Part shown: one piece after another, positions 1-64,000 of the stretch | How positions within the stretch are numbered: the stretch's first letter is position 1 | Layout: every line of letters begins with the position of its first letter | Assembly: GCF_039545795.1 (NCBI RefSeq) | Contig: NZ_CP154260.1 | Location: 4,035,001 to 4,099,000, forward strand | Length of the DNA: 64,000 nt | Source of the DNA: Chitinophaga niabensis | Lineage (GTDB): Bacteria; Bacteroidota; Bacteroidia; Chitinophagales; Chitinophagaceae | Direction: 5' to 3' | Translations under genes and position numbers: made by a program | The notes under the pieces: generated by a model | What the model saw: only the letters and a program-made list of their open reading frames with translations | Databases searched by the model: none | Told to the model about the DNA's origin: nothing

Positions 1-149
1 GTAAGTACGATATCCGGCATTTCTTCCCTGATACTGTCCATTGCAGTATTTCCTTCCGAACAGGAAATAATTTCATAACCATCTTTTGCCAGCTTGATCT
101 CGATCGTTTTGCGGATGAGGTTATCATCTTCAGCAATAAGTATTTTCAT
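1..149 (-). CDS. Response regulator receiver domain (N-terminal part, cut by window)
   Basis: The minus strand opens with ATG at 149 and reads MKILIAEDDNLIRKTIEIKL, the first strand and acidic pocket (EDD) of a CheY-like receiver, and stays open to base 1 ending in MPDIVLT. The phospho-acceptor Asp would be the D of that last motif. The output domain lies outside the window, so it cannot be classified further. It is transcribed away from the YaiO-like gene at 266, and the 116-base gap carries both start regions. The partner kinase is unknown; the hybrid kinase at 3469 is a nearby candidate by position only. Confidence 0.85.
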   Translation of the reverse strand, partial: MKILIAEDDNLIRKTIEIKLAKDGYEIISCSEGNTAMDSIREEMPDIVL

Positions 150-265
150 CGTGGTAGGATATAGTCTATCCTAAATATAGAATATTCCCTTGAATAAGAA
201 GAGCTTGTAACCGAATAATATGCTATATTTTAAGTAGATTTATTTTCAAACCGTATCCTACTGTT

Positions 266-1498
266 ATGAGGGCTTTATACCTGATCGTATTTACCTGCTT
301 TATTACGCTGAATGTTACTGCACAGGACAACCGTTCTTCTGATGAACTTTTCCAGGAAGCCCGTAAAGCGGCTTTCGACAGGAAGGATTACCCGGAAGCT
401 ATACGGCTTTCCAGGCTGGCTTTAGTTAAGAGTCCTGATTATTCTGACATCCGTGTATTCCTTGGTCGTGTATATACCTGGAGTGATAAAACGGATAGCG
501 CCCGTACCGAATTCCAGTATATCCTGCAAAAGGAGCCGGCTTATGAAGATGTTTATGTGGCTGCCGCCGACCTGGAATACTGGAACGATCAGCCCGGGAA
601 AGCGCTTGAACTGGTGAATAAGGGGCTGGAATATCATCCGCGCTCAGAAGAACTGTTATTACGGAAATCCAAAGTACTGGCTTCCCTGAAACAACTTCCG
701 GAAGCAGCCAATATGGCCAATATGCTTTTAGGCATCAATCCCGGAAATGCCGCAGCGCGTGCTCTATTGAGCAGTATCCGGGACCAGGTGCGCAAGAACA
801 AAATAGATCTCAGTTACGACTATACATATTTCGATAAAAGATTTGATCAGCCATGGCATATGTTAAGCTTCAGCTATGCCAGGCAAACAGCTATAGGAAC
901 TGTACTGGGGCGTATCAACTATGCCAGTAAATTCGGAGAAGGCGGCGTACAGGGAGAGCTGGAAGCTTATCCCAGGATCTCCAATACTTTCTATTCCTAC
1001 GTGGGCCTTGGTTATTCCGGCAATGACATCTTTCCACGCTACCGCGCAGGTTTTTCACTTTATGCCAATCTGCCCCGCAGCTTTGAAGCAGAGCTGGGCT
1101 TCCGTTACCTGTATTTCTCCGGTTCTACCTGGGTATATACAGCTTCTGTGGGAAAGTACCTCAGCAATTTCTGGTTCAACCTCCGTACTTATCTTACACC
1201 GGGAGAGGATAACCTTTCTAAGTCTTTCAACTTTACTACCCGCTATTATACGGCCGGGGCAGACGATTTTATCACGCTGGGAGTGGGTACGGGTATTTCT
1301 CCGGATGATCAGCGCAATAATATCAACTATGAGATCAACAACAGCCTGATGACCTACAAATTAAACCTGGCCTGGCAGCGCACCTTTGCAAAACAGAACA
1401 TCATAGGTATCAATGGCACCTGGTATTATGAAGAATACCGGCCGGACACCTACGGGAACCAACTCAATATCGGTATCAGCCTGATGCGCAGGTTCTGA
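266..1498 (+). CDS. YaiO-like outer membrane beta-barrel protein with N-terminal TPR
   Basis: 410 residues. A signal peptide ends near VTAQ (residue 19). Residues about 25-170 form TPR-like helical repeats (AIRLSRLALVKSPDY, KALELVNKGLEYHP). From about 178 the sequence alternates aromatic and polar residues as in a transmembrane barrel (DLSYDYTYFDKRF) and ends in RRF, a typical barrel-terminal aromatic. This matches the YaiO family, which is often found near surface-polysaccharide genes. It ends directly against the 3' end of the convergent LtaS-like gene, with no space for a separate terminator. An exopolysaccharide-export role is inferred from the family; nothing in the window proves it. Confidence 0.85.
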   Translation: MRALYLIVFTCFITLNVTAQDNRSSDELFQEARKAAFDRKDYPEAIRLSRLALVKSPDYSDIRVFLGRVYTWSDKTDSARTEFQYILQKEPAYEDVYVAAADLEYWNDQPGKALELVNKGLEYHPRSEELLLRKSKVLASLKQLPEAANMANMLLGINPGNAAARALLSSIRDQVRKNKIDLSYDYTYFDKRFDQPWHMLSFSYARQTAIGTVLGRINYASKFGEGGVQGELEAYPRISNTFYSYVGLGYSGNDIFPRYRAGFSLYANLPRSFEAELGFRYLYFSGSTWVYTASVGKYLSNFWFNLRTYLTPGEDNLSKSFNFTTRYYTAGADDFITLGVGTGISPDDQRNNINYEINNSLMTYKLNLAWQRTFAKQNIIGINGTWYYEEYRPDTYGNQLNIGISLMRRF

Positions 1499-3472
1499 TC
1501 AGGGAACAAACTGTTTATATAAAGAATCGGGGATCAGTTGCTGCGTTTGCAGGAACTGGTTGTTCTTTTGACGGAAGTTATTAAAGCCGGCTTTCAACTG
1601 CTGTAACTTTTCAGTGTCTGTAACGGGCTCCAGGTCAAGATTTGGAAGGATCCTGAAAAGGTTATCGCTATTCAGCATCCAGGTACCGGATACGAAATCC
1701 ACCAAATCATTCTTTGTTTGCATCAATGGATAATGATGTATGTTCCTGAATGCCCGCGCCGTATCCAATCCATTACCTATCCATGTAACAAGGGAGGGTG
1801 TTCTGAATCCCGGAAATCCGCCAAGATAGGCTGTTAAAGCCGGAGCAACATCCAGGTGGGAAGAAACGGAAGAAAACTTTGCGGCACGTTCCAATAATGG
1901 TGAATGTACCATGAGCATGGTGTGATACCTGTCTAATTTAGAACGCATGGGTATTTCCGGCAAACGGTGATCTCCCGTGATGAGCACGATGGTATTTTGA
2001 TAATCCGGCCTTGCAGCCAGTGCCCTGAAGAAATTACGTAAGGCATTATCCATGTATAAGACCGAAGCATATATTGTTTTATACTGCAGATGTTCCAGCT
2101 GTTGTTCTTTTGATAAAGCAAGCGCCTGTATTCGCTTTTCTGCCAGTTCATCATAATATGCCTGATCAGGGATCATAAAGGGAGAATGGGTAGATACTGT
2201 AAGCATTACATCCAGCCTTGGCTGCAAAGTATCTGATGGCGTAACGTCCAGGTATTTTGAGAACAGGGCGGCATCAGAGTACCCCCATGTAAAACCTCCG
2301 CTGTTGACAGGCAATAATTCATAGCCGTTACCAAAGTTCCCTTTATCGATAATAGTGTCTATGGATTGATCTTTTGCAAAAAGGTCCATTTTATCAAACC
2401 CGGCATCTCCGGCGTACAGGAACCGGGTGCGGTAACCATTGTGTTTAGCGATGTTCAGCAAAGTAAGGGAGTTGGGCAATTGCGGTGCCAGCTCTGCAAA
2501 ACCATTCTTCGCAAAAGGCAGGGAGCCCAGTAAGGAGGGCAATACGGCAAACGTTCTGCCGCCTCCGCTCAGGAAATTTTCCCAATAAAGACTGTGTTGC
2601 GATAAAGAATCCAGGAAAGGTGTAAAGCTTCCGAGATAAGCATCCTGGCCGGAAAATGCTCTGCCAAGGCCTTCCACCAGTACGATCACTATGTTGGGCG
2701 GTCGGCCGTTCGCAGATTGAAAATAGGGCGCCAGCACATTGTCTGTACCTGCATTATGCAGAAAGGGATATTGTACAGCAGCTACATAGCTGGTGTCCGG
2801 CAGAGCGGATTGATCAGCAGAAAAAAAATACTGCTGTGCCCTGGTGAGGAAAAAGCCTGTTTTATTAAGGGCGATATTCGCTGCATATTCAGACCGGAGC
2901 TGATTATGCGTGAGCGATGTGGAGAACGGCACCCGGAAAAGGATGATACATCCTAACACAAACCAGAACCCCCTCCTGTCTCCCCGTATCTGCAACCGTG
3001 TAAACAGGATAATGGCGGCAGTTGAAAAAACAACCACTACGGCCAATGCGATGATGGTGGAAACAGGTAATCCGCCGGCTGCAGCTCCTACAGTTTGTTT
3101 GATATCTTTCACAGAATAGCCAAAAACGTCTGCCCCCAGCGGCACATTGGCCTGATGAAAATACAGGTTCAATCCAAAACTGATCAATACATATAAACTG
3201 ATCAGCAGGAGGTAAAAGATATCCGCAGCTTTCCTGTTCACAAACATATAGAGCAGTACAAAAGGAACAGCTATCCAGCGTACCATGCTCAGGAATGTCA
3301 GGAAGTCCGCCCACATAGCGTTTGCAATGAGAGGGCCGGGCGCAACAGGGAAATTGCCAATGCTAAAAAGGTCTGTTGCCCGTAACAGCAGGATGATGAT
3401 CAGCCACAGGCATGACAATAACAGGAACCTGTTAAATGCGGGGATCCAGAAGTGAAGTTTTGGTATATTCAT
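1499..3472 (-). CDS. LtaS-like membrane sulfatase/phosphotransferase (alkaline phosphatase superfamily)
   Basis: 657 residues. About five hydrophobic helices occupy residues 1-190 (for example FLLLSCLWLIIILLL and IIALAVVVVFSTAAIILF). An extracytoplasmic sulfatase-fold domain follows: NIVIVLVEGLG supplies the first metal ligand, SGGGRT holds the likely nucleophile Thr307, and TGDHRLPEIP is a late metal site. This is the architecture of LTA-synthase-family enzymes, which in Gram-negatives transfer phosphoglycerol or phosphoethanolamine to envelope glycans. Its start overlaps the end of the hybrid kinase by 4 bases (ATGA), so the two are probably co-transcribed and an envelope-modification output of that kinase is plausible. 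The substrate is unknown. Confidence 0.9.
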   Translation of the reverse strand: MNIPKLHFWIPAFNRFLLLSCLWLIIILLLRATDLFSIGNFPVAPGPLIANAMWADFLTFLSMVRWIAVPFVLLYMFVNRKAADIFYLLLISLYVLISFGLNLYFHQANVPLGADVFGYSVKDIKQTVGAAAGGLPVSTIIALAVVVVFSTAAIILFTRLQIRGDRRGFWFVLGCIILFRVPFSTSLTHNQLRSEYAANIALNKTGFFLTRAQQYFFSADQSALPDTSYVAAVQYPFLHNAGTDNVLAPYFQSANGRPPNIVIVLVEGLGRAFSGQDAYLGSFTPFLDSLSQHSLYWENFLSGGGRTFAVLPSLLGSLPFAKNGFAELAPQLPNSLTLLNIAKHNGYRTRFLYAGDAGFDKMDLFAKDQSIDTIIDKGNFGNGYELLPVNSGGFTWGYSDAALFSKYLDVTPSDTLQPRLDVMLTVSTHSPFMIPDQAYYDELAEKRIQALALSKEQQLEHLQYKTIYASVLYMDNALRNFFRALAARPDYQNTIVLITGDHRLPEIPMRSKLDRYHTMLMVHSPLLERAAKFSSVSSHLDVAPALTAYLGGFPGFRTPSLVTWIGNGLDTARAFRNIHHYPLMQTKNDLVDFVSGTWMLNSDNLFRILPNLDLEPVTDTEKLQQLKAGFNNFRQKNNQFLQTQQLIPDSLYKQFVP

Positions 3473-6400
3473 TTTCCGCCGGCGATTCTCTGGTGAATAA
3501 TATCCAGTACAAGTGTTAGTTCAGTGGTGGCTTTAGCCAGCATTTCCTTTACAACAGCTTCCTCAAATGAGGGAAGATATTCAAATTGTCTGGCGTAGCC
3601 GGCTAATATCTCTAATCCAACTGTGGCGGCAGTACCATATAATTTATGCCCGATAGCATTTATGCCTTTCAGGTTCTGGTCCTGCGCATGCTGCGCAAGT
3701 GTTTCAAATGATTTACGTATTTCACTTGCTGTGAGCAGCAGGATATCATTACTGATATTATCTTCTCCAAGATATCCCTTCAATACCTCTTCATTGAAAT
3801 GTTGTTCCTTTCCTGTGCGCACTACTTCTTCAATAACCGGTGTTTTTCTTCCCAGCCATTTACAAAGGATATCTGCCAGAGAATGCTGCACAATGGGCTT
3901 GGAGAGGAAATCATCCATTCCTGCGGAGATCGACTTTTCCTTTTCACCACTGATATTTCCTGCTGTTAAAGCAATGATGGGCACATGCCCTTCCCTTTCC
4001 AGCGAACGGATGCGCCGGGTAGCTTCATAGCCGTTTATTTCAGGGATCTGAATATCCATCAGGATAATATCCGGCATTTTTAAACGGCATATCTGCACTG
4101 CATCCAAACCATTGCCGGCCTCAATGATATTTGCCTGGGGCATGAGTTTATGAATGATCACTTTTGTCAGCAGCATATTTACCGTGTTATCCTCTACCAC
4201 CAGTACATTTGCCGCTACATCTTCCAACGGCGTACTTTCCATGCTTACTGTTACCCTTTCAGGCTGTAAGTTTGCTTCCCTGGCAGCTTCCAGGGTAACA
4301 TAAAAGTAGAACGTACTGCCGCCACCCGGGTAACTGACCAGTTGTAACCTGCTCCCCATCAGTGCCAGGATCTTATTGGAAATAGCCAGCCCGATGCCGG
4401 TACCGCCATACTTCTTTGTGGTTGAAGTATCTTCCTGCGCAAAGGCTTCAAAGATCTTTTCCTGTTTATCTGTTTTGATACCAATGCCGGTATCCCTCAC
4501 TTCAAATTTAAAAGTGATCTGGTCGTCATAAGGATCGGTAATGGCGGAAATGCGTAATTCAATTTCTCCTTTCTCCGTGAATTTTACGGCATTGCCCAGC
4601 AGGTTCATCAGCACCTGTTTCAACCGCAATCCATCTGCGATGATAAACCTGGGCAGATCGTCTGAAATATTAAACAATACATCCAGCCCTTTGCTTTGTG
4701 CCTGGTAGGAGATGATATCAGTTGCCTCACTGCCCAGCTTGAACAGGTCCAGCTGTTCCATATTTAATTCCAGTTTACCGGCTTCGATCTTGGAAAGGTC
4801 CAGGATATCATTGATGATGCTAAGCAGAATGCTGGCGGACTGATTTACAATAGTGAGGTACTGCAGCTGCGTTTCATCCAGTGAGGTCCTCATCACCAGG
4901 TCTGTGAAGCCGATAATGCCGTTGAGGGGTGTCCGGATCTCGTGGCTCATATTGGCCAGGAATTCGGATTTGGCACTGCTCATTTGCTCCGCCTGTAATT
5001 TGGCGGTGATCAGCGCTTCTTCCATCTTTTTTCGTTTGGTGATATCTGTTGCAATTGCCAGGTACCCTACAATAATCTTACGCGTATCCAGGATAGCCGT
5101 CATTACCAGCGATACGATACAGCGGGAGCCATCTTTCTTTACATAGATCCATTCCCGTTGTTCAGAACCTTCTTTTTCCGGTATGTATCCAAATACCTGC
5201 ATGCCCTCCACCTGCTCTCCTGTTTCAAGGGAAAGCTCGCTCGCCCTGCTCATTACTTCTCCTTCATCGTGCAAGAGGTCAGGCATGAACTTTCCGATCA
5301 CTTCTTCTTCCGTATACCCCAATAAGCGTTCTGCACCACTGTTAAATAAAGTAATGCGGCCGTTCCGGTCTGTTGCCACGATGCTTACTTCTGAAGCAGA
5401 TTGCAATACATCCCGCAGTAATTTCCTGGAGTTGGTCACTTCCAGCTCTGATCTCTTCTTCTGATTGATATCCTGGTATGCGCCGTACAACCGTTTACAG
5501 GAGCCTCCTTCAAACTCTGCATTCCCCAGGGTTCTGACCCATCGGGCTTCCCCTTTCGCCGTAATGAGTTCCACTTCCAGGTCCCATGATTTCCCCTGTG
5601 TAAGGGCATCATTCAGCGCACGTACGACCCTGTTCTGGCTTTCCCCTTTTTTGAAGAACCGGATGGCTGTATCCATATCAGGTTCAAAATCCATCGGCAC
5701 ACCATGCAATGCCTTGGTCATATCCGTCCAGAAGATCTTTTCCTTGGAAACTTCCGCCACCCAGCCACCCACACGGGCTACCTGGCTCGTTTGCTCCAGC
5801 ATTTCTTTGGTGCGGGCAAGATCTTTTTCCAGGAAATACCTTTCCGTAATATCAATAGCATTGGCAATCACATAAGGCGCTTCACCATTCACTCCTTTCT
5901 CCATGATGTTGTTGAACATCCATATGCGGGGAGAGCCATCTTTATGCAGGGTGGTCATTTGTCCGCTGGCCTTACCTACTGTTTCAATTGTGCGGAGATA
6001 AGCATGGAATGCCGGGATATGGCTTTCCGGGATAATATCGGTCAATCCCTTTCTGGACATCTCTTCTAATGTAAAACCCAGCAATTCTGCTCCTGCTGTA
6101 TTCACGGATAAAAAATTCCCTTCCAGGTCATGCGTACACATTAATCCCTGTGAATGTTCAAAAAAGGCGCTCAGTTTATTTTCACTGATCTCAAGTAAAT
6201 GCTCTTTATTCCTTTCTTCTGTAATATCCCTTCCGATGGCAAAGATATCGCCGGTTGTTACTTCCGGGTTAGCCACCCATTGCAATAGCTTATAGTCTCC
6301 GGACTTTGTTTTAAACCGGCGGGTGAAATTGATCATGGATATACCTTCATTCAGGCGGTCCACTTCTTTAGCCACTCCTTCCACATCATCCGGATGTACG

Positions 6401-7047
6401 AAATCCAGGATAGGTGTTTCCAGGATGTAAGCCTCATCAAAACCCAGTACCCTGGTGAAAGCAGGATTGATCTTTTTGAAAAACCCATCTGTACTGGCTA
6501 TACAGATCATATCGTTGGACAACTTAAACAGCTGTTCAAACTGGTATAGTTCCTGGTTCTTCTTCTTGTCGGAAATATAAGAAACAACAGTATCTGCCAG
6601 TAATTCCAGGGAATGGCGCTGTGTATCCGTGAGATGATTAGGTTTCCTGTCCAATACGCATAAAGCGCCCAGGGCAAAGCCACCTTTATCTACCAGGGGG
6701 TAACCGGCATAAAACCGGATATGATCGGGGCCGGTAACAACAGGAATATCAGCAAACCTGGGATCGAGGGAAACGTCTTCTATTTCCAGGTGTTTGTGAT
6801 CAAGGATGGTATAGGTGCATATGGATTCATCCCTTCTGCTTTCCCCCGATTCCATTCCAACTATGGATTTTACCCACACCCGATCCTTATCTATAAGGGA
6901 GATCACTGAAACAGGCATGCCGCATATGGCGGAAGCCAGTTCGGTTATTTTATCAAACTCTTCTTCAAGGGGAGTGTCCAGGATATTGTAGCTATACAAC
7001 GCTTTCAGGCGCTCGTTTTCATAATGCGGATCTGGCTGCTTACTCAT
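3469..7047 (-). CDS. GAF/multi-PAS hybrid histidine kinase with receiver and Hpt domains
   Basis: 1192 residues, no transmembrane segment, so a cytoplasmic sensor. Order: GAF (about 15-160), four PAS domains (about 165-280, 285-405, 410-535, 540-670; for example DGFFKKINPAFTRVLGF and DRNGRITLFNSGAERLLGY), HisKA with FLANMSHEIRTPLNG (His702), HATPase with the N box NLLGNAVKFTE and G box GTGIGLAIS, a receiver with LMDIQIPEINGYEA (Asp998), and a C-terminal Hpt with GHKLYG (His1134). It therefore carries a complete phosphorelay His-Asp-His; the final receiver must be another protein. It lies head-to-tail with the LtaS-like gene (4-base overlap). The ligand is unknown. Confidence 0.95.
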   Translation of the reverse strand: MSKQPDPHYENERLKALYSYNILDTPLEEEFDKITELASAICGMPVSVISLIDKDRVWVKSIVGMESGESRRDESICTYTILDHKHLEIEDVSLDPRFADIPVVTGPDHIRFYAGYPLVDKGGFALGALCVLDRKPNHLTDTQRHSLELLADTVVSYISDKKKNQELYQFEQLFKLSNDMICIASTDGFFKKINPAFTRVLGFDEAYILETPILDFVHPDDVEGVAKEVDRLNEGISMINFTRRFKTKSGDYKLLQWVANPEVTTGDIFAIGRDITEERNKEHLLEISENKLSAFFEHSQGLMCTHDLEGNFLSVNTAGAELLGFTLEEMSRKGLTDIIPESHIPAFHAYLRTIETVGKASGQMTTLHKDGSPRIWMFNNIMEKGVNGEAPYVIANAIDITERYFLEKDLARTKEMLEQTSQVARVGGWVAEVSKEKIFWTDMTKALHGVPMDFEPDMDTAIRFFKKGESQNRVVRALNDALTQGKSWDLEVELITAKGEARWVRTLGNAEFEGGSCKRLYGAYQDINQKKRSELEVTNSRKLLRDVLQSASEVSIVATDRNGRITLFNSGAERLLGYTEEEVIGKFMPDLLHDEGEVMSRASELSLETGEQVEGMQVFGYIPEKEGSEQREWIYVKKDGSRCIVSLVMTAILDTRKIIVGYLAIATDITKRKKMEEALITAKLQAEQMSSAKSEFLANMSHEIRTPLNGIIGFTDLVMRTSLDETQLQYLTIVNQSASILLSIINDILDLSKIEAGKLELNMEQLDLFKLGSEATDIISYQAQSKGLDVLFNISDDLPRFIIADGLRLKQVLMNLLGNAVKFTEKGEIELRISAITDPYDDQITFKFEVRDTGIGIKTDKQEKIFEAFAQEDTSTTKKYGGTGIGLAISNKILALMGSRLQLVSYPGGGSTFYFYVTLEAAREANLQPERVTVSMESTPLEDVAANVLVVEDNTVNMLLTKVIIHKLMPQANIIEAGNGLDAVQICRLKMPDIILMDIQIPEINGYEATRRIRSLEREGHVPIIALTAGNISGEKEKSISAGMDDFLSKPIVQHSLADILCKWLGRKTPVIEEVVRTGKEQHFNEEVLKGYLGEDNISNDILLLTASEIRKSFETLAQHAQDQNLKGINAIGHKLYGTAATVGLEILAGYARQFEYLPSFEEAVVKEMLAKATTELTLVLDIIHQRIAGGK

Positions 7048-7159
7048 TAATAACAGTAGTATTCGGTAGAATAAATGACTATCTGTATTTAAAGTACAAT
7101 TTTTTTTCTAAAATCATTGCGCTTTTTGGTTCGTATTCCCAACTATAGTGGGATGAACT

Positions 7160-7188
7160 AAAAGGCGCTCTTACCAGAGCGCCTTTTT
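7160..7188 (-). terminator. Rho-independent terminator
   Basis: AAAGGCGCTC and GAGCGCCTTT form a perfect 10-bp stem around a 6-base loop, flanked by A and T runs. It overlaps the last bases of the DUF1801 gene and would end the minus-strand pair 7187-7980 before the histidine kinase promoter region. Confidence 0.85.
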
Positions 7189-7531
7189 ACTTATATAAGG
7201 CCAAGGCCTGCTTCAATATCTTACCTACAGTTTTTATCGGAATGCCCTCCTCCGCATTGAACAGCATGATCTTCATCCTGGCGCGGGCTTCCTGGATCAG
7301 GAGGGGGTGTTCTATCTGGCGGCCTTCCACAATGCCGATGTAGGGCTGGAGGGTCTTCTTGTGTACCCAGAGGTAACAGAACATCTTTCCCTTAAAACAG
7401 AAGAAGGGCATTCTGTACTTCCAATCCTCGGTAATACCGGGGTCCAGTTGCAGGACCAGATCCCGGAGCGCCATCAGGCAGCTTTTTATGGGTTCTTCCT
7501 TATAATGATAAAACTCGTCTATCGGTTTCAT
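7187..7531 (-). CDS. DUF1801 (YdhG-like) small protein
   Basis: 114 residues matching the compact DUF1801 fold: a helix LRDLVLQLDPGITEDWKYRMPFF, then the conserved core of beta strands (FCFKGKMFCYLWVHKKTLQPYIGIV) and a C-terminal helix. The family is iron-chaperone/frataxin-like in structure; its function is not settled. The start overlaps the upstream GyrI-like gene by 4 bases (ATGA), so the two form one operon ended by the hairpin at 7160. No cofactor-binding motif is obvious. Confidence 0.85.
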   Translation of the reverse strand: MKPIDEFYHYKEEPIKSCLMALRDLVLQLDPGITEDWKYRMPFFCFKGKMFCYLWVHKKTLQPYIGIVEGRQIEHPLLIQEARARMKIMLFNAEEGIPIKTVGKILKQALALYK

Positions 7532-7980
7532 ACAGCGATAAAGATATCAACTTCTGCGTTTCCGGGGTCCTGGGCTTTTTCCCCGTATACTTCGAAGTCT
7601 GCAGTGAACTTCCGGGGCAGGTTGGCGGCCCAGATGTTTTGCCATTCCTTTACAACGGCACCTTTTTGCAGATCACCCTTGGCTGTGCGGCGAACATAGG
7701 TACCGGACTGGAAGGTCCCTCCGGTCAGGCCTTCGGGGATCTCATCCAGGGTGGACACTTTACAGCCGATGATCACGGTGTAGGGCTTTGTGTGGTCCAG
7801 CTCGTAATGGGTGTAGAGGCAATAAATAGCCGGCTCAGTCCTGTTAGGGATCAATGCAGCAATGTTTTGGGACATGAATTGCTGCCAGAGGGCAGGGATG
7901 TCCTGGAAAGCCTGGCCGTTTTCGTTGGTGGTACGAAGGGAGAGGCCGAGGTTAAATGCGTTGATGGATTCTGTTTTCAT
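7528..7980 (-). CDS. GyrI-like / AraC effector-binding domain protein
   Basis: 150 residues corresponding to a stand-alone GyrI-like small-molecule-binding domain, with no DNA-binding domain attached. Visible features: GLSLRTTNENGQAFQDIPALWQQFM at the N-terminus, AIYCLYTHYELDHTKPYTVIIGCKV in the middle and a C-terminal strand DFEVYGE. In the family the domain binds hydrophobic ligands or hydrolyses cyclopropanoids. It precedes the DUF1801 gene with a 4-base overlap, a pairing common in Bacteroidota. The specific ligand cannot be read from the sequence. Confidence 0.85.
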   Translation of the reverse strand: MKTESINAFNLGLSLRTTNENGQAFQDIPALWQQFMSQNIAALIPNRTEPAIYCLYTHYELDHTKPYTVIIGCKVSTLDEIPEGLTGGTFQSGTYVRRTAKGDLQKGAVVKEWQNIWAANLPRKFTADFEVYGEKAQDPGNAEVDIFIAV

Positions 7981-8029
7981 GTTGTGAAGGTCAGTCCGGC
8001 GGGTGACAACCTTATGTCAGCAGCGTTTG

Positions 8030-9673
8030 CTATTTCCATTGTTTTCCCGGAAATAGTTTAGATAATTCGAACTGAAAGTTATACATCTCAAAGTCGTCAT
8101 CTAAAACCTTGCCTTCTTTATCGATGAGCACATACCGGGGAATACCGTTGAACTTAAACAATTCCCTTAAAGCAAGATAATTGTCCGCGTTGATGCGGTA
8201 GGTATTCGTTAAATGTTGCTCAGCTATAAATTTCTCATAGGCCTTCTCAGGTGATTCATTCTCGGATGTAATAAATATAAAATCAAAATCGGGATTGTTC
8301 CTGTATTTACTCCTTAACTCTTTCTGTGCTTTTATATTGGCGATACAGGGACCACAGGTGGTTGCCCAGAAATCAACAAATAACAGCTTGCCTTTATGCC
8401 GGTCGATGATGCTTTTAAAAATAGCGGCAGACCTGTTATCAGGAAGTGTGTATGTTTTACCCGTGCTTGAATAACTGCGCTGGAACAGTTCTTCCGTTTC
8501 CCTCAGTAAAAAGGGATGGTTCATTCCGTTTGACAACGCTGTCAGGTATATACGTGCATCGTCTTTCTTATCCCGGAATAAATGTGCATTTCCAAATAAC
8601 TGTTTCAATGAACGGGCTTTGCATAACTCGAACAAAAAGCCTGTAGTGATGCCATATTTATTCGGTAGTAAAGTATCCGCTATCTGCCAGGGCCTTAACA
8701 GGCTTACAATCTGCGGAGAGAATTTTGCCATTTCGGTATCCGGGTCCTTTTTTACACGTATACTGATGCTTTCCCTGTATGGTTTACTGAATTCAAGCCG
8801 GTTGACGAAAGTGGAAAAATTGTTAGACAGGAACAGTTCCTGACGGTCAAAATTGTTTTTGACCAGGAAGTCATAAAATTCAATGGATTCAGTGATAGCA
8901 AGGACTTTATTAGCAGTGTCTTTTGCCCGCTGATAATCCCTGTTCATTATATAGTCCAGCAGAATAATCGCAAAGTACAGATCAATTTCATTTCTCAGGA
9001 TGGTTTTGGTATGTTCCTGGTATTTTTTCCCTGACAACTGCAGCTCCAGTTTTTTTCGTGCCTTATCCCAATGCGTTTGGGTGGCAACTTTAAATGCATC
9101 AGGGGTAAGTGTTTTCACCTGTTTGTTCAAAACATCGTAATCAGGCTTATCCAGGTCGATGCTGCTCAACTCCCTGTTTATTTGTGCGGCAGGGCCTCCA
9201 AACAGGACGCTCCTTTTAAACTCCGTATCACCATCCCCTTTCTTTGCCAACAGCTGCCAGTCAAAAACCATGGAAACCACCTGCCCGGGTTCTATATAAA
9301 CAGGGAGCCAGTATTTCCTGTCGAAGAGGATCATCAGCCATTGCGGATGCATCATTTTCAGGCCTACTTCAAAGCGGCCGTCAGGATGTACCGGTACTAC
9401 CGTTGGGTAATCTTCACGGGTAACAATATTTTCCATGTAAATAACACCAGAAGTGAACTTTAACGTAGTATCATACCCTTTGATATATCCAACGATCCTG
9501 CCACTGTCCTTTGAGAAAAAGGCATCTGAGGTATAATCTTTAAGGAGTTTTTTATTCCTGCCTTTCTCCAGCTCTGTGCTGAGCCATTTGTTTACGGCGG
9601 GAGGAATTTGCTGTGCTTTTAATGTGGATGTAACAAGACAAATTAACAAAAGGAGGTAGAATCCCGGGCGCAT
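8030..9673 (-). CDS. TlpA-like secreted thioredoxin-fold protein with long N-terminal domain
   Basis: 547 residues. Signal peptide residues 1-20 (LLLLICLVTSTLKAQ). Residues 30-400 are a Bacteroidota-type extension with no recognised motif, including a beta-rich part near 60-150. The C-terminal thioredoxin domain has WATTCGPC with Cys440 and Cys443, followed by a cis-Pro region FNGIPRYVLID. It should act as a periplasmic disulfide reductase, as in TlpA/ResA proteins. It follows the metacaspase-subtilisin gene on the same strand, but a strong inverted repeat at 9697-9739 separates them, so read-through is uncertain. Confidence 0.9.
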   Translation of the reverse strand: MRPGFYLLLLICLVTSTLKAQQIPPAVNKWLSTELEKGRNKKLLKDYTSDAFFSKDSGRIVGYIKGYDTTLKFTSGVIYMENIVTREDYPTVVPVHPDGRFEVGLKMMHPQWLMILFDRKYWLPVYIEPGQVVSMVFDWQLLAKKGDGDTEFKRSVLFGGPAAQINRELSSIDLDKPDYDVLNKQVKTLTPDAFKVATQTHWDKARKKLELQLSGKKYQEHTKTILRNEIDLYFAIILLDYIMNRDYQRAKDTANKVLAITESIEFYDFLVKNNFDRQELFLSNNFSTFVNRLEFSKPYRESISIRVKKDPDTEMAKFSPQIVSLLRPWQIADTLLPNKYGITTGFLFELCKARSLKQLFGNAHLFRDKKDDARIYLTALSNGMNHPFLLRETEELFQRSYSSTGKTYTLPDNRSAAIFKSIIDRHKGKLLFVDFWATTCGPCIANIKAQKELRSKYRNNPDFDFIFITSENESPEKAYEKFIAEQHLTNTYRINADNYLALRELFKFNGIPRYVLIDKEGKVLDDDFEMYNFQFELSKLFPGKQWK

Positions 9674-9696
9674 GAATATCAGGTTAGGTTGTGAAT

Positions 9697-9739
9697 ACAG
9701 TTCTATACATTACATGTTGAAAATAATGTATAGAACTGT
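9697..9739. repeat. Perfect 16-bp inverted repeat with 11-base spacer
   Basis: ACAGTTCTATACATTA at 9697-9712 is repeated in perfect inverted form at 9724-9739. It sits between the stop of the metacaspase-subtilisin gene and the start of the TlpA-like gene. No T-run follows the stem on the minus strand, so a classical terminator is doubtful. An operator or an mRNA-stabilising hairpin are alternatives. Confidence 0.85.
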
Positions 9740-9749
9740 AAACTCCAAA

Positions 9750-12353
9750 CTATTCCATTAATACAGCTTCTTTTAAATAACCGGAGGCGTAGGGAGACTG
9801 CTGGATCTTATTTTTGAATTCTTCCGTTTCAATCACTTTCTCCACGGCTGCGGGATCGCTAAGATCCAGTGTGGAAAATGTTTCAAAGAACCGGGGATCC
9901 GTTTGCAGCAAATGTACCAGCTCCATCGCGACTGCTTCTTCCGGTGGTTTGGGTGCTGTACTTCTGAAGAGTTTACGCCGTTTGAAGAAGGAGCCGATGG
10001 TTTCTACCACGCCAAACAGGCTGCTTTCTGCGGAAGGAGCTTTCTCTAATTTGGATTCATCTGCTACAGGCACCTGTAAAGCATCGTATGCTCTAAGGAT
10101 GCCGTTGCCGTAATACTTTTCCCATTCAGCGAAATCTCTGTTGGCGGATTCATACAAGGCATTGCGTACTGCTTCTACTTTCATCCATTTACGGCCTTCC
10201 TGGTAGTAACCTTTTTGTTCCATCTCTTCCCTGTGATAGGCAATATAGATAGCTGCTGCAGCTGCTACCTGTGGTGTGGCAGAAGAAGTACCACCACCGC
10301 TGCGCAGGAAGGCATGATGTGTGGAAGCCCATGGTGTGTTAGGGGTATAAGCTGCCAGTGCACGGCTCATCCTTGAAGCAGGGCCCCAGGAACCTTGCAT
10401 GTATTGTGTGCCAATAGCACGTTGTTCTGCTTTCAGGAATTTTACATCGTATGGATTATGATCGTACATGGCACCTGTAGCAGCAATCACTCTTTCGAAT
10501 GCAGCAGGGTACATCACACATTTCGGGAGTAAAGCCCCTGTTCCTTTATACCAGCAGTTACTGGCGGCAGATACCAATACGATGCCTGCTTCATATGCTT
10601 TATTCACGGCGCGGGCCATCCTGTTGCTGGGTTTACCGGCCATGGACATGGTGATCACTTCACAACCTTTCTCTATGGCGTAGTCGATGGCTTCACTGAA
10701 ATTCTTGTCGTTCAGGATCACTACGGACTCGGATATACGCATGGGGATCACATCCGCAAAAGGCATACCGCCAATGTATCCTTCGTATTCATCGAAGGTA
10801 TCACTCTTCGTTACCTTTTTACCTGCGAGCAGGGTGATGGTACCTAATCCATGACCATCCTGGCCGGAATCTGCTTTATCGATGGCCTGGGAGGCATCTT
10901 CTTTATTGATGAAGCTGCGCTGGTTCACCAGGTCCAGTTTCTCCGGCAAGCCAATGTGGCCTGCAATGTAGCCGGTATCAAAATGGGCGATGCGTACATG
11001 CGCACCGGGTTTGCTGAGCACTTCTTTTTGTGCTTTGCCCAACTGGGAATGTTCATCATCCAGGTGCCAGCCGATACGGCCGGTGGTATCACCATGGGTA
11101 GGTGGCCATTCTTTGATGAAGTCCGGATTGTTGATATCACCTTCCCTGGTGGCACGTTTATCCTGTGCAGGGCTTACACTGAGTGTGGGTTCTACTGTGG
11201 CATCCACGCCCTGTGCTTTTAAGGCCTGCTGCAGTGCGTGTGCTGCAGTCCAGGCATGTTCATGTGGTGTGTTTAATAATTCTATGGCCAGTGAGTTGCC
11301 TTTCTGCTCCAGTATTTCAATGTCCTTCCCTCCAACTAATTTATCACTCAATGGTGTAGTTGTTTCAATGAGGAGTTGTGCATTCCTTTTCACTTTCACA
11401 TCATCCCATTGTTCTTCGGCTGTTAGGGAGCGGGATACTTTTGAAGGGCTGAGATCGGGATCCCGTGTGCCTGTTACCTTATCCGCATCCGGTATCTCTA
11501 TAAGAAAGGGGAAAGATCTATCGAAGGAAGGAATGATGCCGCCGTATTGAAAGAAGTTAGGGCGGGGGAAATAATATCGTTCCCTTATTTCATCGATCAG
11601 TGTTTCAGCGGTGGCTTTTTTGAATTTGGGATTTTTGAACAGATCTATAAAGGATTCCGTGAATACGCCATTCGCGTCTCCATCGAAAGTAGTTTGATCA
11701 TCCTGGCAGGCAGCGAGTAATTTTACGGATGCTTTCACACCTTCTACCTGTGCTTTATTTTTATACTTCTTCTGTAAAGGTTGGTAGACGGTTTTCCCGA
11801 AACGCTGTGTTACCTGTTGTTCCACACTCAAAGGTAATTTGCGGGAACGTAATCCGCGGGAAGCGCTGGCTCTGTCCAAACCATCTGCGAGTAAGTCGCT
11901 CAGGTCTGAACCATCGGGCAAAGCTTTTGCCATGGTGCCGGAATGGCAGCTATCACTGACGATGATGATCCTGGTTCCTTCCTTAAATTGACTGAAGGCT
12001 TCGAACAATTCATCATCGAGTAATTCACGGTTATATAAACACCAGGTCTGGTCATTTTTTTCATCTGCAAAATCATTGCCTTTTTCGTTGGGGATCTGGC
12101 TGCCGTGGCCTGCGTAGGTTAGCAGGAAAATATCTCCCGGTTTAAGTTTGGCGGCATAACCGTTTAATGTATCCAGCACTGCTTTATCTGTTGCGGATTT
12201 GTTGTGCAGGGATTTAGTTTCGTAGCCGAGTTTCTTTGCGTAAGATTCCCAGAAAACGGCATCGTTCACTGCGGCGTTCAGATCTGGCACACCGGGGTAA
12301 TTGGCGGGGTCGATATTGTTCAGGCCAATGTGCAATGAATAACCTTTTGACAT
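9750..12353 (-). CDS. Metacaspase-subtilisin fusion protease
   Basis: 867 residues with two protease domains. Residues 1-285: caspase family (C14), with the catalytic dyad His83 in TYAGHGSQ and Cys136 in SDSCHSG. Residues about 450-780: subtilase (S8), with Asp459 in HFDTGY, His501 in DGHGLG, the oxyanion Asn599 in SAASN and Ser690 in GGGTSSATP. All catalytic residues are present. The linker 300-440 and the tail 790-867 are unassigned. No signal peptide, so it is probably cytosolic. It lies 20 bases behind the metacaspase-lipase gene in one operon. A protease cascade in which one domain activates the other is inference. Similar metacaspase fusions occur in bacterial conflict systems. Confidence 0.92.
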   Translation of the reverse strand: MSKGYSLHIGLNNIDPANYPGVPDLNAAVNDAVFWESYAKKLGYETKSLHNKSATDKAVLDTLNGYAAKLKPGDIFLLTYAGHGSQIPNEKGNDFADEKNDQTWCLYNRELLDDELFEAFSQFKEGTRIIIVSDSCHSGTMAKALPDGSDLSDLLADGLDRASASRGLRSRKLPLSVEQQVTQRFGKTVYQPLQKKYKNKAQVEGVKASVKLLAACQDDQTTFDGDANGVFTESFIDLFKNPKFKKATAETLIDEIRERYYFPRPNFFQYGGIIPSFDRSFPFLIEIPDADKVTGTRDPDLSPSKVSRSLTAEEQWDDVKVKRNAQLLIETTTPLSDKLVGGKDIEILEQKGNSLAIELLNTPHEHAWTAAHALQQALKAQGVDATVEPTLSVSPAQDKRATREGDINNPDFIKEWPPTHGDTTGRIGWHLDDEHSQLGKAQKEVLSKPGAHVRIAHFDTGYIAGHIGLPEKLDLVNQRSFINKEDASQAIDKADSGQDGHGLGTITLLAGKKVTKSDTFDEYEGYIGGMPFADVIPMRISESVVILNDKNFSEAIDYAIEKGCEVITMSMAGKPSNRMARAVNKAYEAGIVLVSAASNCWYKGTGALLPKCVMYPAAFERVIAATGAMYDHNPYDVKFLKAEQRAIGTQYMQGSWGPASRMSRALAAYTPNTPWASTHHAFLRSGGGTSSATPQVAAAAAIYIAYHREEMEQKGYYQEGRKWMKVEAVRNALYESANRDFAEWEKYYGNGILRAYDALQVPVADESKLEKAPSAESSLFGVVETIGSFFKRRKLFRSTAPKPPEEAVAMELVHLLQTDPRFFETFSTLDLSDPAAVEKVIETEEFKNKIQQSPYASGYLKEAVLME

Positions 12354-12373
12354 GTTTTTGAGGTTTTAAGATG

Positions 12374-15300
12374 TTAGATCAGTTTCAATAATTTAGTGAG
12401 GCTCTCTCCTTCGCGGAAATATGTAAGGTGATTACTGGCTACTATCTGTACCTGCGCTATTGCATCCAGCTGATGAATGGCCTGCATGCTTTTCAGGGTA
12501 ACGGCCATGTCGTTCGGCTCTTTTTCATACAGGGCAAAAGACAGGCCGGGATACAGCAGTTTGTCTTTGAGTGAAGCAGCTATTTTTTTCAGGAAGAAAT
12601 CATCGCCGTTGTAATCCTTTAACAGATCGGTGTTACCGCCGATGATATGATACTGCACTTTATCTGCCATATTAGAGAGGGATAGTTTCTGCAACAGATC
12701 AGAGCCAGGGCTTAATTCCTGCAAAGTTGTTCCCGGGTGTAATTTTAAATGTTTCAGGAGATAGGACAAACCGGTAATCGCATATTTAATGGGGCCTGTT
12801 ACATTCAATGCCTGTGTGAGCAGGCCGAATGCAGATACACCCAGCTTGGCCATTTCAGATCCTCCACAGGGAGAACCCACGAGTATCAATCGTTTTACAT
12901 AGTTTACGTCTGGCACTTGTTCTATCAGCCAGCGGGAAACCAGGCCTCCCATAGAATGGGCTACAATGCAGAGTTCCGGCATTTTTCCTGCTCCTCCGAA
13001 ACCGGCAGCGCGTAATGCTTTATCCAGTTTGCCGGCTGTGTCAGATACCGCAGTAGACAGATTTTCATAATCATAAGTGAGAATGAAATCCAATCCCGCT
13101 GCATGTTCCTTGAACACTTCCACCATGTACTTTGTATCGCCTATGATGCCATGTATGAGCAATACCGCTTTGCCACCGTTGGCTAGTTTATCCATGTTCT
13201 TTTGCTCCACCCACTGGTTGTTCTCCAGGGCATACAATACAAGTTTGTTCACCTCCTTAGGACGGAAGATCTTTTTGAAGAATAACTTAACAGAAGAACC
13301 GAGGCTGCGGGTGTTTACCGCATCTGGTCTTAGTTGTCCGGGAGATTCCGGCGGCAACTGTTCTATAAAGATATTGCCTTTGTCGTCTGCATAACCCAGC
13401 GGGATATACATCTGCAGGTTGCTATCGTAACCGTAGGGGATGATTATTTCTTCAAGCTTTTCATCTCCCAAAGAACGGGTAGCTGTACGGGGTTTATTAG
13501 GACGGATGATCAATGGTTTACCTTCCCGGATCTCTAATTTTTCTTCTGAAATTAGTTCCAGTGCCTGAATATGTGCAAAAGGGGTATCCGTTAAAGCTTC
13601 TCCCCAGATATTGGCAGATGGCTTAAAGCCCGGTGCTACAGCGGCACTGCGGGTTTTCACTTCTTCAAATGCCTGCTGCTGATCTTCTGCGGTAAGGGCA
13701 AAAGCTTTTGCAGATAGCCCATCAGGGGTTTCCACGGTGAAACCGGCAAAGTCAACTTTAGCACCTGGCTTCAGGGTTTGCTCCTTTTGTTCACCTACAC
13801 ATTTGATATCAAAAGTGAAAACGGACCACCTGGGTTGTTCTACTGTTTTTCCGGCTCTGGTCCGGGTTACATCAATAGCACGGGTACCTCCGGTGGGATC
13901 ATCCAGTTCGAGTATTTCCTGTTTGTATTGATCCAGGTTCATTTTGGTATCAGACACTACGATCTTCAACAGATCGGTGGCTTCATTGATATTGTACAGG
14001 CTGTACTTTTTATCCAGGATCACTGGTAGTGTAACAAATGTTTCTGCTCCTATCGCATAAGATAAAAAGATGCCATTACCACCTTCCAGCTGATTGTTAT
14101 CATCCCGGATAAGATCTCCATTAATACCATAAGTGCTATCCAGGTATAATGCTTTGATATAACAGGAAGTAAATTTGGCTTGGGGGCTGATCGAGATCTT
14201 CAGGCGGAATGCTGGAGAGATACCATTCCTGTAATGCAGTGTTACGCCTTCTGCCTGTGGTTTCAGTGCCTCCTTAACGGCATCCACATCCTCCACGCCT
14301 TCAATGATCTGCCACTCAAAAATGAAATCATCTTTTGTGAATGCAGGATCTATATTTTTGAGTTCAACAGCATTCAGCCAGTTACCTACTTTGTTCACGT
14401 TCTCTAAAAATTCAGCAGGATCATTCTCTCTTTTAAACAAGGGTGTGGTACCATTGATCGCAAACAAGGCATACTGCCCATCTTCCAGGGTTTGAATAAT
14501 GTATTGGGCACCGGGGGCATTCTCTTCAAACAACAACGAGAAATAAGGATGATGATAAGCATCTTTCAGAGGTTGGGGATCCTTCACTTTCACCGCCACT
14601 TTCATAAAAGGCTCCGGAACTTTCAGCACAATCGCTTTGGCGGTTTCTGTATCCGTATCAAAAGCGCCCATACCTGTTGGATCTAATATGGAATGAACAG
14701 GGAATACTTCCTTCAGCGCTACATCTGCTGTAAGTTTTCCATCCGTTACCCGCACCATGGTGCCGGGAGTTAAACTGTGCATAGTGCCGCCGAACATCTT
14801 CCAGTTCTTCCCTCCTCTTACTTCAAAAGTGGGTTTATAAGGAATGATGGAAGAAGACAGGAATTGCTGGTCCAGATCATTATCATCCTGCGAAAATGCC
14901 ACAGGGCTTTGTTTATCTGCCCTGTTGCCTATAGTAATCGCCAGGCTTTGCATGAGATTGCGGTAACTTTTAGCTGTTCCCCCGGCCCTTAATGCTTCCA
15001 GCAATTTTACAGTAAACAGGCCGCCGCCCATTGTTTCCTGCGCTTTTTCATCGTCCCGGCAGGAGGCCAGGTGTACGTAACGGGGAATCTTTATCTCCGC
15101 ATTGCCATCCTTCAATGTATAAAAAGCACCATCGCCATAACCGATGTAGGATTCAAAAGGTATTTTATTCCGGCTGGAAGGAATGAAGCGGAATTTCACT
15201 TCGTTCTCTGCTTTCATCATGGAACGGGTGTTGTTGCCGGAATGGCAGCAATCCATGATCACCAGGTTATGTGATTCTTTTTTATCGAAAGCCTGCCAGA

Positions 15301-15751
15301 TGAGGTAGGCCAATTCTTTATCTATGATGTCCCGGGCATCGGGCACTGCGGGATCACGACTGTCCACACACACGATGGTTTCGTTCTGCTGATCCGGTTT
15401 AGAAAAATGAAACACGGCAGGAGCATCTATCTGTGAGCCATGGCCGCTATAATAAAAGAGGCAGATATCGCCTTTTTTTGCGTCTTTAAAATGCAGGAAA
15501 GCCTCTTTGGTGATGTTGGCGAAGGTGGGTGGCTTATAATCCAATTGCGTGGGATATTCTGCCAGCCGTGTTTTATCCGCATCATTTGGTGCAAGGAAAT
15601 ATTGCGGTTTATACACCACTTCTTTCTGTTGTGCTATCTGTTCCCGCAATAGGAGGTCGAGGTCCAGCACATCGGCAATACAGCCGCTGAGCTGCCCTTC
15701 GGGGTATGCATTTATACCAACGAACGTGGCATACAATGTGCACTGTTGCAT
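12374..15751 (-). CDS. Metacaspase fused to an alpha/beta-hydrolase (lipase-like) domain
   Basis: 1125 residues. Residues 1-290: caspase family (C14), His104 in YYSGHGSQ and Cys169 in MDCCHSG. Residues about 300-850 are beta-rich and unassigned. Residues about 870-1110 form an alpha/beta hydrolase of the PGAP1/lipase type: LLIHGIIGDT at the oxyanion region, nucleophile elbow AHSMGG (Ser933) and LVGSPCGGS after it. No signal peptide or membrane helix. It is the first gene of the minus-strand operon and diverges from the CHAT gene across a 231-base gap containing an inverted repeat. A protease plus lipase in one chain suggests a membrane-damaging or self-activated effector; this is inferred, not shown. 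Confidence 0.9.
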   Translation of the reverse strand: MQQCTLYATFVGINAYPEGQLSGCIADVLDLDLLLREQIAQQKEVVYKPQYFLAPNDADKTRLAEYPTQLDYKPPTFANITKEAFLHFKDAKKGDICLFYYSGHGSQIDAPAVFHFSKPDQQNETIVCVDSRDPAVPDARDIIDKELAYLIWQAFDKKESHNLVIMDCCHSGNNTRSMMKAENEVKFRFIPSSRNKIPFESYIGYGDGAFYTLKDGNAEIKIPRYVHLASCRDDEKAQETMGGGLFTVKLLEALRAGGTAKSYRNLMQSLAITIGNRADKQSPVAFSQDDNDLDQQFLSSSIIPYKPTFEVRGGKNWKMFGGTMHSLTPGTMVRVTDGKLTADVALKEVFPVHSILDPTGMGAFDTDTETAKAIVLKVPEPFMKVAVKVKDPQPLKDAYHHPYFSLLFEENAPGAQYIIQTLEDGQYALFAINGTTPLFKRENDPAEFLENVNKVGNWLNAVELKNIDPAFTKDDFIFEWQIIEGVEDVDAVKEALKPQAEGVTLHYRNGISPAFRLKISISPQAKFTSCYIKALYLDSTYGINGDLIRDDNNQLEGGNGIFLSYAIGAETFVTLPVILDKKYSLYNINEATDLLKIVVSDTKMNLDQYKQEILELDDPTGGTRAIDVTRTRAGKTVEQPRWSVFTFDIKCVGEQKEQTLKPGAKVDFAGFTVETPDGLSAKAFALTAEDQQQAFEEVKTRSAAVAPGFKPSANIWGEALTDTPFAHIQALELISEEKLEIREGKPLIIRPNKPRTATRSLGDEKLEEIIIPYGYDSNLQMYIPLGYADDKGNIFIEQLPPESPGQLRPDAVNTRSLGSSVKLFFKKIFRPKEVNKLVLYALENNQWVEQKNMDKLANGGKAVLLIHGIIGDTKYMVEVFKEHAAGLDFILTYDYENLSTAVSDTAGKLDKALRAAGFGGAGKMPELCIVAHSMGGLVSRWLIEQVPDVNYVKRLILVGSPCGGSEMAKLGVSAFGLLTQALNVTGPIKYAITGLSYLLKHLKLHPGTTLQELSPGSDLLQKLSLSNMADKVQYHIIGGNTDLLKDYNGDDFFLKKIAASLKDKLLYPGLSFALYEKEPNDMAVTLKSMQAIHQLDAIAQVQIVASNHLTYFREGESLTKLLKLI

Positions 15752-15982
15752 ATTACTATATTTTGTATTGCGAAATTTCCGGGGTTTGAAGTTTTTGGGA
15801 CTACAATTTAAACTTACAGCTTTATTGAGGCTTCTACAAATAAAGTTACAATTTCTTTTAAAAATCGTAACTTACATATAGCAATTAATTGTTTACTCCA
15901 AAGAACCCCAATATGATCTTGCAGCAGGCTGGCACTATTCCAGTGGAGTGACAATTATTTTTATTACCCCAAGCTATTTGTC
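15752..15982. promoter_or_regulatory. Divergent intergenic region with operator-like inverted repeat
   Basis: 231 bases separate the oppositely transcribed metacaspase-lipase and CHAT genes. At 15845-15871, GTTACAATTT and AAATCGTAAC form an inverted repeat with one mismatch over 10-bp arms and a 7-base spacer, near the middle of the gap. Its position would allow one regulator to control both operons. I could not assign a -33/-7 pair with confidence. No regulator gene lies in the cluster itself. Confidence 0.5.
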
Positions 15983-17830
15983 ATGAAAACGATTATTATT
16001 TCCTTCGCCAACAGTTCGGAGCAGCCACTGAAATCCATTACGGAGGAAGATGCAGGTATTCACACCATTCTTAATGAAAACAACCGTGGAAACTTTAATA
16101 TTCACCGGGAATCTTATGCTACGATAGATAATATCAACAGTGCATTCAGTGTACATGGCAGCAATATCGGCATCTTTCATTATGCCGGACATGCAGATCA
16201 GCAATCCCTCCTCTTTAATGACCAGGCAGCGAATGGCAAAGGCATTGCCTTTCAGTTACAACCCAGTATTGGCAGCGGTGCTTTAAAACTGGTGATATTA
16301 AATGGCTGTTCTACCGCCGCACAGGTAAACCAACTCCTGGAACTGGGCGTACCCGCCGTAATAGCTACCAGCGCTTCCATTAATGATATCACCGCCAAAA
16401 TATTTGGAATAGAACTTTTCCGGAACCTCTGTCAGAAAAGAATGACTACGCGTTATGCATTTACAGCCGCATTGGCCAGTGCGCAAACAGCTGCCACTAA
16501 TGTTTCCCTGGGGCTGGGCGAACACATGGACCGGGCCCTGAATATCCCCGGCGAAAAACCCCGCGAACCTTTCTGGGGATTATTCTATAAAAAAGCAGAG
16601 GCCGTAGACTCCTCTCCCATTCCGGCAGAAACTACACAAACAGAAGTTGCATACGAACCCAATCTTCAACTTACCCAAACCATTTTCACGGCTTTGGTAT
16701 TAGATGGCAATGTTCCTGCCCAACAGCTGGATGAAAGGAAGAAACAGGAGATCATTGAAGACAATGTTTTTCAGAAAACGATCATGGATGTATTCCCCCA
16801 TCCTATTGCTATACAGCTCAAAACCCTGTTCGCGGCAGAATATGGTGCGGATGCTCTGAAAAAACCGGGTATTAAAAGGCTGGAACAGATAGCCAGGGTA
16901 TTCCATATCACTACGGAGTTTATGGGCATCATCATGATCTCCCAACTCTGGGAACTGAAGATCACCAAACAGGTAACGGCGCTGCCGGACGAGATCTCCG
17001 ACCTGATGGAAAAATATTTTAAACTCACTATTCATGAACGGGCAGTATATAATTACAGTACCCTGATCAAAGCCATCCGAAAATACATAGACACGCAGGC
17101 AAATGTAAATTACTTCGTAACAGAACTGGAAACATTACGGGAAGAAGATCCTGCGAACAAACCATTCGGAGATGCCTGCGAATATCTTTCCTACATCCGC
17201 AATGCTACTTATTTTTCCATTTCCAATCCCAACGATCCTCCTATGATCCAGGAATCGGAAATACCACAGCTTTGCCTTACTGCAGAAGAGATGTTATCCG
17301 TTTTCTTTGAGAAGCTGGGTTTCCTGCACCGCTATACACTCACCAGCATTCAGAACATCCGCATCAATAAATTCAGGCATGATACCAGTACGGAATTCGA
17401 TCACCAGGTAGTAAAGCTGATGAACTCCAATGCAAGCCATGAAGTGAACTATTACCTGCTGGCTAAACATCTCGACAATAGCGGCGTGATCCTCACCAAG
17501 CAAAGCCTGAATGTTTTCAATGTAGAAAGGAGGCAATACAAAGGAGACGAACTGGCCTTCCTCAATCTCTCTCCCTTAGTAGTAGACATCAACTCTTTCG
17601 AAAGCCGCTCAGACAGGTCCAACCTTGTGTTCTACGGTAACTTCAGCGGTGATGTATATGTTTTCAGGAACGTGAGCAAACCGGATGATGAACTGAACCG
17701 TGTGGAAATAAATATCCACCGGAAATTCGGGAGAACGGAGCAGCAGGAACAGGGCAGATATGAAGCCGTCTGCAAACAACTGAATGCCTTCAAGGAATTT
17801 GCATTACATGAAATAATCGTGCATCCATAA
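15983..17830 (+). CDS. CHAT-domain protease with C-terminal helical region
   Basis: 615 residues. Residues 1-200 form a CHAT (caspase HetF-associated with TPRs) domain: IGIFHYAGHADQ carries His70 and LVILNGCSTA carries Cys109, followed by the usual GVPAVIATSASI segment and an FWGLFYK end. Residues 220-615 contain no repeat or motif I recognise; they include a helical part (LKTLFAAEYGADALKK) and could be an adaptor or effector-associated region. The stop overlaps the ATG of the nSTAND gene by one base (TAATG), so the two are translationally coupled. In known systems a CHAT protease is activated by a STAND sensor; that relation is inferred here. Confidence 0.88.
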   Translation: MKTIIISFANSSEQPLKSITEEDAGIHTILNENNRGNFNIHRESYATIDNINSAFSVHGSNIGIFHYAGHADQQSLLFNDQAANGKGIAFQLQPSIGSGALKLVILNGCSTAAQVNQLLELGVPAVIATSASINDITAKIFGIELFRNLCQKRMTTRYAFTAALASAQTAATNVSLGLGEHMDRALNIPGEKPREPFWGLFYKKAEAVDSSPIPAETTQTEVAYEPNLQLTQTIFTALVLDGNVPAQQLDERKKQEIIEDNVFQKTIMDVFPHPIAIQLKTLFAAEYGADALKKPGIKRLEQIARVFHITTEFMGIIMISQLWELKITKQVTALPDEISDLMEKYFKLTIHERAVYNYSTLIKAIRKYIDTQANVNYFVTELETLREEDPANKPFGDACEYLSYIRNATYFSISNPNDPPMIQESEIPQLCLTAEEMLSVFFEKLGFLHRYTLTSIQNIRINKFRHDTSTEFDHQVVKLMNSNASHEVNYYLLAKHLDNSGVILTKQSLNVFNVERRQYKGDELAFLNLSPLVVDINSFESRSDRSNLVFYGNFSGDVYVFRNVSKPDDELNRVEINIHRKFGRTEQQEQGRYEAVCKQLNAFKEFALHEIIVHP

Positions 17831-20800
17831 TGGAAAAGTTCATCAACAGCCCCTTTAAATTCCTCGATCCATATGGCCGGAACGATGCTGAAATTTTCTT
17901 CGGCAGGGAGGAAGAGATCAAACAGTTATATCAGCACATTCATAAGAACAGGTTAGTACTTGTTTACGGCACCAGCGGTACAGGCAAAACCAGTATTGTG
18001 CAATGTGGCCTGATGAACCGGATGGATGATACGGACTGGACACCTTTTTTTGTCCGCCGCGGGGAAAACATCAACGACTCTCTCTGGAAAACAATTGAAC
18101 AGGCCGTTACGGTGCAGGAACCGGAAGTAAATGTTTCCAATGCGCTGCAAGGGAGAACAAATGTGAACACCATCCGGCCACAGGCAGCCACTTCCGGCTT
18201 TCGCGAAAAGATCTATGCTACCCTCAAAGAGATCAATCTCCGGTACCTGAGACCGGTATATCTCATCTTCGATCAGTTTGAAGAGCTGCTGATCATGGGT
18301 ACTGAAAGAGAGAAAGCTACTTTCATCAGTATTGTAGACAGGATACTCTCTTCTTCCGAGCTGCAGTTCTGCAACCTGCTGTTTATTATGCGGGAAGAAT
18401 TCTTTGCAGGGCTGAGTGAATTCGAAAAAGAGATCCCCGACTTCTGCGACCGGCGTTTACGCATTGAGCCCATGAACCCCAAAAATGTGGAAGATGTGAT
18501 CATGCGCTCCTGTAAGAAATTCAATATCACACTGGAACAGGGCAATGAAAATGCGAAACAGATCATCAGTGTACTCACGGAAAAGAACACGGTATCTCTC
18601 CCCTATCTGCAGATCTACCTGGATCAGTTATGGCGTACGGTTTACCTGAATACGGGGTTCAAAGTAGTATCGGTAGGGAATGAATACCCGGAGATCAATA
18701 TCAATAGCGATATCATTAAGAATTTCGGGCGGATGAATGATGTGCTGAACCGTTTCATTAAAGAACGGATCACGGTGATACAGGATGTACTGCAAACGGA
18801 ATTTCCGGATATTCCGTCAGACTTTGCAAGCAATGCGCTGGATGGATTTGTAACACCGGAAGGCACCAAACGGCCGCTGGCTTACCTGCGCATCAATAAT
18901 GGCATCTGGTTCACAGGGCAGGTAGCCCCCTATCTGCAAAACCGCTCCGGGCAACTGATGATCCGCTGCCTGGCTGAATTAGAAAAGAACAAGATCCTCC
19001 GTACAGATGGCCAAACGTATGAACTGGCGCATGACGTACTGGCTGGACTCATAGATAACAGAAGAACAGAAGACCAGCGGAAGGCGGGTTTTACAGATCA
19101 GCAGATCCGCAGCCGCTTTAATGGTTTCAAAGAATCAACCAGTGAATACCTTACCCGGAAAGAACTGGAATCTTACCGGCCCTATATAGAACAACTGAAC
19201 CTTTCGAAGGAGATCCTGGACTTCTACAACGTGAGCCTTGCCACACGCGAAAAAGAAGAGCAGGACCGGATGGATAGGGAACGAAAGGACGCATTGGAAA
19301 CAGCTGCGCGGGAAAAGAAACTCTTCGAACTGAGGGAACGGCAGAAGAAAATGAGGTGGGGATGGGTAGTAGGTGGTTTCCTGCTGATCTCTTCCACGGC
19401 ACTTTATTTTTACTCAGAAAGCCTGAAAAAGGAATTTAACAGGAATGAGAGCCTGGTATTTATGGGTTATGAAATGAAGAACCTACAGCCGCTGGAAGCC
19501 ATGAACCTCTTTGATCCGATCAAGGAAAAAGTATTCGGAGCTGACACTATGAAGGTGAACGACAAATTGCTGGAATACATGCAAACGGAGAGCATACAAA
19601 GTTTGTTCAGCGAGTTCAATGATACATTACAAAATCCCATCCTGAACCTGAACCATATTGATATGTCTGTAGACGGTAGGTTTCTGGTGATGGTGAACGA
19701 TGGGGAGGAAAGCGGGAAGAAAAAGCACAGCTATGTTGTGCTGGATGATAAAGGTATACCGATAGATACATTCCGGAATGTTACTTACGCTTATTTTACC
19801 AATAAGAAAGATATACTCCTGTTATGCTTAAACTACAATGATGATCCCGATAAGGTGGGACCACTAGTCAAGGGTCGAAATAAACAGTCCCGTTATTCTG
19901 TGGAAGAACAGTTCCCCCAGGAGTTTATTCTATATGATTGCAGGTTGCAACAGAGGAACTATATCCAACTCATGCCGAAATGTTTTCTTCATGAGGCAGA
20001 AGATGTTGTAACCGGTGGTAATTATACCGCTTTTGATTCTTACCGGGTAAGGTTTACTGCCGGCGGCAATCTGATCATTCCATTTATTAAAATGGGTGAT
20101 GACGGAAATTTTACAGATAAAGTGCTGATACTTTCAGAAAAAAAAGAGCTGGCTGTACTGCCTTCTCAATATACGATCACTTCTGCCCCCGATTTTAAAA
20201 AGTTCATTACACTGTATAGTTCACCTGCTTATATCAATTACCTGGACCTCTATGATGAAAAAGGACAGTTACTGAAAAGAACGGAAGGGGCAACTTTTGC
20301 TGATTTCACGGAAGATGGGGATATGATCTGGGGAGCAGAACACTTTCTTTGTGTGCTGCAAGGGCAGCAGGAACGCAGGTTTGAAAGCAATAATTATTAC
20401 AGCTATGCATACGGAAGCTCTGCTAAAAAGAGGCTGTTAGCCAAAACGAGCCAGGGAACAGAACTGATCAATATGGAAAATAACGGACGGCAGCAATTTA
20501 ATACCGAATCCCTCCTGGCTACCAACTTTGATAAAAATGCATTTATCACTATCAGGCGTGATGGCTGGACGGAGCTGCATCATTTTGGTGAAAACATCCC
20601 CTGGTGGCAGCCGGAGTGGATCGCATACCGTCAAACTTATACAGATACTTTATGGCGGAGGGACCTTGATGGGAAACTGGTTGCAGGGCCGTTCTTTCAT
20701 AAGGATGGGATTGAAACCATCCAGTATAACAAAGCAGCGGATGAACTGCTGGTCCTCACTAAGAAAAACAAACTGCTGGTATTGAATAAAGACCTGCGTA

Positions 20801-21024
20801 TTAAAACAGGCCTGATGTTAACTGCCAATGATCGGTATGGTATGTCTGAAAATGGCAGCGTGCTTTACTATGTACGGGACCAGTACCTGAGTGTGTTTAA
20901 AAACAACCTCGATTCCCTGAATGTGTTCAGTGCGCGTAAATCGTGGTTATTACTGAAGAAACCTCCGCTTTACAAGGAAATATCCAAACAGCGGCGGAAA
21001 GAGTTGGGATTGAGGTTTAAGTGA
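17830..21024 (+). CDS. nSTAND-type P-loop ATPase with transmembrane helix and C-terminal sensor region
   Basis: 1064 residues. The N-terminus SPFKFLDPYGRNDAEIFFGRE is typical of nSTAND1 ATPases. Walker A is GTSGTGKT (47-54) and Walker B is LIFDQFEEL (Asp148). A helical winged-helix region follows to about 450, a charged coiled segment at 470-505, and one transmembrane helix at about 508-530 (WGWVVGGFLLISSTALYF). Residues 600-1064 are rich in beta strands and probably form a propeller-like sensor; under a single-pass topology this part would face the periplasm. It is coupled to the upstream CHAT gene. A sensor-plus-protease pair is the natural reading; the trigger is unknown. Confidence 0.88.
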   Translation: MEKFINSPFKFLDPYGRNDAEIFFGREEEIKQLYQHIHKNRLVLVYGTSGTGKTSIVQCGLMNRMDDTDWTPFFVRRGENINDSLWKTIEQAVTVQEPEVNVSNALQGRTNVNTIRPQAATSGFREKIYATLKEINLRYLRPVYLIFDQFEELLIMGTEREKATFISIVDRILSSSELQFCNLLFIMREEFFAGLSEFEKEIPDFCDRRLRIEPMNPKNVEDVIMRSCKKFNITLEQGNENAKQIISVLTEKNTVSLPYLQIYLDQLWRTVYLNTGFKVVSVGNEYPEININSDIIKNFGRMNDVLNRFIKERITVIQDVLQTEFPDIPSDFASNALDGFVTPEGTKRPLAYLRINNGIWFTGQVAPYLQNRSGQLMIRCLAELEKNKILRTDGQTYELAHDVLAGLIDNRRTEDQRKAGFTDQQIRSRFNGFKESTSEYLTRKELESYRPYIEQLNLSKEILDFYNVSLATREKEEQDRMDRERKDALETAAREKKLFELRERQKKMRWGWVVGGFLLISSTALYFYSESLKKEFNRNESLVFMGYEMKNLQPLEAMNLFDPIKEKVFGADTMKVNDKLLEYMQTESIQSLFSEFNDTLQNPILNLNHIDMSVDGRFLVMVNDGEESGKKKHSYVVLDDKGIPIDTFRNVTYAYFTNKKDILLLCLNYNDDPDKVGPLVKGRNKQSRYSVEEQFPQEFILYDCRLQQRNYIQLMPKCFLHEAEDVVTGGNYTAFDSYRVRFTAGGNLIIPFIKMGDDGNFTDKVLILSEKKELAVLPSQYTITSAPDFKKFITLYSSPAYINYLDLYDEKGQLLKRTEGATFADFTEDGDMIWGAEHFLCVLQGQQERRFESNNYYSYAYGSSAKKRLLAKTSQGTELINMENNGRQQFNTESLLATNFDKNAFITIRRDGWTELHHFGENIPWWQPEWIAYRQTYTDTLWRRDLDGKLVAGPFFHKDGIETIQYNKAADELLVLTKKNKLLVLNKDLRIKTGLMLTANDRYGMSENGSVLYYVRDQYLSVFKNNLDSLNVFSARKSWLLLKKPPLYKEISKQRRKELGLRFK

Positions 21025-21092
21025 TCGGGCGTACATTATACACACGGATAATCCGTGATCAACTAACCAATTAAAACAAAGAATAGGTTCAA

Positions 21093-21470
21093 TCAGCCTG
21101 GTTCTTCGTATTGAATGATCGCTGATAATCTTTCAGGCATGGCAGTAGGCAGCATCAGGCCAATATCACCGAATGGTGTTGATAGTGGTTGTTTGAAATT
21201 TACGAAGTGCAGGAAAAAGGTAAGGCGTGTGGTGTCTGTTACATCTTTGGGCTTATTGAGCCAGTCACCTGTTACTGTATCCCCTTCGTTGTTCAGGTAT
21301 TTCTCATCCCAGGGTACCTGCCAGTCATCTCTGGGAACACCTTCTTTCCGTTGGACAAATTCATGCACGGAAATATCGGCAGGTTTTGCCTTTATGATAA
21401 GTTCTATAGGGTAAGCGTATGGTTGTTCTGCTACACGATAAATACCGATGAGATTTACTTCTTTTGTCAT
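21093..21470 (-). CDS. Uncharacterised 125-residue protein at the end of the sugar operon
   Basis: I do not recognise this family. It has no signal peptide or membrane helix. It is rich in beta-type and acidic segments (DWQVPWDEKYLNNEGDT) and has a Trp/Pro-rich centre. The ATG lies 10 bases after the stop of the sugar kinase gene, so it is probably the last cistron of the SusCD-GH20 operon. It converges with the nSTAND gene; the 68-base gap contains a palindrome (CACGGAT-A-ATCCGTG at 21043-21057) that may act as a weak bidirectional stop. Confidence 0.7.
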   Translation of the reverse strand: MTKEVNLIGIYRVAEQPYAYPIELIIKAKPADISVHEFVQRKEGVPRDDWQVPWDEKYLNNEGDTVTGDWLNKPKDVTDTTRLTFFLHFVNFKQPLSTPFGDIGLMLPTAMPERLSAIIQYEEPG

Positions 21471-21480
21471 ATATGCTAAA

Positions 21481-22488
21481 TTATCTGGTTACTCTTCCTG
21501 ATACTCCGCTACTCATCATTTCTTCTATTTCCTTTTTAGTTATAACCGCCCAGTCTCCAGGGATACTTTGTTTTAAGGCGCCGCAGGCAGTGGCGAAGTT
21601 GATAATATCCTGCGGGGGATATTTGTTCATCAAGCCGTACAGGATGCCTGCTGTAAAAGCATCGCCGGTGCCGATCTGGTCTGTGATGTTATGGAGTGTG
21701 AAACCTTCCGCATAGTAATATTTATCCTCATGGGCTAAGGCAGCGCAGTAGATGCCGCCTGGTTTCCGGAAGCTCATGCCCAGTGTTTTTAACTGCGGCA
21801 TGTGGGGTTTTAAAGAAAGGTGTACCTGCTGAAAACGCTCTTCCAGTGATAATTTGGGATCTGTTTCAATGCCGTAACAGATCTTTACGGCATCCAGGTC
21901 TGCAACGGCTATCTGGCTGTGTTCCAGCAGGGCCGGCATCACCTCTTTCGGTTCCTTCCCGTATTTCCATAAAGTAGCGCGGTAGTTGAAATCTGCTGAT
22001 ATAGTGATCCCTTTCTTCCGCGCTGCCTCTATGGCTTCTTTACAAACATTGGCAGCGCTTTCGGACAAAGCAGCTGCTACGCCTGACCAGTGAAAGTATT
22101 GTTGTTCTTCTAAAACATCGTTCCAGTTGATATCGCCGGATTGCAGTTCTGCAAAGGAACTGCCTGTGCGGTCATAGATCACCCTGGTGGGCCTGATCTG
22201 GTTGCCGGCTTCTGTGAAATATAACCCAAGTTTGGAACCGCCGTGTACAATATGCTTAGTTCCTACGCCATGGCCTCTCAATTGTTGCAGGCCGGCAGCG
22301 GCCAGATCGTTATCAGGCACCCGGCTTACATATTCCACCTTCATGCCTAAGCGGGCCAGCAGCACACATACATTCGCTTCTGCACCAGCATAGTAAGCTG
22401 TGTATCCATCTGTTTGCTGGAAACGCTTACCATGGTTGCTGTGCAATCTCAGCAAAAACTCTCCAAAGGCTGCAAGGCTATCATTCAT
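21481..22488 (-). CDS. PfkB-family sugar kinase, 2-keto-3-deoxygluconate kinase-like
   Basis: 335 residues, the full length of a ribokinase-fold enzyme. The N-terminal FGEFLLRL and the YAGAEANVCVLLARLGMK stretch match KDG kinases, as do LYFTEAGNQIRPTRVIYDR and HWSGVAAALS. The C-terminal DQIGTGDAFTAG contains the anion hole and the catalytic Asp of the PfkB signature. It would phosphorylate a sugar acid such as 2-keto-3-deoxygluconate in the cytoplasm. In this operon, with a GntP-like importer and RidA, a 2-keto-3-deoxy acid from a sugar acid or amino sugar acid is the plausible substrate; the exact one is not determined. Confidence 0.88.
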   Translation of the reverse strand: MNDSLAAFGEFLLRLHSNHGKRFQQTDGYTAYYAGAEANVCVLLARLGMKVEYVSRVPDNDLAAAGLQQLRGHGVGTKHIVHGGSKLGLYFTEAGNQIRPTRVIYDRTGSSFAELQSGDINWNDVLEEQQYFHWSGVAAALSESAANVCKEAIEAARKKGITISADFNYRATLWKYGKEPKEVMPALLEHSQIAVADLDAVKICYGIETDPKLSLEERFQQVHLSLKPHMPQLKTLGMSFRKPGGIYCAALAHEDKYYYAEGFTLHNITDQIGTGDAFTAGILYGLMNKYPPQDIINFATACGALKQSIPGDWAVITKKEIEEMMSSGVSGRVTR

Positions 22489-22535
22489 GACCCATATATT
22501 TTACGGAAAAGTAAATATTTCCCGCGACATGGCAT

Positions 22536-23003
22536 TTAGTATAACTCAAACAAGGCTTCAATTTCCACCGGGATATTATCCGGGAGGGAACCAAAACCCA
22601 CAGCACTTCTTACACCAATACCGTTTTCTTCTCCCCATACTTTTGCGAACAGTTCGCTGCAACCATTGATCACATAAGGATGACGTTCAAAATCAGGGGT
22701 GCAGTTCACCATTCCCAGCACTTTGATCACACGTTTCACTTTATCCAATCCCACATGGGTTTTGATGGTGGATAACATGGCGAGTCCAACCTGCTGCGCA
22801 GCCAGTTTCCCTTCTTCCATATCCATATCTTCCCCGATACGGCCAATGATCAGTGACTTGTCGCTTTTCACAGGGCCATGGCCTGAAAGATAGAGATACT
22901 TACCATCTATCAGGAATGGTTTGTAAACGCCCAGTGGTGCGGGTGCGGGTGGTAATGTTAATCCGGTCTTTTCCAGTTGTTCTTCGGCTTGGGTGTTTTT
23001 CAT
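22536..23003 (-). CDS. RidA/YjgF-family protein
   Basis: 155 residues, the longer variant of the RidA family. Visible features: GVYKPFLIDGKYLYLSGHGP near the N-terminus, KLAAQQVGLAMLSTIKTHVG, and the C-terminal GIGVRSAVGFGSLPDNIPVEIEALFEL, whose Arg and Glu are the family's ligand-binding positions. RidA proteins hydrolyse reactive enamine/imine intermediates released by PLP enzymes. Its place between a sugar kinase and a GntP-type symporter suggests it deals with imines formed during amino-sugar-acid breakdown, although no PLP enzyme gene is present in this operon. Confidence 0.9.
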   Translation of the reverse strand: MKNTQAEEQLEKTGLTLPPAPAPLGVYKPFLIDGKYLYLSGHGPVKSDKSLIIGRIGEDMDMEEGKLAAQQVGLAMLSTIKTHVGLDKVKRVIKVLGMVNCTPDFERHPYVINGCSELFAKVWGEENGIGVRSAVGFGSLPDNIPVEIEALFELY

Positions 23004-23016
23004 ATCTAATTGTATT

Positions 23017-24300
23017 TTATATAATTGTATCCAGTATTAATACGCCTGCCAATCCTGTTATGCCTACGATCGTTTCCATTACAGACCAGGAGAGCAGTGT
23101 GTTCTTCAGGCTCAGGTTGAAGTACTCTTTAAACATCCAGAAACCGGCATCGTTCACATGGGAGAACATAAGACTTCCTGCTCCAACAGATAATACCATC
23201 AGGTTAGGATCTGCATGTCCCTGCAATACCAATGGTGCTACCATACCTGCAGCTGTAATTCCTGCAATGGTGGCAGAACCTACGCAGGCTCTTATGATGG
23301 CGGCCATCAGCCAACCCAGTATCAGCGGATGAATAGGCCAGGTTTGCATTTCCCTGGCAATCTGTTCACTTACCCCGCTTTGTGCCAGTACTTCTTTCAA
23401 AGCCCCCGCGCCTGCAATGATCAGCAATATCATGGCCACATCTTTAACCGCTTCTGTGTAAGTGCTCATCACTGCTTTCACGGGGGTTTGTTGTAGTATA
23501 CCTAGTGTAAAAGTAGCTATCAGCAGGCAAAACAACATTACTATTGGCGCTTCACCTGCGAAATGTAGAAAATTATTTTTAGGAAGAACAGTTGTGATCA
23601 TCAGCAGGAATACAGGCAACAGGGCGGTGAGGAAACTGTTCAGCTTTCCGGGTTTACGTTCGTCTTCCTTTACCTGGAACAACTGCAGCGGGCCCGTGGG
23701 TATTCCTTTCAGCCATCTGGCAAACACAGGTCCGGCAATGATCACAGCCGGAATCGCTACTGCCAGTCCGTACATCAGTGTAATGCCCATGTTAGCTTTA
23801 AACTGACCTGCGAGCACCACCGGTGAAGGATGCGGAGGCAGGAAACCATGGGTAACTGATAATGCGGTCAGGGTTGGCAGGCCTATATATACTGCAGGTA
23901 ATTTGTACTGGTAGATCACGGAAAAGATCAGCGGCACCATTAATACAAATCCTACGCCGTAGTATAACGGGATACCTATAATAAAACCTGCTATCAGTAA
24001 TGCCCATTGTACATACTTAGGGCCGAAGGTTTGCATGAGCGTGTTGGCAATCTGTTTGGCTGCACCGCTTTCTGCTACCAGTTTTCCTAACATGGCGCCT
24101 AATGTCAGGATCATCATCAGGCTGCCAACTGTATCTCCTATTCCTTTCTGTAACGCTGCCGGGATCTTTTGTATGGGTACGTTTAGCCAGATACCTGATA
24201 TAATGGCTACAATGAGGAAGGCCAGAAAAGCATTCAGCTTGCCCCATGTGAGCAGGAGTACCAGTAAAGCAATACAGCATGCAACGATTACAAAAGCCAT
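23017..24300 (-). CDS. GntP-family sugar-acid:proton symporter
   Basis: About 427 residues from the ATG at 24300, where a hydrophobic N-terminus begins (MAFVIVACCIALLVLLL); an upstream ATG at 24378 would add a charged, non-conserved leader. Twelve or more hydrophobic segments span the protein. GFLPPHPSPVVLA is the hallmark loop of the GntP family, and GVGFVLMVPLIFSV and RACVGSATIAGITAAG are also typical. It should import gluconate or a related sugar or amino acid with protons across the inner membrane. It follows the GH20 gene after 110 bases and precedes ridA-like by 13. Confidence 0.92.
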   Translation of the reverse strand: MAFVIVACCIALLVLLLTWGKLNAFLAFLIVAIISGIWLNVPIQKIPAALQKGIGDTVGSLMMILTLGAMLGKLVAESGAAKQIANTLMQTFGPKYVQWALLIAGFIIGIPLYYGVGFVLMVPLIFSVIYQYKLPAVYIGLPTLTALSVTHGFLPPHPSPVVLAGQFKANMGITLMYGLAVAIPAVIIAGPVFARWLKGIPTGPLQLFQVKEDERKPGKLNSFLTALLPVFLLMITTVLPKNNFLHFAGEAPIVMLFCLLIATFTLGILQQTPVKAVMSTYTEAVKDVAMILLIIAGAGALKEVLAQSGVSEQIAREMQTWPIHPLILGWLMAAIIRACVGSATIAGITAAGMVAPLVLQGHADPNLMVLSVGAGSLMFSHVNDAGFWMFKEYFNLSLKNTLLSWSVMETIVGITGLAGVLILDTII

Positions 24301-24410
24301 TCTTTTTCTTTTATTCCATGTTCGCCGGCACCGGTATCCGGGGCGGGGAGCGTTTTTTATTTTTATAATAAGCGGCACCGGGTATCCGGAGCAGGAAATG
24401 CTGGAAGCAT

Positions 24411-26555
24411 CTATTCCACAATAATCTCATCTATCATTAATAATCCGTTTCCACCGGCACCGTACTCTCCGGTTGGAATGATGCCTTTATTGACGCCTTT
24501 TACTTTTATGTAACGGGCTTTAACAGCTCCTGCCTTCAGGCGGATGTTATTGATACCGTTTATTGGAAAGCGGCTTTCTTCCGCTATTGGTTTATAATTC
24601 AGCCCATCTTCAGAAGCATAGAACTTCAATGAAACAGGTTCCCACATTCTTTGCCAGTGATAATTGAGAATATTTGCACCCACTTGCTGTACTGTTTGCA
24701 CAGTGCCAAGGTCAATCACTGCATCCAGGTCACGGCCGCTGAAACCTAACCATTGCTGGTCGTTGTAGCGGTTGCTTCCGAAGATGCCGTTTACGAGTAT
24801 ATTACTATTACCGGTGTAGCGGGTATTGGGAGCTTGTGCCAGTGTAACGGTGGCGCCTACTGCTTTGTGGATATTGAATGCCTGCGTGAATATGCGGTCT
24901 TCATTTTTAGCTTTGAGAATACAGGATCTAGTGATAGTGATCGGCGCAGTGTACTTTTTACTTTTAGCATCAGGGATGCTGCCATCCGTTGTGTAGTAGA
25001 TGGCAGCTTTTCCCTGGAGGGTGATCAGTAATTTTTCTTTGTAAACAACGTTTTCTTTGTAACTGATATCCTCATTGAATTGTATAGACTGTTTCTTCAA
25101 CCGGCGTACGAAACCGAAATAATCCTTCACATGTTGCGGGCTCCAGGCCACCTCGGCCAAAGCGATGGCCCGTGGCAGCAACATGTATTCTGCCTGTGTG
25201 ATGGTAGGCAGGTATTCACTCCAGAGCTGGCCCTGTATACCTTTCACATCTTTTAGCGGCTCGTAGGCATATACTTCCGGTAAAGGAGTATATCCTCCGG
25301 CCGCTAAAGGTTCTTCTGTATATAAAGACTGATAATGGTCGAAGTACAATTCATCTTCCGGCGTCATAATCACCTGTCTGGCGGCACCACTTTCAGTGCC
25401 GCGCCAGCTCATTACAATGGCATCTTCAGCCAGCCCGCCTTCCAGGATTTCATCCCAGCCAATGATCTTACGGCCTTTGCTGCGGACGTGTTTATTAATG
25501 CGTTTGATAAAATAGCTTTGCAGGGCATCTGCATCCGGCAGTTTTTCCTGCTGCATGCGTAACCGGCAAAGCGGACAGGCATTCCATCTTGTTTTTGGAC
25601 ATTCATCTCCGCCAATGTGGATCCACGGAGAAGGGAATAACGCGATCACTTCATCCAGTACATCCTCCAGGAAGTTAAATGTACTGTCCTTCCCGGCGCA
25701 GAACACATCATCAAAAATGCCCCAGAAAGTGGCTGTTTTATACGGGCCGCCTGTGCAACCCAGAGAGGGATAGGCAGCTAAGGCAGCCAGGGCATGACCC
25801 GGCATTTCAATTTCAGGGATCACATTGATCTGGCGGGCCGCTGCATATGCGATCACCTCTTTCACTTCTTCCTGTGTATAATATCCACCATACTTTACCC
25901 CGTCAAACCGATGCGGCAATTCCTTCTTATGCCCTATCAATGTTTCATCTCTCCATGCCGCAACGGATTGAAGCTTCGGGTATTTTCTGATCTCTATCCG
26001 CCAACCCTGATCATCCGTAAGATGCCAGTGAAAATTATTGTATTTGTATTGTGCCAGGATGTCTATAAAATGTTTCACAAACGAAACCGGGAAAAAGTGC
26101 CGGCTTACATCCAGGTGCATGCCTCTGTAGGCAAAGCGGGGATAATCTTTGATGGTGCAGCTTTGGAAGCTGTTGTTGTTTTTTAGTTGTCTTAAAGTTT
26201 GAATAGCGTGCAGGATGCCGGCTTCGTCATGCGCGGTGATCCTGATCTCGTTTTGGCTGATAGATAAGCGGTAACCTTCTGCTTCTTTAACAGCATTTGC
26301 ATCTATGTGCAAATGAATCCCTTTTGCTGTGGAGGTTTGTTGTATTGGTAATTCAAAACCAATGTATTCGTTTAACAGGGTGGCTGTGGTTTTCAGTTCT
26401 TCCGGTGCAACAATCACTGTTCCGGGCTGCAACTGAAAAGCACCGGGCTGTAATTGCATCTCCACAGGCGCCGGGATCAGCGCAGGTGCGCTGATCCTTT
26501 GGGCCTGTACAGTTGCATAGATTATCAGACATATAGCAAGGCAAATAACTCTCAT
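24411..26555 (-). CDS. GH20 beta-N-acetylhexosaminidase with C-terminal discoidin-like domain
   Basis: 714 residues with signal peptide 1-18 (LAICLIIYATVQAQ). Residues 25-140 are the GH20b domain. The catalytic TIM barrel spans about 140-500 with HWHLTDDQGWR and the catalytic pair Asp317-Glu318 in HIGGDECPK. A beta-sandwich of the chitobiase C-terminal type follows (YYTTDGSIPDAKSKKY), then an F5/8 C-like carbohydrate-binding domain (about 575-714, VIDLGTVQTVQQVGANIL). It removes terminal GlcNAc or GalNAc in the periplasm or at the surface. Its start is 2 bases after the SusD stop, so it is the glycosidase of this utilisation locus. Confidence 0.95.
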   Translation of the reverse strand: MRVICLAICLIIYATVQAQRISAPALIPAPVEMQLQPGAFQLQPGTVIVAPEELKTTATLLNEYIGFELPIQQTSTAKGIHLHIDANAVKEAEGYRLSISQNEIRITAHDEAGILHAIQTLRQLKNNNSFQSCTIKDYPRFAYRGMHLDVSRHFFPVSFVKHFIDILAQYKYNNFHWHLTDDQGWRIEIRKYPKLQSVAAWRDETLIGHKKELPHRFDGVKYGGYYTQEEVKEVIAYAAARQINVIPEIEMPGHALAALAAYPSLGCTGGPYKTATFWGIFDDVFCAGKDSTFNFLEDVLDEVIALFPSPWIHIGGDECPKTRWNACPLCRLRMQQEKLPDADALQSYFIKRINKHVRSKGRKIIGWDEILEGGLAEDAIVMSWRGTESGAARQVIMTPEDELYFDHYQSLYTEEPLAAGGYTPLPEVYAYEPLKDVKGIQGQLWSEYLPTITQAEYMLLPRAIALAEVAWSPQHVKDYFGFVRRLKKQSIQFNEDISYKENVVYKEKLLITLQGKAAIYYTTDGSIPDAKSKKYTAPITITRSCILKAKNEDRIFTQAFNIHKAVGATVTLAQAPNTRYTGNSNILVNGIFGSNRYNDQQWLGFSGRDLDAVIDLGTVQTVQQVGANILNYHWQRMWEPVSLKFYASEDGLNYKPIAEESRFPINGINNIRLKAGAVKARYIKVKGVNKGIIPTGEYGAGGNGLLMIDEIIVE

Positions 26556-26557
26556 CC

Positions 26558-28105
26558 TTATAATTTATCCCACCATATTCTTGTGATCAGGTTATCTGCA
26601 CCCTGGCGGGTAACCGCATCATCATAATTCTTTTTATTAATACCCTGCTCAGGAACCGGGTAAGGTATCCTTCTTGGAATAGTACCACCGGTAGCATTGC
26701 CCACAAAGTTCACCGGAACAAGTACAGGATATCCCGTACGGCGCCAGTTAGCATAAGCTTCCTGCTCATCCAGCAAGGAAGCGATCCAGAATTGTGTATG
26801 GATCTGGTTGAGCTGTGCATCTAATGTACCTCCTGTATTCAATGCATTCGCTGTTGTATAAGCAGTGATCCTTGCAGGCGCAATTACACCGGCAGCACCA
26901 AATAATGCCCAGTTCTTCAAAGCAGTTTCCACGCCTGCTCTGTAAGTATCCGCAGCATTTCCGGCAGTCCAGCCACGTACGATGGCTTCTGTTAAGAGGA
27001 AATTAGTTTCTGCCGCACTGAGTACAATCAATGGGGCAGCGTATTGCAGGATAGTTGCAGGGTTGGGTTCAGAGTAGGTATTGAAGTTGGCAGGTTTGCC
27101 ATTGGTACCATTAGGTAAACCTTTCTGTGCAGTGGAAGTGGTATCCGGTGTGGCACCATTCCATACTACAGATACAACAGATAACCTTGGATCATTGCGG
27201 CTTTGCAGCGCATCGATAAAGGTTTTGCTGAACTTGCCGAATTCTGTATTATTCAAACCGTTTGAGCCGGATACATAATCCTGCCCTACCAGTTCATAAG
27301 CTACCGGATTACTATTGTAGATCTGTGGGCCATTGGTATACTTTACTACGGCCTGATCTGCAGCGGTAAGGATGATACCGCCCTGGATGGCTTTCAGTGC
27401 CCACTCTTTTGCTTTGTTCTCATCCCTTTTCTGCAGGCGCATTGCTACACGTAACATCAAAGAGTAACCAAACTTCTTCCATTTGGGAATATCTCCTTCA
27501 AACAGGAAGTCTGCTTTACCGTATTTAGGCTGTGCAGGATCAAATGCTTTGATGGCCTCATCCAGTTCTCTTAACATACCATCATAGATCTCACTTTGGA
27601 GATCGTATTTAGGAAGGAACAATCCTTCTGTGCCACCCAGGTTGGCCTGGCTGTATGGCACATCTCCGTAGAGATCTGTGATACGCTGGATCAGCATCAC
27701 CTTCCATATCCTGGCAGCAGCTCTTTTGTTCACAAACTCAGGGGCGGTGGCTGCTTTATCCAGCTCCTTCAATGTGGTGAGTACATTGGTATAAGTGTAC
27801 CGGAAGTAAAACGACTGGTACTGATCATGCACCCCGTACTTATCCCCGGAACCAGCTCCTGCCAGTTCTTTGGCAGTGGCAAAGTGTTGCACGAAATTAC
27901 CGCAGGTAATGTAGGATGTATAAAAATACGCACGGTCGTATACGTAATTCCCTTTGAGGATGCTCTGGGAAAAGAGGTAATCCACATTGGGTTTGGTGGA
28001 GGCATTCGGGTTGGTGTTCAGTTGTTCAAAACCCTTATCACAGGAGGTGAATCCTAATGAAGCGCCCAGCAGCAGGGTGAATGTATATTTAGCAAATCGT
28101 TGCAT
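26558..28105 (-). CDS. SusD/RagB-like outer-membrane glycan-binding lipoprotein
   Basis: 515 residues. A lipoprotein signal ends at SLGFTSC, with the lipidated Cys near residue 22 followed by DKGFEQLNTNP, the standard SusD start. The TPR-rich helical core includes WKVMLIQRITDLYGDVPYSQA and FGYSLMLRVAMRLQ. It matches the SusD/RagB nutrient-binding lipoprotein subgroup. It forms the lid on the SusC barrel encoded 11 bases upstream and binds oligosaccharide at the cell surface. The GH20 gene starts 2 bases after its stop. Confidence 0.95.
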   Translation of the reverse strand: MQRFAKYTFTLLLGASLGFTSCDKGFEQLNTNPNASTKPNVDYLFSQSILKGNYVYDRAYFYTSYITCGNFVQHFATAKELAGAGSGDKYGVHDQYQSFYFRYTYTNVLTTLKELDKAATAPEFVNKRAAARIWKVMLIQRITDLYGDVPYSQANLGGTEGLFLPKYDLQSEIYDGMLRELDEAIKAFDPAQPKYGKADFLFEGDIPKWKKFGYSLMLRVAMRLQKRDENKAKEWALKAIQGGIILTAADQAVVKYTNGPQIYNSNPVAYELVGQDYVSGSNGLNNTEFGKFSKTFIDALQSRNDPRLSVVSVVWNGATPDTTSTAQKGLPNGTNGKPANFNTYSEPNPATILQYAAPLIVLSAAETNFLLTEAIVRGWTAGNAADTYRAGVETALKNWALFGAAGVIAPARITAYTTANALNTGGTLDAQLNQIHTQFWIASLLDEQEAYANWRRTGYPVLVPVNFVGNATGGTIPRRIPYPVPEQGINKKNYDDAVTRQGADNLITRIWWDKL

Positions 28106-28116
28106 AGTGAATTCAT

Positions 28117-31100
28117 TTAAAATTTAACCATCAGGTTCAGGCCATAACTTCTTGTGCGTGGCACCCCGAACATTTCAAAACCTTGTGCATTGGAGTTATT
28201 GAAAGTAGATTCAGGATCGATGTTTGGTGCATCCTTATACAGGATGAACAGGTTCCTTGCCACAAAAGAAACAGATACGGATTGCAGTTTGGCAAAGGAG
28301 AATACACTCGCCGGAATGTTATAACCCAGTATCACCTGGCGCAGTTTGATGAAGTCCGATTTATACACAAAACGCTCCGACTGGTTCTTATAGTTATCAT
28401 AATAAGCCTGCAGCTGTGCACCGGTAAATGTTCTGCTGAAAGGTTTGTTCTCTTCATCCACACCGGTAACTGTTAAACCGCCATCACGGCCAGGCAGTGT
28501 GATCCTGTGCAATCCAAAACGGGTAGCATAAAGGTTGGTACCGGAATATACATGGCCGCCAAATTTACTATCGATCAGGAAGCTGAAATTGAAACGTTTA
28601 TAGCTGAAGGAGTTGTTGATACCACTTGTCCATGGAGATACGCCTGTTCCCAGATCTTCCAGACCTGTAGTGGCTTCAAAACCGTTTGTTTTAGAGTTGA
28701 AGATGGGCAGGCCGTTTTCATTCTTCTTTACTTTGTAACCTTTAATGGTACTGAAAGGTTTACCCACTTCCGCAAAGATGAAAGCATAGTTATTCACCGC
28801 AGCGTCCATCTGGATGCGGTCCAGGCCGGGTGCAAGTTTTATTACTTCATTCTTATTATAAGCAGCATTGAAATCTACTTCCCAGGTAAAGTTCTTTCCT
28901 TTCACCGGTGTACCGCTCAGGCGAAGCTCTACGCCTTTGTTACTCATTTCACCCACATTCAGGAAAGTGAAGTTATAACCGGAGCCGGTAGAAGTACTTA
29001 CCTGTACGATATCATCTGTTGTTTTCCTGTCGTAGATCGCGAAGTCAGCAGAGAGGCGGCCGTTCAGGAAACGCGCTTCGAAACCAGCTTCCATTGTCCT
29101 GGTTTTGAAAGGTTTCAGGTTGGGGTTCGGTGCATTCAGCAGACCGGAAGTGGTACCTACTGTTTGGGTAGGTGCCTGTAAAGGCTGGCCAAAGTGACCA
29201 CCACCGGGAACAAGACTGTATGTTTGATTCAATGAATAAGCCAATGGAGCGCCGCCACCTACTTCTGCCCAGCTTGTACGCAGTTTTGCGTAGGAGATCC
29301 AGGAAGGCAGTTTCACTGCTTCGGATAAAATGAAACTGATACCGGCAGATGGATAGAATACATCATTACTTTTTGGTGAGAGTGTAGAGAACCAGTCGTT
29401 ACGGCCTGTGGCTGTCAGGAAGATGATGTCCTTATAACCCAGGTCGATGCTACCAAATACAGAGTTCACGGCTCTGCGGGAGAGTGCGTTATTGGTAGTG
29501 AGGCTTACTACGTTGGAAGGATCGTAGAAACCCGGCTCTGCGAAATCGGTACCCAGCAAGGTAGTGGATTGCCCTTTACCTTTTTGCTGGTTACCGCCGG
29601 CCATTACATCCAGGCTGAAGTCTTTACCAAATTTCCCCTGGTAGTTCAGCGTGAGTTCCGCATTGGTTTCTGTAATACCGGTAGTGGATTGCTGATAGAA
29701 TCCTTTCGGTGCATAAGCTGTACCGGTAGGTACTACCCCGTTCCAGATGATAGAAGTATAATCATGTGTAAAACGGCCTTTTACGAAAAGGTTGTCCAGG
29801 ATGTTATACTTAACAGAAGCGCTTCCTATGAAACGGTTGCGGTTATCATTATTGATAAAATTGTTTACCACGAAGTACGGGTTACTGGCAAAACCAGATG
29901 GGTTCCACAATGTTTCCGCACCTGTGAGTTTATCATATCCGGGAGCAAGGTTCCTTACGTCTACAGAATTTGCGAGCATGTAAGTTCCCCAGTTAGGGTT
30001 ACCTGGTGCATCGGAAACGTTGGCACGGCCGATTGCTTTCTCTACGTTGTATTGCGCGAAACCTTCTACGGAAATACGTTTGGAGAGCGTACCCACCAGG
30101 GCCAGTGTTCCTATCTTCTTATTTAGTTGCGAATGCGGTACCAGGCCCTGGTTATTCATATCAGATAAAGAGAGGCGGTAGTTGAGGGATTCATTTCCTC
30201 CGGATGCCGCAACGGTATTGGTGAACGTTGTACCTGTCCTGTAGAAGTTTTTGATATTATCCTTCTGTGCAACATAGGGGCGGCTTATGCCATCAAACTG
30301 CATTACATTGCTGCCATCCAGTCTGGGGCCATAGGAAAGTCTTCCTGAAGCAATAGCATCTGCCTGTGTTACAGGTTTCAGACCACCCTGCCCCTGACCG
30401 TATTCATATTGCCAATCGGGAATGATTGCAGGTGTTTCAAAAGTGAAGGTGGAATTGTAATCCAGGCCAATGCCTTTTTGTTTCACCCCTTTCTTTGTGG
30501 TGATGAGGATCACACCGTTTGCAGCACGGGAGCCGTACAATGCAGAAGCGGGGCCTCCTTTCAACACAGTGATGGATTCAATATCATCCGGGTTGATCCC
30601 TCCGATACCATCTCCCCTGTCCGCATTCAGACCAATGGAGGCATTGCCGCTTTGCGGAGAGTTACCGGTAGAGTTATCGATGGGCATACCATTGATCACG
30701 TACAATGGCTGGTTATCACTGAAGGAACCGTTACCGCGGATCACTACGCGGCTGGAACTACCGGGGCCGCCGGCAAGACTGGAAGCATTCACACCCGGAA
30801 TTTTACCAGTGAGTGCATCTGCTATGTTGATCTCACGGGCCTGGGTGAATTCACTTCCTTTTACTTCTGTTACGGCATAGGTCAATACTTTCCTTTGTTT
30901 TTTAATACCAAGGGCTGTTACCACAAATTCATTCAGGGCTTTGGTATTTTCTGCGAGCTGGATGTCTACTGTGGTTTGGCCGGGTTGTACGGTTACCTGT
31001 TTTGTTTCGTAACCGATAAAAGTAACTACGAGCTGAATGGCACCCTGCTGTGCGGGTACCTTCAGAGAGAATTTACCATCCACATCTGTTACGGCGCCTA

Positions 31101-31278
31101 CACCTTTCTGGTTAAGAACAGAGATGGTGGCGCCGATAATTTTTTGTCCGTCTGCAGCACTGGATACCGTACCAGAAAGTTGTACGGGAGAAGATTGGGC
31201 GATGCTTTTACTGCAAAACAGCACGCTGCAGAGCAACAAGAGCAGTTTTGGGAAAGCAGCCAGTTTACGTGTTTTCAT
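28117..31278 (-). CDS. SusC/RagA-like TonB-dependent outer membrane transporter
   Basis: 1053 residues. Signal peptide to about residue 27 (SIAQS), a carboxypeptidase-regulatory-like domain (about 33-110, GTVSSAADGQKIIGATISVL), the plug domain with ALTGKIPGVNASS and NGSFSDNQPLYVINGMPIDN, then a 22-strand type barrel ending in GLNLMVKF. It imports oligosaccharides captured by the paired SusD. It is the first gene of an operon of seven cistrons reaching 21093. A promoter-like element and palindrome lie upstream at 31326-31365. Confidence 0.96.
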   Translation of the reverse strand: MKTRKLAAFPKLLLLLCSVLFCSKSIAQSSPVQLSGTVSSAADGQKIIGATISVLNQKGVGAVTDVDGKFSLKVPAQQGAIQLVVTFIGYETKQVTVQPGQTTVDIQLAENTKALNEFVVTALGIKKQRKVLTYAVTEVKGSEFTQAREINIADALTGKIPGVNASSLAGGPGSSSRVVIRGNGSFSDNQPLYVINGMPIDNSTGNSPQSGNASIGLNADRGDGIGGINPDDIESITVLKGGPASALYGSRAANGVILITTKKGVKQKGIGLDYNSTFTFETPAIIPDWQYEYGQGQGGLKPVTQADAIASGRLSYGPRLDGSNVMQFDGISRPYVAQKDNIKNFYRTGTTFTNTVAASGGNESLNYRLSLSDMNNQGLVPHSQLNKKIGTLALVGTLSKRISVEGFAQYNVEKAIGRANVSDAPGNPNWGTYMLANSVDVRNLAPGYDKLTGAETLWNPSGFASNPYFVVNNFINNDNRNRFIGSASVKYNILDNLFVKGRFTHDYTSIIWNGVVPTGTAYAPKGFYQQSTTGITETNAELTLNYQGKFGKDFSLDVMAGGNQQKGKGQSTTLLGTDFAEPGFYDPSNVVSLTTNNALSRRAVNSVFGSIDLGYKDIIFLTATGRNDWFSTLSPKSNDVFYPSAGISFILSEAVKLPSWISYAKLRTSWAEVGGGAPLAYSLNQTYSLVPGGGHFGQPLQAPTQTVGTTSGLLNAPNPNLKPFKTRTMEAGFEARFLNGRLSADFAIYDRKTTDDIVQVSTSTGSGYNFTFLNVGEMSNKGVELRLSGTPVKGKNFTWEVDFNAAYNKNEVIKLAPGLDRIQMDAAVNNYAFIFAEVGKPFSTIKGYKVKKNENGLPIFNSKTNGFEATTGLEDLGTGVSPWTSGINNSFSYKRFNFSFLIDSKFGGHVYSGTNLYATRFGLHRITLPGRDGGLTVTGVDEENKPFSRTFTGAQLQAYYDNYKNQSERFVYKSDFIKLRQVILGYNIPASVFSFAKLQSVSVSFVARNLFILYKDAPNIDPESTFNNSNAQGFEMFGVPRTRSYGLNLMVKF

Positions 31279-31590
31279 CGCTGTGGTTTGGTTGATAAAT
31301 ATTCAAATAATGCAAAATCCTTGACTAAAAGTAATAATTAGAATCGTTTCTGCAAATTATTTGCATAAAATAATCGCATAAACTGCAAATATTTTCTCAG
31401 CCACTTTTCGCAGATTTGAATTAAAGCATTGAATTTTAATAATTTAATATTATGTAGTGTTTACACTAAGCATTAAATTTGCCGCAGAAAAATTATTTAA
31501 TGCACAAAAAGTGCGAAATTGTGCGGTAAATTCTATTTTTGTCGGATTGACCTTGCAGATTCTGATTATTTTTACTAACATCAACCGTAG
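31279..31590. promoter_or_regulatory. Divergent control region between susC-like and deoR-like genes
   Basis: 312 AT-rich bases without a gene. They contain an exact palindrome TGCAAATTATTTGCA (31351-31365), further GCAAAT/ATTTGC copies nearby and GTGC-rich imperfect repeats at 31501-31524 (GCACAAAAAGTGC, GAAATTGTGC). TATTTTTG at 31534-31541 matches the Bacteroidota -7 consensus TAnnTTTG on the plus strand, 50 bases before the DeoR start, but I see no -33 partner. The repeats are candidate binding sites of the adjacent DeoR-type regulator. Confidence 0.55.
31326..31356 (-). promoter_or_regulatory. Candidate Bacteroidota-type promoter of the SusC operon
   Basis: On the minus strand TTTG (31356-31353) is followed after 19 bases by TACTTTTA (31333-31326), 7 of 8 fit to TAnnTTTG in spacing and sequence. 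It ends 47 bases before the SusC ATG. The -33 element lies inside the palindrome TGCAAATTATTTGCA, so a repressor bound there would block it. Confidence 0.5.
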
Positions 31591-32385
31591 ATGACTATGG
31601 ATATGGATATTAACACGCAGGACCAGTTACCCCCGGTTTCGCTGACCAAAAAGGCCAGGAAGAAACTGATCATTAAACAAGTGAACATTCACACGCGTAT
31701 TACCTACAGCGACCTTGTAACCCTTATCAATGTATCTGAGGATACGATCCGCCGGGATGTTAATGAACTGGCAGAGGATGGAGAAGTGGTGAAGATCAAA
31801 GGCGGCGCTATGTCTATCGCCTATCACTACGGGCATGAATCAGAAACTTATGCGCAGAATAATAAAGCGGTGATTGCGGAGAAAACACTGCAATTGCTGC
31901 GGGATGATATTATTGTGCTGATCGGCGGAGGGACTACTATCCGGGAATTTATTAAAAAGATACCGGTTACCCTGCGGGCTACTTTTATTACGGTGAATGT
32001 ACTGTCTGCAGTGGAGTTACTGGATAAACCCATGATCAAGACCATCGTGATCGGGGGGCAGATCTCTGCATACAGCCAGATGTCTGTAAGCGGCGAAGTG
32101 TTTGAATATCTTTCTAATATCAAGGCAGACCTTTGTATTATTGGTACGAATGCTATTGATCCGGCTAACGGGTTAACGGATTCTGACTGGGAGACCATAC
32201 AGGTGAAAAAGGCGATGATCAAAGCGGCAGATAAAGTGGCTATCATGGCTATTTCAGAGAAGCTGAACTCTTCTATGAAAATGAAGATCGCGGACCTGCA
32301 GGAGATTGATTACCTGATCACGGAATTGCCGGCAGAGAGTGCAGAGTTACAGCCTTACAGGACGAAGAACCTGACGATATTGTAG
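31591..32385 (+). CDS. DeoR/GlpR-family transcriptional regulator
   Basis: 264 residues. An N-terminal winged helix-turn-helix (about 22-75) includes RITYSDLVTLINVSEDTIRRDVNELAEDG, the classical DeoR signature. The C-terminal DeoRC sensor domain (about 90-250) has VLIGGGTTIREF and CIIGTNAIDPANGLTDSDWE, the phospho-sugar-binding motifs. It is divergent from the SusC operon across a 312-base gap with palindromes and most likely represses it, released by a phosphorylated sugar made by the operon's kinase. That regulation is inferred. Confidence 0.93.
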   Translation: MTMDMDINTQDQLPPVSLTKKARKKLIIKQVNIHTRITYSDLVTLINVSEDTIRRDVNELAEDGEVVKIKGGAMSIAYHYGHESETYAQNNKAVIAEKTLQLLRDDIIVLIGGGTTIREFIKKIPVTLRATFITVNVLSAVELLDKPMIKTIVIGGQISAYSQMSVSGEVFEYLSNIKADLCIIGTNAIDPANGLTDSDWETIQVKKAMIKAADKVAIMAISEKLNSSMKMKIADLQEIDYLITELPAESAELQPYRTKNLTIL

Positions 32386-32386
32386 T

Positions 32387-32430
32387 GCGGGCCGGCTCGC
32401 TTGTCTTTGCAGGTGAGCCCGCCGGGTATT
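32387..32430. terminator. Likely bidirectional terminator between convergent genes
   Basis: GCGGGCCGGCTC and GAGCCCGC form a GC-rich stem between the stop of the DeoR gene (32385) and the stop of the YjbR gene (32434). The T-run after it is weak, so efficiency is uncertain. Confidence 0.45.
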
Positions 32431-32433
32431 TCT

Positions 32434-32784
32434 TTACAAACCTTTCTCCAAACGATACTGCTCCTGTAACTTAGGCGGCGCGGCATTATACCATGCACTG
32501 CTGATCGCATTTTCCAGCATTTTCTTTTTTACCTTCTTTAAATTAACGGTAGTCCAGCCCTGGCGCCCCCAGCCTCCTTCTACGGGGTAAAAGCTTTTAG
32601 GGTCCTCCTGGCAGAAGGCCGCTTGCTCCTCCGGGGTGAAGTTGAAATTAGCGGATGTTGTTTCCGGCCAGAGGGTGGTGAAAATGCGCCGCTTTGTTCT
32701 GAATGCGGGATGATCCCAATGCAGTACTTTCTCCACACCGGGCATAGCAAAGCATAATTCCTCAAATGTTTGCAGATCTACCAT
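32434..32784 (-). CDS. MmcQ/YjbR-family protein
   Basis: 116 residues of the YjbR fold, double-wing DNA-binding-like. MVDLQTFEELCFAMPGVEK at the N-terminus, AFRTKRRIFTTLWPE and the GGWGRQGWTTVNL motif with the conserved Trp-Thr are typical. The molecular function of the family is not established. It is a single gene convergent with deoR-like and divergent from the MBL hydrolase. Confidence 0.9.
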   Translation of the reverse strand: MVDLQTFEELCFAMPGVEKVLHWDHPAFRTKRRIFTTLWPETTSANFNFTPEEQAAFCQEDPKSFYPVEGGWGRQGWTTVNLKKVKKKMLENAISSAWYNAAPPKLQEQYRLEKGL

Positions 32785-32870
32785 AGGCTAAAATTACAAA
32801 ACCATGGGAAGAAGAAATTGTAAGAATGCGACATTGGTCGTACATTCATTTCCATATTAAACTCAGACCG

Positions 32871-33845
32871 ATGAGCCAGTGGAAATCACCGAATTTTAAG
32901 AATGGCACTTTTCGTAATCTTTCTCCCACAGAAGTAATGTCGAAGGATGCTTCTTTTCTAAAAATCCTTTTGCGCTTCTTTAGTAAGCCAAAGTCGGTGA
33001 ACCCTCCCAAACCTTTGCCTTCGGTTAAAACAGACCTGCTGCACCTGGTGTCAGGGGAGAATCCGGTGATCGTATGGTTCGGGCATTCTTCTTATCTCAT
33101 TCATCATAACGGACTCAATATACTGGTAGACCCTGTTTTCAGCGGGCATGCCTCTCCTGTTCCTTTTACGGTAAAGGCTTTTCCGGGTACAGATGCATTT
33201 AAGGTATCAGACCTTCCTCCTATCGACATCCTGGTCATTACCCATAATCACTATGATCATCTGGATAAGAAAACGCTTTGCCAGCTGAAACCTAAGGCGG
33301 TGTATACGGCTTTGGGGGTTGGGAAGGATCTGCCTTTTGCAGCATCCCTGGTTACTGAGATGGATTGGTGGGATACTGCGGATTACGCTGAAGGGATCAG
33401 ACTTACCGCCGCCCCTGCACGCCATTTCTCCGGGAGAGGTATAAAACGTGGTGGATCCCTTTGGGCCTCTTTCGTACTGGAATTACCAGGTGGGTTTAAA
33501 CTCTATCTCGGCGGGGATTCCGGTTATGATACCCATTTCAAAACAATCGGGGATAAGTTTGGGCCCTTTGACATTGCCATACTGGAAACAGGGCAATACA
33601 ATGTTGACTGGCCCATGATCCATATGAGCCCTGAAGAAGCAGTGCAGGCCGCACAGGAACTGAAAGCCAAAGTACTGCTGCCGGTACACTGGGGGAAATT
33701 CGCATTGGCACTACACCCCTGGAATGAACCGGTGATCCGCACAACAGCAGGTGCATTGGGAAAAGTGAAAGTAACTACGCCACGTATAGGGGAACCTGTT
33801 ATACTGAATGTTAGTTATCCCGCTGATCCGTGGTGGGAGTTTTAG
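32871..33845 (+). CDS. Metallo-beta-lactamase fold hydrolase (UlaG/NAPE-PLD-like)
   Basis: About 324 residues from ATG 32871 (MSQWKSPNF); an ATG at 32826 would add 15 residues unlike the family. VIVWFGHSSYLIHHNGLNILVDPVFS precedes the metal site ITHNHYDHLD (H-x-H-x-D-H); the later ligands are in PARHFSGRG and GGDSGYD, and LLPVHWGKFAL supplies the last His. It matches the NAPE-PLD-like branch, which hydrolyses phosphodiester or lactone bonds. The substrate is unknown. No signal peptide, so it is cytoplasmic or membrane-associated. Confidence 0.92.
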   Translation: MSQWKSPNFKNGTFRNLSPTEVMSKDASFLKILLRFFSKPKSVNPPKPLPSVKTDLLHLVSGENPVIVWFGHSSYLIHHNGLNILVDPVFSGHASPVPFTVKAFPGTDAFKVSDLPPIDILVITHNHYDHLDKKTLCQLKPKAVYTALGVGKDLPFAASLVTEMDWWDTADYAEGIRLTAAPARHFSGRGIKRGGSLWASFVLELPGGFKLYLGGDSGYDTHFKTIGDKFGPFDIAILETGQYNVDWPMIHMSPEEAVQAAQELKAKVLLPVHWGKFALALHPWNEPVIRTTAGALGKVKVTTPRIGEPVILNVSYPADPWWEF

Positions 33846-33861
33846 ATGCTGGATTGCGTGT

Positions 33862-35313
33862 TCAGTTTTCCACTTGCTCCCGGCCTCCTGGAGTATTATA
33901 CACGCCGGTGTTTCCTCTTTGTAATATTATTTGCAGCTCCTTTACCAGCTCCGGCTGCTCTGCTGCAATGTTCTTATTCTCCCAGGGATCGGTTGTGTGA
34001 TCGTATAGTTCTATGTCCGGCTTCGCATTCCGATAGTACTGTGTTAAGCGGTAGCGGTCTGTTCTCACCGTGAGACCCTGTTTGAAATAACTGTAAGCCG
34101 TTTTACGCGTAGCTTTAATGAGACTCTCCCCATCTCCCTTATAAGGCATTTTCACGCCGCACAATTCCATAATGGTGGGATAAATATCCACGGAACTGAC
34201 CACCTGCTCAGGGCTGAAACCTTTTTGCGGCCGGGGTGTTTTTATGATGAATGCACTCCGTAAAGACCAATCGAAAATAGTATGTTTGCCCCATACACGG
34301 TCATCCCCCAGGTGCCATCCATGATCTCCCCAAACTATAATGATCGTATTCTTATCCAATCCCTTCTCCCTTAAAGCTGTTAATACTTTCCCGATCTGCG
34401 CATCCACATAGCTAATACTGGCATAATATCCATGCCGCAGTTTACGCGCGTAAGCATCAGATACGGGCTTTTGCAGTGAAGCCTTTTCATCTCCCGATTT
34501 ATATTGATTGAATTCCGCACTTTCATGCAGGCTGGCTTTATGTATGTTGACCGGCATATCCGGGGATGGCGTAAGTGCGATGTCAATTTCATTATACAGG
34601 TCCCAGTATTTCTGAGGTGCCGTGAAAGGCAAATGCGGTTTGAAGAAACCAACGCCTAAAAAGAACGGCTGCTTTTTGCCGGCCAGCTTTTCTATTTGCT
34701 GTACGGCCAGTTCTGCTGTTAATCCATCCGGGTAACCGCCATCTCCAACACCTGCGGCTTCATAAGGAGGTACATTGGCTTTCTTCGTATTCCTGTCTGT
34801 TCCATCCGCATAAGCAAAGAAAGCATTCCAGCCTGTTTTCCATTTACCGGGATTGAATAACATTTCATTCCAGCTGTTCGGTAATTCCAGCTGGTTACTT
34901 CTTTCCTTATTATATGGATATACATAACCATCTGCTGAATGACTGATCTTCCCTACCCCTACTGTGTAATAACCATTCCGTTTCAGCTGTTCTATGAAGG
35001 TTTCCGGCATCTCCGTTCTCACCATACTTTCAGCTGCTTCATTTGTGAGGTCTGACCGCTTATGTGGCAGTTTCCCTGTAAGGATGCTCATGCGGGATGC
35101 GCCACAGGTGGGAACGGTCACAAATTGATTTTTGAAAACAACTCCCTTGCGGGCCAGGCTGTCCAGGTGAGGCGATTTCACTGTTGTATTGCCATAGCAG
35201 CCCAGGTCCGGGCGGAGATCATCTACAAAGATGAACAGTACATTGGGCTTAGCCTGTTGGGCTTTCAGGCCTGTACAGCAGCACAGGGCTATTAACAGGA
35301 AGTGGAATTTCAT
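33862..35313 (-). CDS. Secreted sulfatase (iduronate-2-sulfatase-like)
   Basis: About 483 residues from ATG 35313, which gives a proper signal peptide (FHFLLIALCCCTGLKAQ); an ATG at 35355 would put 14 residues before it. The type I sulfatase motif is VPTCGASRMSILTG, with Cys70 as the formylglycine site and Ala in the usual Pro position, as in iduronate-2-sulfatase-like enzymes. Metal ligands: FIFVDDLRPD and VWGDHGWHLGDD. It removes sulfate from glycans in the periplasm. No SusCD pair is next to it, and the maturase is not in the window. Confidence 0.93.
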   Translation of the reverse strand: MKFHFLLIALCCCTGLKAQQAKPNVLFIFVDDLRPDLGCYGNTTVKSPHLDSLARKGVVFKNQFVTVPTCGASRMSILTGKLPHKRSDLTNEAAESMVRTEMPETFIEQLKRNGYYTVGVGKISHSADGYVYPYNKERSNQLELPNSWNEMLFNPGKWKTGWNAFFAYADGTDRNTKKANVPPYEAAGVGDGGYPDGLTAELAVQQIEKLAGKKQPFFLGVGFFKPHLPFTAPQKYWDLYNEIDIALTPSPDMPVNIHKASLHESAEFNQYKSGDEKASLQKPVSDAYARKLRHGYYASISYVDAQIGKVLTALREKGLDKNTIIIVWGDHGWHLGDDRVWGKHTIFDWSLRSAFIIKTPRPQKGFSPEQVVSSVDIYPTIMELCGVKMPYKGDGESLIKATRKTAYSYFKQGLTVRTDRYRLTQYYRNAKPDIELYDHTTDPWENKNIAAEQPELVKELQIILQRGNTGVYNTPGGREQVEN

Positions 35314-35468
35314 AACAGTAAGGTATAAAAATAATTCCGGGAGAGAAATACCCATGCCTGTCCTGCGTATTTCTACGCTTCTTTTCAGGTAAATGCTACC
35401 TGTTCAAACCTTTACGAGGAGTGTAGCTTTGCTTCATCAAATTATACTTAACCTCAAAAAAAGCGAAG

Positions 35469-37148
35469 ATGTCTACTGAAAAAAAACCACTGAACGGCTT
35501 TTCCATTGTAGCCGGTGAAAAACAAGCGGTGAGCAATGTGCAAACCATCCGCACACAGGTGCTGCAGGACCGTACCCTCTTTAACATGCAGGCTGTAGGC
35601 CGCAACTACAAACTGGCGCAGGCTTACAAAAGCGTACGCAATCTGCAGATGATGGACCCTAACAACATTAAACTGAAAACCTACGCAGAGTACCTGACCA
35701 TCAACAAAAGGTTCCTGGACCTGGTACCGCTTATTGAAGAAAAACCACGCCCTGTTTACCCGGCTAATGAAAGCTACCTGAACACTTATACCTGGTTGCG
35801 TTTCCCCCGTGGTAAAGTATTGGTACTGGTACATGACGATATCTACACACAGGTAAAAGAAAAGGTAGAGCGCTATGTGCTGGACCTTGGCCGTGATGGC
35901 TACTGGGCCACTGTTCACGTAGTAAGAGGCGGCAAACCTTCCACCATCCGCAACTACATCAAGGCCAAAGCCCCTGCAGGCGTAGTAATGGTAGGTGCTA
36001 TCCCTGTTGCCTGGTTTGAAATGAGCGACGATTTTCATGGCGCCAGCTCAGAGTTCCCCTGTGATCTCTTTTATATGGACACCAATGGCACCTGGACGGA
36101 CTCTGATGCCGATGGCAAATACAATTCCGTAAGCGGAGATGTAACCCCTGAAATATGGCTGGGCCGCATATGGACGCCCACCCTGAATGGTAACGATGCT
36201 GCCCTTATCAATAATTACTTCGACCGTAATCACCTGTTCCGTCTCGGCTCTCTTGGCCATTCCCGTTCGGCACTCGCTTATGTGGAAGACGACTGGACCA
36301 GCTTCGACGATTGCGAAATGGACCTGATGACACCTGCTGCCTATATAACCAAATACACGAATCCTGACATCACAGATGCGGACCTTTACAAAACAGAAGT
36401 GAACAAAACACGCTCCTTTGTGCAGCTTTGTTCACACTCTTCGCCGCATGTGCATTCTTTCCGTGCAGATGGCTCAACAGAATGGATAGACCGCGCTTAC
36501 TTCCGCGATGAACGTTGCCCGAATGCGAACTTCTACAATCTGTTCTGTTGCAGCACTGCCCGTTTCACAGAAAACGATTACCTCGGCGGCTGGTACATCT
36601 TTGACAAAGCCGGTGGAGAAACCAATATGGGCCTTACCGTAGTAGGCAGCACCAAAACCGGGTCCATGCTTTTCTTTGCTGACTTCTACGATCCTATCGG
36701 TAAAGGAAAATGTATTGGCGATGCTATGGTTGACTGGTGGAAAGCCCGCGGCACTGACCACGATCTTGGAGAAAGACAATGGTTCTATGGCATGAGCATC
36801 CTGGGTGACCCTACCCTCGCCTGGTGGAAAGGAGCAGTACCCCGTCCGCTTGAACCGGCAGAAGGTTCCGTATTCAATCACTATCCACGCAGCATGACCT
36901 TCAAATGGGCACCCGTGAATATTCCCGGTGTTACCTACAGCGTGGAAGTAGATGCATATGGTGCTGTGAACTCAGGCCAGTGGGCTGCACAGAGCTTCCG
37001 GAATTTTGCCGTGTATCATAACATTACCGGCACTTCCTTTAATCACAACTTCGTAGGGGCGCAACCCGGCAGATGGAGAGTAAGGGCTAAGATCGGCGAC
37101 AGGTATTGCAACTGGAGCTGCTGGTGCTATTTCCGTTTTACAATTTGA
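35469..37148 (+). CDS. C25 gingipain-like cysteine peptidase lacking a visible signal peptide
   Basis: 559 residues. FPRGKVLVLVHDDIYTQVKEKVERYVLDL and GVVMVGAIPVAWFEM match the peptidase C25 (gingipain) fold, as do GDVTPEIWLGRI and YGMSILGDPTLAWWKG. The catalytic candidates are His323 in LCSHSSPH and Cys360 or Cys361 in LFCCSTARF. Residues about 460-559 form a beta-sandwich (VPRPLEPAEGSVF onward). Canonical gingipains are exported by type IX secretion with an N-terminal signal and C-terminal sorting domain. Here the N-terminus is MSTEKKPLNGF, not hydrophobic, and no sorting domain is evident. It may be cytosolic or the start may be mis-set. A strong terminator follows. Confidence 0.75.
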   Translation: MSTEKKPLNGFSIVAGEKQAVSNVQTIRTQVLQDRTLFNMQAVGRNYKLAQAYKSVRNLQMMDPNNIKLKTYAEYLTINKRFLDLVPLIEEKPRPVYPANESYLNTYTWLRFPRGKVLVLVHDDIYTQVKEKVERYVLDLGRDGYWATVHVVRGGKPSTIRNYIKAKAPAGVVMVGAIPVAWFEMSDDFHGASSEFPCDLFYMDTNGTWTDSDADGKYNSVSGDVTPEIWLGRIWTPTLNGNDAALINNYFDRNHLFRLGSLGHSRSALAYVEDDWTSFDDCEMDLMTPAAYITKYTNPDITDADLYKTEVNKTRSFVQLCSHSSPHVHSFRADGSTEWIDRAYFRDERCPNANFYNLFCCSTARFTENDYLGGWYIFDKAGGETNMGLTVVGSTKTGSMLFFADFYDPIGKGKCIGDAMVDWWKARGTDHDLGERQWFYGMSILGDPTLAWWKGAVPRPLEPAEGSVFNHYPRSMTFKWAPVNIPGVTYSVEVDAYGAVNSGQWAAQSFRNFAVYHNITGTSFNHNFVGAQPGRWRVRAKIGDRYCNWSCWCYFRFTI

Positions 37149-37173
37149 GCAAAGTTCAGATATAGCCGGGAAC

Positions 37174-37218
37174 AAAAAAAAGCAGCCCCTCGTCGGACGA
37201 GGCGGCTGCTTTTTTTTA
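37174..37218. terminator. Strong bidirectional terminator
   Basis: An A-run followed by AGCAGCC, CTCGTC-GGACGAG and GGCTGCT, then eight or more T. It forms a long GC-rich stem between the C25-like gene and tRNA-Leu. Confidence 0.9.
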
Positions 37219-37266
37219 TTTGGCAATTTGAAATAATCTTTTACTTTTGCAGTCCTTTTATGGGAT

Positions 37267-37350
37267 GCCCAGATGGCGAAATTGGTAGACGCACTGTGTT
37301 CAGGTCGCAGCGTTCGCAAGGATGTGCTGGTTCGAATCCAGTTCTGGGCA
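37267..37350 (+). tRNA. tRNA-Leu (anticodon CAG)
   Basis: 84 bases. The acceptor stem is GCCCAGA with TCTGGGC, discriminator A at 37350. The D arm is GCG-AAATTGGTAGA-CGC, the anticodon stem CTGTG with CGCAG around loop TTCAGGT (CAG at 37301-37303), a long class II variable arm follows, and the T arm carries TTCGAAT. CCA is not encoded, as is usual in Bacteroidota. A degenerate relative of the same tRNA lies at 61830. Confidence 0.95.
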
Positions 37351-37353
37351 CTT

Positions 37354-37390
37354 CAAGCCTCGTAAATTAATTTTTACGGGGCTTTTTTTT
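37354..37390 (+). terminator. Rho-independent terminator of tRNA-Leu
   Basis: AAGCCTCGTAAA pairs with TTTACGGGGCTT (one or two mismatches), followed by a run of T, starting 4 bases after the tRNA. Confidence 0.85.
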
Positions 37391-37404
37391 ATCTTGGTTT
37401 CCTT

Positions 37405-38235
37405 ATGCTGATAAAAACATTCATAATTGGAGCATTGTTCCTCTTTTCCTTTACCTCTCAAAAGGAAACAGTGTGGGTAGCAATTGGTGACTCTATCACC
37501 TACCTGAACGATCATCCTGATGAAACCGGGAATCGAGTTAGCAAAGGGTATTTAAGCCGCGTGACTGCCGAATTGCCCAACTTACGTTACATCAATCAGG
37601 GGCACAATGGCTGGAAGTCCAGTGATATCGCCAACAAGATCGAAGATCTTGGGTTGGTGAAAGCAGATGTTTACACGGTATTCTTAGGTACAAACGACTG
37701 GTGGGGCGGCCGACCTGTAGGAAATATCGATGATTACAAAAACAATACAGGCACCAATTCGGTATTCGGCTCATTCAGGATTATTGTTGATAAGATCCGT
37801 CAATTAAATAAAGAGGCGAAAATAGTGCTCATCACACCCATGCAGCGTAATGATTTTGTTTATTTGTCTGATGCCACTAATAACGCGCATGGTTCGTACA
37901 AAGATAAAAACGGGCAGTCACTGGAATTATTTGCCAATGCAGTGATCGCTATTGGAAAGCTTGAAAATATTCCTGTTATCGATCTTTACCACGATCCGTT
38001 GCTTGACCTGAAACACATGGTGAACTTCAAGCGCTTAAAAGATCCCCGCAGCGGTAAATATGTGAATTACCGTTACCCCACATTCACCACAATACCCTTT
38101 GATCCGAAAAACGATGAATATCCATACCCACCTAAAGCGATAAATATTACTTATGATGGATTACATCCATCAGATAAAGGAAATGAGATCATCGCAAAAA
38201 AAGTAATAAATGTAATCAGGCAGGCGCTGCCTTAG
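37405..38235 (+). CDS. SGNH/GDSL hydrolase, secreted
   Basis: 276 residues with a short signal peptide (TFIIGALFLFSFTS). Block I GDSIT with nucleophile Ser30, the Gly block NQGHNGWKS, block III FLGTNDWWGG with the oxyanion Asn, and block V DGLHPSD with Asp251 and His254 give a complete SGNH site. It should be a periplasmic esterase or lipase acting on acyl or acetyl groups, possibly of glycans; the substrate is unknown. The start follows the tRNA terminator. It converges with the VOC gene with a 4-base overlap at the stops. Confidence 0.9.
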   Translation: MLIKTFIIGALFLFSFTSQKETVWVAIGDSITYLNDHPDETGNRVSKGYLSRVTAELPNLRYINQGHNGWKSSDIANKIEDLGLVKADVYTVFLGTNDWWGGRPVGNIDDYKNNTGTNSVFGSFRIIVDKIRQLNKEAKIVLITPMQRNDFVYLSDATNNAHGSYKDKNGQSLELFANAVIAIGKLENIPVIDLYHDPLLDLKHMVNFKRLKDPRSGKYVNYRYPTFTTIPFDPKNDEYPYPPKAINITYDGLHPSDKGNEIIAKKVINVIRQALP

Positions 38236-38600
38236 TTGCCGGAATGAAGCCCCAGCTTATTCCCTTCAGTATCAAAAAAGAGCGCAAAGAAACCCATTTC
38301 AGGACTGATCTCCGTTTTTGGAACGATGACCTCTCCCCCATTGGATGCCACTTTGTCCAGGGCAGGTTGCAGGTCTTTCCCTGCATTTAAATAAATGACT
38401 GCTCCATCCGTTGTTGGCTTGTAATCATCTCCTTTTGCCAGTACAACATTTACGGTTTCTCCATCGCTTGGCAATAAGCCCATTCGCACACCAGCCATTT
38501 CCGCTTCTTCTATGCTAACGCCTAAAATTGCCTGGTAAAAAGCGACCGCTCTTGAGAAATCCCTCACCGGGATCTCTATTATTGAAACTAAGTTCTTCAT
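38232..38600 (-). CDS. VOC-family (glyoxalase/bleomycin-resistance fold) protein
   Basis: 122 residues with one VOC module pair: MKNLVSIIEIPVRDFSRAVAFYQAILG at the start, AVIYLNAGKDLQPALDKV in the middle and GFFALFFDTEGNKLGLHS at the end with the usual Glu metal-ligand position. Activity cannot be deduced from the family. Its 3' end overlaps the SGNH hydrolase's 3' end by 4 bases. The gene before it on the same strand is the AraC regulator (38671), 70 bases upstream, so they may be linked. Confidence 0.9.
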   Translation of the reverse strand: MKNLVSIIEIPVRDFSRAVAFYQAILGVSIEEAEMAGVRMGLLPSDGETVNVVLAKGDDYKPTTDGAVIYLNAGKDLQPALDKVASNGGEVIVPKTEISPEMGFFALFFDTEGNKLGLHSGN

Positions 38601-38670
38601 GTTTGCCTGTATTTATTATAAGGCAAAACTACCGGGCTTTCATAGTTGAAAATTGTACAAATGCGACACT

Positions 38671-39492
38671 TTAGTCTTTTTCGAAGATCGCAGCGGAGAG
38701 CAACATTTCGCCGTCTTCCAGGAAATCTTTGGGGCTTATACCTGTGAACTCTTTAAAGTCCCTGATAAAGTGAGCCTGGTCGTAATACTCGCTGGTGTAA
38801 GCTATTTGGGTCAGGCTTTCGGACTGCCTGTTAAGGAGGATCTTTAAAGCCGTCTGCAACCTGATGATCTTGCCCAGTTGTTTAGGGCTGATACCTATCA
38901 ACTTTACAAATCTCCTTTCTAGCTGTCTTCTTTTTGATGGATCACCTTTGAGGATGTTATTTACTGAGATATTTCCTTTTGCAGATAAAAGAGCGTCAAC
39001 AGTTGATTTTACAATATTGTCTATGGTTGTTTTGCTATTGAGCTTGTCCAGCAGGAAGCCTTCTGCTATTTCAATCCGTTCTTTTGTATCTGTTGCCTGA
39101 ATGATCTTTTGGGTTAATTCCTTCGCAGGCTTTTTCCCGAATAGCTGGTCTATGGGAGTTTCTTTGTTTGCTAAGTTTTTGATAGGGGTTGTTACGAAGT
39201 TTGCGAAGCCGTATGGGTAAAAACGAATAGCGAAGGTGTTTACATAACCTGTTGGTTCAATATAAAAGGGGTCAATGGTTTGACCAAGCACCATTGCCCT
39301 GGGCTGAAGGATAAATTCATCGCTGGAGGTGTATCGTTTGATATCGTCTCCGAGGATAAATGCCATTTCGATGCAGCCATCGGGGATGATGCGTTGTCTC
39401 CGGGAACTCCCTTCTGCCGGAACTTCTAAAGTCCAATAGCATTTTACAAGAGATCTTAAGTCCGAATGTGGTTCAAATGTTTGATAGTTCAT
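38671..39492 (-). CDS. AraC-family transcriptional regulator
   Basis: 273 residues. The N-terminal 150 residues match the DUF6597-type sensor (MNYQTFEPHSDLRSLVKCYWTLEVPAEG, IIPDGCIEMAFILGD). The C-terminal AraC-type DNA-binding domain (about 170-265) has FVKLIGISPKQLGKIIRLQ and the second helix-turn-helix YYDQAHFIRDFKEFTGISPKDFL. The ligand is not known. It is followed on the same strand by the VOC gene. Confidence 0.93.
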   Translation of the reverse strand: MNYQTFEPHSDLRSLVKCYWTLEVPAEGSSRRQRIIPDGCIEMAFILGDDIKRYTSSDEFILQPRAMVLGQTIDPFYIEPTGYVNTFAIRFYPYGFANFVTTPIKNLANKETPIDQLFGKKPAKELTQKIIQATDTKERIEIAEGFLLDKLNSKTTIDNIVKSTVDALLSAKGNISVNNILKGDPSKRRQLERRFVKLIGISPKQLGKIIRLQTALKILLNRQSESLTQIAYTSEYYDQAHFIRDFKEFTGISPKDFLEDGEMLLSAAIFEKD

Positions 39493-39621
39493 TGTTGTGC
39501 TGCGTCTTCAAAGATACCAAAAAGGGGGAGGCCGGCTATAAGTAGTTTTATGCCTGGAACTTTTCATAAATGTTCCGATCTTTAGCTTACATATGCTATT
39601 AACTAAACAACGCGTTGGGCT

Positions 39622-40062
39622 ATGACGGATACTTCTTATACCACCACCCTTCTGCCGCTGACAGAAGCCGATAAACAGGTGATTAAAAAGGCGATAAAAC
39701 CTTATTACCAGGTAAATTTTATACTGATACCGGTTTTAGCTGTTGTATTTTTCTTTGGATTATGGTATTTCCTCATCTTCCTAACCCTTGTGGTTTGTTA
39801 TAATTTATTTGCCTTCTCCAGTATTAAGAAAAATGAGCTATCGTTAAGTAATCCCAAAACCATACTGACCGGTGAAATCACCAAAAAGGAACCGCCGGGG
39901 GATGGAACGTTCATCTATTTTGGACAGGAAAGATTTGAACTGACCTATGCAAATATTACTTACCCCGTTGAAGTGGGTGATAAGGTTTCTCTTCATTATT
40001 CGCAGTTTAATGCTAACCAGAGAGGTATCCTTCTTAGTGTTGAAAAGCAGCATATCCGGTAG
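39622..40062 (+). CDS. Small membrane protein of unknown function
   Basis: 146 residues. Two adjacent hydrophobic helices (about 31-63: FILIPVLAVVFFFGLWYFLIFLTLVV) anchor a C-terminal soluble part of about 80 residues rich in beta strands (TILTGEITKKEPPGDGTFIYFG), where VEVGDKVSLHYS suggests an OB or SH3-like barrel. I do not recognise a named family. It precedes the TPR gene by about 100 bases on the same strand. Confidence 0.75.
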   Translation: MTDTSYTTTLLPLTEADKQVIKKAIKPYYQVNFILIPVLAVVFFFGLWYFLIFLTLVVCYNLFAFSSIKKNELSLSNPKTILTGEITKKEPPGDGTFIYFGQERFELTYANITYPVEVGDKVSLHYSQFNANQRGILLSVEKQHIR

Positions 40063-40164
40063 GGCGGCTTTTATGAAGCTAAGGAGTTATCCCGAAAGAA
40101 GTTTTATATTTGGGGTTTACGGGCCTGGGACCATCCATTGCCCGATGAACTTTAACCCAACACC

Positions 40165-42426
40165 ATGCTGGATTCAGGACAATTACAATCGCTTTACGGG
40201 CAGGGCAACTATCAGCAATGCCTTGAAGAACTAAATCTCCTGCTGCTTTTTAACCCTCAGGATACAGCCGCATTACTACTGAAGGGCAAGTGCCTGTACC
40301 AGATCGCCGTGAATGAAATCCAATCCGGCAACGAGGCAGATCTTACTTTTGCTGCCAGCTGTTTTGAAGAAGTGCTTGCACTATCGCCTTCCCATGAAGA
40401 AGCGATGACCTTTGCAGCCTATATCAACATCTTCATCACACAGGCAGATCTTCCTGCAGCTATCAGTTATTGCAACAGACTGCTCACTTCAGCTGATCCA
40501 ATGACCCGGGCGAATGCGCTTCGCTATCGCCAGGAAGCATATTCCCTGACAGGCGAATTCGATCTGGTATTGAAAGATCTGACAACGCTGGCAGAGCTGA
40601 TCAAAGAAATTTATAAAAAAAATCTGCCCGCCCTGGATCAGGAATCCGGCGATCTTTATTTCAGAAAAGGAACAATCTGCCTTGAGAAATTTGCCGACCA
40701 TAGCAAGGCCCTGGAAGCCTTCAGGGAAGTGCTGAAACACGGGCACATGGACTTCAGGGCTTTTTGCCGGATAACGGAAGCTGCACTGAACCACGGGGAT
40801 TACGAAACAGGTGGAGAAGCCGCTGTACTGGCTTTTTTTACTGACAGTCCGGATCCCGGAAATGAACGGCTCGCACTTTACCATCAGATGGAAGCATTCA
40901 ACCGCCAGGGCATTCATCATCCATCATTGGTGAAAGCCATGTTTACCGGGCAGCGGATCTTTGCGGATGTAGTAGGTGGGGACACAACTGAGCTACTGAG
41001 CTTTGCCCGGCAATATGTAAAAATGTACCCGGACTGGTTCTGGGCCTGGCACTATGCCGGCGCCGCATTATATGATGCAGAAAACTACGAAGCAGCACTG
41101 CCATATCTAACCAAAAGCCTTGAACTGGGTGGCACCGCCATTGGTTTACAGCGCTTTATTGAAGCAGCCTACCATGTAAACGGCGAACTACCCCTTATCA
41201 CAAAATGGCCTGAGGACCTGCCCATGTTCTATTACAATGCAGGTGTTAATTTCAATGAATTTGAAGCCTCACTGACCGGTACTGCCATTGCACCAGAGCT
41301 GCTAAAGATCAGGACGACATTTTACCGTATGTCCTATGATGGTTTTTACGATTATTTCTACAATAACAGCGGAAAAGCCGGGTTCAGCGAAAGCCATATT
41401 TTTGCCATGTGCTGCAACAATTACGGTATAGCGCTAACGGATGGCGGAGCTTACGAACAGGCTGCCGATGTACATAAGCTGGGGTATTCCCTATCCCCCT
41501 TTTGGGAACAATCCCAAAGCCTTGGAACCGCATTAATGCGTCTGGAATTGTATGAAGAAGCCATTGCAGCGTTTAACCGTGCCCTCAGTGATGGCGGGCA
41601 GCACATGGGCTTTGCTGACCATATCGAGTTAAAAGGAGAGATCCTTACAGCGCTGTCCAACCTCGGCCGCACCGAAGAACTGACATCCCTTTTACAGCAT
41701 ACGGAAGAGGAATACAATAATTTCATCGCTGAACATGGTTCCGGTCTTTCAGAAGAAGAGCGCTTCATTTTGAGTGAGCGGTATATTACTGTACAGAATG
41801 CGCGGCACGACCTGCTCAGTGGCGGCAGCATAGAAGATGCCGTGAAAGCCTGGCAGGAACAACTGAAAAAACACCCCGATGATAATTCAGCCTGGTATAT
41901 GCTGATGCAAAACTACTTCCAGTTGAAAGACTATCATCAGTGTATTGCCTGTGCCAACAATTATCTGTCAGTAAAAGCAGCGGCAATAAAACCCGAGTCC
42001 ATGCTGAAAGTGCATTTTATGCGTGGCGTTTCTTATCTGCAGATTGAAAAATACGGGCAGGCTAAAGCTGACCTGATGATGGTACTGAGCGGATGCGATC
42101 CTGCGGACGAGAGCGGCCGGGCAAGTATTTGCGACTCCGGCATGCACCTCGCGAAATGCTGCGCCATGTTACAGCAATGGGAAGAATGTAAGAATTATGC
42201 CTGGGACGCCATTACCTGTTACAATGATAATGGCTGGAAATGGGATGAAGCATGTTTTGCTACCGCCATACACTATGCGGACGCCTGCATGGCAACCGGT
42301 GAAAAACAGGCAGCCATCGGAACGCTGGACGTTGTGCTTGAAATGGCGCCTGACAATGAAGCTGCACTGAGCCGGAAAAAAGAATGGAAACCAGGTGGAT
42401 TCTTTTCATTTTTAAAGAAGAAATAG
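40165..42426 (+). CDS. Tetratricopeptide-repeat protein
   Basis: 753 residues, no signal peptide. TPR-like helix pairs run through most of it, for example QCLEELNLLLLFNPQDTAALLLKGKCLY near the N-terminus, HYAGAALYDAENYEAALPYLTKSLELGG in the centre and DNSAWYMLMQNYFQLKDYHQCIACANNYL near the C-terminus, ending in a Lys-rich tail FSFLKKK. It should be a protein-interaction scaffold in the cytoplasm. No enzymatic motif is visible, and the gene is not part of a recognisable cluster. Confidence 0.85.
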   Translation: MLDSGQLQSLYGQGNYQQCLEELNLLLLFNPQDTAALLLKGKCLYQIAVNEIQSGNEADLTFAASCFEEVLALSPSHEEAMTFAAYINIFITQADLPAAISYCNRLLTSADPMTRANALRYRQEAYSLTGEFDLVLKDLTTLAELIKEIYKKNLPALDQESGDLYFRKGTICLEKFADHSKALEAFREVLKHGHMDFRAFCRITEAALNHGDYETGGEAAVLAFFTDSPDPGNERLALYHQMEAFNRQGIHHPSLVKAMFTGQRIFADVVGGDTTELLSFARQYVKMYPDWFWAWHYAGAALYDAENYEAALPYLTKSLELGGTAIGLQRFIEAAYHVNGELPLITKWPEDLPMFYYNAGVNFNEFEASLTGTAIAPELLKIRTTFYRMSYDGFYDYFYNNSGKAGFSESHIFAMCCNNYGIALTDGGAYEQAADVHKLGYSLSPFWEQSQSLGTALMRLELYEEAIAAFNRALSDGGQHMGFADHIELKGEILTALSNLGRTEELTSLLQHTEEEYNNFIAEHGSGLSEEERFILSERYITVQNARHDLLSGGSIEDAVKAWQEQLKKHPDDNSAWYMLMQNYFQLKDYHQCIACANNYLSVKAAAIKPESMLKVHFMRGVSYLQIEKYGQAKADLMMVLSGCDPADESGRASICDSGMHLAKCCAMLQQWEECKNYAWDAITCYNDNGWKWDEACFATAIHYADACMATGEKQAAIGTLDVVLEMAPDNEAALSRKKEWKPGGFFSFLKKK

Positions 42427-42511
42427 AAATAATATACCCAAAAACCAGTAGAAAATAATTCATAGTTTTTGTGTAGAAAGATAAAATATGTTATACGCTA
42501 ACTTTGGTAAT

Positions 42512-43831
42512 ATGATAATCAACCGTTCTCAGCTATTATTTACTTCCCTCCTGCTGCCACTCCTGGCTGCTACCCTGTTATGCAAAGCCCAGACAATTAT
42601 AACGCCGGGAGATAATTCCTTTGACAAAAAATGGCTAAAAAGCGGGAAATATGAAATGGCCTGCTTCTCTTTGGATGGAGCCGGGAATAAAACTGAGATC
42701 AGTACGTTTATATTCGAAATCAATGCAGGTAATGGCCCCCTGTCCATTTACACTACTTTGAAAGTTCCCGGTTCCAACGACCATTGGGTGGATACCAGCA
42801 TAATAGACGGAAGTACCTTCAAGCCCATCTATCGTTCCTCCTTTAGCAGGAACAGGGAAATGGTGCTGAAATACGACAAAGAGGTTACAGGCCATCATTA
42901 TGATAAACACACCAAAAAAAGAAGTACCATTAAGGAGCCCGTAAAAGAAGCTTTTTTCGATAATTACAGCTATCCGTATTTACTTGGATTACTCCCTCTT
43001 TCTTCAGGGTATCACGCAGACATGGCGGTATACGATTATAAACCAACGAACACCTCTAACGTCAAGAAAACACTTATCGAGGAAGTGAAGAACAGCCTGT
43101 TTGTGAGTCCTCTGACAGGTGAGCATAAAACCTGGCAGGTGAGTGTTTATGAGCAGGCCACCGATGAAAAGTCTGAATATTATATTGATAAAGAAACCCG
43201 CAGATTATGGAAAGTTGAAGTTTTCGCCAAGGGACAACATATTCTGATGGTGGATAAAGAAATAGATTTCAATCCTTTCAAAAGCACCTTTGATAAGACC
43301 GCCACCTTAAAGCTATTGAAAGGCGGCAGCGCTGTTATCAGCGGGGAAGCCTTTGCCAGGGATAACCAAAACGAAGGAGCGCTCAGTGGAATAGCAATAG
43401 TCAATATCAATAAGAAACAATATGCCCGCGCCGGCACGCAAATAGTGCTGATACCTTATACTGAATTCTTTAAAGAATGGATGAAGCTGAATGAAGCATC
43501 CAGGAAAAAAGGAAGGGCTATCCCGCTTCCGGCTGATGTGGCCGAATGTATGAAGGTAACAACCGTTTATGACGACAAAGGACATTTTGAATTCGTAAAC
43601 CTGATGCCAGGAGACTACATGATCTATACAGAGTTTGGATATGTGCATACTTCCATACGGTCCGAAGCGACTGGTTATACTGATACCTACATAAACGGGC
43701 TGTACCAGAGTACCTATACACATATGACCACCAACGCTTATAATGGCAATGCCTCAGCCGCCATTAAAAAGGTGGTGACTATCAAAAAAGAAGGTGAAAA
43801 AGTGGAGATAAAGCTGAAGAAGACCTTGTAA
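42512..43831 (+). CDS. Secreted protein with DUF3108-like N-terminal and carboxypeptidase-regulatory-like C-terminal parts
   Basis: About 439 residues from ATG 42512, where a signal peptide begins (SQLLFTSLLLPLLAATLLCKAQ); an ATG at 42488 would add eight residues before it. Residues about 30-270 are a beta-rich part resembling DUF3108 (YEMACFSLDGAGNKTEISTF). Residues 285-430 look like a carboxypeptidase-regulatory beta-sandwich (GIAIVNINKKQYARAGTQIVLIP, GHFEFVNLMPGDYMIYTEF). It is probably periplasmic or surface-exposed; function unknown. A terminator lies at 43902. Confidence 0.8.
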   Translation: MIINRSQLLFTSLLLPLLAATLLCKAQTIITPGDNSFDKKWLKSGKYEMACFSLDGAGNKTEISTFIFEINAGNGPLSIYTTLKVPGSNDHWVDTSIIDGSTFKPIYRSSFSRNREMVLKYDKEVTGHHYDKHTKKRSTIKEPVKEAFFDNYSYPYLLGLLPLSSGYHADMAVYDYKPTNTSNVKKTLIEEVKNSLFVSPLTGEHKTWQVSVYEQATDEKSEYYIDKETRRLWKVEVFAKGQHILMVDKEIDFNPFKSTFDKTATLKLLKGGSAVISGEAFARDNQNEGALSGIAIVNINKKQYARAGTQIVLIPYTEFFKEWMKLNEASRKKGRAIPLPADVAECMKVTTVYDDKGHFEFVNLMPGDYMIYTEFGYVHTSIRSEATGYTDTYINGLYQSTYTHMTTNAYNGNASAAIKKVVTIKKEGEKVEIKLKKTL

Positions 43832-43901
43832 GTTTCCGTTTAGATGTAAGCTATTGAAGCCCGGAAATACATCCGGGTCAGATAAAATCAGCCCTCAGGG
43901 T

Positions 43902-43930
43902 AAGGGCAAAGCCCGATTTATGCCCTTTTT
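43902..43930 (+). terminator. Rho-independent terminator
   Basis: AAGGGCA and TGCCCTT pair around a 12-base loop and are followed by five T and an AT-rich tail. It separates the secreted-protein gene from the four-gene operon starting at 44058. Confidence 0.75.
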
Positions 43931-44057
43931 ATTTGATTTTCTCCCAAAAAACATTAATTTCAGTACAGAATAGCTTAAGAATCAATCGATAAATACCCAT
44001 ACCTCCGGCCCGGACTTATTCCCCTATTGCATATTGTTAACTGCATTCCCTTAATCT

Positions 44058-44864
44058 ATGACAGAGAAGATATTAAGCTTCCAGGAAGTTATTGATGAAC
44101 TTGTCCCCGGTAAGATCACCCCAAAGGACATGCTTCCATTTTGCCATACTACTACTATTGGATGCATGGCATCTATTTTAAAAACTAAATTTGCGGAACC
44201 CCGAAGCTGCGATGTTTACCAGGGCGAAAAATTACTCTATTTTTTCTATGGCAAGGCATCTTACGAAGTTGAAAAGGTGAACCAGTATACAGATAATCCC
44301 CCTTTTACACTGATCTACGACTGCGGGACCATAGGGGAGGATATTTCCAGGATTGTAGCTTTTGATTCCGGTGGTTTTCCTTTATTGAAAGCCAGAGCCG
44401 GATTTGATAAAGAACATTACACTTATTCTCCCGGTAATATCTACAAACTAATGGCTTACATCAAACTGATGTATGAAGATCATGTCAATTACCTGGGCAA
44501 TGAGATCAATTTAAAAAAGCTGGAAGCGTATAAAGACAGATGCCTGGAGATAGAGGAAATGCTGCGAATTTACACGGAGGTCAGTGCAGGCAGACTTCCT
44601 GTTGATGAAAGGGTATACTCCATAGAACTACAATTACAGCGCCATGTGAGCTTTAATCCCAAATACCTTGTGATCGCCTATGATCAGTATATTCTGCCAT
44701 TCTGGGGAAAGAATTTCACCAGCGCACACCCCGAGATCAAAGTAATTACTTACGGGCAGGCTGAATCAGAAGCCAATAAATTCCGTTCATTAAAAGCAGG
44801 TATCTATCAGGAACTGATGTACCAAAAGGTTAAATCCATTATTGAGAATAATATTCCCCGTTAA
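44058..44864 (+). CDS. Unknown protein with ART-like N-terminal motif, first gene of a four-gene operon
   Basis: 268 residues, no signal peptide. Residues 28-70 read FCHTTTIGCMASIL, then CDVYQGEKLLYFFYGKASYE. A His-Thr near the N-terminus, then I-L plus a Pro, then a strand with YFFYG and a Tyr is the spacing seen in small ADP-ribosyltransferase-like and KptA/DarT-like folds (His30, Tyr61, Tyr64, Tyr69). This is inference from pattern, not a recognised domain. Residues 145-195 are helical and charged; the end is FWGKNFTSAHPEIKVITYG. It precedes the next gene by 11 bases. Alternative: a wholly unrelated conflict-system protein. Confidence 0.7.
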   Translation: MTEKILSFQEVIDELVPGKITPKDMLPFCHTTTIGCMASILKTKFAEPRSCDVYQGEKLLYFFYGKASYEVEKVNQYTDNPPFTLIYDCGTIGEDISRIVAFDSGGFPLLKARAGFDKEHYTYSPGNIYKLMAYIKLMYEDHVNYLGNEINLKKLEAYKDRCLEIEEMLRIYTEVSAGRLPVDERVYSIELQLQRHVSFNPKYLVIAYDQYILPFWGKNFTSAHPEIKVITYGQAESEANKFRSLKAGIYQELMYQKVKSIIENNIPR

Positions 44865-44875
44865 CTATCTGATAA

Positions 44876-45877
44876 ATGAGTTATTATGATTATGCAGGTG
44901 CTATGGTTATACACCTGGCCTCCAGTAAATTTGTGACGTCTTTGTTTGTTGATGAAGAAGGAAAGTACTATATACAGGAAGAAGATAATGATATTATTAC
45001 GGGATTCTCCGATATTGTTCCTTCCCGGAAAATACTGCCTCCTAAAAGAAACATAAGGGTTTCTAAAGGAGATAATGTTATCCATACCTTCCTTGAATTC
45101 GAAAAGGAAAATGAAAAGGCAGATGACATAGACGATATATTCCAGTTTGATCTTAAATGTGGGGACAAAAACCACCTGGAAAAATCCCTGTTGCCGTTAT
45201 TACATAAAGACACATTGCCTGCCTATTCGAAACTAACCATCAGCTTATTCCTTAACCTGCACCAGAGAACAATCGCCTTTATTCAGGCTTCAAACAAAGA
45301 TCTCACATCACAGGGGATCACGGAACTGATTGACAAAGACAATGTATTCTCCGCCCCGTTCCCTTTGCTACATACTGAAGATGTACACAGAGACGTAAAT
45401 GAAAGGCATTCCGAATTCAAATCTGTTGATCCCAGCATTACATTGGAGGATATTGTTTTCCTCAACAAAGGAAGGTTCTTTTTCTCCGGTTATGAAATAA
45501 GCACCATACAATTTATCAACAGGAACTGCTTATTGGAAGTATATAAAGAGGAAATGATCTGCCAACTGATCAAATACTATTTCGAAAGGGACAGGCACTC
45601 TATCAGGATCATTATTAGCGAACATACGGAAGCCTGTAATTTCTTTAAATTATCCAATCACATGGATATGAGTCAACGTATAGTAGAATCCCTGCTGGTA
45701 GAAACTATTGAACCACAAAAGGACAAATCGGTCATCGATATCTGTTACGATACAGATAACGCCATTCACACTTTCAAAGCGAAACCAGGTAGGGAAGTAA
45801 CCTATACCATGGAACAGGAAAACAGCCTGTTCCAATCCGGCCAAACCATCATATCCAATTTCCTTAAAAAATTATAA
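44876..45877 (+). CDS. Unknown 333-residue protein, second gene of the operon
   Basis: I do not recognise a family. No signal peptide or membrane helix. The N-terminal 120 residues are beta-rich and acidic (GKYYIQEEDNDIITGFSDIVPS), and residues 120-190 contain LTISLFLNLHQRTIAF. The C-terminal part has EMICQLIKYYFERDRHSIRIIISEHTEA and VIDICYDTDNAIHTF. There is no P-loop and no cysteine cluster. Spacing is 11 bases from the gene before and 8 to the one after, which argues for a single transcript and a shared complex. Confidence 0.7.
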   Translation: MSYYDYAGAMVIHLASSKFVTSLFVDEEGKYYIQEEDNDIITGFSDIVPSRKILPPKRNIRVSKGDNVIHTFLEFEKENEKADDIDDIFQFDLKCGDKNHLEKSLLPLLHKDTLPAYSKLTISLFLNLHQRTIAFIQASNKDLTSQGITELIDKDNVFSAPFPLLHTEDVHRDVNERHSEFKSVDPSITLEDIVFLNKGRFFFSGYEISTIQFINRNCLLEVYKEEMICQLIKYYFERDRHSIRIIISEHTEACNFFKLSNHMDMSQRIVESLLVETIEPQKDKSVIDICYDTDNAIHTFKAKPGREVTYTMEQENSLFQSGQTIISNFLKKL

Positions 45878-45885
45878 TTGCAATC

Positions 45886-48336
45886 ATGGCCCCTAAAAAC
45901 GCAAATATCCCTGGTAGCGATTATCACTTTATCCTGAACTGTTATAGTGCTAACGATATTGGAGCGGTTATTAAAGACTTCAAACTGCAAATGGAAGGGT
46001 ATGAACTGCTGTATGCCATAGATATGTATGATATCATGGAAAAATACCTTCCCTATATCAAACCGGATCTTTTCTCTAACACTGACCGTAACTATCAGGC
46101 ACAGCGCATGATCTGTTATAAATACTTTTTCAGTGAATTAACCAATACCCCCGTTTTCCTGGTAAAAGAATATAACGTTGAACTGATTGCCGCCAAAAAT
46201 AAGATCAGAAAGCACCTGAGAGATGCCACTATTGTATTTCAGAACCTGATGCAGCTGAAAAAGGAAACAAATAACTTCCTGAATGACCCGGAAAAAACCG
46301 TTGTCTTTATACGGGATAACTTTGAGGTCCTTTTGATCTTATTAATGCTTAACAGCAGCGCTAAAACAGAGTTCCATGACTTTTTTGATTTCCTTCACAA
46401 AAGACTATTCATCTCAGAAATAAAAACCGAAAACAGCCAGCACCAGGAAACACTGAACCAGATCCTGGAAGACAGTCATTATACCCATTTTTTTGTAAAA
46501 ATATTTGAGAAGTATATCGATATGAATAAATATGCCCTCCTCTCCCTATCGGACCCTGAGGACCGGCATATTTTCCTTGAAAACACCTTCCGGGATACAC
46601 AGGTCATTGAAAAACTACTCAATATCAATGAACAGATCCGGAAACGGAAAATGAAATATGCCGTTTGTTACCTGTCATCTGCCAAAAAAACCAATGATAT
46701 ATTTAAGGCCATTGAAAACTACGGATCTTTTGACTATCCATTCCTCCATTTTGATCAAAGAAACATTAACAGGAACATTTACCAATACTTCCTCTTAGAC
46801 AGGCTAAAAAAAGAATTCGGCAGCAACCCGGAGAAAGCATTGGAAATACTGGAAAAACTACGTGATCTGCTGGCAAAGATAGAATCTGCCACCGGGCATA
46901 ACGCCGCGCGCCCGGTTGAATTGGAAAAGGAAACTATCCAGCTGGCAAAAATACTTTTCGATGATAAGCTGAGTAACCTGGATAATCACTTTTATTACAA
47001 TCTGTACCAAAGGTATAAATCAGCCTTTGGAGAAATAACTTACAATCAATATGCAGCCATCAGCGAGCATGAGATAAAAAAGATCGTCACCGAGATTGAC
47101 GAAAGCATTGACGGCAAAAGCCTCTCAAAGATCAATTCCCTGGAAGTAACCCTTTCCCTGCTGGAACAAAGGCTTGTAATGGTGGATACTTTCATTGGGG
47201 CCGAGGAATATGATCCCGAATACAGGTTCGGAAGGGACATCATACGAAACCCCTATCAACATCTCCCCAACATACCCTTGATACATGATAGATTTGATTC
47301 CCCCTTAAAGGATAAGATCTATGCTTTTCTCGATCTTAGTGCTGAAATACCAGGCGCTGCTATCCAACAGTTAAAAGACAGCTTCAAGGACATTGTGGAC
47401 GAACTGGCATTGATCAAAACGGATAACCTGGAGACCCATTTCCTGAAATATGTGATGACGGCCTACCTTACTTTTGTAGGACAAAGTAAATTAAAAATAC
47501 CTAAAGAGATTAAAGTTGAAAACTATTACCCGGAGATAGAAGAATCGCTCATCCTGGAACTGGAAGGGCTATATGAACGAATTAATTCCCAATACCTCAA
47601 AAGTGATCCGGACTCCATTCACAAAAATCAGCTGGAATTCTACCAATCCAAACCCGAGCTGTTATCCGAGATCATTTACATGCTGCTCTGGCTTTACAGA
47701 AGAAGCTTACAGGAAGACAAGGGCATTCAAAAGGCTATTAAGAACCATCATATCCATCATAATGATCCGAGGATACTGCAGGGCATTGCACTTTGTTATA
47801 TCTCCAAAGCCTATCAAAGCCTATCAGACGGTGCCTCCATGGAATATACAGATAAAGCCATTGACTACCTGGCAGCAGCCAGGGATAAATACCGGCAGCT
47901 GATACTGGAACAGCCAGGTAAAGACAAATTCTACCTGGTGACCCGGAACTATATTGCCATCCTGAACTCCATTGCTGATATGCATGTAAAAAAGTACCTG
48001 TTAGATCCGGAGTCAAAGAGAAATGAGGATCTGATCAGTACCGGCCGCCGGTGTATTGACGAGATCAAAATGCTTTATAAAGATATTCAGCTGGACTATG
48101 ACACCCACCCCGTTTACTCACTCACTGAAATTGAAATTGAATACTATGAAGCACTTCACTATTACAACAAAGGGATCATGGGAGAAGCGCACAAGAAAAT
48201 ATTCAGCGCCATATTCCGGGTGAAAAAGGTAAAAGAGATCCCTGAAGTGAATAAATATTATGCCGACATTCTTGAGAAAGGGGTCAGTCACTTATATGAA
48301 CTATCCAACAAGGTTATCCATCACAATAAAAGATAA
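45886..48336 (+). CDS. Large helical protein, possible PIN-like N-terminus and TPR-like C-terminus
   Basis: 816 residues. The N-terminus ELLYAIDMYDIMEKYLPYIKP places two acidic residues (Asp46, Asp49) after a strand, as in PIN-like nuclease folds, but later PIN acidic residues are not certain. The remainder is almost all helical: coiled-coil-like at about 330-440 and TPR-like at about 650-800 (ALCYISKAYQSLSDGASMEYTDKAIDYLAAARDKY). No P-loop or membrane segment. It is the third cistron, 8 bases after the second and 3 before the SLATT-like gene. A sensor or scaffold for the membrane protein is one reading; function unknown. Confidence 0.7.
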   Translation: MAPKNANIPGSDYHFILNCYSANDIGAVIKDFKLQMEGYELLYAIDMYDIMEKYLPYIKPDLFSNTDRNYQAQRMICYKYFFSELTNTPVFLVKEYNVELIAAKNKIRKHLRDATIVFQNLMQLKKETNNFLNDPEKTVVFIRDNFEVLLILLMLNSSAKTEFHDFFDFLHKRLFISEIKTENSQHQETLNQILEDSHYTHFFVKIFEKYIDMNKYALLSLSDPEDRHIFLENTFRDTQVIEKLLNINEQIRKRKMKYAVCYLSSAKKTNDIFKAIENYGSFDYPFLHFDQRNINRNIYQYFLLDRLKKEFGSNPEKALEILEKLRDLLAKIESATGHNAARPVELEKETIQLAKILFDDKLSNLDNHFYYNLYQRYKSAFGEITYNQYAAISEHEIKKIVTEIDESIDGKSLSKINSLEVTLSLLEQRLVMVDTFIGAEEYDPEYRFGRDIIRNPYQHLPNIPLIHDRFDSPLKDKIYAFLDLSAEIPGAAIQQLKDSFKDIVDELALIKTDNLETHFLKYVMTAYLTFVGQSKLKIPKEIKVENYYPEIEESLILELEGLYERINSQYLKSDPDSIHKNQLEFYQSKPELLSEIIYMLLWLYRRSLQEDKGIQKAIKNHHIHHNDPRILQGIALCYISKAYQSLSDGASMEYTDKAIDYLAAARDKYRQLILEQPGKDKFYLVTRNYIAILNSIADMHVKKYLLDPESKRNEDLISTGRRCIDEIKMLYKDIQLDYDTHPVYSLTEIEIEYYEALHYYNKGIMGEAHKKIFSAIFRVKKVKEIPEVNKYYADILEKGVSHLYELSNKVIHHNKR

Positions 48337-48339
48337 ACT

Positions 48340-48792
48340 ATGAGCGAACAATTAATCTTCCTGCGGACATCCATTGAAGAGCGGTTAAAGGGCAGCTCCG
48401 GACGCAGCCTGCACTACAAGCGGTATGCATTTTCTATCTTTATCAGTACCGCTATACTTGCGGCGGTAAGTTCCATACTACTGGGGCTGAAATTACAGGA
48501 CCCGACTCAGGCAGAGGTGATAAGGATCACTGTGCTGGTGATCAGCAGCATTATTAGCATTGCAACCGTTTATAGCGCCTTTTTCAACCACCGTGAATTA
48601 TGGATCGCCAACAATGATGCTGTTAACAGGTTCTACAAGCTCAGGTTCAAAATGGATTTCAGAGAAAAGTCGGAGATACCGCTAACACCGGGTGAGGTGG
48701 AAGAATTCGCAAAAGAGTACCAAACTATTGTGGATGATCAGAATCAGGCCTGGGAAAGGTCACGTAGGGCGAATGCTGTAACTAAGGGGTAA
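48340..48792 (+). CDS. SLATT-like two-helix membrane protein, last gene of the operon
   Basis: 150 residues. Two transmembrane helices at about 31-50 (FSIFISTAILAAVSSILLGL) and 60-82 (VIRITVLVISSIISIATVYS) are separated by a short loop. A cytoplasmic helical tail follows (LWIANNDAVNRFYKLRFKMDF, then an acidic helix). This is the layout of SLATT domains, which are predicted pore-forming effectors in bacterial conflict systems (family knowledge, Burroughs and co-workers). SLATT proteins usually sit beside nucleotide-synthesising or sensor genes. Here no cyclase is present; the upstream three genes take that place. It starts 3 bases after the previous stop. Confidence 0.75.
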   Translation: MSEQLIFLRTSIEERLKGSSGRSLHYKRYAFSIFISTAILAAVSSILLGLKLQDPTQAEVIRITVLVISSIISIATVYSAFFNHRELWIANNDAVNRFYKLRFKMDFREKSEIPLTPGEVEEFAKEYQTIVDDQNQAWERSRRANAVTKG

Positions 48793-49357
48793 GGGAGCTT
48801 TTAGGGAAGATGCTTGTATTTATGCGTATTGTCTTTATTAGCCTTTTGCCCTGTTGCAGACCTTGATGCCCACAGCATAAACACCCTATCTCTTAAATAA
48901 AATCCGGTATAATTACGCTGAATATGAATATTAATAACATCTTCGATAAAGATATTATTCAGGGGCAGTTCGTTTGTCAGAGCGGTATTACTCGGGGTTG
49001 CCTAAAAAAGTTATGTTTAGGGTGGGTATGTGTTGTAGAGGTTGTCTAACTATCGTTTTAAAAATTTCAAAAGGAGCATCATTAAGTTGATGCCCCTTTT
49101 TAATAAATTATAACCAAAATCAATATACTTAATCTCTAAAACATTTAAAAGTGGCACAAACCAGTTTGTTTACTGTTAAAAAAAAGGCATTTTAGCACCT
49201 TCTAACAAGGATATCTTACATAATTTTTTACTCAATTTGTTTATATTCGAAGCTACTAAATGGATGAGATAAAGTAGATCCAACCAATGACAGATAGGTG
49301 CTTGGCTCTATTTTCACAACTGTTGCATTCAAAACCAGAATAAACTACTAGATTTCT
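48793..49357. other. 565-base AT-rich gap without a supported gene
   Basis: No convincing ORF. At 49001-49050 two copies of a short element, GGGGTTGCCTA and GAGGTTGTCTA, are 42 bases apart and could be the decayed edge of an insertion sequence, but no transposase is present. A terminator hairpin lies at 49069-49101. The AT content rises sharply from here to 51.4 kb compared with the preceding genes. Confidence 0.6.
49069..49101 (+). terminator. Rho-independent terminator
   Basis: AAAAGGAGCATCA pairs with TGATGCCCCTTTT (one mismatch) around loop TTAAGT, followed by T. It could end transcripts from the four-gene operon. Confidence 0.75.
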
Positions 49358-50692
49358 ATGCTCGAAAAAATAAAAGAAAAAGCTGAGGCAAATGGGATCA
49401 AATCAAAAATAATGACAAGAAAGATTGAATCGATTCTTAATGCTCCCCGTGAACGAACCGACCTAATCATCCAAATGCCATATGAAAGGGATAATAAAAA
49501 TATTATCCTGAATAGTGAGCACCAAAATCTCACAGAAATTTTGGATTCAAATTTCGAAAAATTTAAGTTCTTAAAGGGCTTAGAGGCTATATACTCCAAT
49601 GAATTAGGGATAATTGAGTGCCAAATTGAATCTGACGACAGTTCTAGAATTTCTAAATTTCTATTTCGAAGAATAGCAAGCTACCTTAATACTGAAACGA
49701 ATGGAGAATTTCGAGAATTAGAAGGGACAGATGAAAAAGACTCAAATTTTAGAATCGATTTTCCTTCAAACCATGATAAATTGAAAATTTACATATCAGA
49801 ATCTTCCACTGAATTCTCTTTTCTATTTGGTTCCAAAAGCGATAGCTACTTCTTCAGGACGAAGTTACGTCCATTTAATGTAATAAGAATTGAAGGACTA
49901 AACTTTGAAACCCATAATCAAGCTAAAGAGCTACTAACAAATATTGCGAACTCCGCCTTTTTTCAATTAGACTTATTAATTGAAATTCCATTTCGTTTAT
50001 CTTCTGGCAGGGATTGGCAAGAAGAATTTCGCACTAAAAGAAAACTAGTCCAGAAAGGGAAAATATTAACTACACCAAAATTTCAATATGATCAAGAAGC
50101 AATATCTCTATACTGGTACGCAAGAACCGCTACCAATACACCGTTACTCCAATACCTCGCATTCTATCAAGTACTAGAATATTATTTCCCTTTGTATTCA
50201 GCAAAAGAAGCACGAGAACGGATTAGAAACTTACTTAAAGACCCAACATTTGATATAAATATTGAAAAAAACATTGCAAAAATATTAGATACTGTTAGAG
50301 TTTCTAGTAAATCAAAAGCCATTGGGGATGAAAGAAGCCAACTTAGGTCTACTATACTGAGTTGTGTGGATCTAAGTGATTTGGTTGAACATTTTGAGTC
50401 AAATGAAAAAGTTAAAAACTTCTTTTGCGATAGTAAAAAAGAAAAAAGCCTTGTAACTCAAAGGATATCATTCAATAGAAAAGATCATGATATAAGAGGA
50501 GATATAGCTAATCGTATTTACGATCTGAGGTGTCGAATTGTTCACACTAAAGAAGAAGCAGAAGTTGAGTTACTCCTTCCTTTTTCTCCAGATGTGACTT
50601 TAATCAGATATGATTTAGATTTGCTTGAATTTATAGCCAGAAAGGCCTTAATTGCAAACTGCAAGGAACTAAAATTTCAAGCTAAAATGTAG
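49358..50692 (+). CDS. HEPN-like (ApeA-like) protein, AT-rich orphan
   Basis: 444 residues. The N-terminal 230 residues are a beta-rich unknown domain. The C-terminal half (about 235-435) looks like a HEPN fold: SLYWYARTATNTPLLQYLAFYQVLEYYF is the first helix pair, and LRCRIVHTKEE supplies the R-x4-H motif (Arg391 to His396; the basic Arg393 is between). HEPN proteins are often RNases in anti-phage systems such as ApeA. The codon choice (many AGA, ATA, AAA) and low GC differ from the neighbours, so it was probably acquired separately. No toxin-antitoxin partner gene is next to it. Confidence 0.75.
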   Translation: MLEKIKEKAEANGIKSKIMTRKIESILNAPRERTDLIIQMPYERDNKNIILNSEHQNLTEILDSNFEKFKFLKGLEAIYSNELGIIECQIESDDSSRISKFLFRRIASYLNTETNGEFRELEGTDEKDSNFRIDFPSNHDKLKIYISESSTEFSFLFGSKSDSYFFRTKLRPFNVIRIEGLNFETHNQAKELLTNIANSAFFQLDLLIEIPFRLSSGRDWQEEFRTKRKLVQKGKILTTPKFQYDQEAISLYWYARTATNTPLLQYLAFYQVLEYYFPLYSAKEARERIRNLLKDPTFDINIEKNIAKILDTVRVSSKSKAIGDERSQLRSTILSCVDLSDLVEHFESNEKVKNFFCDSKKEKSLVTQRISFNRKDHDIRGDIANRIYDLRCRIVHTKEEAEVELLLPFSPDVTLIRYDLDLLEFIARKALIANCKELKFQAKM

Positions 50693-50824
50693 TTTCAAAA
50701 ATGGGGAGATAAGTTTAAAGATTGTTTAATATAAGTGAATTGTTTATTGACACTTCATATCTATGCTTCATTGTCAAGCTCACCATCATCTAATTTAATA
50801 TCCCAAACTCATTTTTAGCTTAAA

Positions 50825-51071
50825 TCAGGCCATAATTATCCTCTCAATATTTTCTGCTAAATCATAATAAACACTTTCTTGATCAGGTTCAGAAAGTGCA
50901 TTTAATGGCCTTATAGGACAATTTACAGCTTGATACACTTTGAGAGGACTTTTAGTAAACCTATATTTCGCAACGATTACAGGTAAGATTTCCGCGCCCT
51001 TTTTAGCAACCTTATCAAGTACGAAGAAAGTTCATTATCTCTGATAAATGTGGAAGCTAATAAATCATTTT
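50825..51071 (-). pseudogene. Frameshifted C-terminal remnant of a TIR-domain protein
   Basis: On the minus strand, frames read NDLLASTFIRDNELSSYL, then after a one-base shift near 51015, DKVAKKGAEILPVIVAKYRF, then SPLKVYQAVNCPIRPLNALSE, ending in a stop at 50825. Together this follows the usual C-terminal half of bacterial TIR domains (A-F-I-x-D-N-E-L, ILPVIV, QAVN, PL-x-x-LSE). The N-terminal half with the catalytic region is not visible upstream, and the frame is interrupted by a stop before NDLL. It is therefore a broken NAD-hydrolase-type defence gene. Too short and shifted for simple ORF finding. Confidence 0.6.
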
Positions 51072-51270
51072 AAACCAACATTGACGATTGAAGCCATGAT
51101 CAATAATAGTGATAATTATTGTCTATACCGGCTCTATAATTATGATCACTTCACTAATACAGCAGATTTTTTGTACTGGAAAGTAATATTCCGGAGAAGG
51201 TTTTATTAAGTGAATAAACCTACAAGGCCTATATTAAATAAATGCAGAGAGGTCCGCATTACCGACACTA

Positions 51271-51287
51271 TTACATAGACTATGTAA
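51271..51287. repeat. Perfect palindrome upstream of vsr
   Basis: TTACATAG and CTATGTAA flank a single A, 134 bases before the vsr start. It is the size of a dimeric repressor or controller-protein operator. No controller gene is seen in the window. Confidence 0.55.
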
Positions 51288-51420
51288 ATATAGAAAATCG
51301 GGAGGGGTAAGCACCCTAACACTCATTAAGACCCTTTTATTCCGAGAATTTCCAGAGATTATTTATATTACATAACACTTTTGAACCACCTATTCCCAAA
51401 TCCATGTTTAACCAGTAATA

Positions 51421-51861
51421 ATGACAGACGTACATTCAAAAGAAGTCAGAAGCTTCAACATGAGCCATATAAAGGGTAAAAACACTAAGCCCGAAATGCT
51501 GATTCGTCGATTTCTTTTTAAAAATGGCTTCCGCTACCGACTTCACGTCAAGAATTTACCAGGTAAGCCCGATTTGGTGCTTGCAAAGTATAAAATCGTC
51601 ATTTTTGTACATGGTTGTTTTTGGCATGGACACAAAGAATGTAAATACTTTGTGGTGCCTAAAACCAGAACAGAGTGGTGGCTCAATAAAATTACCCGAA
51701 ATGTCTCTTTAGATGAGAAAAATAAAGTAGAGCTTGTGCTACTTAACTGGGAGGTAATTGAAATATGGGAATGTGAATTAAAAAAAAACAATCTTGAAGC
51801 GACCCTCTCCTTATTACTCAATAAACTGAAAATGAATTCTTCATATGTCGGGAAACAGTAA
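51421..51861 (+). CDS. vsr: Very short patch repair endonuclease
   Basis: 146 residues aligning closely with E. coli Vsr. The active-site residues fall at the same numbers: Glu25 (KPEM), Asp51 in LPGKPD, His64 and His69 in VHGCFWHGH. RTEWWLNKI and WEVIEIWECEL are also conserved. Vsr nicks T:G mismatches left by 5-methylcytosine deamination, so it is a companion of a C5 methyltransferase, here the gene at 60036. It overlaps the HNH gene by 17 bases (start at 51845), so they are coupled. In MutL-type R-M systems a Vsr-like nuclease may instead act in restriction. Confidence 0.95.
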   Translation: MTDVHSKEVRSFNMSHIKGKNTKPEMLIRRFLFKNGFRYRLHVKNLPGKPDLVLAKYKIVIFVHGCFWHGHKECKYFVVPKTRTEWWLNKITRNVSLDEKNKVELVLLNWEVIEIWECELKKNNLEATLSLLLNKLKMNSSYVGKQ

Positions 51862-52861
51862 AAATGCATGGACCCTAAAATCGAAGGGCATTGAAAGCGC
51901 ATTTGGGGGAAATGAAGGTTATCCTGATAGCCCTCAATCGCACTATATATATGATACAACGGTAAAAAATCACGACAAAGTAGGCATAGGGGATCTTATT
52001 GTTATCACAGGTAAGAAACAAATTATAGGAATTGCCACCATAGAAGATATAAAAATTGAGAACAATATATCCAAAGTCCGTTTTCGTTGTCCAATTTGCA
52101 GAAATCAGGAAATTTCGGTCAGAAAGAATATTACCCCAAAATACAAATGCAGAAAAAAACATGAATTTGATGAACCTGTAACCCAAGAAATAGTAGTAAC
52201 CCGATATAGCGCCTACTATGGATCATCTTTTAAGCCGGCTTCAGGGCTTGCAACCAATATACTTAAACCATACTTTGTAAAGCACAATCTTTATTATTCA
52301 ATACAGAAAATGCAACTATCTTTCTTTCAGGACTACTTTCCAGGGTTAACAACTCATTATGCCGGTACTGAAAAGAAACAAGATATTATAAGAAAAAAGA
52401 TTCAATTACCCCTTTTGCCATATGAACCAGACAACAAAGATGAACGGGGAAGGAAAAGTCGTATTCAGCCTACCCGTCAAGGACAGGAAAAATTCAGAGC
52501 TGGCTTATTTGAAATATATGGCGTTGCCTGCATGCTAACCGGGTGTACCGTGGCCAGGACTCTTGAGGCCAGTCATATTAATCCATATAGGGGACTTAAA
52601 GACCACCATTTGGAAAATGGTTTTTTGTTCCGAAAAGATTTCCACGCTTTATTTGACAGCAATCTCATGGGGGTGAATCCGGAGACCCTCACTATTCATT
52701 TACACCCAACTTTAAAAACAACCTGTTATGAAGAGTTTGATGGACAAAGGCTGACCATCAACCGCGATGACTTCGGTCCTTCAAAACAGGCCATGATGAT
52801 ACGTTGGGAAATCTTCTGTTCCGCCTGTCAGGATCAGCGTCTTCGCATACCACCGTTATAA
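51845..52861 (+). CDS. HNH endonuclease with possible EVE/PUA-like reader and zinc-ribbon
   Basis: 338 residues. The N-terminal part has GIGDLIVITGKKQIIGIATIED, reminiscent of EVE/PUA-like modified-base readers (inference). RCPIC and YKCRKKHEF then suggest a small zinc-binding knuckle. The C-terminal HNH nuclease is clear: FEIYGVACMLTGC, ASHINPYRGLKDHHLENGFLF and ALFDSNLMGV carry the H-N-H motif and metal site. It is likely the nuclease effector of the adjacent R-M island, cutting DNA by modification state. The start overlaps vsr; the last 28 bases overlap the end of the convergent AIPR gene. Confidence 0.85.
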   Translation: MSGNSKNAWTLKSKGIESAFGGNEGYPDSPQSHYIYDTTVKNHDKVGIGDLIVITGKKQIIGIATIEDIKIENNISKVRFRCPICRNQEISVRKNITPKYKCRKKHEFDEPVTQEIVVTRYSAYYGSSFKPASGLATNILKPYFVKHNLYYSIQKMQLSFFQDYFPGLTTHYAGTEKKQDIIRKKIQLPLLPYEPDNKDERGRKSRIQPTRQGQEKFRAGLFEIYGVACMLTGCTVARTLEASHINPYRGLKDHHLENGFLFRKDFHALFDSNLMGVNPETLTIHLHPTLKTTCYEEFDGQRLTINRDDFGPSKQAMMIRWEIFCSACQDQRLRIPPL

Positions 52862-54882
52862 ATCTGCAGGATTCCCGCTGCCATTTCCACCATCTGCTCC
52901 GTAAGCGGTTTTTGCCTACGCAAATTATTGATAATATTACTGATCGCTCCTGTTTGTATCAGTGTTAACCGGCCTGTTTCTTTCCCAATCTGTTCAATTT
53001 TCTCCCATTCTTCGATCGATAAATCGGAAATCGCATTAAGAGCCCCTTCATCTGTAGTAGTTTTGTCATCATCTTTCCGATATAAATGACGAATGGACAA
53101 TAATGCTATCCCCCAATTCTTAGGGGCATAACGTTTCAACTCCTGCCAGCAAATTTCACGTTTAGCCCACTCACTCACAAGAGCATACTCAGCCGGCTTT
53201 TTATCCTGCAGATATTGGTTAACATTCATCAAAACATCCTGAAGCACAGCCTCTAATTCCTCCGGAATTACCTGCTGATGCCAGATCTCTTGTAAATCTA
53301 TTTTTCCTTCCGTGTAATAATTCAGCCAGGCCAACGCATAAGGAACAGCAAGATAACGAAGGTCTCCCATTGCCAAGGGCTTTCTGCCATAAAGCCTTTC
53401 GCCAGCGTTAAACAGAAGCGCAATTGCAGCAGTTTCTTTAAAGTATTCACGCGTAGGAGTTCTTTTCCCTTCTGCTTCAATAAAATGCAGGTAGTTTTTC
53501 TGGCTCCCCCTAGCCACAACATAGGGTGCCTGATACCAGGCATTCCTGAATTTCGCAAACTCTTCTTTCCGGACTACCTGATGAGGAGGATTTCTATCTT
53601 TAAAATCGGTTTTACCTTTTGAGGTATGCGCTTTATTGATCTCTTCTTTATACTGTCCCTTTACACGCTCATAATACCAGCGGGTTTGCTGATAGCCAGT
53701 AACAGGGCTGGCCCAGGTGGTTCTGGATAATTCCTCTAAAGTGATATGAAAAGCCTGATTGGATGAAAAATCTGTTTCACTTACTTTATTCTGACTATTG
53801 GCATATTTTGAAATCCGGGCAACCACCTTCTCCATTTGGCTGTCATCATCTATTAATGTGATCTTCATTTGTACATACACCTGGCTGAGATCAGCACGAT
53901 CCTTTTTCCGGGCGTAGTAAATAGAAGAAGTTGTCTGCCCACCATTGACAATCTGAAGGCCTTTTATATATTTCAATATACCGGTTTCCGATGACTCATC
54001 GTTTATAACGGTCAGTTGGGTTGCTGTAGCTGATATACCGTTATTGTATGCCAGAAACATTTCTGGTGATTCCAGGATCGTTCTTCGAATTTCCTTATTT
54101 ACTTTTCCCAGGTTCTGCAAATATACTCTCACATTCTGTTCCAATAACCGTGAACCATAAGCATCATAAAGATCAGCTAGCAATTGCCCAGGTACAATAC
54201 TGAGGTAAGATATATAACCCTTTTTACTACGTTCAATCGAAAGGCAACGTATTTTCTGTGCAAATCGCTCAGGAATATTAATTTCTATAGCCTCACGTTT
54301 GCGTTGAGAAGACCAAATCTGAAAAATCCGCTCCAGGTCCCATATTTCCGTGAATACCGACAAATCGCCAGCATGCATTTTTTCCGTCTTCATTCCCTTT
54401 CGGACAATTCCATCCGTAAGCAGAATGATTCTAACCCGCAGTAAATTTTCCTTCAGGCTGATAAAATTCTGCTGAAACTCACGTTCTTCCGCAGCGTCTT
54501 CTGTTGCATTAAAATCTCCTTTATTCATATAATTAAGGTATTTCAATGCCAGATTGATACTTGCGGTGGTACTGCTTTTCTCCAGCACATAAGGGATTCC
54601 TGTGCCATTGTAATCAGCGATAAAAATATCCAGTGTTTCATAATTGTCCCACAACCCGTAACCATTGATCTGACGTAGCCTGCTTCCGCTTTTAGTGCGA
54701 TGTACAGCTGTACATACTCTGGCATTCCCGGTTTCATTTACATCTGTCAGGTATTCAATCGCCAGTTGAGTAAAGGCTGCTTCCCGAAAACCGCCATTTC
54801 CGCTCTGCCTCATGGATTCCGATACTTCCTGGGCCAGAAAGCCAGCAAAATTATTCAGCTCTGCATTTGCTTTAGTAGCCAT
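52834..54882 (-). CDS. AIPR (abortive infection phage resistance) protein
   Basis: About 682 residues from ATG 54882 (MATKANAELNNFAGF), 4 bases after the Z1 stop; an ATG at 54924 would lie inside Z1. The AIPR core is clear: SPEMFLAYNNGISATATQLTV, IKGLQIVNGGQTTSSIYYA and KISKYANSQNKVSETDF. AIPR proteins accompany Z1/MutL-type R-M genes and abortive-infection loci. Their biochemical role is not settled. It is the last cistron of the minus-strand operon. Confidence 0.93.
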   Translation of the reverse strand: MATKANAELNNFAGFLAQEVSESMRQSGNGGFREAAFTQLAIEYLTDVNETGNARVCTAVHRTKSGSRLRQINGYGLWDNYETLDIFIADYNGTGIPYVLEKSSTTASINLALKYLNYMNKGDFNATEDAAEEREFQQNFISLKENLLRVRIILLTDGIVRKGMKTEKMHAGDLSVFTEIWDLERIFQIWSSQRKREAIEINIPERFAQKIRCLSIERSKKGYISYLSIVPGQLLADLYDAYGSRLLEQNVRVYLQNLGKVNKEIRRTILESPEMFLAYNNGISATATQLTVINDESSETGILKYIKGLQIVNGGQTTSSIYYARKKDRADLSQVYVQMKITLIDDDSQMEKVVARISKYANSQNKVSETDFSSNQAFHITLEELSRTTWASPVTGYQQTRWYYERVKGQYKEEINKAHTSKGKTDFKDRNPPHQVVRKEEFAKFRNAWYQAPYVVARGSQKNYLHFIEAEGKRTPTREYFKETAAIALLFNAGERLYGRKPLAMGDLRYLAVPYALAWLNYYTEGKIDLQEIWHQQVIPEELEAVLQDVLMNVNQYLQDKKPAEYALVSEWAKREICWQELKRYAPKNWGIALLSIRHLYRKDDDKTTTDEGALNAISDLSIEEWEKIEQIGKETGRLTLIQTGAISNIINNLRRQKPLTEQMVEMAAGILQIYNGGMRRR

Positions 54883-54886
54883 AATA

Positions 54887-57800
54887 CTAATTCTCATTTT
54901 CATTCTCCGGATCTTCTTCTGCATCCGGCGCGTTATTTAATTCCTGCAGGTAAACATCGTTTGCCATATATGGGATCATTTTGTCATTTTCGATTTGAGG
55001 CAGACTGATCGCATAGCCCGTTGCAGGAAGGTCATTGCGGCCTCCAAAACCGACAGGATCCAGCAGATAAATGAGCAATAATGCATTTTGGGGTCCACGA
55101 TACTCCCGAATATACTTTCCTGCAGGGAATTTTGGCCCACCCTTTGACTTACTATTCCTGATAGTATCATCCCATGCCTTTATATAGCGTTCATCCGTTT
55201 CTTCCATATCTATGTATTCGTGAGGCGGACTGATGATGCGTGATTGGCGAATTATGTAGTTTGAAGGATCAACAGTAACCTGGCTCCCTTTTTTCTTAAT
55301 ACTTTCTTTACGTTCAGTCCTTCCTACCGCAATCTTTTTGCTGTCAACCTGAAGGCCAAAGGGAGTATCATCATTGGAATTATTAATCAGCACTACTGTC
55401 CAGTTGATCAGGTTTCCATTTTTTAACTGTAGCGTGATATACCGGCGAATAAAATCCGTCCGGATATTTTGTTGTCCGGTGTCATAGTTTTCCAGGAATA
55501 CATCAATGGATGAATAACTAACATTCTCCCAGATATATGGCTGGCTCTGACGGACTTTTCCTGAAACAGGCCCAAGAACCTGAGCCAGTTTAACCAATGC
55601 ATCCAAATTTTTATGCAATATTTCAGGAGATTTACTAAGTATATACGTTTCGAGCAGTTGTCCGGAATAGCTGAGACGCAGTTCTGTAGCTCCCTTTATC
55701 TTGGCTGCAGCAGAAATCATCAGCGTTCCGGGCGCCGATCTTACCTTCAAACCAAAGTTGCCGGGATTTCGCTCCGCCAAATCCATAATATCAAACTGTT
55801 CCTTCAATTCCTCCGTAGCATTGCCGATGTATTGATACCAGGTAATCAATTCCCACGTGGTAAATACCCTGCATAAATCAGCATAACCTTGCCTGTAGCC
55901 AAACCAGCGGCCCATTTGCAGCAAAGTATCGTAAAATCTCGTAGCGCGTAGGAAGTAGCTGACAGACAATCCTTCAAGGGTTAGGCCTCTGGAAAGCTTG
56001 TTCCCTCCAACAGCTATGACGGATAATCCTTCCTTTTGGTAATCATTATAGTTTAAAGGCATCACATTGTCGTAAGGCATTCCTTTTTTGGGGCCATGAA
56101 CAGCACGAACATCTATCTTCTCAATGGCCTGACTTAGAAAAGGCGCAATTTCTTCCCAGTCGTGTTCCATCATGCGGGGATCTTCATACCCCAACCTCTC
56201 AGCGATTTTCTCCGTTCGCCCCTTGAATTCGTCTGTCCAGACCTGCATTAATGTTTCCGTAAATTTTCCATCAGGATTGTAGCGCAGAATATTCTTTTTT
56301 GCTTGAAGATAATCGTTGACAAGTCCTGCAATATGATTGATCCAGTCGATATACCAGGAAACGTGAACCAGCATGGAATTGTGTTCCCTCGCCTGCCCTC
56401 TCGCAATTCTGATGGCGCAAACTATGATAAAACAATTGACCGCATTTTCCAACGAAGGAGGAATTGCCTCCGGTTTAGTGTCTTCCTTGAGATGTTTTTT
56501 GGGAATATACAGTTCAAAATCGTCTACAATATCCATCATAGGCAGCACATCTTCATCAGCTCCATTTTCCCTATCTGTATTAAAGACTTTGGTATAACCG
56601 ATATAATTGGACGGTGGGGGAATATTGATGATGAAATCTTTGGGAAACAGATCCTTCCCAAGCCTGAAACGCTTTCCGTCAATAATAAGATCCTTATCTT
56701 CCGTCTTATTGCGGTCTGAAATAAAAATATTGGCAAACGGCGTAGCGGTGTAGCCTACAAAGGCACTTTGTTCAAACAACCCCAGCGTAGAGCGGATGTA
56801 ACCATTTATTTTAGAAACAAACTCCTTATCCACGTTAATCGAAGCATAATCAGCTTCATCATCAATGATGAGCAGGGGTATGTTTCTGATAATTCTATAA
56901 TTCCCGTCCTCTTTTCCTTGTGCATATAACCAAGCCAGCAGCGTTCTTAAAACAGTTGGATTTTTTTTAATGACTAATGCATAATAGTCCTTTGTGTCTA
57001 AGGGCAAATTCTTCATGGACGATGTTTTGAGATCGCCATTGTCACCTACTCCTGTGATAGGATGCACCGGAATGCTGCTTCTATGTTTTCCTACACCAAT
57101 AACACTCTGTTCGCCTGGAACAGAGGAGGCACCGGAAAAACCTTCATCCACGCGGTACTGTGTTTGCTGGCGAAGGTTTTCATACAAACCGGAAAGAATG
57201 ATAATAATACGAAATCCAGCATCCGCAGCCTTGTTGATCAAACCAATATAATTACTTGTTTTGCCGGATTGAACATCTCCTACAATCATACCTCTTTTAT
57301 CCCAAATTCCAGGTTTGAGGGGATCGCCAATACGATTCAGAATATCATCTGTGAGATGATCCAACTTTGTAATCGTAGTAGCTGCCAGCCCTTTTTCATC
57401 AAGGTATTTTTTATATGCATTCCAGAAATTCCAGACAATCTGACCCTTCCTTTCTTTCACCCATTCATGCTCAGGTTTTTGGTTTTCAAATATCTGGTGC
57501 TCCGGATTAGAAACAATATGTTTACTTTCCAGGGTCGCCTGCAATGCCAACCTGTTCAATAAAGCATCCAGGTTCTCCTTACCATAAAATACCTCGGCAC
57601 CTTTAATGCCGGCATTGAGTGCTCTTACAACTCTTTCTGGTTTTATTTCGTCCTCATTTACTAGATAAGGCATTGCACCTCCCACAACAGCTTCTTTGAT
57701 TTCCACCCTATCTTTCATTTGCAATTGTTCCTTTTCAAGCTGCACTTTTATTTCTTCCACCAGCTGCCCTTGCAGTGCTTCCTCAATCAGTTTTTGGGCT

Positions 57801-58039
57801 TCTGCAAAATCATTAAGGTTCAATGCAAAATGGACGGCTCCCTGATACAGGATAGAACGGGAAAGTACGGCATTTTCGTCTTTCAGGAACTTTGCCGCCG
57901 CCTTTTCATAATTCAAGGCATGCTGTATAAATTTCCAATAGCTTTTTTGTTCGTTTCTCCTATTCGCGAAAAAAGCCATTTCGGCAAAGTCCATAGCTTC
58001 CTCGTGCCAGTTGTTCACTTTACGGATATCTTCGCTCAT
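54887..58039 (-). CDS. Z1-domain superfamily II helicase-like ATPase
   Basis: 1050 residues. Walker A is VGDVQSGKTSNY (about 254-261), motif II LLIIDDEADYAS, and motif VI MGRWFGYRQGY, with NKLSRGLTLEGLSVSYF preceding it. This is the Z1 helicase-like module of MutL/MORC-type R-M systems (family known from Iyer and Aravind). It would be the DNA-translocating or remodelling motor. The start overlaps the PD-(D/E)XK-like gene by 4 bases (ATGA) and AIPR begins right after its stop, so the three are coupled. Confidence 0.94.
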   Translation of the reverse strand: MSEDIRKVNNWHEEAMDFAEMAFFANRRNEQKSYWKFIQHALNYEKAAAKFLKDENAVLSRSILYQGAVHFALNLNDFAEAQKLIEEALQGQLVEEIKVQLEKEQLQMKDRVEIKEAVVGGAMPYLVNEDEIKPERVVRALNAGIKGAEVFYGKENLDALLNRLALQATLESKHIVSNPEHQIFENQKPEHEWVKERKGQIVWNFWNAYKKYLDEKGLAATTITKLDHLTDDILNRIGDPLKPGIWDKRGMIVGDVQSGKTSNYIGLINKAADAGFRIIIILSGLYENLRQQTQYRVDEGFSGASSVPGEQSVIGVGKHRSSIPVHPITGVGDNGDLKTSSMKNLPLDTKDYYALVIKKNPTVLRTLLAWLYAQGKEDGNYRIIRNIPLLIIDDEADYASINVDKEFVSKINGYIRSTLGLFEQSAFVGYTATPFANIFISDRNKTEDKDLIIDGKRFRLGKDLFPKDFIINIPPPSNYIGYTKVFNTDRENGADEDVLPMMDIVDDFELYIPKKHLKEDTKPEAIPPSLENAVNCFIIVCAIRIARGQAREHNSMLVHVSWYIDWINHIAGLVNDYLQAKKNILRYNPDGKFTETLMQVWTDEFKGRTEKIAERLGYEDPRMMEHDWEEIAPFLSQAIEKIDVRAVHGPKKGMPYDNVMPLNYNDYQKEGLSVIAVGGNKLSRGLTLEGLSVSYFLRATRFYDTLLQMGRWFGYRQGYADLCRVFTTWELITWYQYIGNATEELKEQFDIMDLAERNPGNFGLKVRSAPGTLMISAAAKIKGATELRLSYSGQLLETYILSKSPEILHKNLDALVKLAQVLGPVSGKVRQSQPYIWENVSYSSIDVFLENYDTGQQNIRTDFIRRYITLQLKNGNLINWTVVLINNSNDDTPFGLQVDSKKIAVGRTERKESIKKKGSQVTVDPSNYIIRQSRIISPPHEYIDMEETDERYIKAWDDTIRNSKSKGGPKFPAGKYIREYRGPQNALLLIYLLDPVGFGGRNDLPATGYAISLPQIENDKMIPYMANDVYLQELNNAPDAEEDPENENEN

Positions 58040-58563
58040 ATTTCTCCAGTTAAGGTTTTTGGGGTACTAAATTCCACAATTATCGCACAAGCAGGCAATC
58101 CCATATCTGCTGACCGCGTGGTCTGCCCAAGTTTTTCGTTCAAACGGTATTTCAACTCCCCGTCTGTACCTTTCATTTTACCGCTTACTTCCAGTCTAAG
58201 TTTATTCTCAAACGGATACCCCTCTTTTTCTTCTCCACACCAGAAATCGAATCCGGTTCCTTTCCATGAACGACTTACCTTAAATCCATGACAGTGATAA
58301 ATCAGCGCTACAGCAACGCCCATGGCACCATATTCAATAGCCTCCTGTTCATCATTGAGACTATTTTTACTCGATTCATCAACCATCAGCCGGGATAACA
58401 AATAGGATTCGGAAATCGAACCTTCTACAGGAATTACAACATCAAGCGGATGAGCATGGTGGTTCAGGCATACAGATGCACTTTCTGCAAGAAATCCGCC
58501 ATATCGGACAGACAATCCCGTGCTATGACCATCTTCTAATGTCTTAAGATCCAGTTTTTTCAT
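58036..58563 (-). CDS. PD-(D/E)XK-like protein of the R-M island
   Basis: 175 residues. GTGFDFWCGEEK followed by ENKLRLEVSGKM gives the D-x(n)-E-x-x spacing of a minimal PD-(D/E)XK nuclease: Asp in FDF, Glu in LEVSG, though Lys is replaced by Ser-Gly. So it may be a nuclease or an inactive DNA-binding relative. A preceding helical part has EQEAIEYGAMGVAVALIYHCHGFKVS. It lies between the GHKL and Z1 genes, with a 4-base overlap to Z1. The usual family is longer, so this could be a shortened subfamily. Confidence 0.75.
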   Translation of the reverse strand: MKKLDLKTLEDGHSTGLSVRYGGFLAESASVCLNHHAHPLDVVIPVEGSISESYLLSRLMVDESSKNSLNDEQEAIEYGAMGVAVALIYHCHGFKVSRSWKGTGFDFWCGEEKEGYPFENKLRLEVSGKMKGTDGELKYRLNEKLGQTTRSADMGLPACAIIVEFSTPKTLTGEI

Positions 58564-58572
58564 ATGTGGTAA

Positions 58573-60066
58573 TTAATCCTTCAGGCTTTCCAGCAAGTGT
58601 GTATAATTACTGAAGGGGTCTATAAAATAAAGTTCTTCTCTGGCCTGAGCCTTTGAATAGCCTTCTTTCAACAGTCGCTGATAAGTTGCCTGCATAAGCT
58701 CATTTACCTCGCTATCATTTACTGAAATGCAGGGACTATGGGGATTATCTGCATTTAAACTTTCGTTCAATACAATTGTGGGAATGGGTAATGTAACTTC
58801 CAGTAAGCGTAACACCTTTTCCAGTTCTTTCTGCTGCGGCTTAAGTTGTTCCGCCAGTGCCCGTATAAGCGGATGATTTCTGTTGATCTGAAAATAATCC
58901 CGGCCATTCTCTTCAATGGTCGTCCAGACAAATTCAAAATGCGAACGACCGGATTTCCGCTGTTTTTGCTTTCCCCGGTGTTTGTATACTTCACTTGCGG
59001 CTTTTCTGATAGCGGCACCATATCGTTTCAATTCATCGCGAAACATCCTTGGTGGTATAGCACGAGATTTCCGGATATCCAGCTGCCAGGCAAAGTCTAG
59101 GTCTGAATCAATATCAATCATAATTCTGGCCAGCCGTGTAAATTCTTCTTTTTTAAACAATTGCAGCCAATCCCCGGATACCAACATGCGGTCCTTCCTG
59201 TAAATATAAAAGCCCTGATGTGCATTCCATCCGTTTGCACCTGCCGCATTATGCCAGGTTTCAACGCTAATTTTTTCCTGATGTGGCAATACATAACCGG
59301 CAACCCTGATGCGATCTCCGGAAAAAGACTCAGCAGGGAATGCCTGCGTAAATTTCTCATCACGTAGAAAAGGATCCCAGGGGATAATCGCATTGTTGTT
59401 GATCCATATTTTCAGCTTTTTCCCTTCTAAAAAACGATGAAATACCATAGCCAGATGCTGCTCAACCTCCCGTACAGATTCATAGAACTTTGCTTCCGAG
59501 ATGAGTCTGTTTTCCTGATCATAGACCACCCTATCAAGGTTTTCCCATACAACCGTGGTACCAGATGGCTGTCGTTCAAGGGGCTTCATAAGCTGAGGTT
59601 CCGATAAATATTCCAAAATTTCCCATTCATTACAATACTCCACATAATCCAAATTCCAGGATCTGTAATGAATTTCCCCTGCTTCTTTTTCTTTGGTAAT
59701 GACTGTGAGAATCCGGCATTGGGAAAAAGAAGCCGTTTTCAGGCCCAGGCCAAACCGCCCCAGATCTTCCGGACGACGGTCGCCCAGCGGATTATGTGTA
59801 CCAGGCCGCAGGGCCTCTACCAAATGATCTCTAATCATCCCATGCCCGTCGTCATGAATAGTAATGTACGACTTGTCCTCTGCCCAGATAAAATCCAGGC
59901 GCACACTTCCCGCACCTGCTGAAATACTGTTATCTACAATATCGGCAAGCGCGGTGGGGAGGTTATATCCAATTGCCCTGAACGTTTCTATAAGAGAATC
60001 CGGAGAAGGGGGAATCCTTTCCGCCCTGGATTTTTTCAGGTGTTCAAATTCCTTTTTCGATAACAT
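58573..60066 (-). CDS. GHKL (MutL/MORC-like) ATPase
   Basis: 497 residues. Residues 20-200 carry the GHKL ATP-binding motifs: N box ALADIVDNSIS (Asp45/Asn46 in place of Glu-Asn), G1 DDGHGM (72-77) and G2 GRFGLGLKTAS (103-113). The middle has a transducer-like S5 fold; the C-terminal third is helical. It matches the bacterial ATPase from which eukaryotic MORC proteins are thought to derive, a component of MutL-type R-M systems. It overlaps the DNMT end by 31 bases, so translation is coupled. It probably clamps DNA and works with Z1. Confidence 0.93.
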   Translation of the reverse strand: MLSKKEFEHLKKSRAERIPPSPDSLIETFRAIGYNLPTALADIVDNSISAGAGSVRLDFIWAEDKSYITIHDDGHGMIRDHLVEALRPGTHNPLGDRRPEDLGRFGLGLKTASFSQCRILTVITKEKEAGEIHYRSWNLDYVEYCNEWEILEYLSEPQLMKPLERQPSGTTVVWENLDRVVYDQENRLISEAKFYESVREVEQHLAMVFHRFLEGKKLKIWINNNAIIPWDPFLRDEKFTQAFPAESFSGDRIRVAGYVLPHQEKISVETWHNAAGANGWNAHQGFYIYRKDRMLVSGDWLQLFKKEEFTRLARIMIDIDSDLDFAWQLDIRKSRAIPPRMFRDELKRYGAAIRKAASEVYKHRGKQKQRKSGRSHFEFVWTTIEENGRDYFQINRNHPLIRALAEQLKPQQKELEKVLRLLEVTLPIPTIVLNESLNADNPHSPCISVNDSEVNELMQATYQRLLKEGYSKAQAREELYFIDPFSNYTHLLESLKD

Positions 60067-61568
60067 CGGATACCGGTTTCAATGGTGAACCTGATTGCTT
60101 CTGCAATGCTGGTAGCCATCAACGGAGGTACTGCATTACCTATTTGCCTGAACGCAGCATTCATTGCGCCGGCAAACTTAAAACCATCAGGGAATGATTG
60201 TAACCTGGCCGCCTCTCTGACGGAAATAGTGCGGGCTTGGTTACTATCATAATGAATATGTGAATAGCTGTCTTTACCAAGGTGCGCCATTAATGTGCGT
60301 GAAGGCTGATCTTCCTCCATTTTACGCCACTTATTTGGGAATTTGCTGACATCATATGGCGGAATGGTTTCTTTAAGCAATTTTTCATACTTTTTTGACC
60401 TCTTCGAAATAGGTTTACCCCTTGCTTTTTCTTCCTTCCTGATTTTTTGCGTCAACAATATGTTGGCCACTTCAATTGCTTCCGGATATTGATCTCCAGG
60501 CTCCATTCTTTCGAAAATAGGATAATCACGCGGCAAGAAGCGGATAACGTTGCTGCAAACGGTATTGACAACTGGCAGGCCAGGCCAGTTACGCATTAAA
60601 GTCTGATAACCGTTCTGTGGAAGACGGCTGTATGGTAGTGGAGTATCCAGTTTTTTGGCACCTCTTTTCATCTTGTTTTCAAGATGTTCTGTCAGTAATG
60701 GAAGATCGGAAAGCGCATCGCTGGCAGAATATGCACCAGGCAGAGCAGCAGTGGGTTCCGGCGGAGCGGTATAATGCCGGGCAGTTGTTTCTTCCGACAA
60801 AATATATTTAAGTGCCACATTTCTTGAGCCATGATACCCCTTTGGCAATTCAATAAAATGGGTAGGCGCAGGAAACAGAATATCAGCGTTTACACTTGAA
60901 TGAATAGCAATGAGAAACATACGTTCCCTCATCTGCGGAACGCCATAATGGGCTGAATTTAGTAATGTATACTGACATTTGAATCCTAATTCATTCAGAT
61001 CATCACATACTAACTCAGCAATATTAACCCCTCCATAGTTCAGCATATCCGGGACATTTTCCATCAGTATAGCCATCGGTGCCAGGGATTTAACATATGA
61101 GAGGTACTGCTTGTAAAGCTGACTTCTCGGATCTTTCAGGAATGCATGCTGATTACTGAAAGTTTCACGCAGTTTGGCCCGCCCTATTCTGGTAAAGGCC
61201 TGGCAAGGAGGACCTCCTATGATCACATCCACCTGGGCTTTAGGATTGCCAACTAAACCAATTTCTTTTAATAACTGCTCAGGATCAGTTACCTGAATGT
61301 CTCTTGAACGTGCATGTTGAGAGAAAAAAGGATCATCTTTATGAAAATTTATGGCATGTGATTCGGCAGCTTCTTCATCTAATTCAATCCCTGCAATGAC
61401 TTTGTATCCTGCCTTACTAAATCCCAGCGACAATCCTCCGCAACCGGAAAATAAATCCAACACCCTTAGATTCTCTCCCTCCAAAAGGCGTTCTATTTTC
61501 TGGTTAATAAAATCATTATATCCATCAATTCCGGGAACTGATAACGGCCGGTCTAATACTTCATTCAT
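60036..61568 (-). CDS. C5-cytosine DNA methyltransferase
   Basis: 510 residues with all main C5-MTase motifs: I LDLFSGCGGLSLGF (SAM), IV GGPPCQAFTRIGR with catalytic Cys122, VI MENVP, VIII-like QYTLLNSAHYGVPQ and X RQIGNAVPP. The target-recognition region (about 260-430) is not assignable to a sequence specificity. It is the first gene of the minus-strand R-M operon and protects host DNA. Its product 5mC deaminates to T, which explains the nearby vsr. No promoter is confidently visible upstream in the AT-rich gap. Confidence 0.96.
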   Translation of the reverse strand: MNEVLDRPLSVPGIDGYNDFINQKIERLLEGENLRVLDLFSGCGGLSLGFSKAGYKVIAGIELDEEAAESHAINFHKDDPFFSQHARSRDIQVTDPEQLLKEIGLVGNPKAQVDVIIGGPPCQAFTRIGRAKLRETFSNQHAFLKDPRSQLYKQYLSYVKSLAPMAILMENVPDMLNYGGVNIAELVCDDLNELGFKCQYTLLNSAHYGVPQMRERMFLIAIHSSVNADILFPAPTHFIELPKGYHGSRNVALKYILSEETTARHYTAPPEPTAALPGAYSASDALSDLPLLTEHLENKMKRGAKKLDTPLPYSRLPQNGYQTLMRNWPGLPVVNTVCSNVIRFLPRDYPIFERMEPGDQYPEAIEVANILLTQKIRKEEKARGKPISKRSKKYEKLLKETIPPYDVSKFPNKWRKMEEDQPSRTLMAHLGKDSYSHIHYDSNQARTISVREAARLQSFPDGFKFAGAMNAAFRQIGNAVPPLMATSIAEAIRFTIETGIRCYRKRNLNT

Positions 61569-62347
61569 TTATATATCAATTTTTCTCAATTCAATGACTA
61601 TCTATCCCTTGTGAAAGGTTAACTACATGTATAAAATAACTATCAAAATAAGGATAACAAATGGAAGTTTAAAAATTAAATTCCCACCTTCTTGATAACC
61701 TCAATTAAGAGACAAAAAATTGTGGCCTATTGATCGTATTATACTCATTTAACTAACTGATAAACAACATATACAGATAACCCACAGCGACATAATAAAA
61801 ATACGTTTTTAAGATCTGATACTACAGATGCCTATGAGGAAATTGATAGAGGCACTGTTTTCAGGTAGCGACATTCAAGCAATTTATCGAAAGTCTTAGA
61901 CCCAGCCAGCAAGTGGCTAATAGCAGTATTAAATTGCTGTACAGGAAGGAATTGACAAGGTAGGGAGAATTCCGCGAGTAGTTACAAGGTACATACAAAC
62001 AGAGAATTTGCTATTAATAAAGTATGCAATGAATTCTTTCAAGACTCAAATTATGATACAAATTCTATATATATCATCGTTTACCCGATCAGGAACCCTT
62101 TATATAGATAGTTTTTTTAGAGAAAAGGGGAAATGAAGAGTGCTATTATTCTAAAATTTTCAAAACCAACGTATAGTTTATTAGATTCTGCAGCCACACT
62201 GCGTTTAGGTAGCAGTGTTCAGAAAGACATGCGGATATGAACAAAAAATACCCGGAATATTTGTAATTTTCAATTCGCAGAGGGACGTTCAGATATTGTA
62301 AATATTTTGCTCGATGCAATCATTAAACAAACCTTAAAATTACAATT
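61569..62347. other. 779-base AT-rich gap with decayed tRNA-like sequence
   Basis: No supported ORF. A tRNA-Leu-like relic lies at 61830-61901. The rest is AT-rich and otherwise featureless to me; it presumably also contains the start region of the R-M operon. Confidence 0.7.
61830..61901 (+). pseudogene. Degenerate tRNA-Leu(CAG)-like sequence
   Basis: AAATTGATAGAGGCACTGT and TTCAGGT follow tRNA-Leu(CAG) at 37267 closely: the D-loop AAATTG-TAGA, the anticodon loop TTCAGGT and the acceptor outline GCCTATGA with TCTTAGAC (two mispairs) remain. The D stem no longer pairs, the variable arm is short and the T loop reads ATCGAAA. It is either a decayed tRNA copy or a divergent element-borne tRNA; a former integration end is possible. 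Confidence 0.55.
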
Positions 62348-62602
62348 ATGGGTAAGGATGATTTTTTCTATGATGTCTTGTACGAGGTAACGGAAGAGGA
62401 AAATATTGTTGGAGAAGATAGAATGCTGATTCGATCAACATCCGCTCAAACACCCGAAGAACTAAAATCGTTTATCAGAGGTAAGCTCGGTAAAAGGGAA
62501 TGGACGATAAAAATACTTGGAATTGAAGAGATCGACTTCGACACATATATCGAACGAGGCGGCCCGGAAAGGCCGGCCTGGTCTTTAGGAGGGCAACATT
62601 GA
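62348..62602 (+). CDS. Small hypothetical protein
   Basis: 84 residues, acidic (MGKDDFFYDVLYEVTEEENIVGE), no signal peptide or membrane helix. It has a helix PEELKSFIRGKLG and a strand WTIKILGIEEIDF. It is not recognised as a family. Its reading frame is free of strong overlaps on the other strand and the ATG follows an AT-rich leader typical of Bacteroidota. It may be a small regulator or antitoxin of the downstream ART-like gene, which is only a positional guess. Confidence 0.55.
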   Translation: MGKDDFFYDVLYEVTEEENIVGEDRMLIRSTSAQTPEELKSFIRGKLGKREWTIKILGIEEIDFDTYIERGGPERPAWSLGGQH

Positions 62603-62767
62603 CAGCCATTAACCTCAGAAAGCACCATTGGCCTCATCGATGCCAGGACGTTTTTCTCTGGATTTAAGTAGGAAGCAGGTTCCATTGTCCATCAATTATG
62701 ATGTAAATAAACAAATATTTTTCTAAGCCCCATCTCTACCTTCAGCATTAGTATCAAGGTAATTAAT

Positions 62768-63426
62768 ATGATAATTCAAAAAGTACTTAAAGGAATCGAT
62801 AATCTCAGTAGGTCAGATGCTGATTACGTAGTGAATAAGGGGATTATAAGCAACTCGTGGCGTACGGTTGGTCAAATTACACCGGCGGAAGCCCTTTTAC
62901 ATCTTAACAGTATCAACGCGGATCTCCATCTTAACCATTATAACGAGCCAGTACCAGCTGGCAATCCGCTCGCACCGTTACACGGTAAAACGTTTGGGAG
63001 TGTAACACCTTTTATTTCAACAACAGCAGGTGCTATTCAACAGGATCATAAAAACAAAAAGAATATCTTGTTTGATCCTTTTATGACAGCCCTTCGCTTT
63101 GCAACAAAGAATTTTAGAACTAGTGGATATATCTTTTATGCCTATGTTTTACTATTGGTAGGATTGCAATTGAGATGGAACAATTTTCCGAAGAGGTGAG
63201 GGAACTTCATATTTATAAGGATTATTTACCTTATCATAAGCAGGGTGAGATCATGGCAAAGATCATTATTCCAACTGTGCAGATTGAAAAAGCAAATGGT
63301 TATGACGGCCCTGCAGCTAAAATGGCCCTATCTTCCGGAAAATTACCGGCTCCCTCTCATACAATAATAAATCCCAATTATCAGGCGCCTGAAAAGCTAT
63401 CTAACATAAGGGAAGTATTATTATGA
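62768..63426 (+). pseudogene. Frameshifted gene with ADP-ribosyltransferase-like motifs
   Basis: Two overlapping reading frames form one protein interrupted by a single-base shift near 63157. Frame one reads to SGYIFYAYVLLL (residue 130); the next frame continues GRIAIEMEQFSEEVRELHIYKDYLPYH through to the stop at 63426, a natural join. PFISTT (81-86), FDPFMTALRFATKNF and YIFYAYV resemble the S-T-T strand and neighbours of ADP-ribosyltransferase folds (inference). The gap could be a true inactivating deletion of one G or a sequencing error. It is followed by an overlapping start at 63423. Confidence 0.6.
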
Positions 63427-64000
63427 GCAAATATGTGGAAACATTAATGCTGAACAGCGAAACTGTCGAGAGCCTCGGCGAAGCTTATGCAGGCTATGCA
63501 ACAGCCTTATCTGAGCAATACTCCTCCGACAAACTACCGGTAATTGCCAGCTCTTTCCTTATAAGCGCGCTCTTTAAGTCATTAATAAACGCCCCTGATG
63601 AAGCGAAATTATTTAGCAGTGCCTCTACAAGTTTCAGGGAACTCGGTTGGCCAATATGGCGTGTGTGCGAGATCTGTTCTGTGGCGCATTTGAATGCCCA
63701 ATTTGTCAACAACCAGCAGGAATCGGGTAATTGGGATGCAGAAGAGGGGTTTTATATTTACCTGCAGCAACTTCTCCATACTTCAGACAATAAAGAAAAA
63801 CAACTTAGAGACTTCAGTAAGCAGGTTGAACAGAATCTGAAAGGGGCCAGAATTCAAGGATTGAATATTCCATACCGTATAGTTATTGCCACGATGAACG
63901 AGATTGAAAACATAAACGAGGAGATCAATATTCATCTCGAAAACACATCTCTACTTCTCAGCAGGTTAGGAGAAATCACTGAACTGTACCAGGCAGATCG
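63423..64000 (+). CDS. Unknown helical protein, cut by window end
   Basis: The ATG at 63423 overlaps the previous stop (ATGA), which suggests co-expression. The frame stays open to the last base (at least 192 residues): MSKYVETLMLNSETVESLGEAY, ELGWPIWRVCEICSVAHLNAQF and a helical, charged C-terminal part to LSRLGEITELYQAD. I do not recognise the family. No signal peptide is evident. It could be a partner (for example an immunity or chaperone protein) of the ART-like gene, which is inferred only from the overlap. Confidence 0.6.
   Translation, partial: MSKYVETLMLNSETVESLGEAYAGYATALSEQYSSDKLPVIASSFLISALFKSLINAPDEAKLFSSASTSFRELGWPIWRVCEICSVAHLNAQFVNNQQESGNWDAEEGFYIYLQQLLHTSDNKEKQLRDFSKQVEQNLKGARIQGLNIPYRIVIATMNEIENINEEINIHLENTSLLLSRLGEITELYQAD

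Follow-up and report, generated by a model that had tools for sequence, protein, structure and literature searches.

A predicted DarT-fold transferase and a SLATT membrane protein in a conserved four-gene operon of Chitinophaga niabensis that looks like an undescribed anti-phage system

Introduction

What does an operon do whose last gene encodes a SLATT-like membrane protein and whose first three genes resemble no known family? Four such genes lie in a stretch of 64,000 nucleotides from Chitinophaga niabensis (contig NZ_CP154260.1, positions 4,035,001 to 4,099,000, forward strand), which we refer to as the window and which is part of a 7.2 Mb single-contig genome. The cluster looks like an undescribed anti-phage system. 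What is new in the present analysis is the predicted ADP-ribosyltransferase (ART) fold of gene 1, the wider gene-1 family with its constant second gene, the TPR superhelix of gene 3 and the presence of defence genes near some of the loci.

Architecture of the operon

The four genes span 44058-48792 of the window, all on the plus strand and separated by gaps of 11, 8 and 3 bases. The open reading frames confirm this tight arrangement, which the original prediction had described from the letters. Gene 1 (44058..44864) encodes 268 aa, gene 2 (44876..45877) 333 aa, gene 3 (45886..48336) 816 aa and gene 4 (48340..48792) 150 aa. The GC content of the operon is 40.5%, compared with 44.0% for the window. 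Genes 1-3 had been presented as lacking a recognizable family, and indeed no Pfam, NCBIfam, PADLOC or PHROGs family reaches its cut-off for any of them; the single Pfam match of gene 3 is far below its cut-off (14.3 vs 27), and the PADLOC-DB 2023 models give no family for genes 1-3 at E 1.

Terminators had been placed on the two sides of the operon, at 43902 and 49069. Plus-strand hairpins followed by U tracts do fold at 43897..43926 (-11.1 kcal/mol) and at 49069..49100 (-14.8 kcal/mol), and a terminator consensus scan lists the downstream hairpin on both strands. Near the upstream hairpin, however, the scan has only a minus-strand stem (43891-43907), and the six terminator-like sites of the region are not in excess over shuffled sequences (mean 4.8, sd 2.2). 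Given this strand mismatch and the site count, we regard terminators on the two sides as plausible but unproven.

The four genes are conserved as one unit

A collection of 84,980 species was scanned once with two gene-3 peptide patterns, so that the resulting locus count is a lower bound. There are at least five further loci: in Chitinophaga SYP-B3965, Pedobacter steynii, Mucilaginibacter oryzae, a Flammeovirgaceae MAG and Puia dinghuensis. Genes 1, 2 and 3 are adjacent and in the same order in all five of these loci with a close gene-3 homologue, and gene 4 follows gene 3 in four of them. The exception is Puia, where gene 2 was assigned from its position and alignment (16% identity; BLAST gave no match) and where an ORF of 190 aa with four hydrophobic stretches is found directly upstream of gene 1 (L007:5657-6235; one weak PADLOC match, E 0.03). 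It is as if the membrane component had been exchanged in Puia, with a multi-helix protein upstream and no SLATT gene after gene 3. Counting the window, each of the six operon loci encodes a predicted membrane protein, be it gene 4 or a different one.

Identity to the window proteins ranges over 51-22% for gene 1, 40-16% for gene 2, 53-29% for gene 3 and 57-34% for gene 4, and for all four it declines across the loci in nearly the same order. The operon goes beyond chance, because further genera, whose proteins are 16-57% identical, keep this gene order; the four genes are conserved as one unit, as the original prediction had proposed. The distribution of the system is sparse and patchy. Among 79 genomes of the genus, two have gene 3 (its own and one other); the gene occurs in 4 of 396 genomes of the order sample (its own and three distant ones) and in its own genome alone among 395 of the phylum sample, and gene 2 occurs in 2 of 59 relatives. 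At least 21 gene-3 proteins, its own included, are present among 5.8 billion proteins (7986 candidates scored), and some gene-3 homologues are located on metagenome contigs; one tblastn search of plasmids and one scan of viral contigs found no gene-3 relatives.

Gene 4 encodes a SLATT protein

The curated NCBIfam profile SLATT_1 recognizes gene 4 with 79.1 bits (cut-off 41), which upholds its earlier reading as a SLATT protein as opposed to an ordinary membrane protein; Pfam DUF4231 also matches (27.5, cut-off 24.7). Hydrophobic stretches at residues 30-48 and 60-78 fit a two-helix layout, and in the same hydropathy test three of four gene-4 homologues have two stretches and one (L004) has a single one. 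Weak PADLOC matches are to RT-associated SLATT (E 1.7e-4), 2TM effectors and ThsA (E 0.0054), and one PHROGs family of unknown function matches weakly (E 0.0024). A sequence profile search of the PDB gave nothing convincing, and a SLATT_5 search in the organism's own genome is uninformative, as it gave no match there and none in its controls either. Judged by its sequence, gene 4 is a SLATT protein. In the literature SLATT is predicted to be a membrane effector regulated by ADPr derivatives, and it adjoins TIR genes (PMC9503650).

Gene 1 has a predicted ADP-ribosyltransferase fold

The structure model of gene 1 (pLDDT 90) presents an ART fold with the arrangement of DarT, which bears out the earlier description of this protein as ART-like. 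In Foldseek the model finds DarT at ranks 1-6, and the best PDB matches are DarT as well; in the VIA search, ranks 1-23 are DarT and what we take, from class names, to be other ART-superfamily entries, with the exception of CC0527. Six residues (H30, F63, P82, D103, G105 and E190) are invariant across 21 aligned homologues. E190, found at a strand start in the model and invariant in all 21, was matched by eye to the ART glutamate (E152 in DarT1). Gene 1 is a predicted ADP-ribosyltransferase, and its activity would be NAD+-dependent.

Assignment of gene 1 to DarT by sequence was rejected: Pfam has no match, and four hhalign runs, each against 6 or 7 DarT proteins, gave 0.06-0.14%. Pfam, PF14487 included, gives no family for gene 1 or for its homologues from L018, L019, L021, L022 and L027, and PF14487 finds no match in the genome of the window. 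A sequence search of the PDB with the gene-1 profile returned only a GCN4 fusion (E 0.086). A viral-structure library was uninformative: its single match below E 1e-3 is a Tupanvirus protein without characterisation (E 2.3e-4), and the remaining matches are uncharacterised as well. Gene 1 resembles DarT in its fold but not in its sequence.

A distant homologue (P0009), followed by tblastn, led to 12 plasmid records, whose hosts are Rhizobium, Bradyrhizobium, Sinorhizobium, Methylobacterium, Phaeobacter, Caballeronia and Paraburkholderia. Gene 1 is present in 3 of 298 genomes of the order sample, its own included, which added two more Bacteroidota loci, and in 2 of 326 genomes of the phylum sample, its own and a weak broken match (G125, E 7e-4) with two internal stops. 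In hhalign the 9 rows of the operon clade match the 8 rows of the proteobacterial clade at 99.8% (E 1e-27, 244 columns); on this profile alignment, the gene-1 proteins of Bacteroidota and those of Proteobacteria form a single family. One query of phage records found no member.

A constant partner domain with variable C-termini

We inspected 20 gene-1 loci (the window, L003-L007, L018, L019, L021-L028 and L037-L040), 12 of which are plasmid records. A second gene directly follows gene 1 in 19 of them, with overlapping frames in 12 of the 19 pairs; the exception (L039) has a gene-1 fragment only. At L021 the annotated start of the second gene lies 86 bases downstream, yet upstream of it the frame continues without a stop as far as gene 1.

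Residues ~4-109 of gene 2 constitute the domain shared with second genes at other gene-1 loci. With the first 125 residues of six operon gene-2 proteins and of ten proteobacterial partners, hhalign gives 92.3% (E 5.4e-7, 91 columns); with L018 and L019 added it gives 94.0%, and 0 of 100 column shuffles, a control applied to this 12-partner version only, match the score. Both figures are somewhat favoured by choices made after a first comparison (10 partners, 150 vs 130 residues, L021 from its annotated start) had given 5% (P 0.008): the second version included two more partners, was trimmed to 125 residues on both sides and read L021 upstream of its annotated start. When single partners of the 12 (L040 being outside this set) are compared with the remaining ones, six reach 59-99%, five are weak (11-34%; L023, L024, L025, L027 and L037) and L019 fails (0.4%). 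The domain had first been read by eye in the L019 partner as well, which profile tests do not support (0.06-0.36%). By these profile comparisons the N-terminal domain of gene 2 is homologous to that of the second genes compared from elsewhere, L019 excepted. A PDB sequence profile search with gene 2 gave nothing convincing.

The C-termini of the partners vary. L018 has TPRs over the Pfam cut-off, L026 a sub-threshold TPR, and most others have no Pfam domain, in regions of up to ~800 residues. The second gene of L019 (L019:7058-8646, minus strand) has a C-terminal ribosomal uL23 domain (Pfam, 90 bits), for which a role as target mimic or ribosome anchor is possible. In L018 one protein unites the gene-2 domain with TPRs, which hints at joint action of genes 2 and 3 in the window.

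Gene 3 combines an N-terminal alpha/beta and helical region (~1-340) with a C-terminal TPR superhelix (~470-816). Its VIA rows are mostly at 422-816, so the N-terminal part is hardly covered by the fold search, and a PDB sequence profile search gave nothing convincing, with an IFIT2 TPR at E 0.013. A distant gene-3 homologue is the third gene of another three-gene operon, A-B-C (L013, L014 and L048), without genes 1 and 2; at L013 and L014, A and B have no Pfam family. Gene 3 was not seen in the inspection of the 14 gene-1 loci outside the operon group. Homologues of the first three genes lying mostly apart would have spoken against the original prediction. The close homologues are together in all five other loci, whereas the wider families are in part dispersed, with gene-1 relatives lacking gene 3 at 14 of the 20 loci and with the three distant gene-3 relatives lacking genes 1 and 2.

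A model for the operon and its alternatives

The original prediction had put the ART-like protein on the side of sensor and activator. The wider family suggests otherwise: because gene 1 is the unchanging enzyme in a module of two genes, the second of which keeps its N-terminus but varies at its C-terminus, it is more likely the effector or signal-maker, with gene 2 (together with gene 3) as regulator and sensor. We favor, at about even chances, a four-gene conflict operon composed of a restrained transferase, regulation and sensing by genes 2 and 3, and SLATT as a second effector; its function would probably be anti-phage, of the abortive-infection type. Gene 2 would bind and restrain the gene-1 transferase, as their constant pairing suggests. 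Infection would be sensed by the variable half, which in this operon is chiefly gene 3, a TPR protein in its own right; this role is assigned because of the variability and because L018 has the gene-2 domain and TPRs naturally fused in one protein. Upon infection the transferase would be released and would modify nucleic acid, protein or metabolite, by analogy with CmdTAC (PMC11618068). Gene 4 would then damage the membrane, perhaps as a pore, as we infer from the SLATT literature.

It is rather unlikely, in our estimate, that gene 4 is the only killer. Gene 1 would in that case make a soluble ADP-ribose conjugate from NAD+, or modify gene 2 or gene 3, and the product would gate SLATT, as TIR products gate the membrane ThsA of TM-macro Thoeris. 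The predicted response of SLATT to ADPr derivatives and its adjacency to TIR genes (PMC9503650) are in keeping with such gating, as are the binding of ADPR-type ligands by the ThsA of TM-macro Thoeris (PMC11204291), the weak ThsA match of gene 4 and the membrane protein at every operon locus. But no ligand-binding domain was recognized on gene 4, and an unsystematic inspection noticed no SLATT gene at the 14 other gene-1 loci, so gene 1 probably works without SLATT too.

Comparably doubtful is a plain toxin-antitoxin pair for plasmid or island maintenance, with gene 1 as toxin, gene 2 as antitoxin and genes 3 and 4 as later additions. The overlapping frames and the many plasmid records would suit it, and DarTG (PMC11543638) and CmdTAC (PMC11618068) offer precedents; the partners, however, reach ~900 aa and have widely different C-termini, unlike an ordinary antitoxin, and the four-gene form is retained across genera. 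It is very unlikely that gene 3 is the effector, its N-terminal alpha/beta region being a PIN-like nuclease that genes 1 and 2 merely activate: the strand-helix order, the conserved D46, E99 and D237 and the family's place as third gene of the A-B-C operon fit a nuclease, but hhalign against five PIN_8 proteins gives 0.4%, 3 of 60 shuffles score as well, and 21 members have no Pfam PIN match at E 0.1.

A broader and speculative proposal, to which we attach a low probability, is a new class of immune operon in which a DarT-fold ART, not a TIR or a CD-NTase, makes an ADP-ribose-based signal or modification that opens SLATT. Its core would be a mobile two-gene unit (transferase and constant docking domain), on which swappable C-terminal modules (TPRs, possibly a ribosomal uL23 mimic) set the infection cue that is sensed. 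The gating of SLATT by an ART product is drawn from the published SLATT-ADPr prediction (PMC9503650) and from TM-macro Thoeris (PMC11204291).

Comparison with known systems

The operon shares with DarTG a DarT-like ART fold with a conserved glutamate that, as judged by eye, lies at the place expected for the ART glutamate, a partner gene directly after gene 1 and, at some loci, a defence context. It differs in that gene 1 has no PF14487 match and an insignificant profile score, and in that the partner has a conserved N-terminal domain of its own and no recognized macro or NADAR domain; Pfam finds neither domain in genes 2-4 or in 11 partners elsewhere (for L018, among the best 25 of 31 families). 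CmdTAC, which consists of an ART toxin, an antitoxin and a SecB-like chaperone, is likewise a multi-gene operon of ART and regulators with a possibly similar release-on-infection logic, but here no SecB-like chaperone was recognized and a SLATT gene and a large TPR protein are added. SLATT-coupled systems comprise TIR-SLATT, CD-NTase/2TM, RT-SLATT and GAP1 systems. These too place a SLATT protein within a conflict operon; in contrast, no TIR, nucleotidyltransferase, reverse transcriptase or GTPase was recognized here, and the candidate NAD-using enzyme is the DarT-fold ART. TM-macro Thoeris also sets a two-helix membrane protein beside an NAD-using enzyme (here a predicted one), but neither a TIR nor a macro domain was recognized in the present operon.

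A literature search of titles and abstract starts gave no description of the operon or of the gene-1/gene-2 pair among the matches listed, in line with the original view that the combination was undescribed. A published description may exist, because subscription papers were mostly outside this search and the PADLOC version is of 2023. If the proposal is true, an ART-centred module of Bacteroidota and Proteobacteria, coupled to SLATT and with scanned members unmatched in Pfam, NCBIfam, PADLOC and PHROGs, would join the ART-based defences DarTG and CmdTAC. The constant-plus-variable partner makes sensing specificity testable through comparison of C-termini, and the operon is a test case for the gating of SLATT proteins by an ART.

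Genomic neighbourhood

Genes for Vsr, an HNH protein, Mza-like proteins (MzaE, MzaC and MzaB matches) and a C5-methylase lie ~2.6 to 13 kb from the operon (window 51421-61568). Between them and the operon, directly after the downstream hairpin, is a gene (49358-50692) with similarity to MauJ (Pfam) and DzbB (PADLOC, E 4.7e-11). Defence genes are near five of the 20 gene-1 loci, the window included: L027 lies directly after MzaD/MzaE-like genes, L025 comes after Gabija genes and a PDC-S31 match, L018 is near Cmr3-like ORFs, and on a Paraburkholderia plasmid the gene-1 homologue fragment of L039 (L039:3501-7435) has an annotated CBASS operon as its neighbour. The PADLOC neighbour scans covered part of the 20 loci, including the upstream ORF of L007 and one neighbour each of L019 and L026, the latter two without a match.

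Elsewhere in the window, at 9750-21024, two caspase-domain genes, one of them with an alpha/beta-hydrolase-like region, adjoin a CHAT-domain gene, and a large gene with a P-loop (recognized by eye) lies in the same segment, which is likely another conflict cluster.
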